Source: Mesostigma viride
Lineage: Eukaryota > Streptophyta > Mesostigmatophyceae > Mesostigmatales > Mesostigmataceae
Length of the DNA: 64,000 nucleotides
Assembly (NCBI GenBank): GCA_009746045.1
Contig: RPFO01000330.1
Location: 45,298 to 109,297, forward strand
Reading direction: 5' to 3'
In this document: positions 1-64,000 of the stretch, in pieces
Numbering within the stretch: the stretch's first letter is position 1
Layout of the letters: each line of letters starts with the position of its first letter
The notes under the pieces: generated by a model
The model's database searches: none
The model's input: only the letters and a program-made list of their open reading frames with translations
Told to the model about the DNA's origin: nothing
Made by a program: the position numbers and the translations under genes

Positions 1-1271
1 CATCCCCACCGCTTGCTCATCTGAATGGCGTTTCGACTTTCCGAATGCAATTTTTTTGCAAACAAAGTCCTTGCAAACCGGGCACGGTCATCGAAACCGG
101 CCAGGATCGTCCTGTCCCCTTCTGGGACTTTACAGCTCCCCGCGCCCATCCGCCATCGTGTCCACGTGCGATCACACGGCCCGCGCAATATCATGGCCTG
201 GAAACTGGATAGCAACAGGCTCCAACCACCTGAGCTTTACAACCGGACCGACTGGCCAACCGAAGCAAGTATAAGGGTGGTGTGCTCTACCAAGAGTAAG
301 CAAGGGGGTCGCTGCTTTGCGCAGCTTTCGTGGGTGTGTGGATCCCACACACTGCCACACCTGTCATGCCAGCAACTGGGTGCATCCTGCATGCTCCCAA
401 GTCAGCCTTGCCACTAAGGCTAGTCGTCATCTGCACGCTGACCGCTTACAAGTACTGCTGCGTGCAAAGCAACCAGCTGCTTACAAGCACTGCATCGCAC
501 CACCTGGCCCGCATCAGGAGATAGGAGACAGCCACTCGGTTTGTGTTGAATCCGTCCGTGACAGATGCCGCAGAGGTGCCGCGACGAGCCGCCCAGCCAC
601 CCCCCATCAGCATCAACAAGGTCATCCTAAGGCTCGCAAATCATAGGCCATGTCGATGGTGGCTCCAGCCTGCCACATCCAATACGACGATTGCCAGATT
701 CCAGCCACCCTCCCACCCACTCCCGCTGACCATCAAATATCATATCAACGAGACCAGCCACACATCAACCATCATTCCCACCCATCAATCAAATTCGTCC
801 ACGGCAACCAAGATATTTGTCCATGTCAATCGAGGCAACTAGCCCATGATTGATGCATCTCACCCAGCGACCCAGCCATCCCAAACATGGGAGCGGCCAC
901 CCATGAGTCCTACGCCTCCACGACACTCCAAGCGATGCCACCAAGATCAAAGGTCCAATCGTAGGCGTCCATGTCGACAGATCCGAACAGTACAACGCTA
1001 TGGCTGGTGCGTCACCAGTCACCACATAGCCACCCTAGCCATGGGACCAGCACCCAGCACAGTCATGGGCATCCCCCACCTTGCGCCAATGACCCATCAG
1101 TCGTATGCGCCCACGATACTGCAACTGGCATCAACGAGAGAAAAGATCAGTCGAACGCCTCCACTGCGCACTATTAACCTCCCCCATCAGTCCTGCGCGT
1201 CCATATCGATACGAGCAGTAGTGCCATAGCTGATGACAGGTGCGTCACCACACAGCAACACCAACGACCCA
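1..1271. repeat. C-rich degenerate tract with relics of the CDKD 3' end
   Basis: No convincing gene is visible. The stretch is C- and A-rich on the plus strand. From about 0.9 kb it holds several degraded copies of the sequence that encodes the last residues and stop codon of the neighbouring kinase gene. The core CCCATCAGTCGTACGCGTCC recurs with changes near 900, 955, 1093, 1146 and 1193, and the intact version starts at 1268. A second shared block (GGTGCGTCACCA) occurs near 1008 and 1240. These look like decayed tandem duplications extending from the gene end. Confidence 0.5.
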
Positions 1272-3302
1272 TCAGTCGTACGCGTCCATGTCGATCTTGC
1301 GTTTCAGCGAGTTGCGGTCCGCGCTGTTCAGGGTGGGCCGCACGATGGCCTCTGCAGGGTCGGTCCCCAGCACCCTGTTAATGACCGACATGGGCACCGC
1401 CGGAGTGCCCCCCGAGCCCAGACACTCCCCCGCCGATGGAGACCCCAGCACCATAGCACCCCCAGTTGCATGCTCCCCCCCACCCCCCCCACCGTGATGA
1501 TGATAATGCAACCCGACGCCACCCCCCGAATCCCCCACCCCACCCCCTTCCTCCAATGCTTGTCCAAGGGGCATATAACCCGCGCCCCCCCCAACCGCAT
1601 GTCGGTCCAGCCGCTGGCGTTTGCTATCCAGGCTCGCGCCCATCGTCACCACGTGGCGGCCCGAGAGCAACGCGTCGCCGCCGTCATCGTCCCCCAGGCC
1701 GGCCCCCCCCAGCGACACCCCCTCGTGCCGACCGGGAGGATACGACCGGCGGATGGCCATCCCCTTGGCCCGCTTCTGCGCGGGGGTCTCCTCCAACTCC
1801 CCCCCGGAGGAGGGCTGATTGTCGCCCACCATGGGCTGACCATCCAAGACGATTGAACCCTGGGAGTGTAGTACGCCCCGGCCCCCAACCCCAACACCCC
1901 CATCCACCCCGACCCATCCCGCGTGCCCCTCACGCACATCCAACGCGTCCGCCCCCTTCTGCTTCCCGCCGGGAACATTGTCACCATGCTCTTGGGATAC
2001 TCGCAGACTCCCCACCATGCCGGCCCCTTCTCCCGGTCCCCCCCTCGACAGCGCCGCCGCGTGCTGTGCCGCCTGGCTACCGGCAGCCGCCACCTGGGCC
2101 ACCCCCATCGGCGCACCCAAAAACGCCCCCGTGTCCCTGTGCCCACCCTGGGCGGCGGGCGCAGAGGCGGCATGCCGGCCACCACCACCAGCGGCAGCAG
2201 CAGCGGCTGCCGCGACCCCAGCGCTGCCACCAGCGGCACCAAGATTTCCGTTGCTGCTGGTGTCCTTGTTGCCATAATTAGCGTTCGTGTTGTCCTTGTC
2301 GCGCCGGCTCTCGCGGCGCGCCGGCGGGCGAGGTAGGCGGGAGACGGGGGTCGGCGCGGGCTGCGTCGAGAAGTAGCGGTGGCGCAGGCACTGCTCCGCG
2401 GTGGGCCGGTTTGCTGGGCAGAAGGAGAGCATGGACCGGAGCAGGTCGAGGCAGTCGTCTGAGGCCATGGGGAAGAGCTTGCGCAGGGGAATCCCCTCCG
2501 ATGCGCCATACTCTAGGTAGTCAGGGAGGGAGCGCATGCCCGGCCAGCTGGCGTCCGTGGGCGTGCCGAGCACCTGGAATATCTTGCTCAGCTGCTCGAT
2601 GTCGGTCGACCCGTTGAAGAGCATCCGGCGGAGGAGGAGCTCCCCAAGGACGCACCCGGCCGCCCAGATGTCGACACCTGCTCCGTAGTGCTTGCACCCG
2701 AAGAGGAGCTCGGGCGCACGGTACTGGCGGGCGAACACGGTGTTGGTAAGCTTGCCCGAGGGGCTGCCGAATATGCGCGCGAGGCCGAAGTCGCCCAGCT
2801 TGAGCGTGCCGTCGGCCGATATTAATAGATTGTTGGGCTTGATGTCGCGGTGGAGGACCCAGCGCTGGTGGCAGAAGGCGAGGCCGCGGAGGATCATCTG
2901 GAGGTAGGACTTGATGTCGGCGGGCGCGAGGATGATTGAGCGGTCGCGGATGACCAGCTCCAGGTCGCTTTCCATGTAGTCGAAGACAAGGTTCAGGTTG
3001 CGCTTGTGGGAGAAGACCTCCTGCAGATTGATGATGTTCTCGTGGCGCAGCTCCTTGAGCAGCTTGATCTCGCGGAGGGCCGTCGGGTCGACGCCTTCCT
3101 TAAAGCCGACCAGGCGGATCTTCTTGATGGCGACCACCTTGTGTGTGACCTTGTCGACCGCGCGGTGGACGACACCGAACGTGCCCTCGCCCAGCGTGTC
3201 TTCCTTGAGATAGCGGTCCGCGCCGCGCGGCTCGGATCGGTCCGGCTTGTCATCGCCGGCATCCTGGCCGTGCCCCCCAGGACCGTCATCGAACACTTCC
3301 AT
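1272..3302 (-). CDS. CDKD: CDK-activating kinase, plant CDKD (CDK7) type
   Basis: A 676-residue protein kinase in one uninterrupted frame, starting at ATG 3302. Seen in order: glycine-rich loop GEGTFGVV (38-45), VAIKK with the ATP lysine at 60, cyclin-binding helix variant DPTALRE (72-78), HRDIKPNN with catalytic Asp153, DFG (171-173), a T-loop with GSP and LTN Ser/Thr sites, APE (196-198), then [11 protein letters not shown] and FPMASDD. The last blocks are hallmarks of plant CDKD kinases. This family, with cyclin H, phosphorylates other CDKs and the RNA polymerase II tail as part of TFIIH. Residues from about 330 to 665 are a low-complexity Gly/Ala/His-rich tail longer than in land plants, closing with a basic KRK and acidic DMDAYD. 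Oddity: the near-invariant Trp of the WYRAPE motif is Gln193 (codon CAG). No introns are evident, and the gene is divergent from the L33 gene. Confidence 0.93.
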
Positions 3303-4902
3303 GCTCAGCTAGCGAGGAGCGGCGAGGCTGCTGCCCACCGCCCGTCCGGCAGCAGAACTGCAGCCGCAAGGGAATGGGGGGCATGCGGGGTCTATGGCGT
3401 CACCCCAGTGCAGACACGCACTCAGGTGACGGATCTACGGCAAGAATTCGCAATGCTTGTGCAGGATGCGCTCAATTGGCACTGCCTATACTATGACCAT
3501 GAATGGGGTTGAGCATGTCGCGTATGGCATCCTGGCAGCGAGTGGTAGACCCCCCGTAAGCAAAAGCCATGCTGCATCGCCGGACCTGGTGCAGTCTGCT
3601 TGTCTGCTAATTATGGTTCTTAATTAGCCTTCCGGCGATTGGACGAAGTGACGATCCCGGAATCGGACACCAACAAAATATAACAGATGTCGTCGCAAAA
3701 TGTGGCGTGTGATGCGACTTGACTTGATGTAATAATCCAAGCTTGGGAGTTCGTGCACGCTGTGCGCTGCTGCCTCACGACGCAAAACTCTGCTGCCTCA
3801 CGGAGCTTCCAGGCGCTGCCTGACGGTCATCTTCTTGCTCAGAACGTCATATATACGCTTTGCAAAAGCTGCAACATACGCGAGCATCAAAGAGATTCCC
3901 GCCAAAATTCCTGCCGAAGTCAGAAGTGCCGCGTGGGCTTCTGCCATCGACGCAATTTCCGGGTAAATGGGTATTTTTTATTAACCAATAGGAATATCGT
4001 TAGGTTAAGAGGTACCACGTATCGACCAGCTGGTTACCCCCTGAGGGTAGTGTGATAGGTGAAAGCCTGAAAGGTTAGACAAGGCGACAACCTAGCTGTT
4101 AAGCCTGTGGAACCAGAGCCAAGTTGGAGGGCCAGAAAATTCGGGAGCACATCTCGGACGCCCGACCTCGAGGCTCGAAAGTCGAAGTACGGCTATCAAG
4201 AGCTATCAACAACAACAACAACTAGCTACAGTTCTGCTGACTGCGGCGTGGGACCCAACAACAACAACAACAAATAGCAACAGCAGTGAACGGCACATGA
4301 TTGCGTCTTGGCTCCTGGACCCGAGTGGGACCAGCGCTTTTGTGGTCACGAGGGCCGACTTGTACTGTAGGTTGGGCCTGGGGCTTGGGGAGCTTGACGA
4401 GGATGTCGCGCGCGGCAGCAGAAAATACATGGCATGGCATGGCATGGCATGGCGGAGTTGGACGATGAGAAGTGCCCACTGACCAGTTCGACGGCCAGTT
4501 GGCTTGGCTTGCTATAACTGACTGTTAGGGTGGCATAGGTAAGTGCTGTGAAAAATTCCTGGTTAAGCAATCAACCAGAGGTCTCTATTGCTGTTGCACG
4601 TCGTTTCTGTCGATTTATGAAGTGCGTTCGCTAAGCTTTTAGCTTGGAGGTCACCCCGTCGGCCAGTCGCCGGCATGCATGCATAAAGCTTTGCCCATTC
4701 AATGGCGCTTTAGTCTGTGCGGAACTTGGCTTGCCTCGGTTGTTGCACCGACCTCGGCAGAAGGAAGACGGGACTGGCACTGTCGCATAGGTAGATGCGG
4801 AAGCAGCCGACGGTGATAGCTTGCTAAGGAAGCGGGACTTGAACGTATCAAGTCAAAGGACCAGCGCGACCAGCCACTGCCTCACCCCGGGTATTGTTAA
4901 CT
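3303..4902. other. Intergenic region between divergent genes
   Basis: No supported gene. The region separates the minus-strand kinase and the plus-strand L33 gene, so both promoters should lie here, but no clear core-promoter motif stands out. Short microsatellites are present: (AAC)n at about 4207-4222 and 4257-4273, and (ATGGC)n at 4429-4453. The short ORFs here lack coding character. Confidence 0.6.
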
Positions 4903-5076
4903 ATGGCGAAGGGCAAGGGCGCGACTATTGCCATAAAGCTGCTCAGCGCCGCTGGCACTGGATTTTTTTACGTCACCCGCAAGAACCCGCGAAAAATTCC
5001 GTACAAGCTGGAGTTCAGGAAATATGATCCTGTCGTGCGGCAGCATGTCCTCTTCAGAGAGACGAAGCTGAAATGA
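4903..5076 (+). CDS. MRPL33: Mitochondrial-type large-subunit ribosomal protein bL33
   Basis: A complete 57-residue protein starting at ATG 4903; a TTG three codons upstream is ignored because bL33 proteins start close to a short Lys-rich segment. It has the family signatures [17 protein letters not shown] and [17 protein letters not shown] and is basic throughout. The wording closely follows the mitochondrial-type L33 of land plants, which lacks the paired zinc-binding cysteines of many bacterial forms; none are present here. Role by family: a structural protein of the large subunit near the E site of the organellar ribosome. There are no introns. Full length for the family, so probably functional. 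Confidence 0.92.
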
Positions 5077-6838
5077 ATATGGCCCATTTTGTCTTGAGCA
5101 ACCTAGCCTTGGGCAGTCTCCAGCTTAAGCAAGTGTCTATGGCCCCTGCGGTGTCAGGACTCATGGGCAAAGCCAACCTGTCCGTAGCCCCCAACGGTTC
5201 CTGGATATGATCGTCTATTCTGGGTGTCACCGGGAGCTGTGCAGCCGATGCGCTGGTGTGCGCGGAAAAGAGCCCGGCCTATACGAATACGAAGGCTAAG
5301 GGTTGCCTACTCCATATTTTGATTGGAAAGAACGCTAATGCCAGACGTCTGCTGATGTACTTATAACCTATCTTATCAGGGTTGCTTTGAAAAGAGCCCA
5401 ACCTACACGATCAGGAAGGCTAAGGGTTGCATGCACGCTATTTTGGTTGGAAGGAACGCTGATGCCAGATACCTGCTGGCGGACATTCCCCATGCAATCG
5501 CCCACAAGGCGATTGCATTGTCATCGCTGATATTAATGAGACATGTCCAAAGTGGCAATGAACTCAAGGTTTTGAGCATGCCTGTAGCACTGGCTCAATT
5601 ATAACGTTCAACGCCCTTGAATGTCTAGTATAACGTTGACCAAAGACCGAATCTTATTTGCCTAGCTGCTTTGGCATCATGATTGCAAATTCAAGAAATG
5701 TGATCCACGTCGTCCCCTGCCTGCAAATCGTTCCAGCATCCACAAGGATGGTGTTTCTTGCATGATCGAGCGGATGTCGCGCTTGCTACTATCTCCTGCA
5801 TCACTGTATGACCTGGCCACTCAGCTTTTGTAAACCCTTGGCCACCTATGGATGCACCCGCCATCGCTGTAATGTATCCTCGCAGTGTGCGCACACATGC
5901 GGTTATAATCTAGCTAACGGACGTGACAGGGGTGCATTGGATGGCACCTGTCCTTATTTGAGTGAGACATTAAAATTAAGTTAAATTAAATTAAAACATG
6001 ACTCCGTTGGGAGATCATGTAGCACGTATTCCCTTGTTGGATGGATGGAGGTGGGCAAATCCGCGGAACCAAACGAAGCTGACTTTAAGCTAATGTAGAG
6101 AACCCTAACTACTCTACTCTGCAAAGCTTTTGAGAGATGATAAGAAAGATTTACAACCATTACAAGTATATTTGAATTGTTCATTTTCCGTTTCTGGCAT
6201 TAATTAATAAATTAATGAGGAACATGACTCCGTCGGGAGTACACGTAGCACATATCCCTGAGAAGGGGCATATGGCTTTTAATACATTCTGGGCTACTTC
6301 CTGCAAGGGTAGGATGTAAACTACACCTGCTCTAGATGCACCAAGGGCACCTGCACCACCGTGATCTCTCAGAGCGCATGCAAAGGGGGCCTGGCCCGGG
6401 ATGGAAGATAAGCATGAAAAGATAAGCGGAAAAGATAACGGCAGGCTCGAGCTACCATGGTCCGGATTCTCCCGATTTCTGGCCTGCGCTGGTTGTCTCT
6501 TTGATAAGCATGGCTATACAGAAGCTAGGGCATGGCGTCCCCGCAGAGAGGAGCTCTCTGCATGGGCACAGCATATAACTAAATAAAGCTAGTGACCATC
6601 ATGTGGAGTGCATGTGGCACATCGATAGGCACACATGTACATAACAGGGATTAAACATAACTGTAGAAGTTTCATGTGCACGTATTCCTTGCCACGAGCC
6701 ACGAGGTAGCCATGGCTGACGGCGGAGCTCATAACTTTCACATTTGAGCACCGAATTTAGCCGTGAATATCACTATCGCTTCGTCTTTCTAAGCTGACGC
6801 ACATGCTGATATAATTTTCTGAATCTATTACGCAATAT
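5077..6838. other. Intergenic region with retroposon tails
   Basis: No gene is supported. Two inverted (minus-strand) 3' ends of short retroposons can be seen. Each is a TTAA/ATTAA-rich tail followed by a small hairpin (ACTCC-GTTG-GGAG at 6001-6014; ACTCC-GTCG-GGAGT at 6227-6240). The block from about 6240 to 6370 resembles, in reverse complement, the sequence near 51.64-51.80 kb that belongs to an L1-type ORF1 retroposon. The rest is AT-rich DNA without recognisable signals. Confidence 0.5.
5260..5505. repeat. Diverged tandem duplication, ~134-bp period
   Basis: Two diverged copies in direct orientation: GAAAAGAGCCC starts at 5265 and again at 5399. Both copies continue through AAGGCTAAGGGTTGC and a GATGCCAGA-like block. 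There is no coding potential. It lies just downstream of the L33 gene. Confidence 0.6.
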
Positions 6839-7336
6839 ATGACGAGCAAACGCCCCTCGACGCAACGCAGTTTGGCGGATGCGCTCGCCCATGACAATGC
6901 GGCAGCTGAGGCTGCCGCTTCGCCAGACCCGGCAGGCAGCGGTGACACTAGTCGTGCACTGGTGGTCGCCCAGCAACCTCCCGGGCTCAATGCCTCGCCC
7001 TCGGAATCGCCTGACCCTGAACGCGCCCGCTCAGCCGACAAAACAGGAGGGTCTTCACGCCCCTCGGAACCGCGCTTTCGGCTCAAACCTTTCCAGGTCC
7101 ATGATCACGACTGGACCAACATGTCTCCGTCCGATGCTCTGGACTGCATCTTCTACGGGGACTACGCCTCGCTTTACGACCTGTGCATCCATCTCCACGC
7201 CACCGGACGCCTCCTCGTCACCGACGGCCGTCGCTGGCACAACGTCAGCATGGTTTTCGGCTCCCCGGCCCCTGTCGCGTACTCGTGCCAAACTCCCTGC
7301 ACTGACAGTAGCCCACGACCTCGTTGGCCCTCATGA
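6839..7336 (+). CDS. Unrecognised ORF, probably 5' part of a gene cut by retroelement A
   Basis: An open frame from ATG 6839. The first ~75 residues are Ala/Ser/Pro-rich and disordered-looking. They are followed by a more ordered, protein-like segment (FRLKPFQVHDHDWTNM, then DALDCIFYGDYASLYDLC and TGRLLVTDGRRWHN). I do not recognise the family. The last ~25 residues (Pro/Ser/Arg-rich) look like read-through into unrelated DNA, and retroelement A starts within ~100 bp. The likeliest reading is the N-terminal part of a host or transposon gene (perhaps a retroposon ORF1) truncated by the insertion. No continuation is visible beyond the far side of element A at 31.4 kb. Confidence 0.4.
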   Translation: MTSKRPSTQRSLADALAHDNAAAEAAASPDPAGSGDTSRALVVAQQPPGLNASPSESPDPERARSADKTGGSSRPSEPRFRLKPFQVHDHDWTNMSPSDALDCIFYGDYASLYDLCIHLHATGRLLVTDGRRWHNVSMVFGSPAPVAYSCQTPCTDSSPRPRWPS

Positions 7337-7416
7337 GGTATGGCTGCATGAGTGATCGATGGGCCAACATGCTAGCCTTACCCCACTAGTGCTGCCCACT
7401 TTTCTCCCCCCCCTCG

Positions 7417-8472
7417 CTACCAAGTCCTTTGCTGGGTAGCGAGCAACAAAGTGGCAGTAGCTGCTTGAATCGCATGGGTGGTGAACCCCGCAGCAATGCA
7501 CACAGGGCAAAACCAGGAACCCTCAGGTACCTGAGACAGAGGGGGTTGAAGGCAGTGAAGATGCCAGCCGCAGTTGCAGTGATCACACAGCAACATGACC
7601 TCAGGCTGGTCGACCCGGTGACAAATGTGACACTGCGCATCGCGGATGCGCCTAGCGGTGTGCGGCTGGATGCTCCGTGCCAGGTGGGGCATGGAGCAAG
7701 GAGACAGGTTCGACACATTGTCAGTGGTCTTACTACCATCCGCACCTTCGAGGATGGCCACCCCCGAAGGCTTAATCTCCACAATGCGAAGGATGGTGGG
7801 CCCGGCCGTGACGTCCAGCGTGTGTTGGGGTTGAGTCCGCAGAAACACATACTGGCCTGGGTGGAACTGCAGCCGCCTGGCCATATACTTGCCACCCCGT
7901 CGCTGGGCGTACCGCAGTGTGTCGCGGTGCTGCGCGATTAACAGATTGTTCATCGCGATGGGCATCACCTTCTTAAATGTGGCGGCGCGCGCCACAACCT
8001 CCCGCAGCCACTCATTGGCGTCATCCCATTGAATCGGCTGGGGGTGAGCTTCCTGCACCTCAGAGGGCAACAATGGTGCCCGACCAAAGAGCAGAAAATA
8101 GGGGGAGAACTGGGCGAGGGATTCTTGTGGGCTCATCCGGTAGCCCATGGCGATCCAGGGTAGTTCCCGATCCCAGGTGGCCACACGTGCTGCTTGCAAC
8201 GCCCATTTGCGCAGCGCCTGTTTGACTGTCTGAACCAAACGCTCAGCCAGTCCATTGGCCTGAGGGTGCTCCCGCGAGGTGTGCCGATGATCGATGGAGC
8301 AGGAATCCAATAGCTCTTGGAATTCCCCACGAAATTCCCCGCCTTGGTCTGAAACCACCTCCGCCGGTGCCCCATACCGAGCAATAACATCCAGGAAGTA
8401 GGTGGCTGTGGTGGCGGCGTGCTTGTCGGGTAGGGAATCAGTTCCAGCCACTTGCTGAACGATTCCACACAC
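7417..8472 (-). pseudogene. Retroelement A integrase C-terminal half with PHD finger
   Basis: This frame resumes the integrase core after a frameshift near 8430-8470. It contains VVSDQGGEFRGEF (second catalytic Asp) and HPQANGLAERLVQ (catalytic Glu), followed by the Gly-Gln-Tyr-Val-Phe segment typical of the gypsy integrase C-terminal domain. At residues 281-325 of the frame there is a complete C4HC3 PHD finger: Cys281, Cys284, Cys296, Cys299, His304, Cys307, Cys322, Cys325, with the Trp two residues before Cys322. PHD fingers of this form usually bind histone H3 tails. The position at the polyprotein end matches where chromoviruses have a chromodomain. A stop follows ~26 residues later. Confidence 0.85.
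7498..7632 (-). other. PHD finger (C4HC3) of retroelement A
   Basis: The spacing is C-x2-C-x11-C-x2-C-x4-H-x2-C-x14-C-x2-C, a canonical PHD zinc finger with the usual Gly-Trp before the His and Trp-Phe before the last Cys pair. The corresponding part of retroelement B is missing because B is truncated inside the integrase tail at about 38803. It is therefore unknown from this window whether all family members carry the finger. Confidence 0.9.
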
Positions 8473-10834
8473 ACCATGACGTAACGGTTGCCGGAAGTGC
8501 TGAGCTCAAAGGGCCCACACAAGTCGACGTGCCACCGGTAGAACAAGCCCCGGATGGGCAAGCTCATGAGCTCCTTGTCATGATGGTCCAGGTTGAAACG
8601 CGCTTTCGCGCGAGCACACTCAGCACAACTGGCTACCTGCCGTGCTATGGCATGCTTCATGCCCGCCCACCAATACACCCCACGCACCATGGCACCTGTG
8701 CGGTTTGCACCCATGTGCCCGAACCGCTCATGGTAATGTGCAACGAGGGCAGCACGCTTGTCAGGGGGCGGCACGACCAGCTTGCGGCGCCCCACAAGCT
8801 TGTAGACCTGGTTGCCCTCCCAGGTATAATTCACAGCCCGGCGCTCCACGCGCTCTTGCTCGGCTTGCCTCTGCGTCGGTGTCCAGTCAGCAGGGGCTGG
8901 AGAGGCAGGCAAACCCTGCACCCGCTCGAGAACCCTCCCATCCAACCACACGTCCCCAGCGCAGCACTCCACCGCAATGGCGTGACTGGCGGCAGCATGC
9001 AGCACCACACAGCCCATGCTCGCCGGATCCACCGGCTGCGCAAGCGTGTCTTCAGCCAAAGGAAGAAATATCACGCCCTGGGATGGCGTGAAAGCCGCTG
9101 GCCGTACGGGATTGGCGTAGCACGCAAACTCCGCCACGGCATCACTGCAGGAAAGCCATCGCGACTCGGAATCGCATGGCCCGGCTGCGTTGACAAAGAC
9201 GACTGAGCCCTGTGGTCCCTCCGCGCCCTGCGCTCGCGCCCCCGTCCGGTCCTCTGACGTTGCCAAAGCATAGCGTGATAAGACATCGGCATTGGAATGG
9301 TCCACCCCAGCGCGGTGTACAATGGTCATGTTATATTCTTGAATAATCATGGCCCAGCGCGCCAGCTTGCCAGTCAGATTGGCACTTGTCATCAACCACT
9401 GCAGTGGCTGATGGTCGGTGACCAGCGTGAACTGACGCCCGAACAAGTATGGCCGAAAATGTTTGATGGCCCACACCACGGCCAGAGCCTCGCCCTCATA
9501 CGATGAGTACTTGGCCTCAGCCGTGTTGTTGCTCCTGCTGGCATACGCCACCACATGTTCCTTGCCATGCACGTCCTTCTGTGCCAACACAGCACCAAGT
9601 CCAACCCTGGACCAATCTGTGTATAGCACAAATGGCTGGGCATAGTCGGGCTGACGGAGTATTGGCGCTGAGGTGAGCTCTGCCTTGATGGTCTCAATGG
9701 CGCGTTGCTGCGCCGGACCCCATGCCCAGACTGCACCTTTCTTCAACAGCTCCGTCAGTGGCTTAACCTTGGTGCTGAAGTTGGGGATATAACCTCGGTA
9801 ATACCCCGCCAGCCCCAGGTAAGCCCGCACACCCGCCACATCCGTGGGCGTTGCCGCGTTGACGATCGCTTCCACCTTGGCCGCTTGTGGAGTTCTGCCG
9901 CCAGGAATGATCTGGTGTCCGAGGAAGTCGAGGCTCCGCTGCGCAAACCGACACTTCTCGGGATGCAGCTTTAGGTTGGCTCGCGCCAGTGCCATGCGCA
10001 CCTGCTCAAGGTGCTGGAGGTGTTGCTCAAATGTCTCACTGAAGATGATCACATCATCAATGTAACACGCAGCGAATGGCATGCCATTCAACACTTGATC
10101 CATGGCACGCTGAAAGATGGCACTCGCATTCCTATGCCCGAGAGGCATCCTGACCCACTCATAGAGTCGGTGGCCCCCCCAGAACGCGAGCTTGCGTTGG
10201 TCACCCTCCGCCACTTGGATTTGGTGAAACCCACTGCGGAGGTCTAGGGATGAGATGAACTGCACGCGTGGCGATATCCGGTCAAGCACATCGTCCACTT
10301 GCGGCATGGGGTACCTGTCCATCGGGGTGTGTGCGTTGAGTTGCCGCAGGTCCGTCGCCATGCGCATCCCAGTCCATTCACCTGTCACCGCATCCTTCTT
10401 GGGCGCCACGACGGTCGCGGCCGCATAGTTGGATGTGGATGACCGAATGATGCCAGCAGCCTCCAGCTCCTCGCATTGTTGCTGCACAAACTCCAGCTCA
10501 GCTTGACTCAGCCGGTGTTGTCGGCGAAACAGTGGCTGATCGGTGTCCAGCGGGACCCGCATCTGCCCACCATTGTAGCATCCCAGCTCTTGACTGCTGA
10601 ATGCAAACGCGTTGCGCGCACCTTCCAGCCACTTGAGCAGCCTCGCACGTTGCTCAGCTGTGAGGTGCTCACAGACGCTCCATTGATGGTTTGCTGCCGG
10701 GTCGCTTGCGCTCGAGACATTGTGCACAGCCACCGTGGGATCGACCGCGCACGGCCGCCGACTGAAACAGCATGTATGCCGCCGCTCCCGGCGTAATGCC
10801 TCGCTCTCCCACCTGCCGTTGTGCCTTCGCCACG
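8430..10834 (-). pseudogene. Retroelement A reverse transcriptase, RNase H and integrase N-terminal half
   Basis: A long frame from about 10733. Counting from there: the RT spans roughly residues 55-240, with MRMATDLRQLN, SSLDLRSGFHQI, the WVRMPLGHRNASAIFQ block and the active-site box YIDD at 224-227. RNase H follows (PFVLYTDWSRVGLGAVLA, YEGEALAVVWA, TDHQPLQWL). The integrase has an HHCC zinc region (YHERFGHMG, then CAECARAKA) and first catalytic Asp in WHVDLCGPF. The frame is lost near 8430, where retroelement B stays open. Between the transposon boundary at 10834 and 10733 the frame is shifted by one base relative to the upstream methyltransferase segment. Confidence 0.92.
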
Positions 10835-10866
10835 CCCTAAGCTCGTCTGGATTTGTACTAGAACAC
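10835..10866 (+). repeat. Left terminal inverted repeat, 32 bp
   Basis: Identical in reverse complement to 18612-18643. The three bases before it (ACG) repeat immediately after the right TIR. Confidence 0.95.
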
Positions 10867-10954
10867 GCAATTTGTAGTTCATTTTGAAAAGTTGTATTTT
10901 ATTGAATTTAAAGTTTCCACTTAAGTCTCTGAGGAAGGGGAAGTTCATAGGACC

Positions 10955-11155
10955 CGTGACACCGTGACATCGTGACACCGTGACACCGTGACACCTCAAA
11001 ACGCATATAAACACACATCTTTGCAGGTATGCAGTGATTATTAATGGGGATGATGTATTCAATGGGTCATTGCAAGTTTTACCTATGCTTCTGACACCGT
11101 GACACCGTGACACCGTGACACCGTGACACCGTGACACCGTGACACCGTGACACCG
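10955..11155. repeat. Left subterminal octamer arrays (TGACACCG)n
   Basis: Two arrays of the octamer CACCGTGA, at about 10955-10994 (one unit reads CATCGTGA) and 11093-11155, are separated by ~100 bp of AT-rich DNA. Orientation is opposite to the arrays near the right TIR. Confidence 0.85.
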
Positions 11156-11436
11156 CAAATACCACGTATACACCTTCATAATAATCCTAGTAGAGACATT
11201 CATTTCTCCATACATCTCGGTCATCTCACCATATATCGTCTCATGTTGATGTATTCTTGTTGTGCGTGTAGGTACCTTGCCGGGTCATGACAAGTTCAGC
11301 CATTCCTCGTTTATGCGGTCCAACGTCGCTTCAATAGGGCATGTGATTAATATCTGGTAACAACTTATATATGTTGGCACGCCATGCGTCCAGGAATAGT
11401 TGTCTCACTTAATATGCATGCAAGCAACCATCAAAA

Positions 11437-11841
11437 TCACTTTGTCATGAAATCACTTGCCGGGATTTCAGTTTCTCGCTGGCCGGCCTGAAAAAGCTGG
11501 TTCTTTATAAACTCTTTCCGATCCGCAGGCTTCTTAGACCACATGTCGGTCCTCATCGTCCTGAGCTCCTCGAAATGCACGCTTCTCAAACAATGGCGGC
11601 CACAACCACAGTCCCAGTCCCTGCAAAGTGCCGCAGCCAAGGACGAATCCTGGGTGCATTTCGCCAACACGGCGGCTGCAGATAACCGGACCCCGCGCCT
11701 CGCCATCATATTGAACACGACGACGCCCAGGAGTAATAGCAAGAAGAACATTCCCAAAACCTGCCAACCCAGCGCCCCCGCACTGGGCTCCATGAAAACG
11801 CCGGGTCTCGCCATGGCTATGTCAACTGGGCAATGTTGCAA
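11437..11841 (-). CDS. Unrecognised ORF: hydrophobic segment plus Cys-rich domain
   Basis: 134 residues. A strongly hydrophobic stretch at about residues 25-44 (VLGMFFLLLLLGVVVFN) resembles a membrane segment. It is followed by a Cys/His-rich part (CRDWDCGCGRHCLRSVHF) and a charged helix-like end (MWSKKPADRKEFIKNQLFQAG). The Cys-rich segment followed by a basic or aromatic stretch recalls N-terminal zinc-binding regions I remember upstream of some eukaryotic transposases, but that is only an impression. It lies inside the 7.8-kb transposon and could be a 5' exon of a lost transposase. The start is uncertain; Met residues 1 and 10 are both possible. Confidence 0.3.
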   Translation of the reverse strand: MQHCPVDIAMARPGVFMEPSAGALGWQVLGMFFLLLLLGVVVFNMMARRGVRLSAAAVLAKCTQDSSLAAALCRDWDCGCGRHCLRSVHFEELRTMRTDMWSKKPADRKEFIKNQLFQAGQRETEIPASDFMTK

Positions 11842-12057
11842 ACATCATTTGTCCCCCCCCCTCCCCATCTATTTCTACGTTGGCAGATGGCAAACGTAGA
11901 TGCCCACGCCATGTGGGGGGGGGAATCTAACATGGCAGACCGGGATGTCACGCCAGCCCGGTCTGCCCGAGTTGTTTAGCCCATGTTACCTCATTTGGCA
12001 GCGATCACCATCGCTGCCGCTCTCGTGAATTCGGGGTGAAAGCGCACGGTGTCACGG

Positions 12058-12330
12058 TGTCTCAACATGTTTGTAGTTGGTTTGTAGTTGGTGTCTCGGT
12101 GTCTCAGAAACTCGTGGTCCGCATTGAGTGGGTGTCACGGTGTCACGACATCTGATTGGCCCGGTTCAGATTCGTTTTTTTTAAAAAATTTTTTTAATTC
12201 GTTTTTTTTTTTTTTAATTTGGGGCGAATCTGAACCGGGCCAATCAGATGTCGTGACACCGTGACACCCACTCAATGCGGACCACGAGTTTCTGAGACAC
12301 CGAGACACCGACTACAAACATGTTGAGACA
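12058..12330. mobile_element. Palindromic MITE-like hairpin with CGGTGTCA motifs
   Basis: The left arm (12058-12174, 117 bp) and right arm (12225-12330, 106 bp) are near-perfect inverted repeats. The length difference is an 11-bp duplication (TTTGTAGTTGG) in the left arm. The ~50-bp loop is almost pure A/T. Both arms contain the same CGGTGTCA/TGTCTCGG-type units as the subterminal arrays of the host transposon. There is no coding potential. It may be a tiny fold-back element or an inverted duplication of subterminal repeats. Confidence 0.85.
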
Positions 12331-12360
12331 TGGGTGTCACAACCGATGTCACAAGGTGTG

Positions 12361-13660
12361 CAGCAGGTATTTCCTTTCAATCCCCGAGGAAATTATCAAC
12401 CATTCATCGGCCATTCTGGTCAGGATAGCTAAGAATGGCTAGCGAATAAAAAGGCAGTATCGAGGCTGGAAATTTTAGTGTATGCTCCTAGGGTCATATA
12501 TTACTTGCCGTTATTTTTTTTCGCCACAAATTCTGCGGAGTCCTTCGGCATTTTGGCGTCATTCACAGGTGGGTGCCTGTTTTGTCGCCGATTTTCTCTC
12601 GACCCCACCTACCTGCAGCAAAAAATTTTCCCGATGAAAGTCGCCCTAACATCTGGTTTTTGACACTAACCGACGCATTTTTTAGTTTTTAATTAAGGCC
12701 TTGACCGAAGCACTTTTTTCATTACCGGCTCAGTTTGCTTTAACCGAGCTGGCGCGATTTTTAATCCAATTTCTAGGCTGGGCCAGGCGTCGCAGACCCG
12801 TAATCCGTTTTTAAGTGCTTTTGTGCCCGATATCGTGTCTTTTGCAGGCGTTCTTGGCATCAAAAACGCCGTGGCGTCAGGGGCTAAAACGGACCTCCGC
12901 ACGTTCGTTAACTGCGGCGAGCATGTCAATGCCGCCAGCAATTTTTGCTGCCGCGTCTGTGAAACGATTGCGATGCAAGACCGTTGTCGACGTGACGGAG
13001 TGGTATGTGCACATTCAGGTGCGAATTTCTTCGCTGTTGAAACCCCGGCCGGTAGCAGACAAGTATTTCACCGTATCCCCTTTCCCCGAGTCTCTCTTTT
13101 CCGTCATGTTTTCATCTTACGGAAAGCGCGTATAAAGCATCAGTGAGCGACAGTATTCTGATCAGACACTCCGCAAAGGTGAAAACCTTTGCGTTCAGTG
13201 CCGGGCCGCGGAGAACGCGGAAAACGCGATCTACAAATGAATCCGACCTGAATCGAACTGGGGACCTCTCGCACCAAATTTTGCTGACAATAGGACGGAC
13301 GTCTCCGGTTACCATGGCATCGCCAACTTACACCTACAGTCATCCGCAAAATTTCTCCTGTCCGGGGAGTGATGCAAGCCTTTCGGATTTGGTACTAGAT
13401 AAATCACTCGAGATCTGTGTGTAGGAGTACTACACACGTGTCTGCACGCGAGACTTGTTCAGTCTCGCACCGTGAGACGGGCTGAACACGGCTGAAACCT
13501 TCTTTAGAAGGGGGCGTAGCCGGTACTATCGAAATCAGCCAGTATGATGGCGAGCCGTTTGCTCGCATCAGGGCTGTGCGGCTTATTCTAGAGAGAAGCG
13601 ACATCAAGCAGATTTTGCAGCCGGATGTGAGGGAGGGGCCCTGCTGGGGTGGGAATAAAC
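12361..13660. other. Transposon interior without supported gene
   Basis: Only short, unconvincing ORFs are present. A tRNA-like internal promoter B box (reverse complement of 13246-13265) is visible, but no cloverleaf can be drawn around it, so a decayed tRNA-derived SINE is possible. Nothing else is recognised. Confidence 0.45.
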
Positions 13661-13679
13661 TGCTGTGAGTGACCGATCC

Positions 13680-14500
<821 letters not shown>

Positions 14501-14512
14501 AGTAACTTGCAC

Positions 14513-14680
14513 ATGCACCACATGCGCAAGGAGGACACCAAGAGCTTCACCAACCACCGTCGAAAGCTTGGCTGTGATGCCAAGGGCAAGGGTGTGGGGG
14601 TGTCCATGTTGACACAGTGCATGAAGGCTGACAAGGTCAGGCAGAGATTGTGCAGGGAGGTGCCACTACCTCCTAGCTAG
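14513..14680 (+). CDS. Small ORF after the microsatellite, unrecognised
   Basis: 55 codons from ATG 14513, basic (RKEDTKSFTNHRRKLG, CMKADKVRQRLCRE). The composition is more protein-like than the surrounding DNA, and the frame stays open upstream into the repeat. It may be a fragment of an exon whose 5' part was replaced by the expanded microsatellite. No family is recognised. Confidence 0.2.
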   Translation: MHHMRKEDTKSFTNHRRKLGCDAKGKGVGVSMLTQCMKADKVRQRLCREVPLPPS

Positions 14681-15300
14681 CGATACCGATATGAGGGCGC
14701 GCAAACGCATCAGCGCCATGCCGCGTGTTGAGTAATTTGCAACTACATTACTTGGCATGCTGTGGGTGCACGTGTAAAATGACCTTTCTAGCCATGCATG
14801 CGACAGCTGCCAATATTATGTTCAGCAAGCTCCTCCGTATAATAGAAATTGCATGAGCATCCACATGGCCACATGTGCATATTGTCAGCTGTGTCTATAT
14901 CAATGAACTTTTATGTATGTCTCCTGGACGGGTTGTCTTACATCACTCGTGAATGGTTTCCATGTTTTAGTGAGTCATCTTATTTGAGTTGACCAGATTG
15001 TCTCCTTGATATTCCACACTGGCAGTTTCGCATCCATGGGTAAGAATTTGTAATGGAAACTGGCAGGTATGGCATTGATAACTCTACCAAATAGAACATG
15101 ATGGGCCTGAATTTTTGTGGAATGTCTAAAATCATGATGGCTAAGATGCATGCAAGTTTCCAGCTGTAACAAGCAAAAATGACTTTGTTGTTACATCCTT
15201 TGTTTTGTGAATGTTTGGCTTTTATTCGAGGACTTTTGGATCAGTATTGAGAAAGTTATGAGGTTTCTAAGACGACGGTACTTGGAGCTGATACTTTGTC

Positions 15301-15432
15301 AGCCAACTGATAGGAACCCTCATTGGTCGTGGCCTGATCCACGTAGGGTTGTAGTTTGTTGGCTGATACTACTGATAGGAGCCCTCATTGGTCGTGGCCT
15401 GATCCACGTGGGGTTGTAGTTTGTTAGTTGGT
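15301..15432. repeat. 65-bp tandem duplication
   Basis: Two direct copies of a block containing CCTCATTGGTCGTGGCCTGA, with starts at 15309 and 15374. They differ at only a few bases and each is followed by GGGTTGTAGTTTGTT. Noncoding. Confidence 0.85.
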
Positions 15433-15945
15433 ACTATTGAGTCTTAAATGCTCCTTTGGGACTTCAGTGCTCACGACAGATTTGGGATCTCATGGAAAGA
15501 TTCTGCCAGGCTGTGTGTGGTGTTGTTCTGTTTTGTGTGACTAGGATGGATACGAAGATCTTGCATAGGATTCCATGGTTCTGATTGGTTCTCTTCAGGC
15601 TAAGGTTGGAGCAAGCTCGACAAGCACGTCGATATCAAGGACGTGGGGTCGCCATTGTTGCTACGTTGGTTTTGATTCACCATGGTATAATAAAGCTTGG
15701 CTTTGTTGTCCAATCCATAAGAGCCCCTTGGCTATAGACGACCTTCAGTTCCACAGAGGCCGTCTATACACGAGCTTGTCTTTGTGTCTACAAGGGGTTG
15801 TGATTCCCTAAATCACGTGCTGTGGAATTTCCATCTCAACGTTGCTCGGGTACTTGAAGTTCTGCGACTCAAGAAGGCAACCCAGGTAAAAGATCTTTCA
15901 TATTGGACTGTGGATGATGTTGATGATCATTTTTAGTCGTTACAC

Positions 15946-16400
15946 CAGCCTCAACAGAGCACATATTGTACGGAAACTGCACTGAAATGTGATGAAAAAT
16001 ACGAAAAACGTGCATTTTTGGTAACATTTGTGAGCAAACTGACATCAAATACCCTCTGATGGTTCTGAATTTTTGTGGAATGTCTAAAATAATGATGGCA
16101 AAGATGCCTGCAAGTTTCCAGCCTGAACTGAGCACATCTTGTATGGAAACTGCCATGGAATGTGATGAAAAATACGAAAAACGTGCATTTTTGGTAACAT
16201 TTGTGAGCAAACTGACATCAAATACCCTATGATGGACCTGAATTTTTGTGGGATGTCTAGAATAATGATGTTTAAGATGCCTACAAGTTTCCAGCCTCAA
16301 CCGAGCACAGCTTGTATGGAAACTGCAATGAAATGTGATGAAAAATACAAAAAACGCACATTTTTGCTAGCATTTGGTGGCATTTTGTTACCAAATGCGG
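15946..16400. repeat. 173-bp AT-rich tandem repeat, ~2.5 units
   Basis: Unit starts (CAGCCT...GAGCACA) at 15946, 16119 and 16292 give an exact 173-bp spacing. Each unit carries the GATGAAAAATAC and GCAAACTGACATCAAATACC blocks. A partial diverged copy lies at about 15094-15165 in the same orientation. The nucleosome-like unit length and A/T richness resemble satellite DNA. Confidence 0.85.
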
Positions 16401-16632
16401 TTGGATGACCATCAGATCTTGTGTACAGTCATTAGTCATGAGTATCAACTTACTTGCAAACAGCCAGGTCAAGAACTCTTTATTTGCATATTAGAATGTA
16501 TTTGTTTATATTAAAATCTGGAAAACTGCTAAAAATAGAAATGCCAAAAATAGGTCAGCTGAGGTCCGGTAAGTCCGGAAAGTTGCAATCCTTCTACTGG
16601 TGTCCTGAACATGCTACCTACCAAGATCTAGC

Positions 16633-17643
16633 ATGTTTCGACAATATTTGCATCGTACAGGAGTTATAAGGCTGTTTTTTGGCACTTTCAGACCGTTGTG
16701 TGCGGAGCATGACGATGGAACGGGCGTAGCACGGCCAACGGGGGAGGAGACTGAGAGCGCAGTTGATGCGGGGACACCCGTAGGTGATGAAGGGCGGGGG
16801 AATAAGAAATCGCACGTGTACGTCAAGGTTAAGGCCCTGACCGAGAGGGTCAATGCTTTGGAGAACCAACGAAGAATGCCATCCACCCCAGCAAGTGCTG
16901 CACCCAGCTCCAGCACTGGCGTTGGCACGGAGCTTCGCCGGCCCGCTGCGCCTGCCGCGTTGGGGCAACGCGAAAGCTTCAGCGCGGCCCATGGCCAAGT
17001 AACAGGACTGCAACCAGCACACCGTCAACAAGAGCCACGCGCGCGCGCAGTCGCAATGGATGGGCCGAGGCAGCTGGATCGGGAGGGGGAACCGTACGGC
17101 GAGCACGGTGTGTACGCGCCGTACGACCAAGGAATGCATGCCCAGCCTACTGCCGCTGGCAGGCAAGCGGCCAATGCTTATGTACATTATAATAATATGT
17201 ATACCATGCCGGCATGTACGATCCACAGCCTGGCGAAGGGTCGGCAGCTGATCCACATCAGCCTTGAGGTCGCGGCACATTGCAACAAACCACCTACGTT
17301 GAGAACCCTGAGCCCGTGCAGCATTACAATGACGGCACTTACCGTTATGCCGCAGCCCCCCCTCTAAGGAGATCTCCAAGGAAGACAAAGCCGAGGCCCC
17401 AAATCCCCAAGGCCGCCGGGGAGCAAGACTGGCAACATCATGATGAGGGAGGAGGTTATGCAGCCAGGGATTCTGATTTCATGGGTCATAGCAATTTTGA
17501 TGAGCAAGGGACGTGGGCCTACAACGCCCACGTCCGGCCGGCCCCACAACCTGGCACATGCCCAGGCTCCACCGCGGAAAAGGCCACCCTACTCGCAAGA
17601 TGTAGACGAGTCGGGGCAACACGATTATTATGGTTCATATTAG
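16633..17643 (+). pseudogene. Degenerate ORF with coiled-coil-like segment, unrecognised
   Basis: The first frame (from 16633) has an acidic start, then a heptad-like stretch KVKALTERVNALENQ and a Pro/Ala-rich region. Around 17180-17280 the protein-like reading moves to the frame MYDPQPGEGSADPHQP, hits a TGA, and continues open as TYVENPEPVQHYNDGTYRY and PRKTKPRPQIPK to about 17640. This looks like one low-complexity protein broken by an indel and a stop. GC content is much higher than in the flanking AT-rich DNA. Possibly an accessory ORF of the 7.8-kb transposon; no catalytic motif is seen. Confidence 0.3.
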
Positions 17644-17954
17644 ATTGGGCATGTATGGTTTTGATACGGCATTTGCTTGGCACCAGATTCTGCATTAAAG
17701 AAAGCTGTATGCAAATCATTGTCAGGTAAGTTTAAGCTAATATACATTATTTTATCTTGCATTTGATATTAAAGAGGCAGAGAGACACAGTTGGCAGATG
17801 CAAGTTTGCTAGGCCATGTAATAGGGATTATTGGTCATCCATCATATTCATAAATTTTCTTTTATTTATACATGGTTGCATAATATATTAATGTTGCGTT
17901 AATACTTTGTGGCACTAAACAACAAAATCATGAAATGCTAGTGCTATCGTGTCA

Positions 17955-18535
17955 TATTGTCACTATCATGCTGTCACGGTGTCACAATGTCACGATGTCA
18001 CGGTGTCACAATGTCACCTCATGTTAATCAGTGCTTCTGGGCAATGTAATATCATTGTTGCAACCCCATGGGCGCCACATTACCTTGTGACACCATACAA
18101 AATCGTAAAATACTAGCGTTATGGTGCCATCGTGTCACGGTGTCACGGTGTCACGGTGTCACGGTGTCACGGTGTCACGGTGTCACGGTGCATGTCACGG
18201 TGTCACAATGTCACCTCATGTTAATCAGTGCTTCTGGGCAATGTAATATCATTGTTGCAACCCCATGGGCGCCACATTACCTTGTGACACCATACAAAAT
18301 CGTAAAATACTAGCGTTATGGTGCCATCGTGTCACGGTGTCACGGTGTCACGGTGTCACGGTGTCACAATGTCACCTCATGTTAATCAGTGCTTCTGGGC
18401 AATGTAATATCATTGTTGCAACCCCATGGGCGCCACATTACCTTGTGACACCATACAAAATCGTAAAATACTCGCGTTATGGTGTCACGGTGTCACGGTG
18501 TCACGGTGTCACGGTGTCACGGTGTCACAACATGT
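17955..18535. repeat. Right subterminal higher-order repeat with (CGGTGTCA)n
   Basis: Three units starting at about 18015, 18212 and 18373 each consist of a ~115-bp conserved block (CATGTTAATCAGTGCTTCTG through AAAATCGTAAAATACT) followed by a variable number of CGGTGTCA octamers. Unit spacing is 197 and 161 bp because the octamer count differs. The orientation mirrors the left subterminal arrays. Confidence 0.9.
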
Positions 18536-18611
18536 TGGGACAATAACCTACATGCTTTGGACTTACGAGAGGCCCTAAATAACAAAGTTTGAAAAATCTC
18601 AATTTGTAGTA

Positions 18612-18643
18612 GTGTTCTAGTACAAATCCAGACGAGCTTAGGG
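18612..18643 (-). repeat. Right terminal inverted repeat, 32 bp
   Basis: Exact reverse complement of 10835-10866, followed by the target duplication ACG (18644-18646). Confidence 0.95.
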
Positions 18644-20151
18644 ACGAGGAACTGAAAGGCCGGAGCCGCCGAGAACACACAGCTGGTGAGGAGCGCAGTC
18701 ATGAGGATGACTTACCATACCTGGCGCCAGGTGTAGGACCACCCTTGGCCCCTGCCGCCTGCACGCTCCGCCTTCGGCACACCAGCCGGCGCAGCACCGG
18801 TGGGTGGAGAAGTGTCACTCTGCGCCTGTGCAGTCGCAGCATGGACGGGAAGTGCAACCCGCTGCACCCTCCGCACACCTTGCGCTGCTAGCAAGGTGTA
18901 CCCCACCTGCCAGGCTGACATGGCCTGGCCAATGAGCGACCATCGCTCCACCTCCAGGAGCCCTGGGGCGGCGGATGCACCTTCGGCAAAGCCCATGCTT
19001 AGTTCACGAAACCCCGCGGGTGGCTGAACCAAGAGACCTGTGGCACGCTCCCACACAAGCCCCTTGCCCCGGTCACGATAAGCCTGGGACCCTTGGTAAC
19101 TGACAAGGGTGGGCAGTGCTCGCATGGGGGCGCCTGCCTTGTTGACGGGCGCGTAGGGTGCCTGATCATCGTGCTCCACATACTGCGCCGTGAGTTGACT
19201 GGGCAACACGACATCGACCGGTGGCAGCTCAATGTGGCTAGCGATATGCTGCATCACCACCTGCGTAGAACCTTGGCCAGCGATGTTGGTCCAGAACGCG
19301 CGCAGCCGATGGGTATTCCCTCCCAGCCCGGCATTGTCCGACACCACGGGTTCCCCCAAAATACCCACAATGGTGCCCCAATCCTCCCGAACAGTGGGGC
19401 TGGGACTGTCCACCGCCACTACGTTTTCAAATAAGTAGGCGGGTGGCACCTGCTGCAGCTGCTGGAGCTCGCCCACAATGCGCAGCATGTCCCAGAATAG
19501 GCCGCTCCTGCTGTCGGCAAGGCCCCGGCCATGCCCAGCCTGGCTCATGCCTTGGCACTCCCAGCCAGCAATGACCAACGGCCTACCTCGCCATGTTGTG
19601 AGATGAGGCGGCGTAGCTGCTGCTCAGTGCCCAAGGAAGCGCACGTCATGAGTGCCCTCGCCGAAGACATCAGCCCAGGCGGATGGAGGAAATTGTGCTG
19701 GGTATGCTTGCGACAAGATAGCGCAGTGGTGCAAATATGCCGCCCTGGCTGTGAGCGATGCCTCCACCGCAATGAGCTTGCTGCATACCCCCCCGCTGCT
19801 CAGGAAACCGGCTATGCCGCCACCCATACCTGCGAACAGCTCCAGCACGACGGTGGCACGCCCGAAGTCCGGGATGCGTTCCAGCACCTCTGCGCTAAAG
19901 CCGGGGTACGGCGTGATGGCACCCGGCTGGCGCCGCTTCCCCCCAGCACCCTTGGGCAGTGCCTGACATGCCGCCATCACCCGTGCACGCACATCGCGCA
20001 GGCGTGGCAGGGGCGCAACCTGGGCAAGCCAACTTTGCCTCTGCGCATCCCGCGCTGGCAACGCCGCAGGCAGCACACACCGGTGCCTATCGCGCGCGCG
20101 CTTGTCGCTAGCCGCTTGCGCCATGTGCACCGCTTGCGCGTCCGGCCACAC
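18644..20151 (-). pseudogene. Retroelement A C5-cytosine DNA methyltransferase, broken
   Basis: The order and motifs match the open version in retroelement B: motif I ELFAGMGGGIAGFLSSGG, then motif IV GWECQGMSQAGHGRGLAD, motif VI LFENV, motif VIII-like THRLRAFWTN, motif IX-like PPAGFRELSMGF and motif X-like LIGQAMSAWQVGYTLL. At least two indels separate motifs I and IV (about 19570-19620). Another frameshift separates this segment from the protease at the C-run 20152-20160. A TAA follows RQVW at 18712, where B reads Thr. After that stop the B-like reading VILMTALLTS continues to the transposon end. Both copies keep ECQ in place of the usual PCQ. Confidence 0.9.
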
Positions 20152-22360
20152 GCCCCCCCCCAGTTCTCAGCCGCATCCCCTGGCTCCACCTCTATGCTGG
20201 CGGGCGACACCACTGCAGCCACACACGCGTCTAGCGACACCACCCCCTGCGGGTTAGGCTCCGGGTCGCTGCTGCACTGAATGGGAAGAAGCGCCTTTTG
20301 CTTCCCCTCCCCCTGCCAATCACGGCGGTAGGTCGCAACCTCCAGCCAAGGGTCAATTATGAGCCCGAGGCGATACATGACGTCCATCCCGATAAGGGCT
20401 GCATACCCACACCTGTCGACCACCAAGGCCGGCACAGCCACGCAGGCCATCCGCTTTGGGTCCGTGGGGTTGAGGATGACGTTGATCAGCATGGAAGTCA
20501 TTGCATCGGGTCGCGCCGCTGGCCCTTTCCATCCCTCCACGAGAACGGTGCTGTCTATGAGCCCGCCGTTCTCACGGGTCGCACCACACATCTTGGCCAG
20601 CTCCATGGTGATCACGAGCGGCCCGGCTCCGCCATCCAGCTTGGTGACGGACTTTGCGCTGGGGCACACCATAGGGCCCCAACAAGTGCCGTCCTCGCTG
20701 ATTGCCTGGAAAGCGATAGCCGGGGACCCATCAGGGTGCTTTGCCACCGTGACTGTCCTCGGCACCCGTGACATCCGCTCCTCGCGGGTTGCTTCCCGGG
20801 GCATGGTTGGTGCTGGGACGTCTGCCGGGGTTGCCGGCATAACTGGCATGGTGACCCGCCGCGCAGTTTCCGCCACCGGCAATGTGCGTGCGTCTAGGCT
20901 GTCGGCGCACCGCTGCAGTGCCGCAGCTGCTTGGTGCACCAACGTGATGCCCCGCTGCCCGCAGCCATCAATCACTTGCCTGGCAGAAAACAAGGGAGCA
21001 TCAATCACTCCATCCACTGGCAAGAATGGTGGCAGCTTGCGCCGCTGCTCGGCGTCGGCGGGGTTCGGGTGCTCCAGCAGCGATGACTCACCGCCGGTTG
21101 AACCTGCCGGGAACGATGCAGGAAGCTGGGGTGGCCCCCCCTCACCATTTCCCGTGGTTGGTAGGAACGACGGCAATGCCCGTGCCTGCTTGCCTCGGGT
21201 AGCTGCCTGGACCTCGACGGCATGGATAGGAGCCCAGAACAAGTCGGGTTGCTCCACCAGCGTATACGCGTCATACGCTTCCATCCCCGCCGCCTGCCCA
21301 CTCGGTTGGCTGGGTGACGCCGGCGCTGCCGATACCTCAGCTGCCTGCTCTGTTGGCGTGCTGTCGGCCGCCACCATGGCCGCTGCATGTGCTTGCACGG
21401 TCTTGGTGACCACTGGGTACTTGCACCCTGCCGGAGCATGGGCGGGCGTTCCAGCCGCGTGCTCCTTCTTGCACTGGGCTGGGCAGGCCCGCTTCACGTG
21501 ATCTGGCTTCCCGCAGATCCAACATGCCTTGTGCGGGTCAGCCGTCGCCTGGCCGGTGCTGCTGGAGGCCGTGTTGTCGCCCCCCGCGCTGGCTGGCTTG
21601 TCCGCCTGCGACCCAAACTGCCGGCTGCTTGGTCCACCCCTTCCACCGCTGGACCCTCCACCGCCTGATTGCGCGCCACCCACCCTGTTACCCTTGTGCG
21701 CTTGGGCGACTTCTTGGCGTACCAGCTCCACTAGGTCCGGGAGACCCCGTGCCTGTCGCCGGTTGAACGCATGCACTTCCGTGCACAGCTGGGCCAGGTC
21801 CCAATGACAACCAAATCTAGGTTGTGGGATCATGGCAGCTTTTGGACCCAACGCCTTGAGCCACTTCTCACACGCCTCCGCCTCCGTCCATGCCGGGACC
21901 TCATCCCGCAAGACCTCCAGGCGGTCCATCGTGGCGTCAGGCGACTCCTTGTCCCCCACCTTGAAATCATGCCACTCCGCCTCCGCCTTGGTGGAGGAGT
22001 GGGCGTACTTGGCGCGCAGCAGCTCCCACAGCTCCTCGGCAGGGTCCACGTCAAATACCACGTGTTGGTAGTCCGGCAAGCCTTGTTGGTCGCGCCTGTA
22101 CCACACATCGGATCTTCCCGTCTTCAGCGCCACCTCATGGTAGCCTGTGACCCACCGCTGCACCAGCTTTTGCGTGTTGCCCGAGAAAAACATTGGGATG
22201 TTGTCCATCTCAAAGGACTTCGGCAGCTGGTTATGCGTGACGATATACTGCTGGTGCAGCCAAGTCTTATATTTCCAATAGGCTTGGTTGATGTCAACAA
22301 GCCCACCGTCAGCAGTATACCTGTCCTTGAGCTCCACCTGCGCTTGCACCGGCATTCCCA
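20152..22360 (-). pseudogene. Retroelement A gag C-terminal part and protease
   Basis: Starts at the CACTA boundary with GMPVQAQVELKDRYTADGG. The capsid-like part includes VVFDVDPAEELWELLRAKYA (shared with element B), a Gly/Ser-rich linker, and a zinc knuckle CWICGKPDHVKRAC (C-x2-C-x4-H-x4-C). The retroviral-type protease is recognised from KLDGGAGPLVITMELA and the later ALIGMDVMYRLGL. The catalytic triad reads Asp-Gly-Gly, whereas element B has Asp-Ser-Gly-Ala, so the A copy may be a mutated active site. The frame ends beyond 20152 in unrelated residues because of a frameshift in a C homopolymer. Confidence 0.85.
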
Positions 22361-23131
22361 CACTAGGAACTCGGCTTTGAGAATGGGTGAGAAAAGGTGA
22401 GAAAAAGGGTGAGATGGGTGAGAAAAAGGGTGAGAAATGGGTGAGAATGGGTGAGAAAAGTGAGAAAATAGGGTGAGAAATGGGTGAGAATGGGTGAGAA
22501 AAGGGCAATCTCACCCGGGTGAGATTGCCCCAAAAAGGTGAAAAAAGGGGAAAAACGTGAGAAAAATCTCAAAAAACAGGACGTGAGAAAAGTGAGAAAA
22601 ACGGGAGGTGTGAAACGTGAGAAAAGTGAGAAAATCAGGACGTGAGAAAAGTGAGAAAAACAGGACGTGAGAAAAGTGAGAAAACACAGCGCTGAAAAAC
22701 ACACCCATAATGCAATATGCTGGCAGCAGACACATGCATGCAGTGCCAGTAACAACCGCTGTTCAAAACAGCACGAACAATAATGATTTTTTCATTAAAT
22801 GTTTGAATAATTTTAATGTTTACAGCTGCAAGAACCCGTTGATTCAACCATTCAACACTGTTATGGCGTTATGTACATCTTCGGCATTCAAATATGCCTG
22901 TTGTTCAACACAGTCTGTTATGGCGCGCGTTATGACATCTTCGGCATTCATTGCCTGTTCAACACAGTCTGTTATGGCGTTATGACATCTTCCGCATTCA
23001 ATGCCTATCATCAAATACTATATGGTAGCTAGCTAACAAAGCGTGCCGGTCGACAGGGCGTCACATGCTGACTTGAAAGTGGAACCGCTTGCATTTTACT
23101 CTCGTGGTCCCTGCAAGAAATAAACAAACCG

Positions 23132-26100
23132 CACAACACCTTGAAATGGCCTTTTTTTTACATAAATTCTGGCCCATGGCAAGTTTATGGTTGGATTGAC
23201 CTAGGATTGGATCCCACGACTCCCCGGGATGTGTCTGGCTAGTGGTGGAGTAGTTGAGTCAAAATGTTAAGTTTACGTGGTATTCCCTGCTTAAGTTAAC
23301 TCCAGATCCAAGGCCAAAACTGGCCACCTAAACCACTTGCACTTGCATAGCAACAATAATTGATATCAGATTATGCTGTAACTTTGCAAGGGTGACGAAT
23401 ACGAGTTGTTCTGACCTTGTACAAAGTTCTAGGGCATTCGGAGCCCTATTTAGTGACAAATGCTAGCAAAATAGTGCTAGCATTTGTCGTAAATGGCAAT
23501 TTTTAATTAATATTAAATCCAAATAATGTCAGAATGACACCCAAACCTATTGTCATCATGCCAACACCTGACACAGGGTCCCCACAATTCATGTGCAAAA
23601 ATTCAGATCATACGGAGCCCAAAATGGTGACATTTGCCTGCATTTGTCACCATTTTGGCTCTTTTTTATCACAATTTTAACAACACTAACCACCAAGACA
23701 CTCCCCAAGCTAGGGCACATCATGTTAATTCTTTGCAGGCAACTCAAGAATGACTAGTACAAACAGCGTGCAAAACCTTGGGGCATGTGAATGCCTGAGT
23801 GGTGACCATAGCTAGCAGAATGTATAATGTAAGGTAGACATTGCCAGTATGCCACATTGCTGTGATGCGCAGTGCACGTCCATATATACCCCATAACACC
23901 ATACCTTTAAACTACTTGGCACATTGCAAAATGGGAAGGAAAGGTGGACAATACATGCCACGTCACTAGAACACAGCCATTTGGTTGCTACCAACACGCA
24001 CCGTGCGTGATATATACGTGTAATACATGTCAAGAACATGCCGAGCGAACATCAAGGTGAAGTGACACCCAGCCGCTGGCACATGTCACCTGGCATCCAC
24101 GTATGCTCACGTGATATGGAATTGGCATATCCCATGTCTCCATCTCTTGTGCTTTGTGGGCACCGAGCCACCCATGCAGTAACCCACCCATGCAGCCACC
24201 TGGTCACCCACCCAATGAACTGCTTACACTCTTGCGCGCCCGTGCACCCAGCCACCCACACGTCCACCCACCTAGTGACCAAAGCCAGCCAGCCAGCCGT
24301 GCACGTGCTAACCCACCTTATTATATAACCACGCATGCACCTAGGCACCCAACCAGCTTAACCAACCCACTTGGACATTCACCCACCCAGCAAGGCACCT
24401 GCGCTTGCGACCCACACACCTATAATAGGTAATAAGGAAGCACTCACCCATCCAATGAGCCAACCACCCAACCACCCAACCACCTAAACACCCAGCCAGC
24501 ATGCCCCATATGCACCATCCGGCCACCCACCCTTGACCCACCCACCCACCCACCCACTCAACCACTCAGTGCCCCCCCACCCTTATACCCACTGACCCAC
24601 CCACACATGCACTTTCTCAGCCAGCCACCCCCCACCTCACCCCCAACCTGCACAGCCCTTCACCAGCGATATCAGGTAAGTCGGTCCCAACCATAAACCC
24701 ACCCACGCATCCATATCTGTGCGCCCACCCGCCCATCTACCCGTCCCTTCGCCCACCGACCCACACCTAGTCATCTACACATCCACCAGCCACCAACCAC
24801 CAATGGCCCATCCACCAACCCACCCACCCACACGCATCCCTAACCACCCAACCACTAACCCACCATCCTCAAACCCATGCAATTGTTTCACTCACACATC
24901 TAACTACCCACCCACTTAGGAGTCTCCAAAGCCTATCATCACGCAGACACCTGGCCATCTGCCTACAACCGATCACCCTAACACTCGTCTACCCATCATG
25001 ACCAGCCACCCATCCACCCACCCTCTCCACCTGCCTGTGCTCCCAGCTACTCGGCCAGCCATTTACCAAGGCATCCACCTTTCAGCCAGCCACCTGCCAT
25101 TGAACCCACCCATGTCTAGGAATCCCTTGAAGCATCTACAGCCTAAGCCTCCCACCCAAGACTTCCAGGGCAACTGAACAACCAACCAACCAATCAACCA
25201 GCTACACAACTACCTAACCACCTAACCACTCAACAACCCGATCACCAAACCACCTAACCACCCAACACCCAAACCAGCCAGGCATGTGCCCGCCCACTTG
25301 CCCTCGCACGCCCGCACCATCAGGTCCCTCCATACACGCCCCGTTCACCTAGCCAGCCACACACCTAGCCAGCCACCTGCCCAACTCACGCATGAAGTCA
25401 ACGTTAGCCATGCATGGCCTCACGTTGCATCACTTGCATTGCATGGGTAGTTTGCATGAGGCAGCTTCCATCTCGTTGTCAGCAACTGAAAAGGCTCTTT
25501 CTTTACTTTAATGAATGAGCAACAACGTTGGAAACGTTATCCTATCCCTCTTTAAAACAGTCTTTAAATCAGAAAGACGAGGGCAAATATCTGGACAAGG
25601 TGGCAATAACCACTGCAAAATGCACTTGAGAACGTCTTATTAATCCAGCTCTCTACCCTTTGAGAAGCTGCCTTGCGTTAGCAGCGATCCTGGGCCCTCT
25701 AGCTCGCTCACCTCGCTTAATCTGCGCTTCTTTATGGCTGCCGGGAGATGCGAAGCTTGAACCCAGCGTGTCGTGGCGAGGTCCTCTGCCCGGCCCATCA
25801 CACCTCGAAACCGCATGCCGACTAATTAAAAACGATGCCCCCCTTTGCCTTTTGTATCGGGCGTCAAAAGAACGATAAACTCGCTTGGAAAACACTGTCG
25901 CAAAGAGCTTTCTACAGGCATTATAAGCAATTTTCGCAGTTTTTACCGCACTTATTGCACAGCCGGGAGACCATTAGGGACCTTTGCGCGGAATCTCGTG
26001 CACGCCATATGTCCTGCTGGCTTATTGCCGCAGGCTGGCAGTATAGGAAGGTCGGGCATAGCCTAAAGAGGTAATTATCTGACGATAAAGATATGCATTG

Positions 26101-26587
26101 CATGACGCAAGAAACAGACGGATTTCGCACCCCCCAGTTTATTCACGCAAATGCCGGAAAATTAAAAGCGAAACTCAAAAAACGAAAACACTAACCTCTT
26201 CGGGAATATTATAACGAACAAGCTGAGCTATCGTGCCGGGTTTTTCGTTTCCTCCCGTATCCAAGACCGTGAGACACGTACCACCGAGAAATCTGGATTT
26301 CGCGAAAAAAATTGTGCGCTGCAAAAAAAATATTTGTCCCGCTCAATGCCCTCGTCGCAATCACAGCGCATATCATTCCAAACTTATTCCATGGATTAAT
26401 CGTGATGTAAGCTTCGTTTTGACACCTCAGGCGGCTGAAATGACGCAGGTTTCAGAACGCTAGCTGATGCTCGACCGCCATGGGTGTTTTCGTCGTTTTC
26501 GTCTCACGCGGCGCGGGAAAAATCTAGATCTCGGACGAAATCCGGACAATAATTTATGTCAAAATTTGGCGGGTTCGCGGTGTTGTG
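23132..26587. mobile_element. CACAA-type (CACTA-like) element nested in the CACTA element
   Basis: Begins CACAACACC (23132) and ends GGTGTTGTG (26579-26587). The inverted similarity continues imperfectly for about 37 bp, including ACATAAATT in both ends. It is flanked by CG (23130-23131 and 26588-26589). The CACTA copy in retroelement B has a single CG at this point (around 41853), proving an insertion with a 2-bp target duplication. About 1.2 kb of the interior is a C-rich degenerate repeat; the rest has no convincing coding sequence, so it is non-autonomous. Confidence 0.9.
24160..25400. repeat. Strand-asymmetric degenerate CCACC/CCAACC repeat
   Basis: About 1.2 kb of plus-strand DNA built from variants of CCACCCA, CCAGCCA and CCAACCA with few G residues. 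No fixed period survives. ORFs here (His/Pro/Thr-rich) reflect the repeat. It probably arose from an old short satellite similar to the (ACCC)n block at 13.9 kb. Confidence 0.75.
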
Positions 26588-27742
26588 CGACACAATATAC
26601 GCAAGAGGAAAAGAAATCAGATCCTTGACATAGATGTAAGCGTTCTACAAGGAAGAGCTCACCAGCACCTAACGGTCCATGCAGCAAATGTGTAGAACCC
26701 AACACTCACTCTTATGGCAAAGCAGCCCCATGTGGCAAGGCAGCACCATACACATGAATCACACCATGCGCCAGATGTCACACGAGCAAGGCACAACGTT
26801 GTCGTCGGATCAGAAAGCAACAAACGTGAAAACGCTAGCGGCCCAAATCTGAGATTCCGCGGAACACAGAAAATAAGAAAGCTCAGAAGCTACCAGCAAG
26901 GGATCGAACATATGACCTTTGGCATGATTTCGCGGCTGTGTGAGTCTCCTGATCCGAAGGCATCTCACTTAATTAACGTTTCGAAACAGCCAAACTGCGG
27001 AAAATCTCTTACCGGAGAGAGTTGCCAATATCAAGGAGACAACCAGCGCAGGCGGCCAGAAATCGGGAGAATCCGGACCATGGTAGCTCGAGCCTGCCGT
27101 TATCTTGTCCGCGTTTTCGAGTCGTGCAGGATTATGAATATGAATGGAGATGGAAATGTGTAGCCTTGTGCATTGAAATTACGGCTGGCTGACGTGAAGA
27201 GCGACTACATGACCTACACGGTGGGGCCGGAAACGGCTTGCTTGATTGTGTTTCATCGTGGGCAACGAGTCCAACAACTACTTTCTCTGGGCGGCAAACT
27301 GCGGCAAATTGAACGCAAACCTCATCATGAAATCTTGACCGTCGAAATGTAACCATCCGACGACTTATGCAGTATGCCGCGTAATTTTCTGTTGCGGGAG
27401 AGCCGTTGGGCCGGTTCCCGACGCGGGCGACCAGTGGTTTGCGTTAAGTTAACTTAGCTGAAGTTCTCCAACAGAAGTGACCCAAGCCGCATGATGGCAC
27501 TCATCGACGGCCTCAGTCTATTGACGCGTCGGCCCGATTTTGGCGGCACCCAATTTGACCCCAACGGCACCTACCGACAAAGGGCATAGGTACGTACGTT
27601 TCACGCGCACCACGACCTTCGAGCTCTGCTATGGCGGTGGTGCCGTGGGGCCCGCATCAGACTGCGGGCCCTTATCTGCTTTGGCGGTGCTGCCGTTGGG
27701 CCCGCATCAGAATTCAGGCCCTTTATGCAGGCGGGCCCTTAA

Positions 27743-29088
27743 CCCATAGTCCGTAAATGTTATGTTATAACATAACATTTGACTCCCCGCCAAAAACGGC
27801 GCCGCGCCAGTGGCGCCGCGCCACTTCTGGCGGATGCCACGTGTCCGGTGGGTCCGGGGACACTTAGGGACGAAGGTGATGCATAGGTTTGGGTGTTATA
27901 TTCGCCATAGCCTGGTAATTACAACGTGTATTGAGAAAGTATCACGTGACTTTGGCGGGAAATTTTCACTCGCGCGCGCGCGCAACTAGATATGGCTGCT
28001 AGCGTGCCGTTATCAAGGAAATTTTTGCGTCTCGCGGCCTGAGACGGTTCAGAATGTCGCTCAGAATGACGGTGCGTGTTTTTCGTAGGTCAGGCATGGC
28101 CAGATTGGTAGGACTGGGAAAATACAGGTAGGAAAATACTGCCTTCTTGGTCGTCAGTGCCATATGAGTTATAGCTTACCATATTTCGATTTTCTCTGTA
28201 TGGCCGAGCAGTCTGCGCCAGCCCGAGCATCCAGGTTTGGTACGGGACATCTGCTGCAAGGTTTGCTGGGATTGCGGACGCGTTTGTAGGTCATCTTTGC
28301 ACGGAATATCAACGTAGTAACCATAGCGGATGCATGCATGATGCGGCTATGGCGGCCTATGCCTGTAGCGCACTAGTATGTGTGAGATATGAGGGTCCCG
28401 GCCAGCAGAATCCGGGCGGGACGTGAATGAGCCAGGTACGGCAACGTGTTTGCATGTTGTTTGCCGCGGAATACGCCTGCCATGCATTATAGTTGACGAG
28501 TTTATTGGTGCAGCATTTAGCAAGCTTCCATGCCTGCTGTAAAGAGTGGTATCAGCCCTGTGAGTGCTCAGTTTATGGCATTTCCTTAGAGTATACCACC
28601 CCGTTAGTTCAGGTAGGCAACCCGTTTGCATTCAAGCACTTTTGCCAGTCTTTTGTAGCTTGTTATAATGCATGGCTGTGTTGCATGTCATAGATGGCTG
28701 TCTACGCGCGCGTAACCCACACACGTATATGAGCGTGGTGCCATGTGCAAAACTCAATTCTGAGTGGCCCCCCCTGGTATGGGGATGCCTGAACTACCAA
28801 ATAAAATTATCCAACCTTGACATTGGTGTTTACAACCCTCCCCTGAAAAAAAGGGGGGGGTTCCATGGTGTGATGCATGAAAATGTTCGTCTTTTGTCCA
28901 ACTTTGACTGAGAATATCATGCAACCCACTTACGGGACTCAAGATATTATTGCATATTCTGAAAGCCCTTGAAGTGTAGATATTCCTGGCATCTTGGTTG
29001 AGGGTATTTGGAGTAGCGGTCTGGGAGTTATGATTTTTTTCATTTTAGGGGGTATTTGTTTGCAAAAAATGGCAATACGGACTATGGG
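27743..29088. mobile_element. piggyBac-like element nested in the CACTA element
   Basis: Terminal inverted repeats CCCATAGTCCGTA at both ends (27743-27755; 29076-29088) are flanked by TTAA (27739-27742 and 29089-29092). The CACTA copy in retroelement B has one TTAA at the equivalent site (about 43001-43004). A TTAA duplication with TIRs starting CCC is the hallmark of the piggyBac superfamily. At 1346 bp and with no transposase frame it is non-autonomous. A (CG)n run lies near 27972-27984. Confidence 0.9.
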
Positions 29089-29519
29089 TTAATGCATGTT
29101 ACTTTTTTATTCTTCTGCATACAAATATGAAGCAATGAGGTCGTGTCCTCCGGATTTTTGCATTTGCACCGTGGGCAGTTCTTGGACGTTTGGAAACATG
29201 CATGATGGCATGTGGCTAATGCAATGACTGAATCAAGCTAGACCGTTTCAGTGGTTTTTCATTTGCGGGTATTTCCTCGTAAATGGTGGGAAAGCGATCG
29301 CAGCAATGGTTCTCACCACTAGACACTCCCGGCCAGTGAAGCTCGAAAAACACGCCCTGATCAAGCAAGCTGTTTCCGGCCCCACTGTATAGGTCATCTT
29401 ACAGTCGCTCTTTGCGTAAGCCAGCCATAATTTCAATGAACAAGGCTGCACATTTGCATACTCTTTTCTTGGTTATCGGTGTGCCTTTGTTTGGATGCAG
29501 GGGGGATCGCTGTGCTGAC

Positions 29520-30040
29520 ACAACGCGTTCAACGTGCTGGGAATCAACAATCCTGACGTCCCAAGGTTTACTGGAGGGGCGGGGACCTGATGATCAACCA
29601 CGAGATGTGGACGCCCCCTGCGGGCTAGAATAGCCCTAGCTTGTAATCATTGGCAGTCTCTGCCGCCATGGCAGCCATGCCTAGAATGTTTGCCTAGCTG
29701 AGCCATTATACCTAGTCACGTGCACCGCTAACACACGGTACACAACCAGCCATAGCCTTAGCTTAGTCCTTGTACAACCATGCTACGTCATGGCAATGCT
29801 CAGATCACTTGCCCATGCACCCGTTATGATATGCTCACATGGGTCTTATTGCACCCACAGATTGCCGGATCGTTTATCGGGTCCAATAGCAGCTGCGACA
29901 TGCCTTTGGCATGAAGGAGAAAGGGGGTCTGTGCCCTTCCTGTTGTGCACACACAGGGATTAAAAGCACTTCGGTGCTCCGTGATCCAACGGGAGCACGA
30001 GTTCAATTAATCATGTAATTAATTAATTAGTGGTGCTGAG
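29520..30040 (+). mobile_element. 3' end of an L1-type ORF1 retroposon, captured in the CACTA element
   Basis: It starts in a coding remnant (LEGRGPDDQPRDVDAP) that also occurs, in reverse orientation, at 37.8 kb. It runs through ~400 bp of 3' UTR to a terminal hairpin (GTGCTCC at 29974-29980 with GGGAGCAC at 29991-29998) and a TTAATTAATTAA tail. The same sequence is present in the CACTA copy at 43432-43955, so it was captured before that element moved. Confidence 0.75.
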
Positions 30041-30435
30041 TTTATTTTCATATTAATGACTTAATGAAATAAAGCTCATGATTTTTTTCGTGTTACACTC
30101 TTGGTGAGAAATTTCTCACCACGTTGACTTGTGATTTTTCTCGTGTTAGTGATTTTTCTCGTGTTGGTGAGAAACTTCTCAATTTTTTCACTTTTTCTCA
30201 CTTTTTCTCACTTTTTCTCACCCATTCTCACCTTTTTTCTCACTTTAGGGTTTTTTCTCACCCAAATCTCACCCAAACCCCCTTTTTCTCACCAAAATCT
30301 CACCCTGGTGAGATTTTGTTGCCTAGCGTTTGCGGAAAAAAATTGAGATTTTTCTCACTTTTCTCACCTTTTTTCTCAAAGGGGTGAGAAAATTGAGGGG
30401 TTTTGAGAATTTTCTCAGAAATTGAGTTCCTAGTG

Positions 30436-31380
30436 CACCTTGGATCCCTCAATCGGCGACCCATTGTAGCCCACCGGCATGCTTGGCGTCCTTGGTAGAG
30501 TAGCCACAAACCTCGGCTCCAGCCCATAGCCTCGTTCCACCGTGTATGGACTGCCTCGCTGCAATCCCGGAATGATGCCTGGCCGCACCCACGGTGTTTG
30601 TAGCCGTGGCGTCGCTGGGTTTGTTGCTGCCGGCGCATGCGGTACGCCAAAAGAAAACCCAGTTTGTGCACTAGGCATCCCAGGCACATGCTGTCGCGAC
30701 GCCTGCATCTGTGGCGCTTGCGCCTGTGGCTGCACGGATGGTGCCTGCGACATTAAAGGCACCTGCGACTGCAACACCTGCGCTTGGGGCTGCCAAACTT
30801 GCGCTTGCGGCTGCAACACTTGCGGCTGTGGTAGGTGCGGCGCTGGTGTCAGCGTTGCTTGCGCGGTCCACGTCGCGTGCAGACTTGCAATCTGCGCCGC
30901 CAACTGCGCCGTCTGCTGCTGCTGCAACTGCATAGCCTGCTGTTGCTGCTGCATCTGTTGTTGGGATTGTGCTACATGTTGCAAAATCTGCTGCAACACA
31001 TCCGCACCCACCCCCTGGCTGACACTTGGCCCCGGCGCTAGCCCGGTGCCTGCCAACCCGCTGAGCCGTATCTGCGATGATGGTGTGATGGGAAGTACTG
31101 TTCCATCTTGAGGACCTGCCGCGCTGCCACCCAGCCCTCCGTTGACGACTGATGTGTCACCACCACCACCACCAACGCCACCACTCCGATCGGCGACCCC
31201 CCCCCCATTGCCCATCCCGGAACCCGAGGCTGCTGGTGGGACGAGTGGCCCATTGCCGTTGTCGCCAGTTGGCAAGGATGCCTGCGTGCCTGCAGCATCA
31301 CCCTGCCGCGGTGCGCCATCCACCACCGTGCCTTGGTTGGGGTTGGCGCCCCCTTGATGTTGACCATCTTGGTCTGCCAT
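30436..31380 (-). pseudogene. Retroelement A gag N-terminal part
   Basis: From ATG 31380 (MADQDG). The frame is also open 15 codons further upstream. The protein is low complexity: a Gly-rich region, a Gln-rich coiled-coil-like segment (QQQMQQQQQAMQLQQQQ) and a Pro/Gln/Val-rich repeat region, then GSPIEGSKV at the CACTA junction. This matches the coiled-coil N-terminus of the gag protein of element B in style rather than sequence. It continues across the CACTA insertion into 22360. Confidence 0.75.
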
Positions 31381-31425
31381 CAAGCTTCGTGCTTGTGCTC
31401 TCGTGAGCACCGTTTCTGCAACCAA

Positions 31426-32250
31426 TCACTCACATCAAACTTTTTGGGCACTTTCTGGCCAAAAAATTATTTGACTGGCTTGCTAAAACATGTTGAACCC
31501 AGGTTTTGGGCCCAAGCGAGCACATATATGGTTGTGTTTACCCCCCAAAATTGGGGGTCATCGGACAACCCTGGCAAGGTTAACTGTGACGTATAACAGC
31601 ATAAGGTACATGGTTTTTGACATTTTTGCACACATAGAGGCAAGCAATCAACATCAAATTTTATTCAATTGACCCAGAAACTTGCATGCAAACTGAATTC
31701 TGGTCCTCCATCATGATGACATTGTGAAGTCTCAGTTTGCACCCCACCTTCAACATGTTGGTGACGTTTGACAGCATAAAAAGTCAATTTTATTACAATT
31801 TCATTAGTTTTTTACATCCAAGAGGGCCATAACCATTTCAAACAAGGCACACAACTTAAATGCATAATTTACAAAGGCCAGGTAAAGCATGCACCAAGGT
31901 TGAGGTCACCTATAGACCTATTTGTGACAGTCAATAGCATTAAAAATGCAGTTTTTGCTCATTTCTTTCATTTTGCATAAGTCAAATCATGCAGATTGCA
32001 TCCAATATGATTCCACTTGACCCAAAACTTGCACACACATTGAATTCAGGTCCAACGTCATGATGACAATGCCAAATCTCAGTTCCTAAACCAACGTTTA
32101 ACATACCATCAGTGACATATGGCAGCATTAATGGTCACTTGGACACATATTATATGGATTGAACATGGCGAATGATGTTGACAACAGGAATAATGATACA
32201 ATGTCCTAAGTTGTACAATCAAGGTGTGAACAAGCTCGTAAATGTTCTAA
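31426..32250. repeat. AT-rich diverged repeats, ~175-bp period
   Basis: Four diverged units can be aligned by eye on CAGCATAA-type blocks at about 31597, 31772, 31935 and 32123. The block GACCCA-AAACTTGCA is spaced 348 bp apart (31671 and 32019). Unit length is close to that of the 173-bp satellite at 15.9 kb, and the block with GAATTC-GGTCC and CTTGCA is similar in reverse complement. No gene is present. Confidence 0.6.
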
Positions 32251-32457
32251 ATGCTATGCATAAAACACGAGTCACTTGGTGAATAAAACATGCCGCGTAC
32301 AGCCCGCTGCCGCTTTATCGTCTGCCTCTCTCTCCTACTTGGGCTGCGCTGGAGGCCTGGCATGTGATCTAGTTGAGTCCTGCGCTGCTCCATTGTCACT
32401 ACTTGCAGCAGCACACCCTTGGTCTTGCCCTTCTTGTTCGAGGCCTGGCGCCCATCC

Positions 32458-33772
32458 GCATGCGTGGATGTGGGGGGGGGCTGGCATGCATGCGTGGGTG
32501 TGGGGGGGGCTGGCATGCATGCGTGGGTGTGGGGGGGGCTGGCATGCATGCGTGGATGTGTGGGGAGCTGGCATGCATACGTGGGTATGGGGGGGGCTGG
32601 CATGCATGCGTGGGTGTGGGGGGGGCTGGTATGCATGTGTGGGTGTGGGGGGGGATGGCATGCATGCGTGTGTGTGGGGGGGGGCTAGCATGCATGCGTG
32701 GGTGTGGGGGGGGCTGGCATGAATGCGTGGGTGTGGGGGGGGGCTGGCATGCATGCGTGGGTGTCTGGGGGGGCTGGCATGCATGCGTTTGTGTGGGGGG
32801 GGCTGGCATGCATGCGTGTGGGGGGGTGGGGGCTGGCATGCATGCGTGTGGGGGGGGGGCTGGCATGCATGCGTGTGGGGGGTGGGGACTGGCATGCATG
32901 CGTGGGTGTGGGGGGGGCTGGCATGCGTGCGTGGGTGTAGGGGGGGGCTGGCATGCGTGCGTGGGTGTGGGGGGGGCTGGCATGCATGCGTGGGTGTGGG
33001 GGGGGCTAGCATGCATGCGTGGGTGGGGGAGGGGCTGGCATGCATGCGTGGGTGTGCGGGGGGCTAGCATGCATGCGTGCGTGTGGGGGGGCTGGCATGC
33101 ATGCGTGTGGGGGGTGGGGGCTGGCATGCATGCGTGGGTGTGGGGGGGGGCTGGCATGCGTGCGTGGATGTAGGGGGGGGCTGGCATGCGTGCGTGGGTG
33201 TGGGGGGGGCTGGCATGCATGCGTGGGTGTGTGGGGGGCTAGCATGCATGCGTGGGTGGGGGAGGGGGCTGGCATGCATGCGTGGGTGTGGGGGGAGCTG
33301 GCATGCATGCGTGGGTGTGGGGGGGCTGGCATGCATGCGTGGGTGTGGGGGGGGGCTGGCATGCATGCGTGTGTGTCTGGGGGGGCTGGCATGCATGCGT
33401 GTGTGTGTGGGGGGGCTAGCATGCATGTGTGTGTGGGGGGGGGGCTGGCATGCGTGCGTGGGTGTGGGGGGGGCTGGCATGCATGCGTGGGTGTGGGTGT
33501 GGGGGCTGGCATGCATGCGTGGGTGTGTGGGGAGGCTGGCATGCATGCGTGGGTGTGGGGGGGGCTGGCATGCATGTGTGGGTGTGGGGGGGGATGGCAT
33601 GCATGCGTGGGTGTTGGGTGGGGGCTGGCATGCATGTGTGGGTGTGGGGGGGAGCTGGCATGCATGCGTGGATGTGTGGGGGGCTGGCATGCATGCGTGG
33701 GTATGGGGGGAGGCTGGCATGCATGCGTGGGTGTATGGGGGGGCTGGCATGCATGCGTGGGTGTGGGGGGGC
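32458..33772. repeat. G-rich minisatellite, ~28-bp unit, 45-50 copies
   Basis: The unit is GGCTGGCATGCATGCGTGGG followed by TGTGGGGGG, with variation mostly in the length of the G run (4-9) and GTG count. The strand is strongly G-rich with runs able to form G-quadruplexes, and CATGCATG gives a small palindrome in each unit. Long ORFs in all frames (Cys/Met/Gly/Trp- or His/Pro/Thr-rich) are products of the repeat. Confidence 0.97.
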
Positions 33773-34200
33773 ATGACCATGGAAGAAAATGTTATCTTGA
33801 GGGAGCACTCTCCATGGGAAGTGGATGCCCAGGTGGCTGTAAAGGGGGGCACAATAACAGAAAGAGTGCTATCCACCATCACACTAGCCCCTGCCCACAC
33901 TGTGGCTACCTTGCTGGTGTCACCTTCCGTCAACAGGTCTTCGTTTTCGTTAAAATCCGTTAACACGCGCTTGACCTTCGTTGCATTTTCCTTGAAGTTG
34001 CCATGGCACCTTCCCTGCGGCTGATCGGCTGCGCCCTCCCCTACGTGCTTGAACATTGTATAAAACGCCTCACGGGGGCAAGGAGAGATAACAAAATATT
34101 TGCTCGCAAACGGTTTCCATCCCATGGCAGCAGCCGCCTTAAGATTGTACAAGACCTGCCACGGGCGGACGTTGACAGCGCAAAAATTCTGCAGCTTTCA
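33773..34200 (-). CDS. Unrecognised coding-like fragment ending in the minisatellite
   Basis: An open frame with ordinary protein composition (AEFCAVNVRPWQVLYNL, KPFASKYFVISPCPREAFY, FKENATKVKRVLTDFNENED) runs into the minisatellite, where meaning is lost. No ATG is obvious at its 5' side, which abuts a small Cys-rich ORF in another frame. It may be an exon or gene remnant whose 3' part was replaced by the repeat. No family is recognised. Confidence 0.3.
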
Positions 34201-34332
34201 GTCGCAGTTTACGCACTTGCTGGTGTGAATCGTGCGGGGCAGGCCGCCATACGTGAGATCGCCATCTGAGGTGCGCCGTCGTAGCTTGTCACACTGGTAA
34301 CAATACCGCAGGTTGCCTTCCGTCGAATTCAT
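34198..34332 (-). CDS. Small Cys-rich ORF (CxxC...CxxC)
   Basis: 44 residues from ATG 34332. The pairs CYQC and CVNC are separated by ~27 residues, a spacing that could bind one zinc ion. It ends immediately before the frame described at 33773-34200. The two could be exons, or one frame broken by an indel. No family is recognised. Confidence 0.25.
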   Translation of the reverse strand: MNSTEGNLRYCYQCDKLRRRTSDGDLTYGGLPRTIHTSKCVNCD

Positions 34333-34410
34333 GATGATCTGAGCAATACAATGAAGCATTGGGGGGAGGGGGGGGCGGTGGATTTCAGGGGTTTTAGAGC
34401 TCCGAAGCAC

Positions 34411-36234
34411 CCACTAGCAGATTTAACGAGGAAATAAACCGAACTGAAAATTTCTCGGGAAAAGCGAACGGTAACGCAAAAATAGACTTACCAACGAAGA
34501 GAAATTCGCTCTTATCGCACGCGGACCCAGTGGTGGATGGAGTAACACAACGGTGTACTTTTTTGCATCTGCGGACAGCAGCCCGCAAAAGGGTCGGCAG
34601 GCTCGTACCCACCCCCGCGCGAATATTTTTTTCAGCTTGCAGCACGTCGGTAAAATAGAAAAAAAAATATGATGAGCGATCGCACATCTCGGAGCATGTG
34701 CAGCAAAATTTTCCAGCGTTAATAATGCTTAAATGCCTCCATCAAGGTCACCGCCATTAAGTCAGCCGACATAGCTTTTTGGCCACAATTTGCACCGAAA
34801 TTTGGTCCGTACCGTCCAGCTCAGTCGGGCAAGTCGGAAAGATTTTTCCGGCCGGCTCTCCGCGGGAAAAATTTGATGTGCTGGGCTACAGAGTGAGCAG
34901 ACGTAGTGCAAAATCAGTATGCACCACAGGGGCCACCACTTGGCCCCTTCAACTTGCTGGCACCACACCAGATGCACAGGGCAAGGAGAAAAGAAAACAA
35001 TTGCCTGAAAGCTGAAAACCAATGCTGCTTCAGGACCTGCTTGCAAGCTGCCTGCCTTGACAGCCTTGCACAGCCAGCTTTACCTCTATTCCTAGTATTC
35101 AGGAAGAGGCCTCAGCCTTGACCAAGCTTACCTACCAACTCTCAGTTAGCTCTGTGTGGATAAGACGAGAAGCCAGTGCCAACTGCACTTCTCAAAAAGG
35201 TGAGACCTGAGAGTGAGGTATGGCTAGGTTAGGCTTCACACTGTGTTCTTTGTTGCAAATGAAATAACGTTTTTATTACCAATACTCTACCTAACTTGGC
35301 AGCTCTGTTTCAGCAATGGCTGGGCTCGATGAAAGAAAGGAGGGCTGGCCACACTTGCCACGCACCACCATGACCAAGACAGAGTTCAAGGATCCACACA
35401 GAGCTACATCCAACGCCCTGGTGGAAACACACACTTATCCCAATGAATGCCTTACACTTACGCAATATCTTGCGTCAGCCTTACCTCGTAGCCACGCTCA
35501 GTATATCTGATCCTGACGACAACCGCTTTGTCGTCCATACTGCTTCAATTACACCAAAGCTACTCCGTGGCACTCGGCTTTGGTCAGCACCAAGACCTAA
35601 AAGTACACAAAATCCTAAGTCGTTGTCTGCAACGACTCCCTGTTCCGCATATGAAACATATCATCTCAGCACTTTCTCTTTAGACGAGAAAATCAACTAG
35701 ACAACCTGGGTAGGCCAGAAATCCCAGACGACAAAATGCCCTTGTCGCAGAGCACTCCAGTGTCGACTTGCCGACCCCTGAGCTTGCCAAACAACTATAT
35801 CACCAACCAAGCATGTACGACAACTAGCTGGCCCTGACGAGAAAAGCTGCCTTGTCGCATTCACAAAAGCGGCTTGCCAGCCTGCCGAATATCAATGCCA
35901 ATATTGCACGACATTATCTACCTGCAGCGGACAGTTCTCGAAATCAATAACGCGCCAGCTTGCGTGCACGTGCATGTTCAGCCTGCACGATCCGCATAAT
36001 TGCCAGGCTGGCAGCCTAGCTTGGTCCGTGTTGTAGTCCAGCAGCCAGTGCGTGCTGCTTGCCAGCGTTGGCACTGACCTCCTGGTGACGCATGTCAGTA
36101 CCGCTGTCAACTCCCCGTGCTGCGCGTCGCGCTACGGCGCATGCGTTGCTCCCGTAAGGCCCAAATGCCAAAGGCGTAACAACTCGCACACGCGCAATGC
36201 CTAGCTGCCTCGCCTCGTCCCCCGGGCCGGCCGC
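34411..36234. other. Region without firm gene
   Basis: Scattered short ORFs only. A possible intron end is seen at 35309-35314 (pyrimidine tract then CAG before ATGGCTGGGC), and a GT-type donor-like GGTGAG lies at 35199. They frame a short coding-like piece (MAGLDERKEGWPHLPRTT). Evidence is too thin for a gene call. Confidence 0.3.
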
Positions 36235-37375
36235 GTGGCGGCCCCGCGTAAAGCCAATACTCGTGCGAATCGGAACGGCGCGCGACACCCCGCCCCGTCC
36301 TCCAGCATGCCATCCTCAACTCCCTTCTCCAGCGCTCTGACGGCGAGATCTGGGCTCCATCCATATCTCCGCCCCCACCCTCCGTTCCATGGATGGATCC
36401 TCACGGAAGCCTTCCAGCAGCACGTGACCCCCCTTGCTGCCGACGTCGCAGCAATGGGTGGCACGCTGACTGCTGAACTTCCTCACATTTCCACCGCCGC
36501 CGCCTCCACCTCCACTGCCATTTCCGCCTCCACTGCCGACATCAAAGCCCAGCTCCTCGACCTCGACCAACGCCTTCAAGCCACCGCCAACGCCCTTGAG
36601 AGCTTGCATGACACCGCCGGCCTCACCGCCCAGGCGGTGAAGGACATCACCGCCCAGCCGGCGCCTGCTGGCCAGGCCGGCGATGCTCCCTCCACCTGGG
36701 CGGACTTGCTTAAGCAGCACACCACCTCCACCACCTCCACCATCACGGCACAACTCAAGCAACAAGCCCTCGACCTTCGCGAGGAAGCCGACATCGCCAG
36801 GCGCAGCCACAATGTCATCGTCAAGCACTTCGACCAGCCGGCAGGTGAGACCTCCACGAGCCTTCTTGAGGCATTTAAGCGCGCCATTTTTGCCCCCATG
36901 CTACTCACTGGTGAGCTGCACATGTCGGCTGTCCGCCTCCCCCGCGCGCGGGGGAAGGCTGGCCCGGCACCCGTGCTCCTCACCTTTAAGTACCTGGCGG
37001 ACAAGCTGGCGTTCCTTAAATGCCGCAAGAAGCTCTCGAAGACTCGCTTCACGCTGGACGACGACTTGACCAGGGCCCAGCAACAGCGGCGACGCGAGCT
37101 ACATATGGCCGACCTACCTAGCTCCGGCAGAGCGCAAGGGGGAAGCCGGTATACTAGCTAGAGGGGGGCGGTCATCCACGTTGACCACAAGCCCTGGCAG
37201 GCCCCCCCTGCCACCTCAGACCAGGGACTTTATATACCAGTAGTGTAGATTAATCAGGCTTAGCCTAGTAGCATGTGGCCCACGGGCATGTTCGCCCATA
37301 ATGGCCCCCATGGATCGATGATGCCTTCAGAATTTAGCCAAGCCCTGCCTATAATTAATTAATTAATTAATTAAA
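36235..37375 (+). mobile_element. L1-type ORF1-only retroposon (LINE derivative)
   Basis: An ORF1-like gene is followed directly by a short 3' UTR and a (TTAA)n tail at 37354-37374, with no ORF2 (endonuclease/RT) in between. The same organisation (ORF1 C-terminus, short UTR, hairpin, ATTAA tail) is repeated at 37.4-38.0 kb and 51.6-52.2 kb. The arrangement resembles half-LINE elements that keep only ORF1 and depend on a partner RT. Confidence 0.65.
36307..37161 (+). pseudogene. L1 ORF1p-like RNA-binding protein
   Basis: The frame is open from at least 36235, with the first ATG at 36307. An N-terminal disordered part is followed by a Ser/Thr/Ala-rich helical region with coiled-coil character (AQLLDLDQRLQATANALESL). 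Next come an RRM-like start (SHNVIVKHFD) and the C-terminal domain with FKYLADKLAFLKCRKKL and FTLDDDLTRAQQQRRREL, the wording of L1 ORF1 (Transposase_22) proteins. These bind element RNA as trimers. The frame stops at RYTS; the homologous copy at 52 kb has VYTGRGRP at this point, and the reading HVDHKPWQAPPA continues past the stop here, so the 3' end is mutated. Confidence 0.75.
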
Positions 37376-38110
37376 CACGTGCTCCCGTTGGGGAGTCACG
37401 GAGCACCGAAGTGCTTGTAACCCCTGTGTGTGCACTACAGGAGAAAGGGCAGAGACCCCCAGTCTCCTTCATGCCAAAGGCATGCCACAGCTGCATTCGG
37501 GCGCGCTAGCTAAAAGGACAGGCTAATGATCCGGCAAACTGTGGGTGCAATAAGACCCATGTAAGCGTGGCATAACAAGTATAGCGTGGGCAAGTAATCG
37601 ATCTGAACATAGCCAGGGCGTAGCATGGCTGTACTACTAGGACTAGGCTAAGGCTATGGCTGGTTGTTGTGTACACCGTGCGTTGGCGGCACGTGACTAG
37701 GTATGTTGGCACAGCTAGGCAAACATTCTAGGCATGGCTGCCTTAGCGGCAGTGACTCCAATGGTTACAAGCTAGGGCTATTGCTATTCTATTATAGCCC
37801 GCTGGGGGCGTCCACATCTTGTGGTTGATCATCAGGTCCCCGCCCCTCCAGTACACCTTCTTGGGCTTCTGGGGGTCCTGCTTATGGCGGAGGTATTCCG
37901 GCCACTGTCAGGTCGCGTCGCTGCTGTTGCTGAGCGGGGGTCAGGTCGTCATCCAGCGTCCAGGTGAGGTCGTGCAACCTCTTGCGACGAGAGAGGAACC
38001 GCTGCTTATCCTCAGGGGAGGGGAAGGTGCATGAGCAGGACTGGTGGGGGAGCCGGCCGGCCTTGTCCCGTGAGTGGGGAAGGCGGTGGCACCCACGCAG
38101 TTCTACCTCA
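37376..38110 (-). mobile_element. L1-type ORF1 retroposon 3' end, joined tail-to-tail
   Basis: Reverse-oriented relative of the previous element. Read on minus it holds an ORF1 C-terminus (DLTPAQQQQRRDL-like near 37925-37965, with an arginine-rich SRRKRL block), then VLEGRGPDDQPQDVDAP, a 3' UTR and the hairpin (37379-37407) abutting the neighbour's (TTAA)n. Frames upstream are broken. The UTR matches the captured fragments at 29.5 and 43.4 kb. Confidence 0.65.
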
Positions 38111-38315
38111 CCTATGTACCAGGCCCATGAGGGTATAAGAAGAGCTGGTTCTTGAGCTCGTCAGCAAGAGAGGTTGACGCCTATAATGGGACCCCCATGG
38201 ATGTTGCATTAAGAATTTAGCCACATGTGCTATCTATGCCATGCAGAGATCGAGATGCTCTCTGTCGAGAAGCCATGCCCTATAGCTTTTGTACAGCCAT
38301 GATGATCTTTGTCAC

Positions 38316-38797
38316 AGACGCGAGCTATGTCATCCGGGCGCCCACTATGCACAAGACCGGTGACGTGCGCAAGGAATTTGTTTTCTACGCATTTTCGACA
38401 AAGGCTAGTGACCGGGGGGGGGACACTGACTAGCACTTGCAGCATAAGAGCGGACGAAAAGTGTACGGTGCGCGCGCGCCGGGCCAGGTGCCCACAGCTG
38501 GGCGCGCAGCACTGACTTGAGCGGACGGCAGCACAAGTGCGCAGTGTGCCAGCGTCGAGAGGATCATACGCGAGTTAGTGGACAGCTGGATCGAGCTGGA
38601 GCTGGAGCTGGAGCTGGAGCTGGAGCTGGACTGCTGGATCGACTTCAACAGCGCCGAGGCTATTGACAGGCCAGGTGTCTTTGTGGTGTAGAATAGTGGG
38701 TCACTGAACGTTATGAGGACTGGACAGAAAAGGGAAAATGACCATTTGCGGTGCGGAGCCAGATCGCTGGAATGAATGCGAAATCGCTGGCAGCCCT
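38316..38797 (+). repeat. ~480-bp repeat shared with the fold-back element loop, inverted
   Basis: Near-identical, in reverse complement, to the loop of the fold-back element at 50751-51185. It carries a (GAGCTG)n hexanucleotide run of about seven units at 38588-38630 that is nearly absent from the other copy. It borders the broken end of retroelement B's integrase at about 38803. No coding function is recognised. Confidence 0.8.
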
Positions 38798-38802
38798 GTC
38801 GC

Positions 38803-41090
38803 GCTGAGTGCGCAGGAAAACATACTGCCCTGGCCTAAACCGCAGCTGGCGAGCCATGTATGTGCCCCCCCGGCGCTGAGCGTAGCGCAGGGAATCCCTG
38901 TGCTGAGCAATGAACAAGTTGTTCATCGCGATGGGCATGACCTTCTTAAAAGTCTCTGCCCTGGCCAGCACCTCAACCAAAAATTGCTGAGCGTTGTCGA
39001 AGGCCATGGGTTCGGGGTGCGCAACCTGTGCCTCCGTAGGCAAAAGAGGATTACGCCCGAACAGAAGGAAATACGGGGAGAAGGTAGCGAGAGACTCCTG
39101 GGGAGACATGCGATAACCCATGGCAATCCATGCCAACTCGCGATCCCACCTGGCCGACTCCGGCACCTGCAGGCTCCACTTGCGCAGCGCCTGCTTGACG
39201 GTCTGCACCAATCTCTCAGCCAAACCATTGGCCTGAGGATGCTCCCGAGAAGTGCGACGGTGATCAATAAGACATCCATCCAGCAACTCCTGGAACTCAC
39301 CCCTGAACTCACCACCCTGGTCCGTGACTACCTCCGCGGGAGCCCCAAACCTGGTGATGATGTCTGCAAAATGCTTCGCTGTGGTAGCGGCATGCTTGTC
39401 AGCAATGGGGATCAACTCAACCCATTTGCTAAAGCTCTCCACGCATACCATGACATAGAGGTTGCCGTCAGGGCTCTCCTGAAACGGCCCGCACAGATCG
39501 ACGTGCCAGCGATAAAACAAGCCCTTGATGGGAAGCGACATCAGCTCCTTGGCACCATGATCTGCGCTAAAGTTAGCCTTGGTTCGAGCACACGGGACAC
39601 AGCTGGCCACTACCTGGGCCACTGTGTGTCGCATGTTATTCCACCAATAGCTGGTCCGTACGAGGCTGAGCGTGCGATTGCCACCCAAGTGACCATACCG
39701 CTCGTGGTACGCCTGCACTATAGCAACGCGCTTGTCAGGCGGTGGGACGACCACCCTACGCTTGCCCAACAGCTTGTACAAAACCCCATCTTCCCAACCA
39801 TAGGTTGCAGCCCTGTGCTGCACCCTGTTCAACTCCGTCGCCTTCTGAGCAGGAGTCCAATCGACTGGAGTAGGAGTCAAGACAGCACCCTGCACTTGCT
39901 CCAAAACTCGACCATCTAGCCAGATATCAGCGGTGTAGCAATCAGCAAGAGAGCTACGCGCTAAGAGAGCCTGCACAGCGATCAGCTGCTGCAGAGAAGG
40001 ATCAATGTCAAAGGACAGCGACCTACCCTCTTCCATAGCGCACACAGCTTTGGATGGCGTGAATGGCGACGGCCGCACCGGGTCGTCGCTGATGCCGAAG
40101 TCCGCCACAGAGTACTCGACACTGCGCCACCACGCCTCCTCATCGTCGGCCGCATACCCAGCAGCGTTCACAAAGACCACAGAACCAGACGAGCCCTCGG
40201 CACCCATGGCCCGGGCTCCAGTGTGGTCAACAGTGGTAGGCATGGCGTATCGGGATAGCACATCGGCGTTGACATGGTCCTTGCCGGCCCGATGCACAAT
40301 GGTCATGTGGTACTCCTGGATAATCATGGCCCATCGGGCGAGCTTACCCGTCAGGTTGGTGTTGGTCATTAGCCACTGAAGCGGCTGGTGATCTGTCACC
40401 AGAGTAAACACGCGCCCAAATAAATACGGGCGAAAGTGCTTGATGGCCCACACCACAGCCAGTGCCTCCCCCTCATAGGAAGAATACCGGCTCTCCGCTG
40501 GGTTGTTGCTGCGACTAGCATAAGCAATAACGTGCTCGCGCCCATCACCATCCTTTTGCGCCAAGACCGCACCCAGTCCTACCTTGGACCAGTCGGTATA
40601 TAACACAAATGGCGAAGCATAGTCAGGGGCGCGCAGAATCGGTGCCGACGTGAGCTCCTGCTTGATTGTCTCGATGGCGCGTTGCTGTGCGGGACCCCAC
40701 GCCCACACGCACCCCTTCTTGAGTAACTCGGTCAAGGGCTTCACCTTGCTGCTGAAGTTCTCAATGTAACCTCGGTAATAGCCACCAGCCAAACCCAAAT
40801 ACGCCCGCACCCCTGAGACATCCGTGGGTACGGCGGCCTGCGCAATGGATTCGACCTTGGCGGCATCAGGCGTCCGGCCACCCGGCACAATCTGATGACC
40901 AAGGAATGAGAGGGTCCGCTGGGCGAACTTGCACTTCTCAGGGTGCAGCCGCATATTATGCTCCTCGAGAGCTAAGCGAACCTGCTCCAAGTGCGCCAGG
41001 TGCTCCTCAAATGTCGTGCTAAAGACGATTACATCATCAATGTAACAAGCGGCGAAAGGAAGACCTGCAAGCACTTTGTCCATAGCTCAT
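38803..41090 (-). pseudogene. Retroelement B RT C-terminus, RNase H and integrase (3'-truncated)
   Basis: Begins at the CACTA boundary with a stop codon (TGA, complement of 41087-41089) where element A has Arg, then AMDKVLAG and the RT box YIDD. RNase H has VLYTDWSKVGLGAVLA, YEGEALAVVWA and TDHQPLQWL. Integrase has the HHCC region (YHERYGHLGG, then CVPCARTKA), catalytic Asp in WHVDLCGPF, Asp in VVTDQGGEFRGEF and Glu in HPQANGLAERLVQ. The frame is open through the integrase, unlike element A. It ends in unrelated residues past 38803. Confidence 0.92.
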
Positions 41091-41092
41091 TG

Positions 41093-44000
41093 CACTAGGA
41101 ACTCGGCTTTGAGAATGGGTGAGAAAAGGTGAGAAAAAGGGTGAGATGGGTGAGAAAAAGGGTGAGAAATGGGTGAGAATGGGTGAGAAAAGTGAGAAAA
41201 TAGGGTGAGAAATGGGTGAGAATGGGTGAGAAAAGGGCAATCTCACCCAGGTGAGATTGCCCCAAAAAGGTGAAAAAAGGGGAAAAACGTGAGAAAAATC
41301 TCAAAAAACAGGACGTGAGATAAGTGAGAAAAACGGGAGGTGTGAAACGTGAGAAAAGTGAGAAAATCAGGACGTGAGAAAAGTGAGAAAAACAGGACGT
41401 GAGAAAAGTGAGAAAACACAGCGCTGAAAAACACACCCATAATGCAATATGCTGGCAGCAGACACATGCATGCAGTGCCAGTAACAACCGCTGTTCAAAA
41501 CAGCACGAACAATAATGATTTTTCATTAAATGTTTGAATAATTTTAATGTTTACAGCTGCAAGAACCCGTTGATTCAACTATTCAACACTGTTATGGCGT
41601 TATGTACATCTTCGGCATTCAAATATGCCTGTTCAACACAGTCTGTTATGGCGTTATGACATCTTCGGCATTCAATGCCTGTTCAACACAGTCTGTTATG
41701 GCGTTATGACATCTTCCGCATTCAATGCCTATCATCAAATACTAAATGGTAGCTAGCTAACAAAGCGTGCCGGTCGACAGGGCGTCACATGCTGACTTGA
41801 AAGTGGAACCGCTTGCATTTTACTCTCGTGGTCCCTGCAAGAAATAAACAAACCGACACAATATACGCAAGAGGAAAAGAAATCAGATCCTTGACATAGA
41901 TGTAAGCGTTCTACAAGGAAGAGCTCACCAGCACCTAACGGTCCATGCAGCAAATGTGTGGAACCCAACACTCACTCTTATGGCAAAGCAGCCCCATGTG
42001 GCAAGGCAGCACCATACACATGAATCACACCATGCGCCAGATGTCACACGAGCAAGGCACAACGTTGTCGTCGGATCAGAAAGCAACAAACGTGAAAACG
42101 CTAGCGGCCCAAATCTGAGATTCCGCGGAACACAGAAAATAAGAAAGCTCAGAAGCTACCAGCAAGGGATCGAACATATGACCTTTGGCATGATTTCGCG
42201 GCTGTGTGAGTCTCCTGATCCGAAGGCATCTCACTTAATTAACGTTTCGAAACAGCCAAACTGCGGAAAATCTCTTACCGGAGAGAGTTGCCAATATCAA
42301 GGAGACAACCAGCGCAGGCGGCCAGAAATCGGGAGAATCCGGACCATGGTAGCTCGAGCCTGCCGTTATCTTGTCCGCGTTTTCGAGTCGTGCAGGATTA
42401 TGAATATGAATGGAGATGGAAATGTGTAGCCTTGTGCATTGAAATTACGGCTGGCTGACGTGAAGAGCGACTACATGACCTACACGGTGGGGCCGGAAAC
42501 GGCTTGCTTGATTGTGTTTCATCGTGGGCAACGAGTCCAACAACTACTTTCTCTGGGCGGCAAACTGCGGCAAATTGAACGCAAACCTCATCATGAAATC
42601 TTGACCGTCGAAATGTAACCATCCGACGACTTATGCAGTATGCCGCGTAATTTTCTGTTGCGGGAGAGCCGTTGGGCCGGTTCCCGACGCGGGCGACCAG
42701 TGGTTTGCGTTAAGTTAACTTAGCTGAAGTTCTCCAACAGAAGTGACCCAAGCCGCATGATGGCACTCATCGACGGCCTCAGTCTATTGACGCGTCGGCC
42801 CGATTTTGGCGGCACCCAATTTGACCCCAACGGCACCTACCGACAAAGGGCATAGGTAAGTTTCACGCGCACCACGACCTTCGAGCTCTGCTATGGCGGT
42901 GGTGCCGTGGGGCCCGCATCAGACTGCGGGCCCTTATCTGCTTTGGCGGTGCTGCCGTTGGGCCCGCATCAGAATTCAGGCCCTTTATGCAGGCGGGCCC
43001 TTAATGCATGTTACTTTTTTATTCTTCTGCATACAAATATGAAGCAATGAGGTCGTGTCCTCCGGATTTTTGCATTTGCACCGTGGGCAGTTCTTGGACG
43101 TTTGGAAACATGCATGATGGCATGTGGCTAATGCAATGACTGAATCAAGCTGGACCGTTTCAGTGGTTTTTCATTTGCGGGTATTTCCTCGTAAATGGTG
43201 GGAAAGCGATCGCAGCAATGGTTCTCACCACTAGACACTCCCGGCCAGTGAAGCTCGAAAAACACGCCCTGATCAAGCAAGCTGTTTCCGGCCCCACTGT
43301 ATAGGTCATCTTACAGTCGCTCTTTGCGTAAGCCAGCCATAATTTCAATGAACAAGGCTGCACATTTGCATACTCTTTTCTTGGTTATCGGTGTGCCTTT
43401 GTTTGGATGCAGGGGGGATCGCTGTGCTGACACAACGCGTTCAACGTGCTGGGAATCAACAATCCTGACGTCCCAAGGTTTACTGGAGGGGCGGGGACCT
43501 GATGATCAACCACGAGATGTGGACGCCCCCTGCGGGCTAGAATAGCCCTAGCTTGTAATCATTGGCAGTCTCTGCCGCCATGGCAGCCATGCCTAGAATG
43601 TTTGCCTAGCTGAGCCATTATACCTAGTCACGTGCACCGCTAACACACGGTACACAACCAGCCATAGCCTTAGCTTAGTCCTTGTACAACCATGCTACGT
43701 CATGGCAATGCTCAGATCACTTGCCCATGCACCCGTTATGATATGCTCACATGGGTCTTATTGCACCCACAGATTGCCGGATCGTTTATCGGGTCCAATA
43801 GCAGCTGCGACATGCCTTTGGCATGAAGGAGAAAGGGGGTCTGTGCCCTTCCTGTTGTGCACACACAGGGATTAAAAGCACTTCGGTGCTCCGTGATCCA
43901 ACGGGAGCACGAGTTCAATTAATCATGTAATTAATTAATTAGTGGTGCTGAGTTTATTTTCATATTAATGACTTAATGAAATAAAGCTCATGATTTTTTT

Positions 44001-44347
44001 CGTGTTACACTCTTGGTGAGAAATTTCTCACCACGTTGACTTGTGATTTTTCTCGTGTTAGTGATTTTTCTCGTGTTGGTGAGAAACTTCTCAATTTTTT
44101 CACTTTTTCTCACTTTTTCTCACTTTTTCTCACCCATTCTCACCTTTTTTCTCACTTTAGGGTTTTTTCTCACCCAAATCTCACCCAAACCCCCTTTTTC
44201 TCACCAAAATCTCACCCTGGTGAGATTTTGTTGCCTAGCGTTTGCGGAAAAAAATTGAGATTTTTCTCACTTTTCTCACCTTTTTTCTCAAAGGGGTGAG
44301 AAAATTGAGGGTTTTTGAGAATTTTCTCAGAAATTGAGTTCCTAGTG
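41093..44347. mobile_element. 3.26-kb CACTA element inside retroelement B RT
   Basis: Ends CACTAGGAACTC (41093) and GAGTTCCTAGTG (44336-44347), flanked by TG (41091-41092; 44348-44349). Removing it with one TG restores the RT frame. It is near-identical to the 8.1-kb copy at 22361-30435 but lacks that copy's CACAA and piggyBac-like insertions. Remaining differences are small indels (for example around 41620 and 42855), so the two copies are young relative to each other. It is non-autonomous; the ORF at 41956-42429 is shared between copies but has no recognised domain. Confidence 0.95.
43432..43955 (+). mobile_element. Captured L1-type 3' end, second copy
   Basis: Copy of 29520-30040 carried inside the CACTA element; terminal hairpin at 43886-43910 followed by the ATTAATTAATT tail. 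Confidence 0.75.
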
Positions 44348-47300
44348 TGGAAAACAGCACTAGCGTTGCGGTGCCCAAAGGGCATGCGCACCCACTCATA
44401 CAAATTGCCGCCCCCCCAGAATGCAAGCTTCCGCTGATCCTCCGGCGCAACTGCGATCTGATGAAAGCCGCTACGCAGGTCCAGCGAGGACACAAACTTC
44501 ACATGAGGAGATATCTTATCCAGGACATCATCCACACGTGGCATGGGGTAACGGTCCACGGGTGTGTGTGCATTCAGCAACCGCAGATCGGTGGCCATGC
44601 GCATACCCGTCCATGCCCCGGTGATAACGTCCTTCTTGGGCGCAACGACAACGGCAGCAGCATAGCTGGAGGAAGATTGCCTGATGATACCGGCATCCTC
44701 TAACTCCTTGCATTGCTCGGCTACAAAGTCCAACTCGGCCTGACTCAGGCGATGCTGGCGTCGGAACAAAGGAGTGTCAGTGTCCAATGGAACACGCATG
44801 GTCCCACCATTGAAACACCCCAGTTCATCACTTGTGAAAGCGAAGGCCCCCCTTGCAGTGCCTAGCCACTTTAGCATGGCTGAGCGCTGCGCATCAGAAA
44901 GGTGTTCGCCAATAGCCCAGGGGTGCGTATCCGCGGGATCACCCACAGCTACCGCATGTGCCTCAAGATGCGGCGCCCTAGCCGCATCGTCGTGGAACAA
45001 GGAAAAGGCTGCCACACCTGGTGTGACACCCACCGCCGGAGCCTCGCGTGCCGCACGGTGTATTACCCGATGCAGCGTGGGCTCGCCGGCCAGCACGGTG
45101 CTGGTCAGCAGGGCGGTCATGAGAATGATAGTCCACACCTGTCGCAGACGCCACCCCCATGCTGATGAAGTCCCCGTCGCTGCAGGGCGCTTCAGTTTGG
45201 CTGCACGCGCCTCAACCTGCTGAGGCGGATTGGCTGGGGACGCCCCCCCAGACTGGCGCACGGCAACCGATGCAAGCAGCACATACCCGACCTGCAACAC
45301 CGACATAGCCTGGCCTATCAAAGACCAGCGCTCACTCTCGAGCACGCCCGGCAGCGCCGAGGCCCCGACATGAAAACCCATGCTGGCCTCACGAAATTCT
45401 GCGGGTGGCTGCACCAACAGACCGGTGGTAGTGTCCCAAACGAGACCCTTACCCCGATCACGGTATGCTGTCGACCCTTGGTAACTGACCAGGGTCGGCA
45501 GTGCACACATGGGGCTCCCGACCCGGTTGACGCGTGCATACGGTGGGCGATCCTCGCTATCCACCTTCTGCGTGACTAGGTGGGAAGGCAATGCTACCTC
45601 CGCAGACACACTCGGATGCTGCCTTGCTACGGCCCCCAAGACCGCCTGCACACCGGTCGCACACGCCACGTTGGTCCAATAGGCACGCAAACGATGCGTG
45701 AGCCCACCCAGCCCTGCGTTGTCACACACGATGGGCTCCCCCAGGAGTGCCACGATTGTAGCCCAGTCCTCCCGCACCGCCTGATGTGGGCTGTCACCCG
45801 CCACAACGTTCTCAAACAGATACGCAGGCGGATGGGGCTGACGCGACTGCAACAGTCCCACCACACGCAACAGTTCCCAGAACAGCGCGCTACGCGGATC
45901 GGCTAGCCCCCGCCCTTGCCCTGCCTGGCTCAGGCCCTGGCACTCCCAACCCGCGATTACCAAGTCGATGGCATGATGCCTGCGCAACAACTGCTGCACC
46001 TGCACCTCACCGATGGCTCGGATATCTTGAGGACATTCCCCAAACGGGTCACGCCATGCTGATGGCGGAAACTGCGCGGGATACTCTCGCGACAACACGC
46101 CACAGTGACTGAAGTACACCTGACGCGCCTTGTGCGATGGCTCTACCGCGATGAGTTTACGGCACACGCCGCCTGCGGCCAAAAAGCCTGCAATGCCCCC
46201 TCCGATCCCCGCAAACAGTTCCAACACTACCGCACCCTTGGCAAAATCAGGGGCCTGCGGTAAGATTGCAGCAGAAAAATTACCTTGGGCCTCCGAGACA
46301 CCCGGTTGCACCAAAGTGAGGCCATGGCTGGCCATCTGAGGAATGGTGACGACGGCTTCAGTCACCCGCTTGCGCATAGCCAGCTGCCGCGTGGACGTCA
46401 CAGCATCCAGCGACCACTGCGTGCGCATCTTGGCAATGCTCGCCGTTGGCTGAGGCAGCACCGTCCGATGCTTGTCCCACGCCGATGAGCCCGCCGCCCG
46501 TACCTCCACCATGCTGACCTCCACCACGCCCGCAGCCGCTGAAGGGTTGAGGCGTGCAGCCCCGGCTGAAGAACTGAAGCATGAGACCGGCACACTGGCC
46601 CGCTTCAGGCCAGCCCCATCCCAATCAGGGATGTAAGATGCCTCCTCCGCCCTATAGTCCACCTGAACCATGGCGCGAGCAAGGACATCCACCCCGAGTA
46701 GTGCGGAATATCCACACTTGTTGACCACCAGCGCATACGCGGACACGGTGGTCATGCTAGAGGCGCGCAACGGATTGAAAATCACGTTGACTTTAACCGC
46801 CGTCATAGCGTACGGCTTACTAGCCGGACCCTGCCAACCTGACACAGACACGGGGCTTTCCACTAAGCCACCGTTCTCGTAGGTCAGGTTCAGCATGGTG
46901 GCCAAGTCTGTGCTGATGACTAGCGGCTGAGCACCGCTATCAAGCTTGACTGCGCCAACCAACGGACATGTCACCATGTCGCTCCATACATCTCCACAGG
47001 CTCCAACTGCTTGGAACGCTATGGACGGCTCACCATTGGGGTATGGAACCACCGTGGGAACCTGGGGAACTGCACTAGTGCGCTGCTGGCTACTTGTGCT
47101 GACCACTCCCGCTTGCACCACGGGCACTGCGGCTTCTACCGGCTGACGCCCGTAGGTGACGGACTCAGAATTGCGCAAGGTGCGCACATCATGCCCATCT
47201 GCGAACAACTGGATCTCGGACACAACCGACCCCAGCCACTCAACCCCCTTCTGCCCGAAGGTGTCGACCACCTGCCGTGCTGAAAACATGGGTACGTCCA

Positions 47301-48501
47301 CAATGAACGGCATTGGGTACACAGGCGCCAATCGCCTACGCTGCTCCAGCCCAGCCGGGTTTGCATGCTCAAAAGCAGATTGCACCCCAGCCAGCGGCAT
47401 AGAAAAGGACGCGGGCAACTGCCCGGCAGGCAACATGGGTGCCTGCTGAAAAGAAAGCGGGCTGCGTGCCTGCTTGCCTTTGGTAGCCTCCGCAGCGTTG
47501 ATCTCGACGTCACCCGGCATGGGCGCCCAGAATGGGTCCTCCCGGTACACCATCGCGAATTGGTTGGGGGGCGCCGTCGCCTCCTCACCATGCTTGATGG
47601 CAGCCACCTGGGCCTCCATCGAGTCGGTCTTGCCCGCCATCTCGGCGAAGTGGACCGTCTTGATGCCGGCGGCTGGACACTTGTTCATCAGGTGCCACTT
47701 CGTGTCTGCCCCATGCGACTTCGTGCAGCGGCTTGGACACTCGCGACTAAGGTGCCCATCCTTGTCGCAAAGGTAACATTTACCGCGTGACGGGGTGGGT
47801 GCGCCCAGCGCGCCTTGCACGCCCTGCGCCTCCTGAGTCCCATCCGATGACGGCGGACGACCGCCTCCGCCTCGACCACCACCGCGACCCCGACCACCGT
47901 AGCCACTGCCGCCGCCACCACGACTGACACCGCCGCTGCCACCCTGACCGGCGTTGCCACCACCCTGAGTGCCGACATATTCACCGCGCCCCGCACCAGG
48001 CAGCCGCTGGCCACCCTTGACCGCGATGGCCTTCTCCATCTCAGCCATCTTCTTGCGCATCTCAGCCAGCTCAGACGAGATACCCTTCTCGCCTTCCGCA
48101 CGCTTCCTGAGCAGCCGCTTGAATGCTGCACAGAGAGTCACCAAAGTCCACTCCCCACCGGGCGGCTCCGGAAGATCGATGGCCAGCAGGGGCACTGCAC
48201 TCCGCCATAACCGGCAAGCCTTGGTCTGCGTATAATCAGGCACTTTGCCCGCAAACGCGAGAAGCCGGTCAAGGGAGAAAGCCGGATCCTCACCCTCGGC
48301 GACGGTGAACGCTCCATTCCATTCCGCGATGGCCTTGACGTGCTCAACTGGGTACTCCAGCCGCAGTTGCTGCCACAGCTGCTCTGCCGGGTCGACATCG
48401 AAGATGATCGAGTCGAGATCCGGTGTGCCCATGTCCGTGAGCGCAAACCATATGTCCGTGCGATGACATCGGTCCACGAGCGCTCGGTAATGCTGGACCA
48501 A
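44348..48501 (-). CDS. Retroelement B polyprotein: gag, protease, DNA methyltransferase, RT N-terminus
   Basis: About 1384 codons are open without a stop. Numbering from 48501: capsid-like region with SIIFDVDPAEQLWQQLRLEY (31-50), coiled coil (about 144-160), Gly/Arg-rich segment (164-216), CCHC knuckle CYLCDKDGHLSREC (242-255), protease with Asp-Ser-Gly-Ala at 521-524 and LLGVDVLARA (601-610). The C5 methyltransferase follows (about 755-1080). RT motifs then run MRMATDLRLLN (1300-1310), SSLDLRSGFHQI (1338-1349) and WVRMPFGHRNASAVF (1370-1384) to the CACTA boundary. A single fused gag-pro-MTase-pol frame differs from most elements, which use a frameshift. True start lies upstream; a frameshift near 48530 separates the first gag part. 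Confidence 0.92.
45262..46239 (-). other. C5-cytosine DNA methyltransferase domain, intact
   Basis: About 325 residues with the conserved motif order of C5 methyltransferases: motif I ELFAGIGGGIAGFLAAGG (SAM binding), motif IV GWECQGLSQAGQGRGLADPR with catalytic Cys854 of the frame, motif VI LFENVVAG (Glu897 contacts the target cytosine), motif VIII-like THRLRAYWTNVA, motif IX-like PPAEFREASMGF and motif X-like LIGQAMSVLQVGYVLL. The enzyme family transfers a methyl group from SAM to C5 of cytosine in DNA. The usual Pro before the catalytic Cys is Glu. The region between VIII and IX, the expected target-recognition part, is short (~90 residues). There are no added chromatin domains, so it looks phage/bacterial-like rather than like host DNMT1/CMT enzymes. 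Confidence 0.93.
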
Positions 48502-49535
48502 AACCTGGACCTTCTTCTTGGTCAGGTCATGGAAAAAAGGTGAATAAAATCCATCACCATCTCATGGCGAAGAGGATACCCCGAGGCATAACGATAAGTG
48601 TTACAATGAGCTCGGAAGAGCTCATAGGCTTCCTCTAAAGTCGCACCCGTGCCTGCTGAGGTGAACTTCTCGCGAAGCTCCACCTTGGGCAGCGATGGCA
48701 CACGAGTGGATTCGCCATGCACGCCGTACGGCATGCGGTGGGGTCGCTGGACGTCGTCGCCCTCACCCCATGGTATGCTGGCTACCTCCCGATCGACTTG
48801 GCCCCAGCCGAAGTCTGACCGAGTGCCGCCAAGCCTGGGCCGCCCTGCGGTGCCACCCAACGGCGTTGCTGCCGCCGTCATGGGTGGCCGACCTGTGCTA
48901 AACAAGCCACCTGATGCTCCCCCCCTGGGGGCTGCACCATACCCGCCGCGCCACGATAACGTGCCTTGGTTGGGTGCCCGTAGGTTCCCCCCCAGCGTAT
49001 AAGATGCGTCGGCAGTCGACCGGGTGCCTACCCGACCGACGTTCGGCTGCAGCTCGTCATCCTGCGCCATTTCCCCGTCGCCCCGCCGTTGACCGCTTGG
49101 TCCGACGCGTGGCTGACTGGGCTCAACGTTGCGTAGTGGACCTGTCCCACTGCGCTCTTCGTCGAAGTGTCCGCGTTGGTCGCGCAGCGCCTCATGTCGC
49201 CGCGCTTCCTCGGCAGCGGCCTCCTCGTCGGCAGCCTGCCTGGCCTCGGCGTCGCGTTGGGCCGCAGCTTGGCAGGCGCGTGCAGCTTCCGTGGTTGCCT
49301 CCGCCTGCCGCCGTTGCTCAGCGCGCTCCGTAGCACGCCTCGCTTCAGCCGTAGATTCCGCGCGCTCCAAAGCAAGTCGCACAGTTTCTTCAACAAGCGT
49401 CGCCTGTTGCGATAACTGCGTCGCTTGCTGAGCTCGGAGTGCCGCCAGCTCTGCCGCTTGCTCTTGCAGCAGGCGCAGCACTTGGGTCAGTAAGAGCACC
49501 ACCGTCCCCTGCCGAAGAAAGGGAAGGCGCTCCAT
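48502..49535 (-). CDS. Retroelement B gag N-terminal part
   Basis: From ATG 49535 (MERLPFLRQG). Residues ~10-120 form a long coiled-coil-like helix rich in Ala/Glu/Arg (LLQEQAAELAALRAQQATQL and so on). A disordered Gly/Arg/Pro region follows, then a capsid-like segment (KVELREKFTSAGTGATLEEAYELFRAHC). The frame stops at FIHLFSMT; the expected continuation HDLTKKKVQVLVQHYR lies in another frame, so one base has been lost or gained at the T-run near 48528-48534. This could be a real mutation, an assembly error or a programmed slippage site. Confidence 0.75.
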
Positions 49536-50337
49536 TACCTAACAAAGCGGTGTCCGCACTAGTGCCGAGACGACCGCTGGGCGGGTCAGTTGCTTGACCG
49601 CCCGTAGCTGCCGGCGCTGACCCACCACTGCCTGATATGCTGTGGGGTCAGTTCCTGACATGTTGATGGTGGTATCGACCCTGGAGAGCTCCTGCCCGTC
49701 GGTGTCGACGCCCGTGTTGGCACAGCCTGCGTGGCTTGCCAAAAACGCTGTGACCGACCTAGTGTGATATGACATAAACTGCCACAACCACTACCAAGTA
49801 GCAACGGTCTAATCTGAAAGTGGTTGATCAGGCCACTATGTGTGCTAGTCTTCCCCAGAAAACTGCACACCGTCTCTCTTTGCTGAAATGAAAATGTTCC
49901 TTTGCAGATGGAGTTAGTCTCTTCGAGTAATGAAAAGAGGGCTCTCAGCCGAGGACAAGTAACTGTCCCTCGTGCTTGATGACCACCTTCTTGATCCCCT
50001 TGCGTACCGTCGCGTGCCGCGTTTGAATATCCTTGCTGGGGCGTTAGCTAGACGCTCCAACTACTCTAATTGCGACAATATGATGGTGCAAGAGGGTGCT
50101 TTTGCCTCCCCTGCTATAGAACAATGCTTTCACAACACACACTTTGCACAGTCTGATGATGAAGCCGCACATGCGGAATTTATTGAGAAAGTTAATACAA
50201 TTACAACACGTTGATAGTCTCAATATCGATGCACTCCATGCTCACGAGCCCGCAGTTAGGCAGCGCTCCATGACATGCTACCGGCCTTGCTCCCAAGGAA
50301 AGGGAGAAACACGAAGGCCACTAACGAGAGACTCGAA
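49536..50337. other. Flank of retroelement B with a weak ORF
   Basis: No LTR is recognised next to gag. An 80-codon frame at 49972-50214 on the plus strand has protein-like wording (DPLAYRRVPRLNILAGALARR, SDDEAAHAEFIEKVNTITTR) but lacks an ATG at its start and could be a gene remnant. The rest shows nothing definite. Confidence 0.3.
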
Positions 50338-51601
50338 GAGACTACACGCTGCGTGAGAGTCCTCTTCGACTATGAACCAAACCATTCGTCATGCCACACG
50401 CATGACACACGCCACACTTGTCAGTCCAGCCAGCAATGCCAAAACTATCTTGCTGCCTGAACCATGCAAATAGAAACCGCATTCCAGTTGCCGTCCTGGC
50501 TTTCTACCACACATGCCAACAAAAGCAGGAAGGCATCCCGACAAATCTAAATTGCTACCCTGTTGCCGATCTCATCTCCTAGAGGCTCCGGCATTTCTGT
50601 CCCTGGGAATGTCCGACATTGAGTCACGTCCAGCAAGGTCGAAGCATAATATCCTTCAGACAATCTGCACGCTCACACCTTGCGTGTGAGTGGCCCAGCA
50701 AACATTGCGTCTAATCGTTCCTTTCTAGAAGAAATCCCTTTGTAGGGCTGCCAGCGATTTCGCATTCATTCCAGCGATCTGGCTGCGCACCGCAAATTGT
50801 CCTTTTCCATTTTCTGTCCAGTCCTCATAACGTTGACCCGCTATTCTACACCACAAAGACACCTGGCCTGTCAATAGCCTCGGCGCTGTTGAAGTCCAGC
50901 AGTCCAGCTTCAGCTCCAGCCAGCTGTCCACTAACACGCGTATGATCCTCTCGACGCTGCGCACTTGTGCTGCCGTCCGCTCAAGTCAGTGCTGCGCGCC
51001 CAGCTCAGTGTGCCTGGCCCGGCGCGCGTGCACGTACACTTTCGTCCGCTCTTATGCTGCAAGTGCTAGTGTCCCCCCCCGGTCACTAGCCTTTGTCGAA
51101 AATGCGTAGAAAACAAATTCCTTGCGCACGTCACCGGTCTTGTGCATAGTGGGCGCCGCCCGGATGACATAGCTCGCGTCCGTGACAGCCCTACAAAGGG
51201 ATTTCTTCCAGAAAGGAAATATTAGAAGCTATATTTGCTGGGCCACTCACACGCAAGGTGTGAGCGTGCAGATTGTCTGAAGGATATTATGCTTCGACCT
51301 TGGTGGCCGTGACTCAATGCCGGACATTCCCAGGGACAGAAATGCTGGAGCCTCTACTAGGAGATGAGATCGGCAACAGGGTAGCAATTTAGATTTGTCG
51401 GGATGCCTTCCTACTTTTGTTGGCATGTGTGGTAGAAAGCCAGGACGGCAACTGGAATGCGGTTTCTATTTGCATGGTTCAGGCAGCAAGATAGTTTTGG
51501 CATTCCTGGCTGGACTGACAAGTGTGGCGTGTGTCATGCGTGTGGCATGACGAATGGTTTGGTTCATAGTCGAAGAGGAGTCTCACGCAGCGTGTAGTCT
51601 C
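50338..51601. mobile_element. Fold-back element with ~415-bp inverted arms
   Basis: The left arm 50338-50750 and right arm 51186-51601 are reverse complements with few differences (outer end GAGACTACACGCTGCGTGAG). They enclose a 435-bp loop (50751-51185). The loop is a near-copy, inverted, of 38316-38797. No clear target duplication is seen at the outer ends; a weak direct repeat (CATGACATGCT) lies near 50270 and 51607. No transposase. Long inverted repeats of this kind are typical of fold-back or some Mutator-like elements. Confidence 0.88.
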
Positions 51602-52198
51602 CCCCACATGACATGCTCCCGGGCTTAGCTGGGCATAGCGTGATAGATCACGAGGGTGCAGGTGCGCCCTGGTGCACCCGACTAGAGCAAGGGTAGCTTA
51701 CATTCCCACCCTTGCAGGAAGTAGCTAGCTTAGAATGCATGTATGATTATAGGCCATATGCCCCTTCTCAGGGATATGTGCTACAGATACTCCCAACGGA
51801 GTTATGTTTCTAATTACATGTTTAAATATGGCTAACTAAGGCATCAGCTGGTATAGGGGGCCAATAATAGGCGTACATGTACAAGGCCACGGTGGCTAGG
51901 CCTTACTATTCTACACTACAGTACTGCTGTATTCCCCTAAGCTGGAGGTGCTGGGGCCGCGGGGGCCGCTTGCCAGGGCTTGTGGCCGACGTAGATGGCC
52001 GCCCCCTTCCAGTATACACCGGCTTCCCCGCCGCGATCTGCCGGAGCTGGAGGTAGGTCGGCCATAGCTCCCGTCGCCGTTGTTGCTGCTCTAGGGTCAA
52101 GTCGTCGTCCAGGGTGAAGTGAGTCTTCTCGAGCCGCTTGCGGCGTCCGAGAAAAGAAATCTTGTCCGCCAGGTTCTCAAAGGTGAAGCGGAGGCACC
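51602..52198 (-). mobile_element. L1-type ORF1 retroposon, 3' half (split by retroelement C)
   Basis: On minus: the ORF1 C-terminus starts at the retroelement boundary with LRFTFENLADK, then a K/R-rich block, DDLTLEQQQRRREL and a Gly-His-Lys-Pro-Trp segment to a stop near 51930. The 3' side is a short UTR with hairpin ACTCC-CAAC-GGAGT (51789-51802). The upstream half of the same ORF lies beyond retroelement C at 63519 onward (KLAAHRLPRSRGKAG). The joint reads in frame after removing one GCACC. No ORF2 follows. Confidence 0.75.
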
Positions 52199-52769
52199 TG
52201 TTACGTCGCGTAACAATTCGTTGTAGTCACGGACGTAAATTAGGTCCTTGGCCTCGGTTGTTCCTAGGTTACGTGCAGTTCTAGTTTGGACATGATTGTT
52301 CCCGTAACAGTACTGTGGTATAGTGGGTGCCTTTGGGCGCCGCGCCGCGTACTATATTAGTGGTCCTTATCCTTTTGTAGAATGTAGTGGACCGGCGTGC
52401 ATCTGTGCACCTGCTTGTGTTTCTGTGTTTCTGCAGGCGAGGGCCAGGTCGGCCCGAGCCTGTTGGACCGTTGGTGACCATTTATGCACGTTCCACTCCT
52501 TGTGTGGTCACTCGGCGTGTGTTAAATGAATTAACACATATTAGCTTGGGTCACGGCAGTTTAGTTGTGTTTCCTTCCTCTTTTCCTGGAGTAAACGGGT
52601 TTGATTAAATGGCCTATGGCATATTACAGTAGTACATATGTAAATGCATTGAGATCTGGTTCGTCTCGGTCGTCTTTCGCTAGGGGTGTATATAGAAGCA
52701 GCCTCACTAGTTTAGGTAGTATCAGGACAGGTAGAGGTAGAGGTGGTGGCCGAGGCTTGCGGCGTAACA
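52199..52769 (+). repeat. Retroelement C 5' LTR, 571 bp
   Basis: TGTTACG...CGTAACA, preceded by GCACC. A 104-codon frame starting at 52601 crosses the LTR end into the leader; its coding status is doubtful. The sequence TGGACTCGGAGG directly after the LTR (from 52771) is in the position of a tRNA primer-binding site. Confidence 0.9.
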
Positions 52770-53289
52770 ATGGACTCGGAGGTAGTTTAGATAGAGAGCG
52801 AGACGACGATCCTTTGCAACATACGTCATTGAATCAACCCTTCCGCGGCTGGGAAAAAGAAGACGACACCTACTTGACAGGTAATGGGCGGGTCGCCGTC
52901 AAGCTAGGAGGATAGTGCTGCCTGATTCAGGACACGCCCTGCCTAGACGTTAGACCTGCTCGAAGCGGAAAATCCTTTCGTATATAGCTCCTGTTCCTCG
53001 TCTTGTTTCCTTAGAAAGATGGTTTACTGCCGTAGACAGTTGCTGGTTTTGGTTCGACGATAGAGAGACGGCTAGCGTCTCGTAGATTACCCTTTTTCTG
53101 CATCTTGCCTGCTTTGTATTTAGACGACCCTTCGCCGGACGCAGAATTCTTGAAACCGGATACTTACGACCACCTGGCGCTGGAAACATCGTCCCTACGT
53201 GCGTCGTCAATCTGGTTCGGTTTCAGACACCCGAGATAAGTCGCCTTCTCCTCGTTCTCCTCATTTGACTGCTCAAGACCTACCAGGTG
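52770..53289 (+). other. Retroelement C 5' leader (duplicated at 62946-63465)
   Basis: About 520 bp between the LTR and the first ORF; almost identical to the segment after the second LTR. It contains the presumed primer-binding site at its 5' end. Confidence 0.8.
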
Positions 53290-53296
53290 CGTTACC

Positions 53297-53689
53297 ATGA
53301 GCCAACGGCGATCTTTTACTGCTCCTTCCCATTCTTCTAGCGATAATAGTCTAGCTAAATATTACGTAGTGATTACGCCTCAATGGTCCTCCATTTTCCT
53401 TTCTTGGTCCGACGCTAGGAAGATCGTTCAGAATCGTGTATATAACGTAATTAGGTATAAGAAATTTATGTCCTTTGAAGAAGCTCAGCAGTTCCTTATA
53501 GATCATAGCCAAACAGATTTAGGCCTGCATGTACGCCCTATTCCTCATGGTCGCCCTCCAGTAGAAGCTCTAGTCTTTGCTACCCCTCCTTCTTCTCCCC
53601 CTAAACGGGCTGCATCTGCATCTGCTTCAGATACTCCTCTCACTTTGGAGTTTGGTTCCCTATCCATTACTGTTGTTAAAAAGGATTGA
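53297..53689 (+). CDS. Viroplasmin / RNase H1 N-domain-like leader ORF of retroelement C
   Basis: 130 residues from ATG 53297 in good context (ACCATGAG). Residues ~21-69 (KYYVVITPQWSSIFLSW, then the SFEEAQQFL ending) follow the pattern of the small fold found at the N-terminus of eukaryotic RNase H1 and in caulimovirus inclusion-body proteins, which binds RNA-DNA hybrids or dsRNA: aromatic start, SW-x-D-A/E, basic middle, F-x-S/T-x-E-E-A-x-x-F. The rest is Pro/Ser/Ala-rich. It precedes gag and is the most intact ORF of the element. An RNA-binding or translation-related accessory role is possible, but this is inference. Confidence 0.65.
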   Translation: MSQRRSFTAPSHSSSDNSLAKYYVVITPQWSSIFLSWSDARKIVQNRVYNVIRYKKFMSFEEAQQFLIDHSQTDLGLHVRPIPHGRPPVEALVFATPPSSPPKRAASASASDTPLTLEFGSLSITVVKKD

Positions 53690-53780
53690 TTTTAATTTTG
53701 TTCCTGCTGCAGACCTTCAAGGTTTTTCCTTTTTCCTTTGTTGCTTTCTTCTAGATTCCTATTCCTTTACGTAATTAAAG

Positions 53781-55526
53781 ATGGATCCAGTGGGTGGAGA
53801 TATGTCGCCTATACCTACCAATAATAATAATAATACTACTACTAATAACATAACAATAACAATACTCGTGGTAACCGACGGGACTCCTTGGAAACGGTAC
53901 ACCATCTCACCCTCAAGGTATTCTGCGTACCTCACCTCCTTCTCCTGTTGCTGGTGGTCGCCGTCGTCCCTCAATTACCCCACCTACCTATGAACAACGT
54001 ATTTCCCAAGTCAGATTTAGTGAGGAACCTTCTTTCGTTGTGAACCAGGCCCCTGCCCCTTCTGCAACCTTGGCTCACCCCTCCAGCAGGTCCTCACACA
54101 CTAACAATGCTCCTAGGCCTCCTTCCCACCCTGTGCCTTCAATGCCTGCTATTAACACGGGTCGTACCTCGGCCCCTGTCGGCCCTTCTGGGCGCCCTAG
54201 TGCAGTTCCCTTTTACCCACCTGCTTCCTGGTCCTACCCTGAGACGGCCTATGAGGCTGCCCAGGTTCCTACCCGTGTGGCTGATTTAGAAGTTAATAAT
54301 GATTTCAGTACCATGCCCCTAGATGATAGGAATTATGATCATTTTGCCTATTCCTCTCTTCGTGAGCAATATACTGTCCCTTCTCCTATGGGCACCATCC
54401 GGAAACGGTGGCTCCCTCTAGACCCCTACCCAAGACTTTTCCTATCCCTTCCTTCTATCCCGCTTATGTAGCAGTGGAAGATAGTGGCCCTATGGGAAAA
54501 ACTGATTCTTCTAATCCCCCTAAGCCTCCTGCTCTTCCCCTCTTTGCCAACCTTCCTAAGCTGGATGTCAAGTCTACCCCTCAACAGTTTTTCACCTTCA
54601 TTATGTTGCTCACCCAGAACACAGAGTCCTGGCAGAACCACAATAGGTGGCGCCTCTCTGATGCTGTACTAGTTCCTCATTATCTTACTACCTGCATTAC
54701 TCCTGAACTTGCTAACCTCATCCAGTGTGAGTCTCTTGCCTCTCATGCCTACCCAAACTCTGTAGCAGAATTGTTCAAGCGTTTAGAGAACCATTTAGTC
54801 CCTCCCGATGCAGATTGGCAGGATAGATTATCCTTTGGCACCTTGCAGCAGGGTACCAAGTCCTTCAAAGAATATATGAAAGAGTTTGATGCTCAGATGG
54901 TACGAATTAGGGATTTGTCGGGTGCAGAAGTACGTGCTCGCTTCCTTCAGGGCCTCAGTAGACCCTTATTGCGTGAAGTCAAGCGCCAGTTCTCTGCCTA
55001 CCGTTTTACTGACCTGCCCCTCAAGCATGTGCGCCAGCATCTTTTACGAGTAGCAGATTTCTTCTCCACACCTTCTCTTCCTACCCGTTCCCGTATTAAT
55101 AATATTAGCCTTACCCCTGAGGAGGAGAACTCCTATGTAGAAGAATTAGATATCTGTGTGACTGACCTTTCAGCTCTGGATGTCTCTCATATCACCTGCT
55201 ATCATTGTAAGGAAGTAGGTCATCTTAAACGTGAGTGCCCCAAGTTCCTTTCGGGTGCTCCCCCTCATCCCGACGCTCGCCCTCCTCGTACCCCTCAGCG
55301 TGCTCCTATTCGTCCCACTTCAGGACGCATTCCTTCAGCTACCCCTAGTAGGCTGAATGCTGTGCAGACAGGATCCCCAGGGTTCCCCTATGATAATCAG
55401 GCTCCCGCACCCTCTTCAATCCCTCGTGACCCTCCAGCAGTGGCTTTTCCGCCAGGGTCTTCTTCGGGGTTCGTTCCTATGGATTTGGGGGGGAGGGGGA
55501 ACAGTAGGCCTGTCAGCCGGGGGTAA
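53781..55526 (+). pseudogene. Retroelement C gag
   Basis: Probable start at ATG 53781 (MDPVGGDMSPI); frames shift at least twice before 54410. The intact part (54408-55526) has a gypsy capsid signature (LPKLDVKSTPQQFFTFIML, DRLSFGTLQQGTKSFKEYMKEFDAQ, ARFLQGLSRPLLREV) and a zinc knuckle CYHCKEVGHLKREC. It ends in a Pro-rich tail overlapping the protease frame. Gag forms the particle that packages element RNA. Confidence 0.85.
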
Positions 55527-56036
55527 CCTGGACAGGTCCTTAGATAGTACCCCAGATAATAATTTTTGCTTGCCTGTTTTTATAACCTCTGTAGGAGCTG
55601 AATCATCCCTACCACTACGTGTGCGTCCTCTTATGTTCTTGAATGGTGGCTTAACCGTCCCTCATACTGTTGTAGACCCCTTCCTGCATGCTGATGAACT
55701 CTTGAATGTCTCTGTGTTAGTGGATAGCGGTGCGGCTAGCTCCTTTGTGAGCGAGGCCCTAGTTAGGCGTTTAGGACTAGTCCCTACCCCTCACACAAAA
55801 ACTGTCACTGTCCATTATGCTGACGGTCGCACCAGTCATTCCCCGGGTACGGTGTCCCTTCCCCTGGTCATACAAGGACGTACGGTCAACCTGACGGCCA
55901 CTATAGGCCCTATCACTACAGCTGATGTATTACTAGGATTAGATTGGCACAGGATAATAAAATCACTATTAATTATGATACTATGGTCATTTGGTTTCCA
56001 GATAGCTCTACTGGGTACCAGAACGTCATTATAGAT
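55527..56036 (+). pseudogene. Retroelement C aspartic protease
   Basis: The active-site motif VLVDSGAASSFVSEALVRRLG is followed ~70 residues later by TADVLLGLDWH, the paired signatures of retroviral-type aspartic proteases. The frame overlaps the gag end in a different phase and stops at 56034, ~15 bp before the RT frame opens. Confidence 0.85.
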
Positions 56037-56050
56037 TAGAAAATTTATCC

Positions 56051-57238
56051 TTGGTAGATATTACTCCTCCTACACCTGTTGATCCTCCTGTGAGACCTAT
56101 ACCTGAAGTATTAATGTCCAATGACGAATTGCGATCTGAACTAAAGGAATATGGATACCTATTATGTATGTTCCTTCAGTTAGAAGTACAAGAGATACCT
56201 ATCACTAATAATAGTGTGGATATAGATGTAAATACAGTGGATACAATAGGAGTGGGATTTACTGAAAATGAAATAGTAAGATACATGGCTGTGATAGATT
56301 CCTCAAAAGTATTTGAAGAAAAGACTCCTTCTTATCCTCCTCCTCGTTCTGTTTTACACCGTGTAGTTATCAAGGACGGTGCAGTTCCTACGCACTCTCC
56401 GATGTATAGAATGGGCCCTACAGAATTAAAGGAACTAAAACAGATTTTAGTATCACTATTAGAAGCAGGATTGATAGAGCCTAGTAACTCCCCCTACTCC
56501 GCTGGTGTCCTGTTAGTTCCTAAGCCAAATGGCAAGTTTCGCCTAGTTACTGATTATAGGAAGTTAAACGATATTACTGTGAAGTCTAAATACCCTCTAC
56601 CTCGTATTGATGATATATTTAATAAGGTTAAAGGTTCTACCTGTTTCACAGTACTAGATTGTGCGGATGGTTTTTGGCAACTACGTATAGCTCCTGAGGA
56701 TTGCCACAAAACCGCCTTTGCTACCCCTTTTGGGCATTACCAGTTTAGAGTAGCGGCTATGGGACTCTGTAACTCTCCTGCCTCTTTCCAAATGTTAATG
56801 AATGAAGTGCTTAGACCTGTTATGGGAAATTCCCACCTTCCTCAAGTGTCCTCTGATTTAAAGGATCCTTCCTTCTCCTCTGTTTCTTTATCTGAGCATG
56901 ACCGTTCTTGTGCTCAAGCTTACTTAGATGATATCCTTATTTATTCTCCTGATTTTGAAACGCACCTACGTGATTTAAAGAAAGTATTAGAAATCATGGC
57001 TGAAAATTCTTTATGGGCGCGCCGTGCTAAAGTTCGCTCTGGTAGGAGTGTCCCATTTTTAGGGCACGTCCTGTCAGATGCCGGGGTTGCTACCGACCCT
57101 GACAAGACTAAGTCAATTCAGGAATGGCCTACCCCTACCGACGTTAAAGGTGTACGTAGTTTTCTAGGAATTGCTTCTTACTATAGGCGTTTTATCCCGC
57201 GTTTCGCAACTATAGCAGCCCTATTAATCATCTATTAA
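56051..57238 (+). pseudogene. Retroelement C reverse transcriptase
   Basis: 395 codons. RT motifs: GLIEPSNSPYSAGVLLVPK, FRLVTDYRKLNDITVK, CFTVLDCADGFWQLRIAPED, the AMGLCNSPASFQ block and the active site AYLDDILIYS, then FLGHVLSDAGV and VRSFLGIASYYRRFIPRFA. A ~35-residue insert (SHLPQVSSDLKDPSFSSVSL) precedes YLDD. The stop at 57236 results from a frameshift; the expected continuation follows in another frame. Confidence 0.93.
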
Positions 57239-57998
57239 AGAAGGATATCCCCTTTGTTTGGAGTAGTGAATGTCAGTCGGCTTTTCAGTGTCTAAAATCC
57301 CTACTCCTCTCCCCTCCTGTACTCATCCTACCGGATACTACTAAACCCTTTGTTGTAGCTACAGATGCTAGCAAGGTAGCTATAGGGGGCGTCCTTCTCC
57401 AGGATCAGGGTCAGGGCTTACAGCCAATCGAGTATATCTCTAGGACAATGCTTCCTGCGGAGCGTAACTATCCCGTCACCAGCAAGAACTATTAGCTGTG
57501 GTGTATTGTTGCCACGCGTGGCAGCACTTTCTTAAAGGTGCTCAATTTGATGTTTGTCTGAATGAACCCTGTGAGATTGATCCTTATAGATTAGTTATCC
57601 AGACAGATCACCGCCCTCTTACCCATCTTCTCTCACAACCCAACCTTACCCCTCGTCAAGCGCGCTGGATGGAGTTTTTAGCACAGTTCTCCCCTTTTAA
57701 ACTTCAGTATGTTAAGGGTGTAGATAACATAGTACCAGATGCACTCTCTCGTCGTGCAGATTACTCCTTTTTCGAGGACCTTGATGTTCTCAATACTACT
57801 CTAGTTCCTACTACTATGGGTGTAACCCCGTATGGTGAACTACCTGATGATGAATCCTATGCCTACCTCTTTCATACAGCTGTTCGCATGCCTGATCTCC
57901 TTTCTCACGTAGGACTCTCTCTCCCGTGTGAGGCCCTTCCTGTGGTCTCGGTGGGGGGGAGGGGAAAAATAAAATTTCTATACCGCTTAGCCATATAG
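57239..57998 (+). pseudogene. Retroelement C RNase H and connection
   Basis: Two frames: FVVATDASKVAIGGVLLQD and EYISRTMLPAERNY (57239-57495), then after an indel AWQHFLKGAQFDV, RLVIQTDHRPLTHLL, VKGVDNIVPDALSRR (57498-57998). This is the gypsy RNase H ending in the DALSRR motif before the integrase. Confidence 0.88.
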
Positions 57999-58023
57999 CG
58001 ACTAGGTCAGGAAAGTCTTATGA

Positions 58024-59000
58024 AACATAGTCCCTCTAGGACCTCCCCTTCTCTTTGGCAAGGCGGTAGGAGATCTCTTTAAACCTGTTCTGGATACCTC
58101 TGTAGCGATGCCTACCTCTGATCTTGAACGCCTTATTAGTAGATTTACGGCCACTGAGCCGGAAGCATTAGCTGCCATTGCTGCCCATCCCCAACAATTA
58201 GGCAAGCACCCTTGTAAATTTGTAGGTGGATTTTTATATGTGCAGATAGCAGATTCTCCCCCTCAATGGCGCCTGTATGTCCCTCCTATCTGTCGCTCCT
58301 CCTTGCTCTTTGAGTTGCATGACTTAGCTGCTCACAGGGTGGTAAACGGGTACGGGACCTAGTAGCCCGCTCTTACTACTGGCCTTCCCTTTTAAAGGAT
58401 GTAGATGAGTATGTTAGAACCTGTCAATCTTGCCAGGAGATGAAACCCAACAATGTAGGACAGATAGCAGAGCCTAGGACCTTACCTGATCCCATCATGC
58501 CGTGGGACTCCATTATGATGGATTTTGTAGGACCTTTTAGGAAGAATGATAGAGGTAACGCCCAGATCCTTGTTTTTGTAGATCGTTTTACTCGTATGTG
58601 TCATCTCGTGCCGTGTCCCTTAGAACTCACCGCACGCGATTGCGCACGCCTATACCTTAATAACGTATATAGATATCATGGTTTGAGTAGGCAGTTTATT
58701 AGTGATAAGGATAAGTTATTTACTTCTGATTTTTGGCAGCAGTTCTTCGCTGCTATCGGTACCAAGGTCACCTTCGGTACTGCCTACCACTCCTCCTCGT
58801 CTCATTTAGTAGAACGTTTGAATAGGGTAGTGGAAGAAGCTCTGCGTCACTATGTGAATGGCTCTGGGAGTGATTGGGAGGATTACTATGTTTGGTAGAG
58901 TTTTCCCTTAACAACTGCCCTCAGGCTGCGCATGGTTATACGCCCTTCTTCCTAGATACTGGTAGACAACCTCTTACCCCTACCTCTCTTTAGCTAGTCC
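58024..59000 (+). pseudogene. Retroelement C integrase core
   Basis: The zinc-binding region (ELHDLAAH, frameshift, then RTCQSCQEM) precedes the DDE core: Asp in MMDFVGPFRK, Asp in FISDKDKLFTSDFW and Glu in SSSHLVERLNRVVEEAL. The frame stops after DYYVW at 58898, where one more indel occurs; AAHGYTPFFLDTGRQPLTP-like wording continues to ~59000. Confidence 0.9.
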
Positions 59001-59019
59001 TTTAAGGGACAAGGATGAT

Positions 59020-59634
59020 GTGTCCCGGGATACTGTAGAAGGTGTGCAGGCGTTATTAGATAAGATGAAGAATGCACACGACAACGCTATTGCAGGGTAC
59101 CATAGGGCGCAGGCCAAATACCTTGCTAGGTTGCGTGCCTCATTAGATAGAAGAGCACCTGAGATAGAAATAGGAGATTTAGTCTTAGTAGAAGGCCCCC
59201 GTGTTGGCCGCTTCGCTCATAAGTTCGAAGCTGAACTGAAAGTGAAACTTAGGCCCGCCTTCTTAGGACCCTTCCGTGTGTTGTCTAGAGTAGGTAATTT
59301 TCTGTATGAGATAGATATTCCTACCTCTTGGCAGACCCACTCTCGCACCTTTCATAGAAGCCAGCTGAAGCTCTATCATCAGAGCACGTTCGCTGGTAGA
59401 GAATTAGCCCCTGCCCCTTTAGAGCATAACCCGGATACTGGTGAGGTAGAGGATGAGGTAGAGGGTATCGTGGCCCATAGAGATATCAAAAAGGCCGCGG
59501 TACCCAGCGCCAGTATAAGGTGAAGTGGATGTATGCTCGTAGTGAGGTAGATAAGGTCTGGTATACTGAGAGTGAGCTAGATGGGTGTAGTCGCCTGCTG
59601 CAGGAGTATAAAACCCTGCATAAGCTCTAGTTGT
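59020..59634 (+). pseudogene. Retroelement C integrase C-terminus and chromodomain
   Basis: First frame: DLVLVEGPRVGRFAHKFE, LGPFRVLSRVGNFLYEID and HSRTFHRSQLKLYH, the gypsy integrase C-terminal (GPF/Y-like) module. Then EDEVEGIVAHRDIKK, the start of a chromodomain. After a frameshift at about 59490 it continues RQYKVKWMYARSEVDKVWY and ESELDGCSRLLQEY to a TAG at 59629. Chromodomains in this place target chromovirus insertion to marked chromatin. Confidence 0.85.
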
Positions 59635-59652
59635 AGACCTTCTCCTCTCTTA

Positions 59653-62009
59653 TGTTATGTCTGCTGTCGACGGATGGTTGGTTGTCCCCTCCCCTCCGCA
59701 GCCGTCATGTCAGAGCCTACCCCTCCGGCTGAGAGCTCGCTGCCGTCCCCGCCCCCACCGGACCCTGAGCTGTATTTCGAGGCCCTTCCGGGCCGCTGGG
59801 TGTCGCGATCAGTTACCGGGTGGCGTTGTGCAGCCGGCCCTTCAGGCCCAACATGCGGGCTTAGTCAGGGCGGCCCTCTTCGGGGTCACGTGGTATGGTC
59901 CTTCCCCTGATGAGCCGCACCAGCTTGTCCTGCACGGGTTCGACGATGCCGGACACTGTTTGTTGGGGTGTGGTTCCAGCTGTCCCGCCTTGGGACAGAT
60001 AGATGCGGTTCTCCGGTGCTGCCGTGTGTTCTCCTACCTCTCCACCCTGTGGGCCGTACCTGCCTACGGGAGGTGTTCCCTTGGCTTCCGGCTGAGGGTG
60101 ATGCTGAGGTAGATGAGAACCCCTGCGACCTTTTACGGGCCGTAGAATTCATGGAGATAGCTGATCAGTCGGCGGGACTAGCGGTTAGTGGTCCTGCCCC
60201 TTCGGGCGCCCCAGCCGAGGTACATTATACTCCAGATTATTCTGCCTCGAGCGCTGCGTCCGTCTCCTCGGCGTCTGTTCCTCCCTCTCCGGTCCCGTCG
60301 TCCCCTCGGTCGACCCGGGTGTTGCAGTAGAGCCTACCCCTTCGGGTTTGCCTGATCCTCTTTCGGCGACGGTCTCGGCTATGCAGGCTCAGATCCAGTC
60401 CCTGACCACGGCGTTCGGGGCCTTCCTGGCGGCCCAAGCGCAGACTCCGGCCACGCCAGGTGGGGTGTCTGTGGTGTCCGCGCCCCCTACCCCTTCGGTT
60501 TCTTCGGCACCTGTGGTTTCGCCGGCGCCCCCTACCCCTTCGGTTGCTGCGGCTCCGACACCTCCGGTTGCCTCTGTGCCTGCGGCCGACGTTCCCGCGC
60601 CTCGGCGCGAGTCTTCAGCCCCTTCGGCTGTGCCCGCCGTCGCCCCTCTGGGCCGTCCGCTGCGCCCTCACAGCCAGTTCGTGGTTTCTTCAGCGACACG
60701 GGCGATCATCCCAGGCTTTGGGAGGGTGGTCCCCCGCAGAGGATCCCGGTGCCCGACTGGAGCTTGGATGGTAACCAATCTTATGCCGGGCTGCCTGTCC
60801 CTACGGGCCCTATCTTCAATATGTGGCCTGAGGGTGCACCGGCAACGGAGACCGGCGCGCCTGCGTCGATGGCGGGTCCGTCACGGCCCTCTCTGGCTTC
60901 GGGTCCGGCGCGACCTCCTGTTTACCAGTGCCCCTGCGTCGGTGTCGGCTCCTGCCCCTGCGTCGGCCCCTGCTTCGGTCCCTCCTCCTTCGGCCTCGCG
61001 GTCTTTGGCCGCGGTTGTTCGGTCCACCGGTCAGGATCCTCGCGCCACCCGCGCTGCCGATTCCCTCCGGGAGTTGTCCCAGGGTGATCGGGACAGGGCC
61101 CTTCTGTGGTGCATGCGACGCCGGAGTCGCGCGACACGCCCATTCCTGGGTATGGTATGTCCGCACTCGCCTGCCGACAGTGTGACCTGCCGCGCGCCTC
61201 TGCTGAGCTTGCCATCTCCCATGTCCTACGGGTTCTCCCAGGTGTGTCGGGCGCCCCGGGATCGTGGCCTACCCATTGAGACTGATCGGCCTCCTTCGAC
61301 ATGGTTATTTTAGCTGATCCGGTGTTCGAGGGTGAGATCCTGGTCCGCGCGTTCTGTATCGCTGGGCTAGGCGCCACAACGACTTGGACACCTACGGTGG
61401 GTTCCAGTGGGCTTACCCTCCCCTCTGGGCATTATGGCTTCGGATGCCCTTACAGTAGAGTTTCCTGCGGTGCCGGGTGCGGCGTACACTACGGTCCTCC
61501 AGCCCATCCTTGAGTGGGATGCCCGTCGCCCGGCGCCTATCCCGGGCCAGGGTCTAGACTCCCGCGGTCACCCTCCTCCTCGGGCCAGCGACTACCTAGA
61601 GACATTCGGGTCGCGACAGTGTGTTCGTCGGTGGCGCTCCCGCGAGGTTCGGCACATCCGGTTGTGGCCGTCCAACGTGGAGCCCCTGGTGGACCTGTTC
61701 TTCCCGACGGGTATGCGCCCTCGGATCCGGTACCATCGCCTCCTCCTGCGGGCCCTTTGCCTGATCGCGGTAGAGCCTTTCCTTCGCCTCTTTGCCTGTG
61801 GCTTTCTGGACTGGGCCCGTGGCCAGGTCGTCCTCACGCAGCATAGGTATTACTGGGCCTTCCTGGGCCTCTTTCCTGACGGCGTGTGGGCCGATGTTTT
61901 CCTCACTGTAGATAGGCATGACAATGTCGAGGATGTGGCCCACTACCAGGCCTACCTGGAGGTCCTGCTGGCCTCTCGTGGCACTTACAGACGGATGGCC
62001 ACTAGATAG
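59653..62009 (+). pseudogene. Extra ORF region of retroelement C, unrecognised
   Basis: About 2.3 kb of much higher GC than gag-pol, lying between the chromodomain and the 3' LTR. Protein-like pieces in changing frames: MSEPTPPAESSLPSPPPPDP, EVDENPCDLLRAVEFMEIAD, a coiled-coil-like MQAQIQSLTTAFGAFLAAQ followed by Pro/Ala/Ser repeats, GLPVPTGPIFNMWPEG, RAADSLRELSQGDRDRALLW, and a long C-terminal frame (61407-62009) with WRSREVRHIRLWPSNVEPLV and a hydrophobic stretch near LLLRALCLIAVEPFLRLF. No family is recognised. The position is that of env or accessory genes, but no signal peptide or fusion-type motif is evident. A captured host gene or a gag-like protein are alternatives. Confidence 0.5.
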
Positions 62010-62377
62010 AGGGCCTTAGGCCCGACCTGAGGGTGTTGTCCCTCCGGTATATAGAGTCGCCCTCATATTCTGGCCAGTTGGTTGGCTGTTCTTGGTCCTT
62101 AGCGCTGATGTGTTTACTCTGTGTGTCCTGCCCAGTGCCGTCCCCCCCGGCCAGGACTCCGTTCCAGGCAGTTAGGGGAACCTCCACCAGGCTTGGTGCT
62201 GGCTAACCCTACACCACCCGGCGTGGTGGTGGAGACCGTGTGAACTATTGGTGCTTTGTATCTGGGATGGTCTATCGATTGTGTTGGTATGTGCTGGGTG
62301 CATTAGGTTTTTCCTACCCCTTTGGTTCCCTCCTCTCGCGTAGGGAGAGGGCTCCCTACCTTTTGTGGGGGGGGAGG
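62010..62377 (+). other. Retroelement C 3' untranslated region and polypurine tract
   Basis: Noncoding, ending in a G-rich purine run (62367-62377) directly before the LTR start TGTTACG, as expected for plus-strand priming. Confidence 0.8.
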
Positions 62378-62945
62378 TGTTACGTCGCGTAACAATTCGT
62401 TGTAGTTACGGACGTAAATTAGGTCCTTGGCCTCGGTTGTTCCTAGGTTACGTGCAGTTCTAGTTTGGACATGATTGTCCCGTAACAGTACTGTGGTATA
62501 TTGGGTGCCTTTGGGCGCCGCGCCGCGTACTTATTAGTGGTCCTTATCCTTTTGTAGAATGTAGTGGACCGGCGTGCATCTGTGCACCTGCCTGTGTTTC
62601 TGTGTTTCTGCAGGCGAGGGCCAGGTCGGCCCGAGCCTGTTGGACCGTTGGTGACCATTTATGCACGTTCCACTCCTTGTGTGGTCACTCGGCGTGTGTT
62701 AAATGAATTAACACATATTAGCTTGGGTCACGGCAGTTTAGTTGTGTTTCCTTCCTCTTTTCCTGGAGTAAACGGGTTTGATTAAATGGCCTATGGCATA
62801 TTACAGTAGTACATATGTAAATGCATTGAGATCTGGTTCGTCTCGGTCGTCTTTCGCTAGGGGTGTATATAGAAGCGCCTCACTAGTTTAGGTAGTATCA
62901 GGACAGGTAGAGGTAGAGGTGGTGGCCGAGGCTTGCGGCGTAACA
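62378..62945 (+). repeat. Retroelement C second LTR, 568 bp
   Basis: Nearly identical to 52199-52769 with a few single-base differences and small deletions (for example near 62480 and 62530). It is followed by leader sequence rather than flanking DNA. Confidence 0.92.
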
Positions 62946-63465
62946 ATGGACTCGGAGGTAGTTTAGATAGAGAGCGAGACGACGATCCTTTGCAACATAC
63001 GTCATTGAATCAACCCTTCCGCGGCTGGGAAAAAGAAGACGACACCTACTTGACAGGTAATGGGCGGGTCGCCGTCAAGCTAGGAGGATAGTGCTGCCTG
63101 ATTCAGGACACGCCCTGCCTAGACGTTAGACCTGCTCGAAGCGGAAAATCCTTTCGTATATAGCTCCTGTTCCTCGTCTTGTTTCCTTAGAAAGATGGTT
63201 TACTGCCGTAGACAGTTGCTGGTTTTGGTTCGACGATAGAGAGACGGCTAGCGTCTCGTAGATTACCCTTTTTCTGCATCTTGCCTGCTTTGTATTTAGA
63301 CGACCCTTCGCCGGACGCAGAATTCTTGAAACCGGATACTTACGACCACCTGGCGCTGGAAACATCGTCCCTACGTGCGTCGTCAATCTGGTTCGGTTTC
63401 AGACACCCGAGATAAGTCGCCTTCTCCTCGTTCTCCTCAATTGACTGCTCAAGACCTACCAGGTA

Positions 63466-63518
63466 TAGTATCAGGACCGGTAGAGGTAGAGGTGGTGGCC
63501 GAGGCTTGCGGCGTAACA
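63466..63518 (+). repeat. 53-bp 3' end of a third LTR
   Basis: Matches 52717-52769 with one or two changes and ends CGTAACA, followed by the target duplication GCACC. It joins the duplicated leader at a short AGGT homology. Confidence 0.88.
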
Positions 63519-63730
63519 GCACCCCGGCCTTACCCCGCGAACGGGGAAGGCGGTGGGCGGCCAGCTTGATCTCACCAATGAGGCCCACGCCATGCCTATA
63601 ATGGGACCCCCATGGATTTTGGACGTGCGCCCGCCGAATTTTTGGCGCCAAAAATATTCGCGGTACGGCCGTGAAGTGAAAAGTGGTTGCACGGTGCGCG
63701 CACCCCTTGCGGAAGTGGCCATGGCGACTG
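63519..63730 (-). mobile_element. L1-type ORF1 retroposon, upstream part
   Basis: Minus-strand reading GEIKLAAHRLPRSRGKAG matches the ORF1 copy at 36.9 kb (LHMSAVRLPRARGKAG) and continues beyond retroelement C at 52198. The match fades upstream of about 63595, where the DNA resembles the sequence near 38.18 kb (CCTATAATGGGACCCCCATG). Confidence 0.65.
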
Positions 63731-64000
63731 CGTTTAGGCGAAACTAGCAATGTAGGGCTAGAGAAATGCAAAAAAAATGCTCGAATGTTGGAGACGATGA
63801 TTTAATGATGTTGGGTGTGGGGCAAGTTGCTGGTTTACAATATCGCTGCTTTCTTTTACTGCCATCGCATGGGGGTAAACTGCATTTTTTGGTCGCGCGG
63901 AATAAAATAGAATTCGTGATAGCGGCAGTGAATTCGCAGTTTTGGGGGGCTTTTTGACCGTAAACGATGCATTAATATCGGTAGCATTGAATTCCAAACC
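63731..64000. other. No feature recognised
   Basis: Only short ORFs without coding character. Confidence 0.5.

What the first reader, a model, noticed from the sequence alone, without database searches (positions are those of the whole stretch)
45262..46239. Ty3/gypsy polyprotein with an intact C5-cytosine DNA methyltransferase between protease and RT
Motifs I, IV, VI, VIII, IX and X appear in the right order inside one open frame that also holds the zinc knuckle, protease Asp-Ser-Gly and RT motifs. I recall a 2018 report of methyltransferases captured by retrotransposons of a dinoflagellate and a charophyte alga, so the idea is not new. The lineage, position and ECQ variant here may be. Inference: the enzyme could methylate element or host DNA and so regulate or disguise new copies.
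Basis: partly seen in the sequence, partly recalled or inferred. Interest (0 to 1): 0.92.

Follow-up and report, generated by a model that had tools for sequence, protein, structure and literature searches.

The report
Algal retrotransposon carrying a DNA methyltransferase
In the green alga Mesostigma viride, a very abundant and recently active jumping gene carries its own DNA-methylating enzyme, related to the enzymes that place new methyl marks in animals and plants, and it seems to insert itself in an unusual way.

Summary
Window 45247-46257 (minus) encodes a complete C5-cytosine methyltransferase inside a Ty3/gypsy pol frame, between protease and RT. The host is Mesostigma viride.

Profile search, predicted structure and tree place the enzyme on the DNMT3 side, away from the HhaI type. 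It belongs to one clade of 18 domains; 11 of these, including liverwort and metagenome records, lie in retroelement-like frames, in two positions.

The window holds damaged copies of two subfamilies. Intact, near-identical copies exist elsewhere (subfamily A: 40 of 40 scored places match all 1,011 bp at about 100%), and those examined end in integrase plus PHD finger.

The repeats are A-coding-B-A-B, as reported for KnitGypsy-Dnmt3 of Klebsormidium (2018). Ends are TGTC...GACA, with 4-bp target duplications in 7 of 7 copies read at both ends. A polypurine tract before B and a palindromic B|A junction occur in both subfamilies. I infer that reverse transcription makes B-A repeats and that the DDE integrase opens circular cDNA at B|A.

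New member of a known kind; host, scale, clade and integration geometry are what this adds. The enzyme's role is inferred, not shown.

The parts
45247..46257 (-). C5-cytosine methyltransferase domain (DNMT3-like; ECQ motif IV, catalytic Cys codon 45942-45940) inside the pol frame
   Evidence: PF00145 4.7e-11; motifs; AF2 pLDDT 91.9 and DNMT3-like fold; 40 of 40 scored genomic places full length at about 100%
44215..48501 (-). Copy A ORF2: gag-like stretch, CCHC, protease, methyltransferase, N-terminal half of RT (1429 aa, open)
   Evidence: matches Mesostigma gene model Mv19666 at 100% over 61% of the searched region (P0007)
47737..47778 (-). CCHC zinc knuckle
   Evidence: PF00098 2e-4, residues 240-257 (motif)
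46687..46947 (-). aspartic protease region (LDSGA)
   Evidence: weak PF13650/PF13975 in copy A; clear in relatives P0008 and P0030
44347..44640 (-). N-terminal part of reverse transcriptase
   Evidence: RVT_1 7.4e-7, residues 1288-1385
41093..44347 (.). CACTA-type insertion (ends CACTAGGAACTC...GAGTTCCTAGTG) that interrupts copy A's RT
   Evidence: sequence; intact copy L024 is continuous across it; pieces of a second, broken member at 22704-30435
38803..41086 (-). rest of RT, RNase H, integrase of copy A; truncated before the PHD finger
48522..49535 (-). Copy A ORF1, no Pfam match; gag-like by position only
49928..51188 (-). A repeat (A1) at the 5' end of copy A, with about 100 bp of extra sequence near 50001-50101
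   Evidence: 98.0% and 89.2% matches to A of the C133 copy
51183..51601 (+). inverted duplicate of A positions 424-839 next to A1
38310..38797 (+). inverted A fragment (A 2-433) abutting the truncated integrase frame
18715..20166 (-). Copy B methyltransferase, broken by a frameshift (frames 19627-20166 and 18715-19623)
   Evidence: same family as L050-L052
20187..22151 (-). Copy B gag-CCHC-protease
   Evidence: tblastn of copy A ORF2; CCHC below its cut-off
8133..10898 (-). Copy B RT-RNase H-integrase, separated from its methyltransferase by about 8 kb that intact relatives lack
7420..8505 (-). Copy B integrase C-terminus and PHD finger (other frame)
   Evidence: PHD 4.9e-9

Best explanation
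This is a damaged copy of a large, recently active Ty3/gypsy-type retrotransposon family of Mesostigma viride that carries a DNMT3-like methyltransferase in pol (PR-MTase-RT-RH-INT-PHD) and split repeats A-coding-B-A-B. Shown: gene content, predicted fold, clade, copy number, repeats, ends, 4-bp target duplications. Inferred: transcription starts and ends in A, so reverse transcription (plus strand primed at the tract before B) makes B-A repeats; cDNA becomes 1-repeat or 2-repeat circles; the DDE integrase opens them at the B|A palindrome and inserts them, giving A-coding-B or A-coding-B-A-B. Also inferred: the methyltransferase, made and packaged with RT and integrase, methylates the new cDNA (most likely CG) before insertion, so that it enters marked like host DNA; the PHD finger may guide integration by reading histone tails.
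For: Host and frames. Domain order in an intact copy, 2074 aa; subfamily B, 1642 aa. DNMT3 affinity: PDB profile search DNMT3 2e-26, DRM 4e-15, HaeIII 1.5e-9, HhaI 2.5e-8; single relative P0012: DNMT3A 2.2e-8, HaeIII 1.3e-5; a bacterial single-sequence control gives HhaI 1e-36 and DNMT3C 1.8e-6; structure. One clade, 18 of 18, support 100/99. Near-identical copies. Repeats, tract and palindrome in both subfamilies. Target duplications in 7 of 7. MTase between subfamilies: dN 0.267, dS 1.84. Published: a SymbioDIRS-Dnmt3 domain methylates CG de novo in yeast (PMC5890265).
Against: No activity, RNA or methylome data here. CpG observed/expected is 0.78-1.03 in parts of copy A and 0.74-0.80 in copy B against 0.78 for the window; TpG/CpA is raised in most parts (1.17-1.54 against 1.26), so the signal is mixed. 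dS is near saturation and both compared copies come from the window, one of them frameshifted, so the selection estimate is rough. In the 2018 yeast test the Klebsormidium enzyme gave no methylation (called inconclusive there). Some copies (C133, C111) have extra or tandem parts that the simple model does not predict. No primer-binding site was identified. A single-sequence PDB search with the window's own domain does not list DNMT3.
Confidence: 0.72

Rival explanations
1. The methyltransferase is an inert passenger: a captured domain carried along, with ECQ in place of PCQ having abolished catalysis.
For: ECQ is rare among C5 methyltransferases (recalled); no activity shown; copy A as an element is dead.
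Against: Motif IV Cys, motif VI Glu and RxR kept in 18 of 18 domains; the domain is open in 8 of 8 fetched copies; dN/dS about 0.15 between subfamilies; ECQ recurs; complete predicted fold.
Confidence: 0.15
2. The enzyme acts on RNA or host chromatin rather than on element cDNA, for example dampening its own family.
For: The 2018 paper raises RNA methylation for LINE-DNMTs and host benefit. Mesostigma DNA is CG-methylated widely (PMC6947507 section 2.4.5).
Against: Placement in pol beside RT points to cDNA; abundant identical copies do not look self-limited.
Confidence: 0.2
3. The enzyme came from a phage-type DNMT3-like methylase rather than a eukaryotic DNMT3 gene.
For: DNMT3-like phage enzymes lie in the same larger clade; AU tests reject neither retro+DNMT3 (p 0.246) nor retro+phage (p 0.10).
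Against: Profile and structure searches rank DNMT3 first, but PDB may hold few such phage enzymes; a viral-contig scan with one pattern confirmed no relative.
Confidence: 0.3
4. The A-coding-B-A-B repeats are tandem-insertion or assembly artefacts around an ordinary LTR element.
For: C111 and C133 show tandem-like or extra parts; some copies sit on short contigs.
Against: Same 3' layout, tract and palindrome in two subfamilies whose repeats barely align; exact 4-bp duplications at A...B ends in 7 of 7; a DIRS-like layout is reported for Klebsormidium.
Confidence: 0.08

Closest known systems
KnitGypsy-Dnmt3 of Klebsormidium nitens (de Mendoza et al. 2018, PMC5890265)
   Same: Streptophyte alga; Gypsy-type domains; Dnmt3-related methyltransferase in pol; repeat structure as in DIRS (figure legend).
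   Different: Other host. Not known to me for KnitGypsy: domain position, PHD finger, sequence, exact copy number (figure and supplements not held). Ends, 4-bp duplications and junction palindrome are not described in the parts I read.
SymbioDIRS-Dnmt3 and SymbioLINE-Dnmt of Symbiodinium (same paper)
   Same: Retrotransposons with captured C5 methyltransferases; SymbioDIRS also A-coding-B-A-B.
   Different: Tyrosine recombinase or LINE endonuclease; here a DDE integrase with 4-bp duplications.
Marchantia polymorpha MARPO_0008s0049 (P0016) and Calypogeia fissa (P0030) proteins
   Same: Protease (profile in P0030, motif by eye in P0016) followed by a methyltransferase of the same clade.
   Different: Named only as hypothetical/unnamed proteins; RT not in the retrieved record; element structure not examined.
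DNMT3A/DNMT3B
   Same: Fold and best profile match.
   Different: About 18-24% identical in structural alignments; no PWWP or ADD domain found in the frame; ECQ or PCQ instead of PCN; part of a retroelement polyprotein.

Membership tests
KnitGypsy-Dnmt3-like elements | Gypsy domain composition (PR, RT, RNase H, DDE integrase) | tested here: met
   Intact copy L024: RVT_1 1.7e-27, RT_RNaseH 2.3e-38, Integrase_H2C2 9.4e-17, rve 1.5e-10; protease by LDSGA motif
KnitGypsy-Dnmt3-like elements | Dnmt3-related methyltransferase in pol | tested here: met
KnitGypsy-Dnmt3-like elements | Repeat structure as in DIRS, A-coding-B-A-B | tested here: met
   subfamily A; 3' part in subfamily B
KnitGypsy-Dnmt3-like elements | Direct sequence kinship with the Klebsormidium elements | not testable with these tools
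DIRS (tyrosine-recombinase) elements | Tyrosine recombinase | tested here: not met
   No PF00589 match in the 2074-aa frame at E<=0.1; rve integrase instead
DIRS (tyrosine-recombinase) elements | No target-site duplication (recalled) | tested here: not met
   4-bp duplications in 7 of 7
Standard Ty3/gypsy LTR retrotransposon | Identical LTRs at both ends | tested here: not met
   Left end A, right end B (or A-B) in 7 of 7 copies with both ends read
Standard Ty3/gypsy LTR retrotransposon | TG...CA ends with 4-6 bp duplication (recalled) | tested here: met
   TGTC...GACA, 4 bp
DNMT3 | Closest to DNMT3 among C5 methyltransferases of known structure | tested here: met
   profile and structure; tree clade with DNMT3 and DNMT3-like phage enzymes 100/99 against the HhaI type; single-sequence search does not show it
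DNMT3 | Descent from a eukaryotic DNMT3 gene | tested here: inconclusive
   AU p 0.246 and 0.10
DNMT3 | De novo CG methylation | not testable with these tools
   needs assay

The most novel reading that the evidence does not exclude
These are DDE-integrase retrotransposons that integrate not from linear LTR ends but from circular cDNA opened at an internal palindrome (B-GC-A), so that each insertion splits its own repeat. Their DNMT3 enzyme acts on that circle (its junction is CG-rich) before integration. One lineage with this design spans Mesostigma, liverworts and probably Klebsormidium.
Probability: 0.4. Interest if true: 0.85.

Novelty: new member of a known kind. Interest (0 to 1): 0.66.

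Why it matters
A cytosine methyltransferase is usually the host's weapon against retrotransposons. Here a family that keeps one is present in many near-identical copies in an alga at the base of the Streptophyta, and related frames occur in liverworts. That makes the 2018 observation testable as an old, shared lineage rather than a Klebsormidium oddity. The ends and 4-bp duplications also suggest how a DDE integrase can live with DIRS-like split repeats, which the parts of the 2018 paper that I read state but do not explain.

Tried and rejected
I first took the repeats at 38310-38797 and 50338-51601 for a MITE and a foldback element. Genome copies showed that they are pieces of the element's own A repeat. 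I took the inverted pair 36980-37212/51955-52186 for element ends; they look like pieces of a LINE-type ORF1 frame (36205-37161; by eye, no profile run). No direct repeat longer than 71 bp was found between the two sides of copy A, and none for copy B. ORF1 of copy A and the frame 30430-31425 show no similarity. Phage proteins match one relative (P0012 domain) at 27-33% over 47-63% of the domain in the 15 of 165 records listed. CpG depletion was looked for and not clearly found. A gag-PR dN/dS comparison used a wrong frame (stops inside) and was discarded. PBS: 13 nt after A (CTCGAAGAGACTA) are shared by two 5' types by eye; no tRNA match was tested.

Papers: PMC5890265 parts 1-4 of 7 plus passages; PMC12344493 passages only (it says that some DNMT3 members are embedded in retrotransposons, citing streptophytes and dinoflagellates; Mesostigma is named 0 times in its main text); PMC6947507 passages and section 2.4.5. 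Ten searches used. None of the listed titles or abstract starts, nor the passages I read, reported such an element in Mesostigma or Marchantia; absence from print is not shown.

Full report

Host. A protein search with this frame returned a gene model of Mesostigma viride (Mv19666, 100% over 61% of the searched region). A second model (Mv22128) reads, by eye, like the window's other copy. The assembly holding the window has 439.9 Mb in 2243 contigs.

The state of the window copies. Copy A's RT is interrupted by a CACTA-type insertion at 41093-44347, next to an in-frame stop; its integrase frame ends at 38803 and the PHD finger is lost. Copy B (within 7420-31425; the upstream frame 30430-31425 is assigned by eye from its likeness to L050-L052) has a frameshift in the methyltransferase and nested insertions, and retains a PHD finger. 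Intact copies exist elsewhere; none is singled out for use.

Kinship of the enzyme. With a profile of 12 related domains, the PDB ranking is DNMT3 (2e-26), DRM (4e-15), HaeIII (1.5e-9), HhaI (2.5e-8). The single relative P0012 also ranks DNMT3A first (2.2e-8; HaeIII 1.3e-5). A bacterial control sequence ranks HhaI first at 1e-36 and DNMT3C at 1.8e-6. The window's own domain as a single query lists DRM, HhaI and HaeIII weakly and no DNMT3. In a tree of 33 rows (two gappy rows, P0039 and L004, had been left out), the 18 domains that I grouped as retro form one clade (100/99). They join DNMT3, four DNMT3-like phage enzymes and one long-branched row, apart from HhaI-type enzymes (100/99). Of the 18, 11 have retroelement domains or motifs in the same record; 7 short records (P0003, P0004, P0027, P0028, P0029, P0031, P0032) have none annotated. 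Whether the source was a eukaryotic DNMT3 or a phage-type enzyme is open (AU p 0.246 and 0.10).

Distribution and position. Relatives include Marchantia polymorpha (P0016), Calypogeia fissa (P0030) and metagenome proteins. In 7 of the 10 tree rows that I scored for position the enzyme follows the protease (the two window copies, P0008, P0012, P0014, P0016, P0030); the protease is weak in P0012 and P0014 and by eye only in P0016, and RT is in the same record only for the window families and P0008. In P0009, P0010 and P0011 the enzyme lies between RNase H and integrase. The tree needs one change of position. P0015 was not scored in that count, but has the RH-MTase-INT order by its Pfam coordinates and my domain limits. 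Motif IV is ECQ in 6 of 18 rows, with at least three changes.

Copy number. A DNA search with the 1,011-bp domain scored 40 of 315 candidates; 40 of 40, the window's copy included, match at full length with about 100% identity. Eight fetched copies, the window's own among them (L018), have 0-1 nucleotide differences and no stop. For subfamily B, 40 of 314 candidates were scored: 18 of 40 are identical over 999 bp and 36 of 40 cover at least 990 bp at 94-100%, the window's copy B among them. These are lower bounds. The two subfamilies (window copies) differ in the methyltransferase by dN 0.267 and dS 1.84 (238 codons), third positions 0.567 against 0.218 at second positions; RT and RNase H pieces have dN 0.203 and 0.262 with dS not computable. 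The domain is thus constrained about as much as RT.

Anatomy of intact copies. The copy at C133 has a 2074-aa frame: CCHC, protease motif, methyltransferase, RT, RNase H, H2C2 and rve integrase, PHD finger. It is 99.2-99.3% identical to copy A from about the CCHC onward, but its gag and 5' leader do not match the window, so two 5' types share one pol. Subfamily B has the same pol order in a 1642-aa frame that starts before the methyltransferase, in 3 of 3 copies (L050-L052); three other fetched stretches of that subfamily (L053-L055) are broken.

Repeats. A (1138 bp) lies at the left end; the coding region is followed by B (143 bp), then GC, A, B. Among 13 copies examined on both sides, A is seen on the left in 8. 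On the right, coding-B-A-B is seen in 5 (C1912+, C667+, C113+, C1107- and C111-), two of them (C1912+, C1107-) with interrupted or diverged repeats; C133 shows coding-B-A and C1912- coding-B and part of A, without the last B; C224+ and C224- end at the first B; the other four have no B in the stretch fetched. Subfamily B shows 136 bp B, GC, about 1127 bp A, 136 bp B in L051, the same up to the edge of the fetched stretch in L050, and only B in L052. Three things are shared although the repeats barely align: the tract AGCGAGGGGGGG directly before B, the B end ACGCGACA, and the junction GACA-GC-TGTC. A 241-bp query across tract, B and junction matched 40 of 40 scored places at 100% (968 candidates).

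Insertion. Both outer ends were read in 7 copies, and 7 of 7 carry an exact 4-bp duplication: AACC and CGCG (form A-coding-B), CAAG, GGGT, TCTG, CCCA and GGTA (form A-coding-B-A-B). The last (C1491) has a variant first motif that my script missed and that I read by eye from the printed letters. Further copies gave one end only or none and are not counted. No tyrosine recombinase was found.

Model. A tract before B and identical A copies on both sides of the transcript would give cDNA with B-A repeats, which is what the C133 copy shows (1282 bp, 100% identical). Circles with one or two such repeats, opened at B|A, give exactly the two integrated forms, and the A|B junction is then a repeat-repeat joint. 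This is inference from structure. C111 has a further coding end in tandem on its left, which the simple model does not explain.

Function. I think it most likely that the enzyme methylates new cDNA in the particle so that inserted copies resemble host DNA; Mesostigma DNA is widely methylated, mostly at CG (PMC6947507). The 2018 paper showed de novo CG activity for SymbioDIRS-Dnmt3 but not for the Klebsormidium enzyme. The dinucleotide ratios are mixed: CpG 0.74-1.03 against 0.78 for the window, TpG/CpA 1.17-1.54 against 1.26.

Comparison. The three features that I take to define KnitGypsy-Dnmt3 are met; direct sequence kinship could not be tested. I therefore file it as a new member of a known kind. 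Host, scale, clade-wide view, PHD finger and integration evidence are what this adds.

Noticed in passing
L008-L014; G000 places: The genome also holds near-identical copies of HhaI-type methyltransferase genes (364-aa frames at 161.1 bits in ten listed places); an 8-kb stretch around one of them (L060) matches none of the element's parts. They may belong to a viral-type or other mobile element.
   Followed up: partly
window 41093-44347 and 22704-30435: CACTA-type elements with (T)GAGAA-rich subterminal repeats; pieces are 97-99.9% identical.
   Followed up: partly
window 52199-63464: A gypsy element on the plus strand with 1.09-kb direct repeats, 99.4% identical, and no methyltransferase in the frames scanned; CpG ratio of its coding part is 0.55, lower than that of the methyltransferase elements.
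   Followed up: partly
P0037: A 159-aa entry labelled Prorocentrum lima is 98% identical to copy A's C-terminal methyltransferase region over a quarter of the query; probably cross-contamination, possibly from a Mesostigma transcript.
   Followed up: no
P0009 residues 1184-1223: A G-patch domain lies directly after the methyltransferase in one metagenome polyprotein.
   Followed up: no
window 47773-49535 and L024:1-971: Two gag/5' leader types without detectable DNA similarity are attached to nearly identical pol regions within subfamily A, which suggests template switching.
   Followed up: partly
window 1272-3308: A 678-aa intronless frame resembling a plant CDKD-type kinase (by eye; no profile run).
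   Followed up: no
window 13659-14680 and 32458-33775: Long minisatellite-like arrays that read as repetitive peptides in several frames.
   Followed up: no
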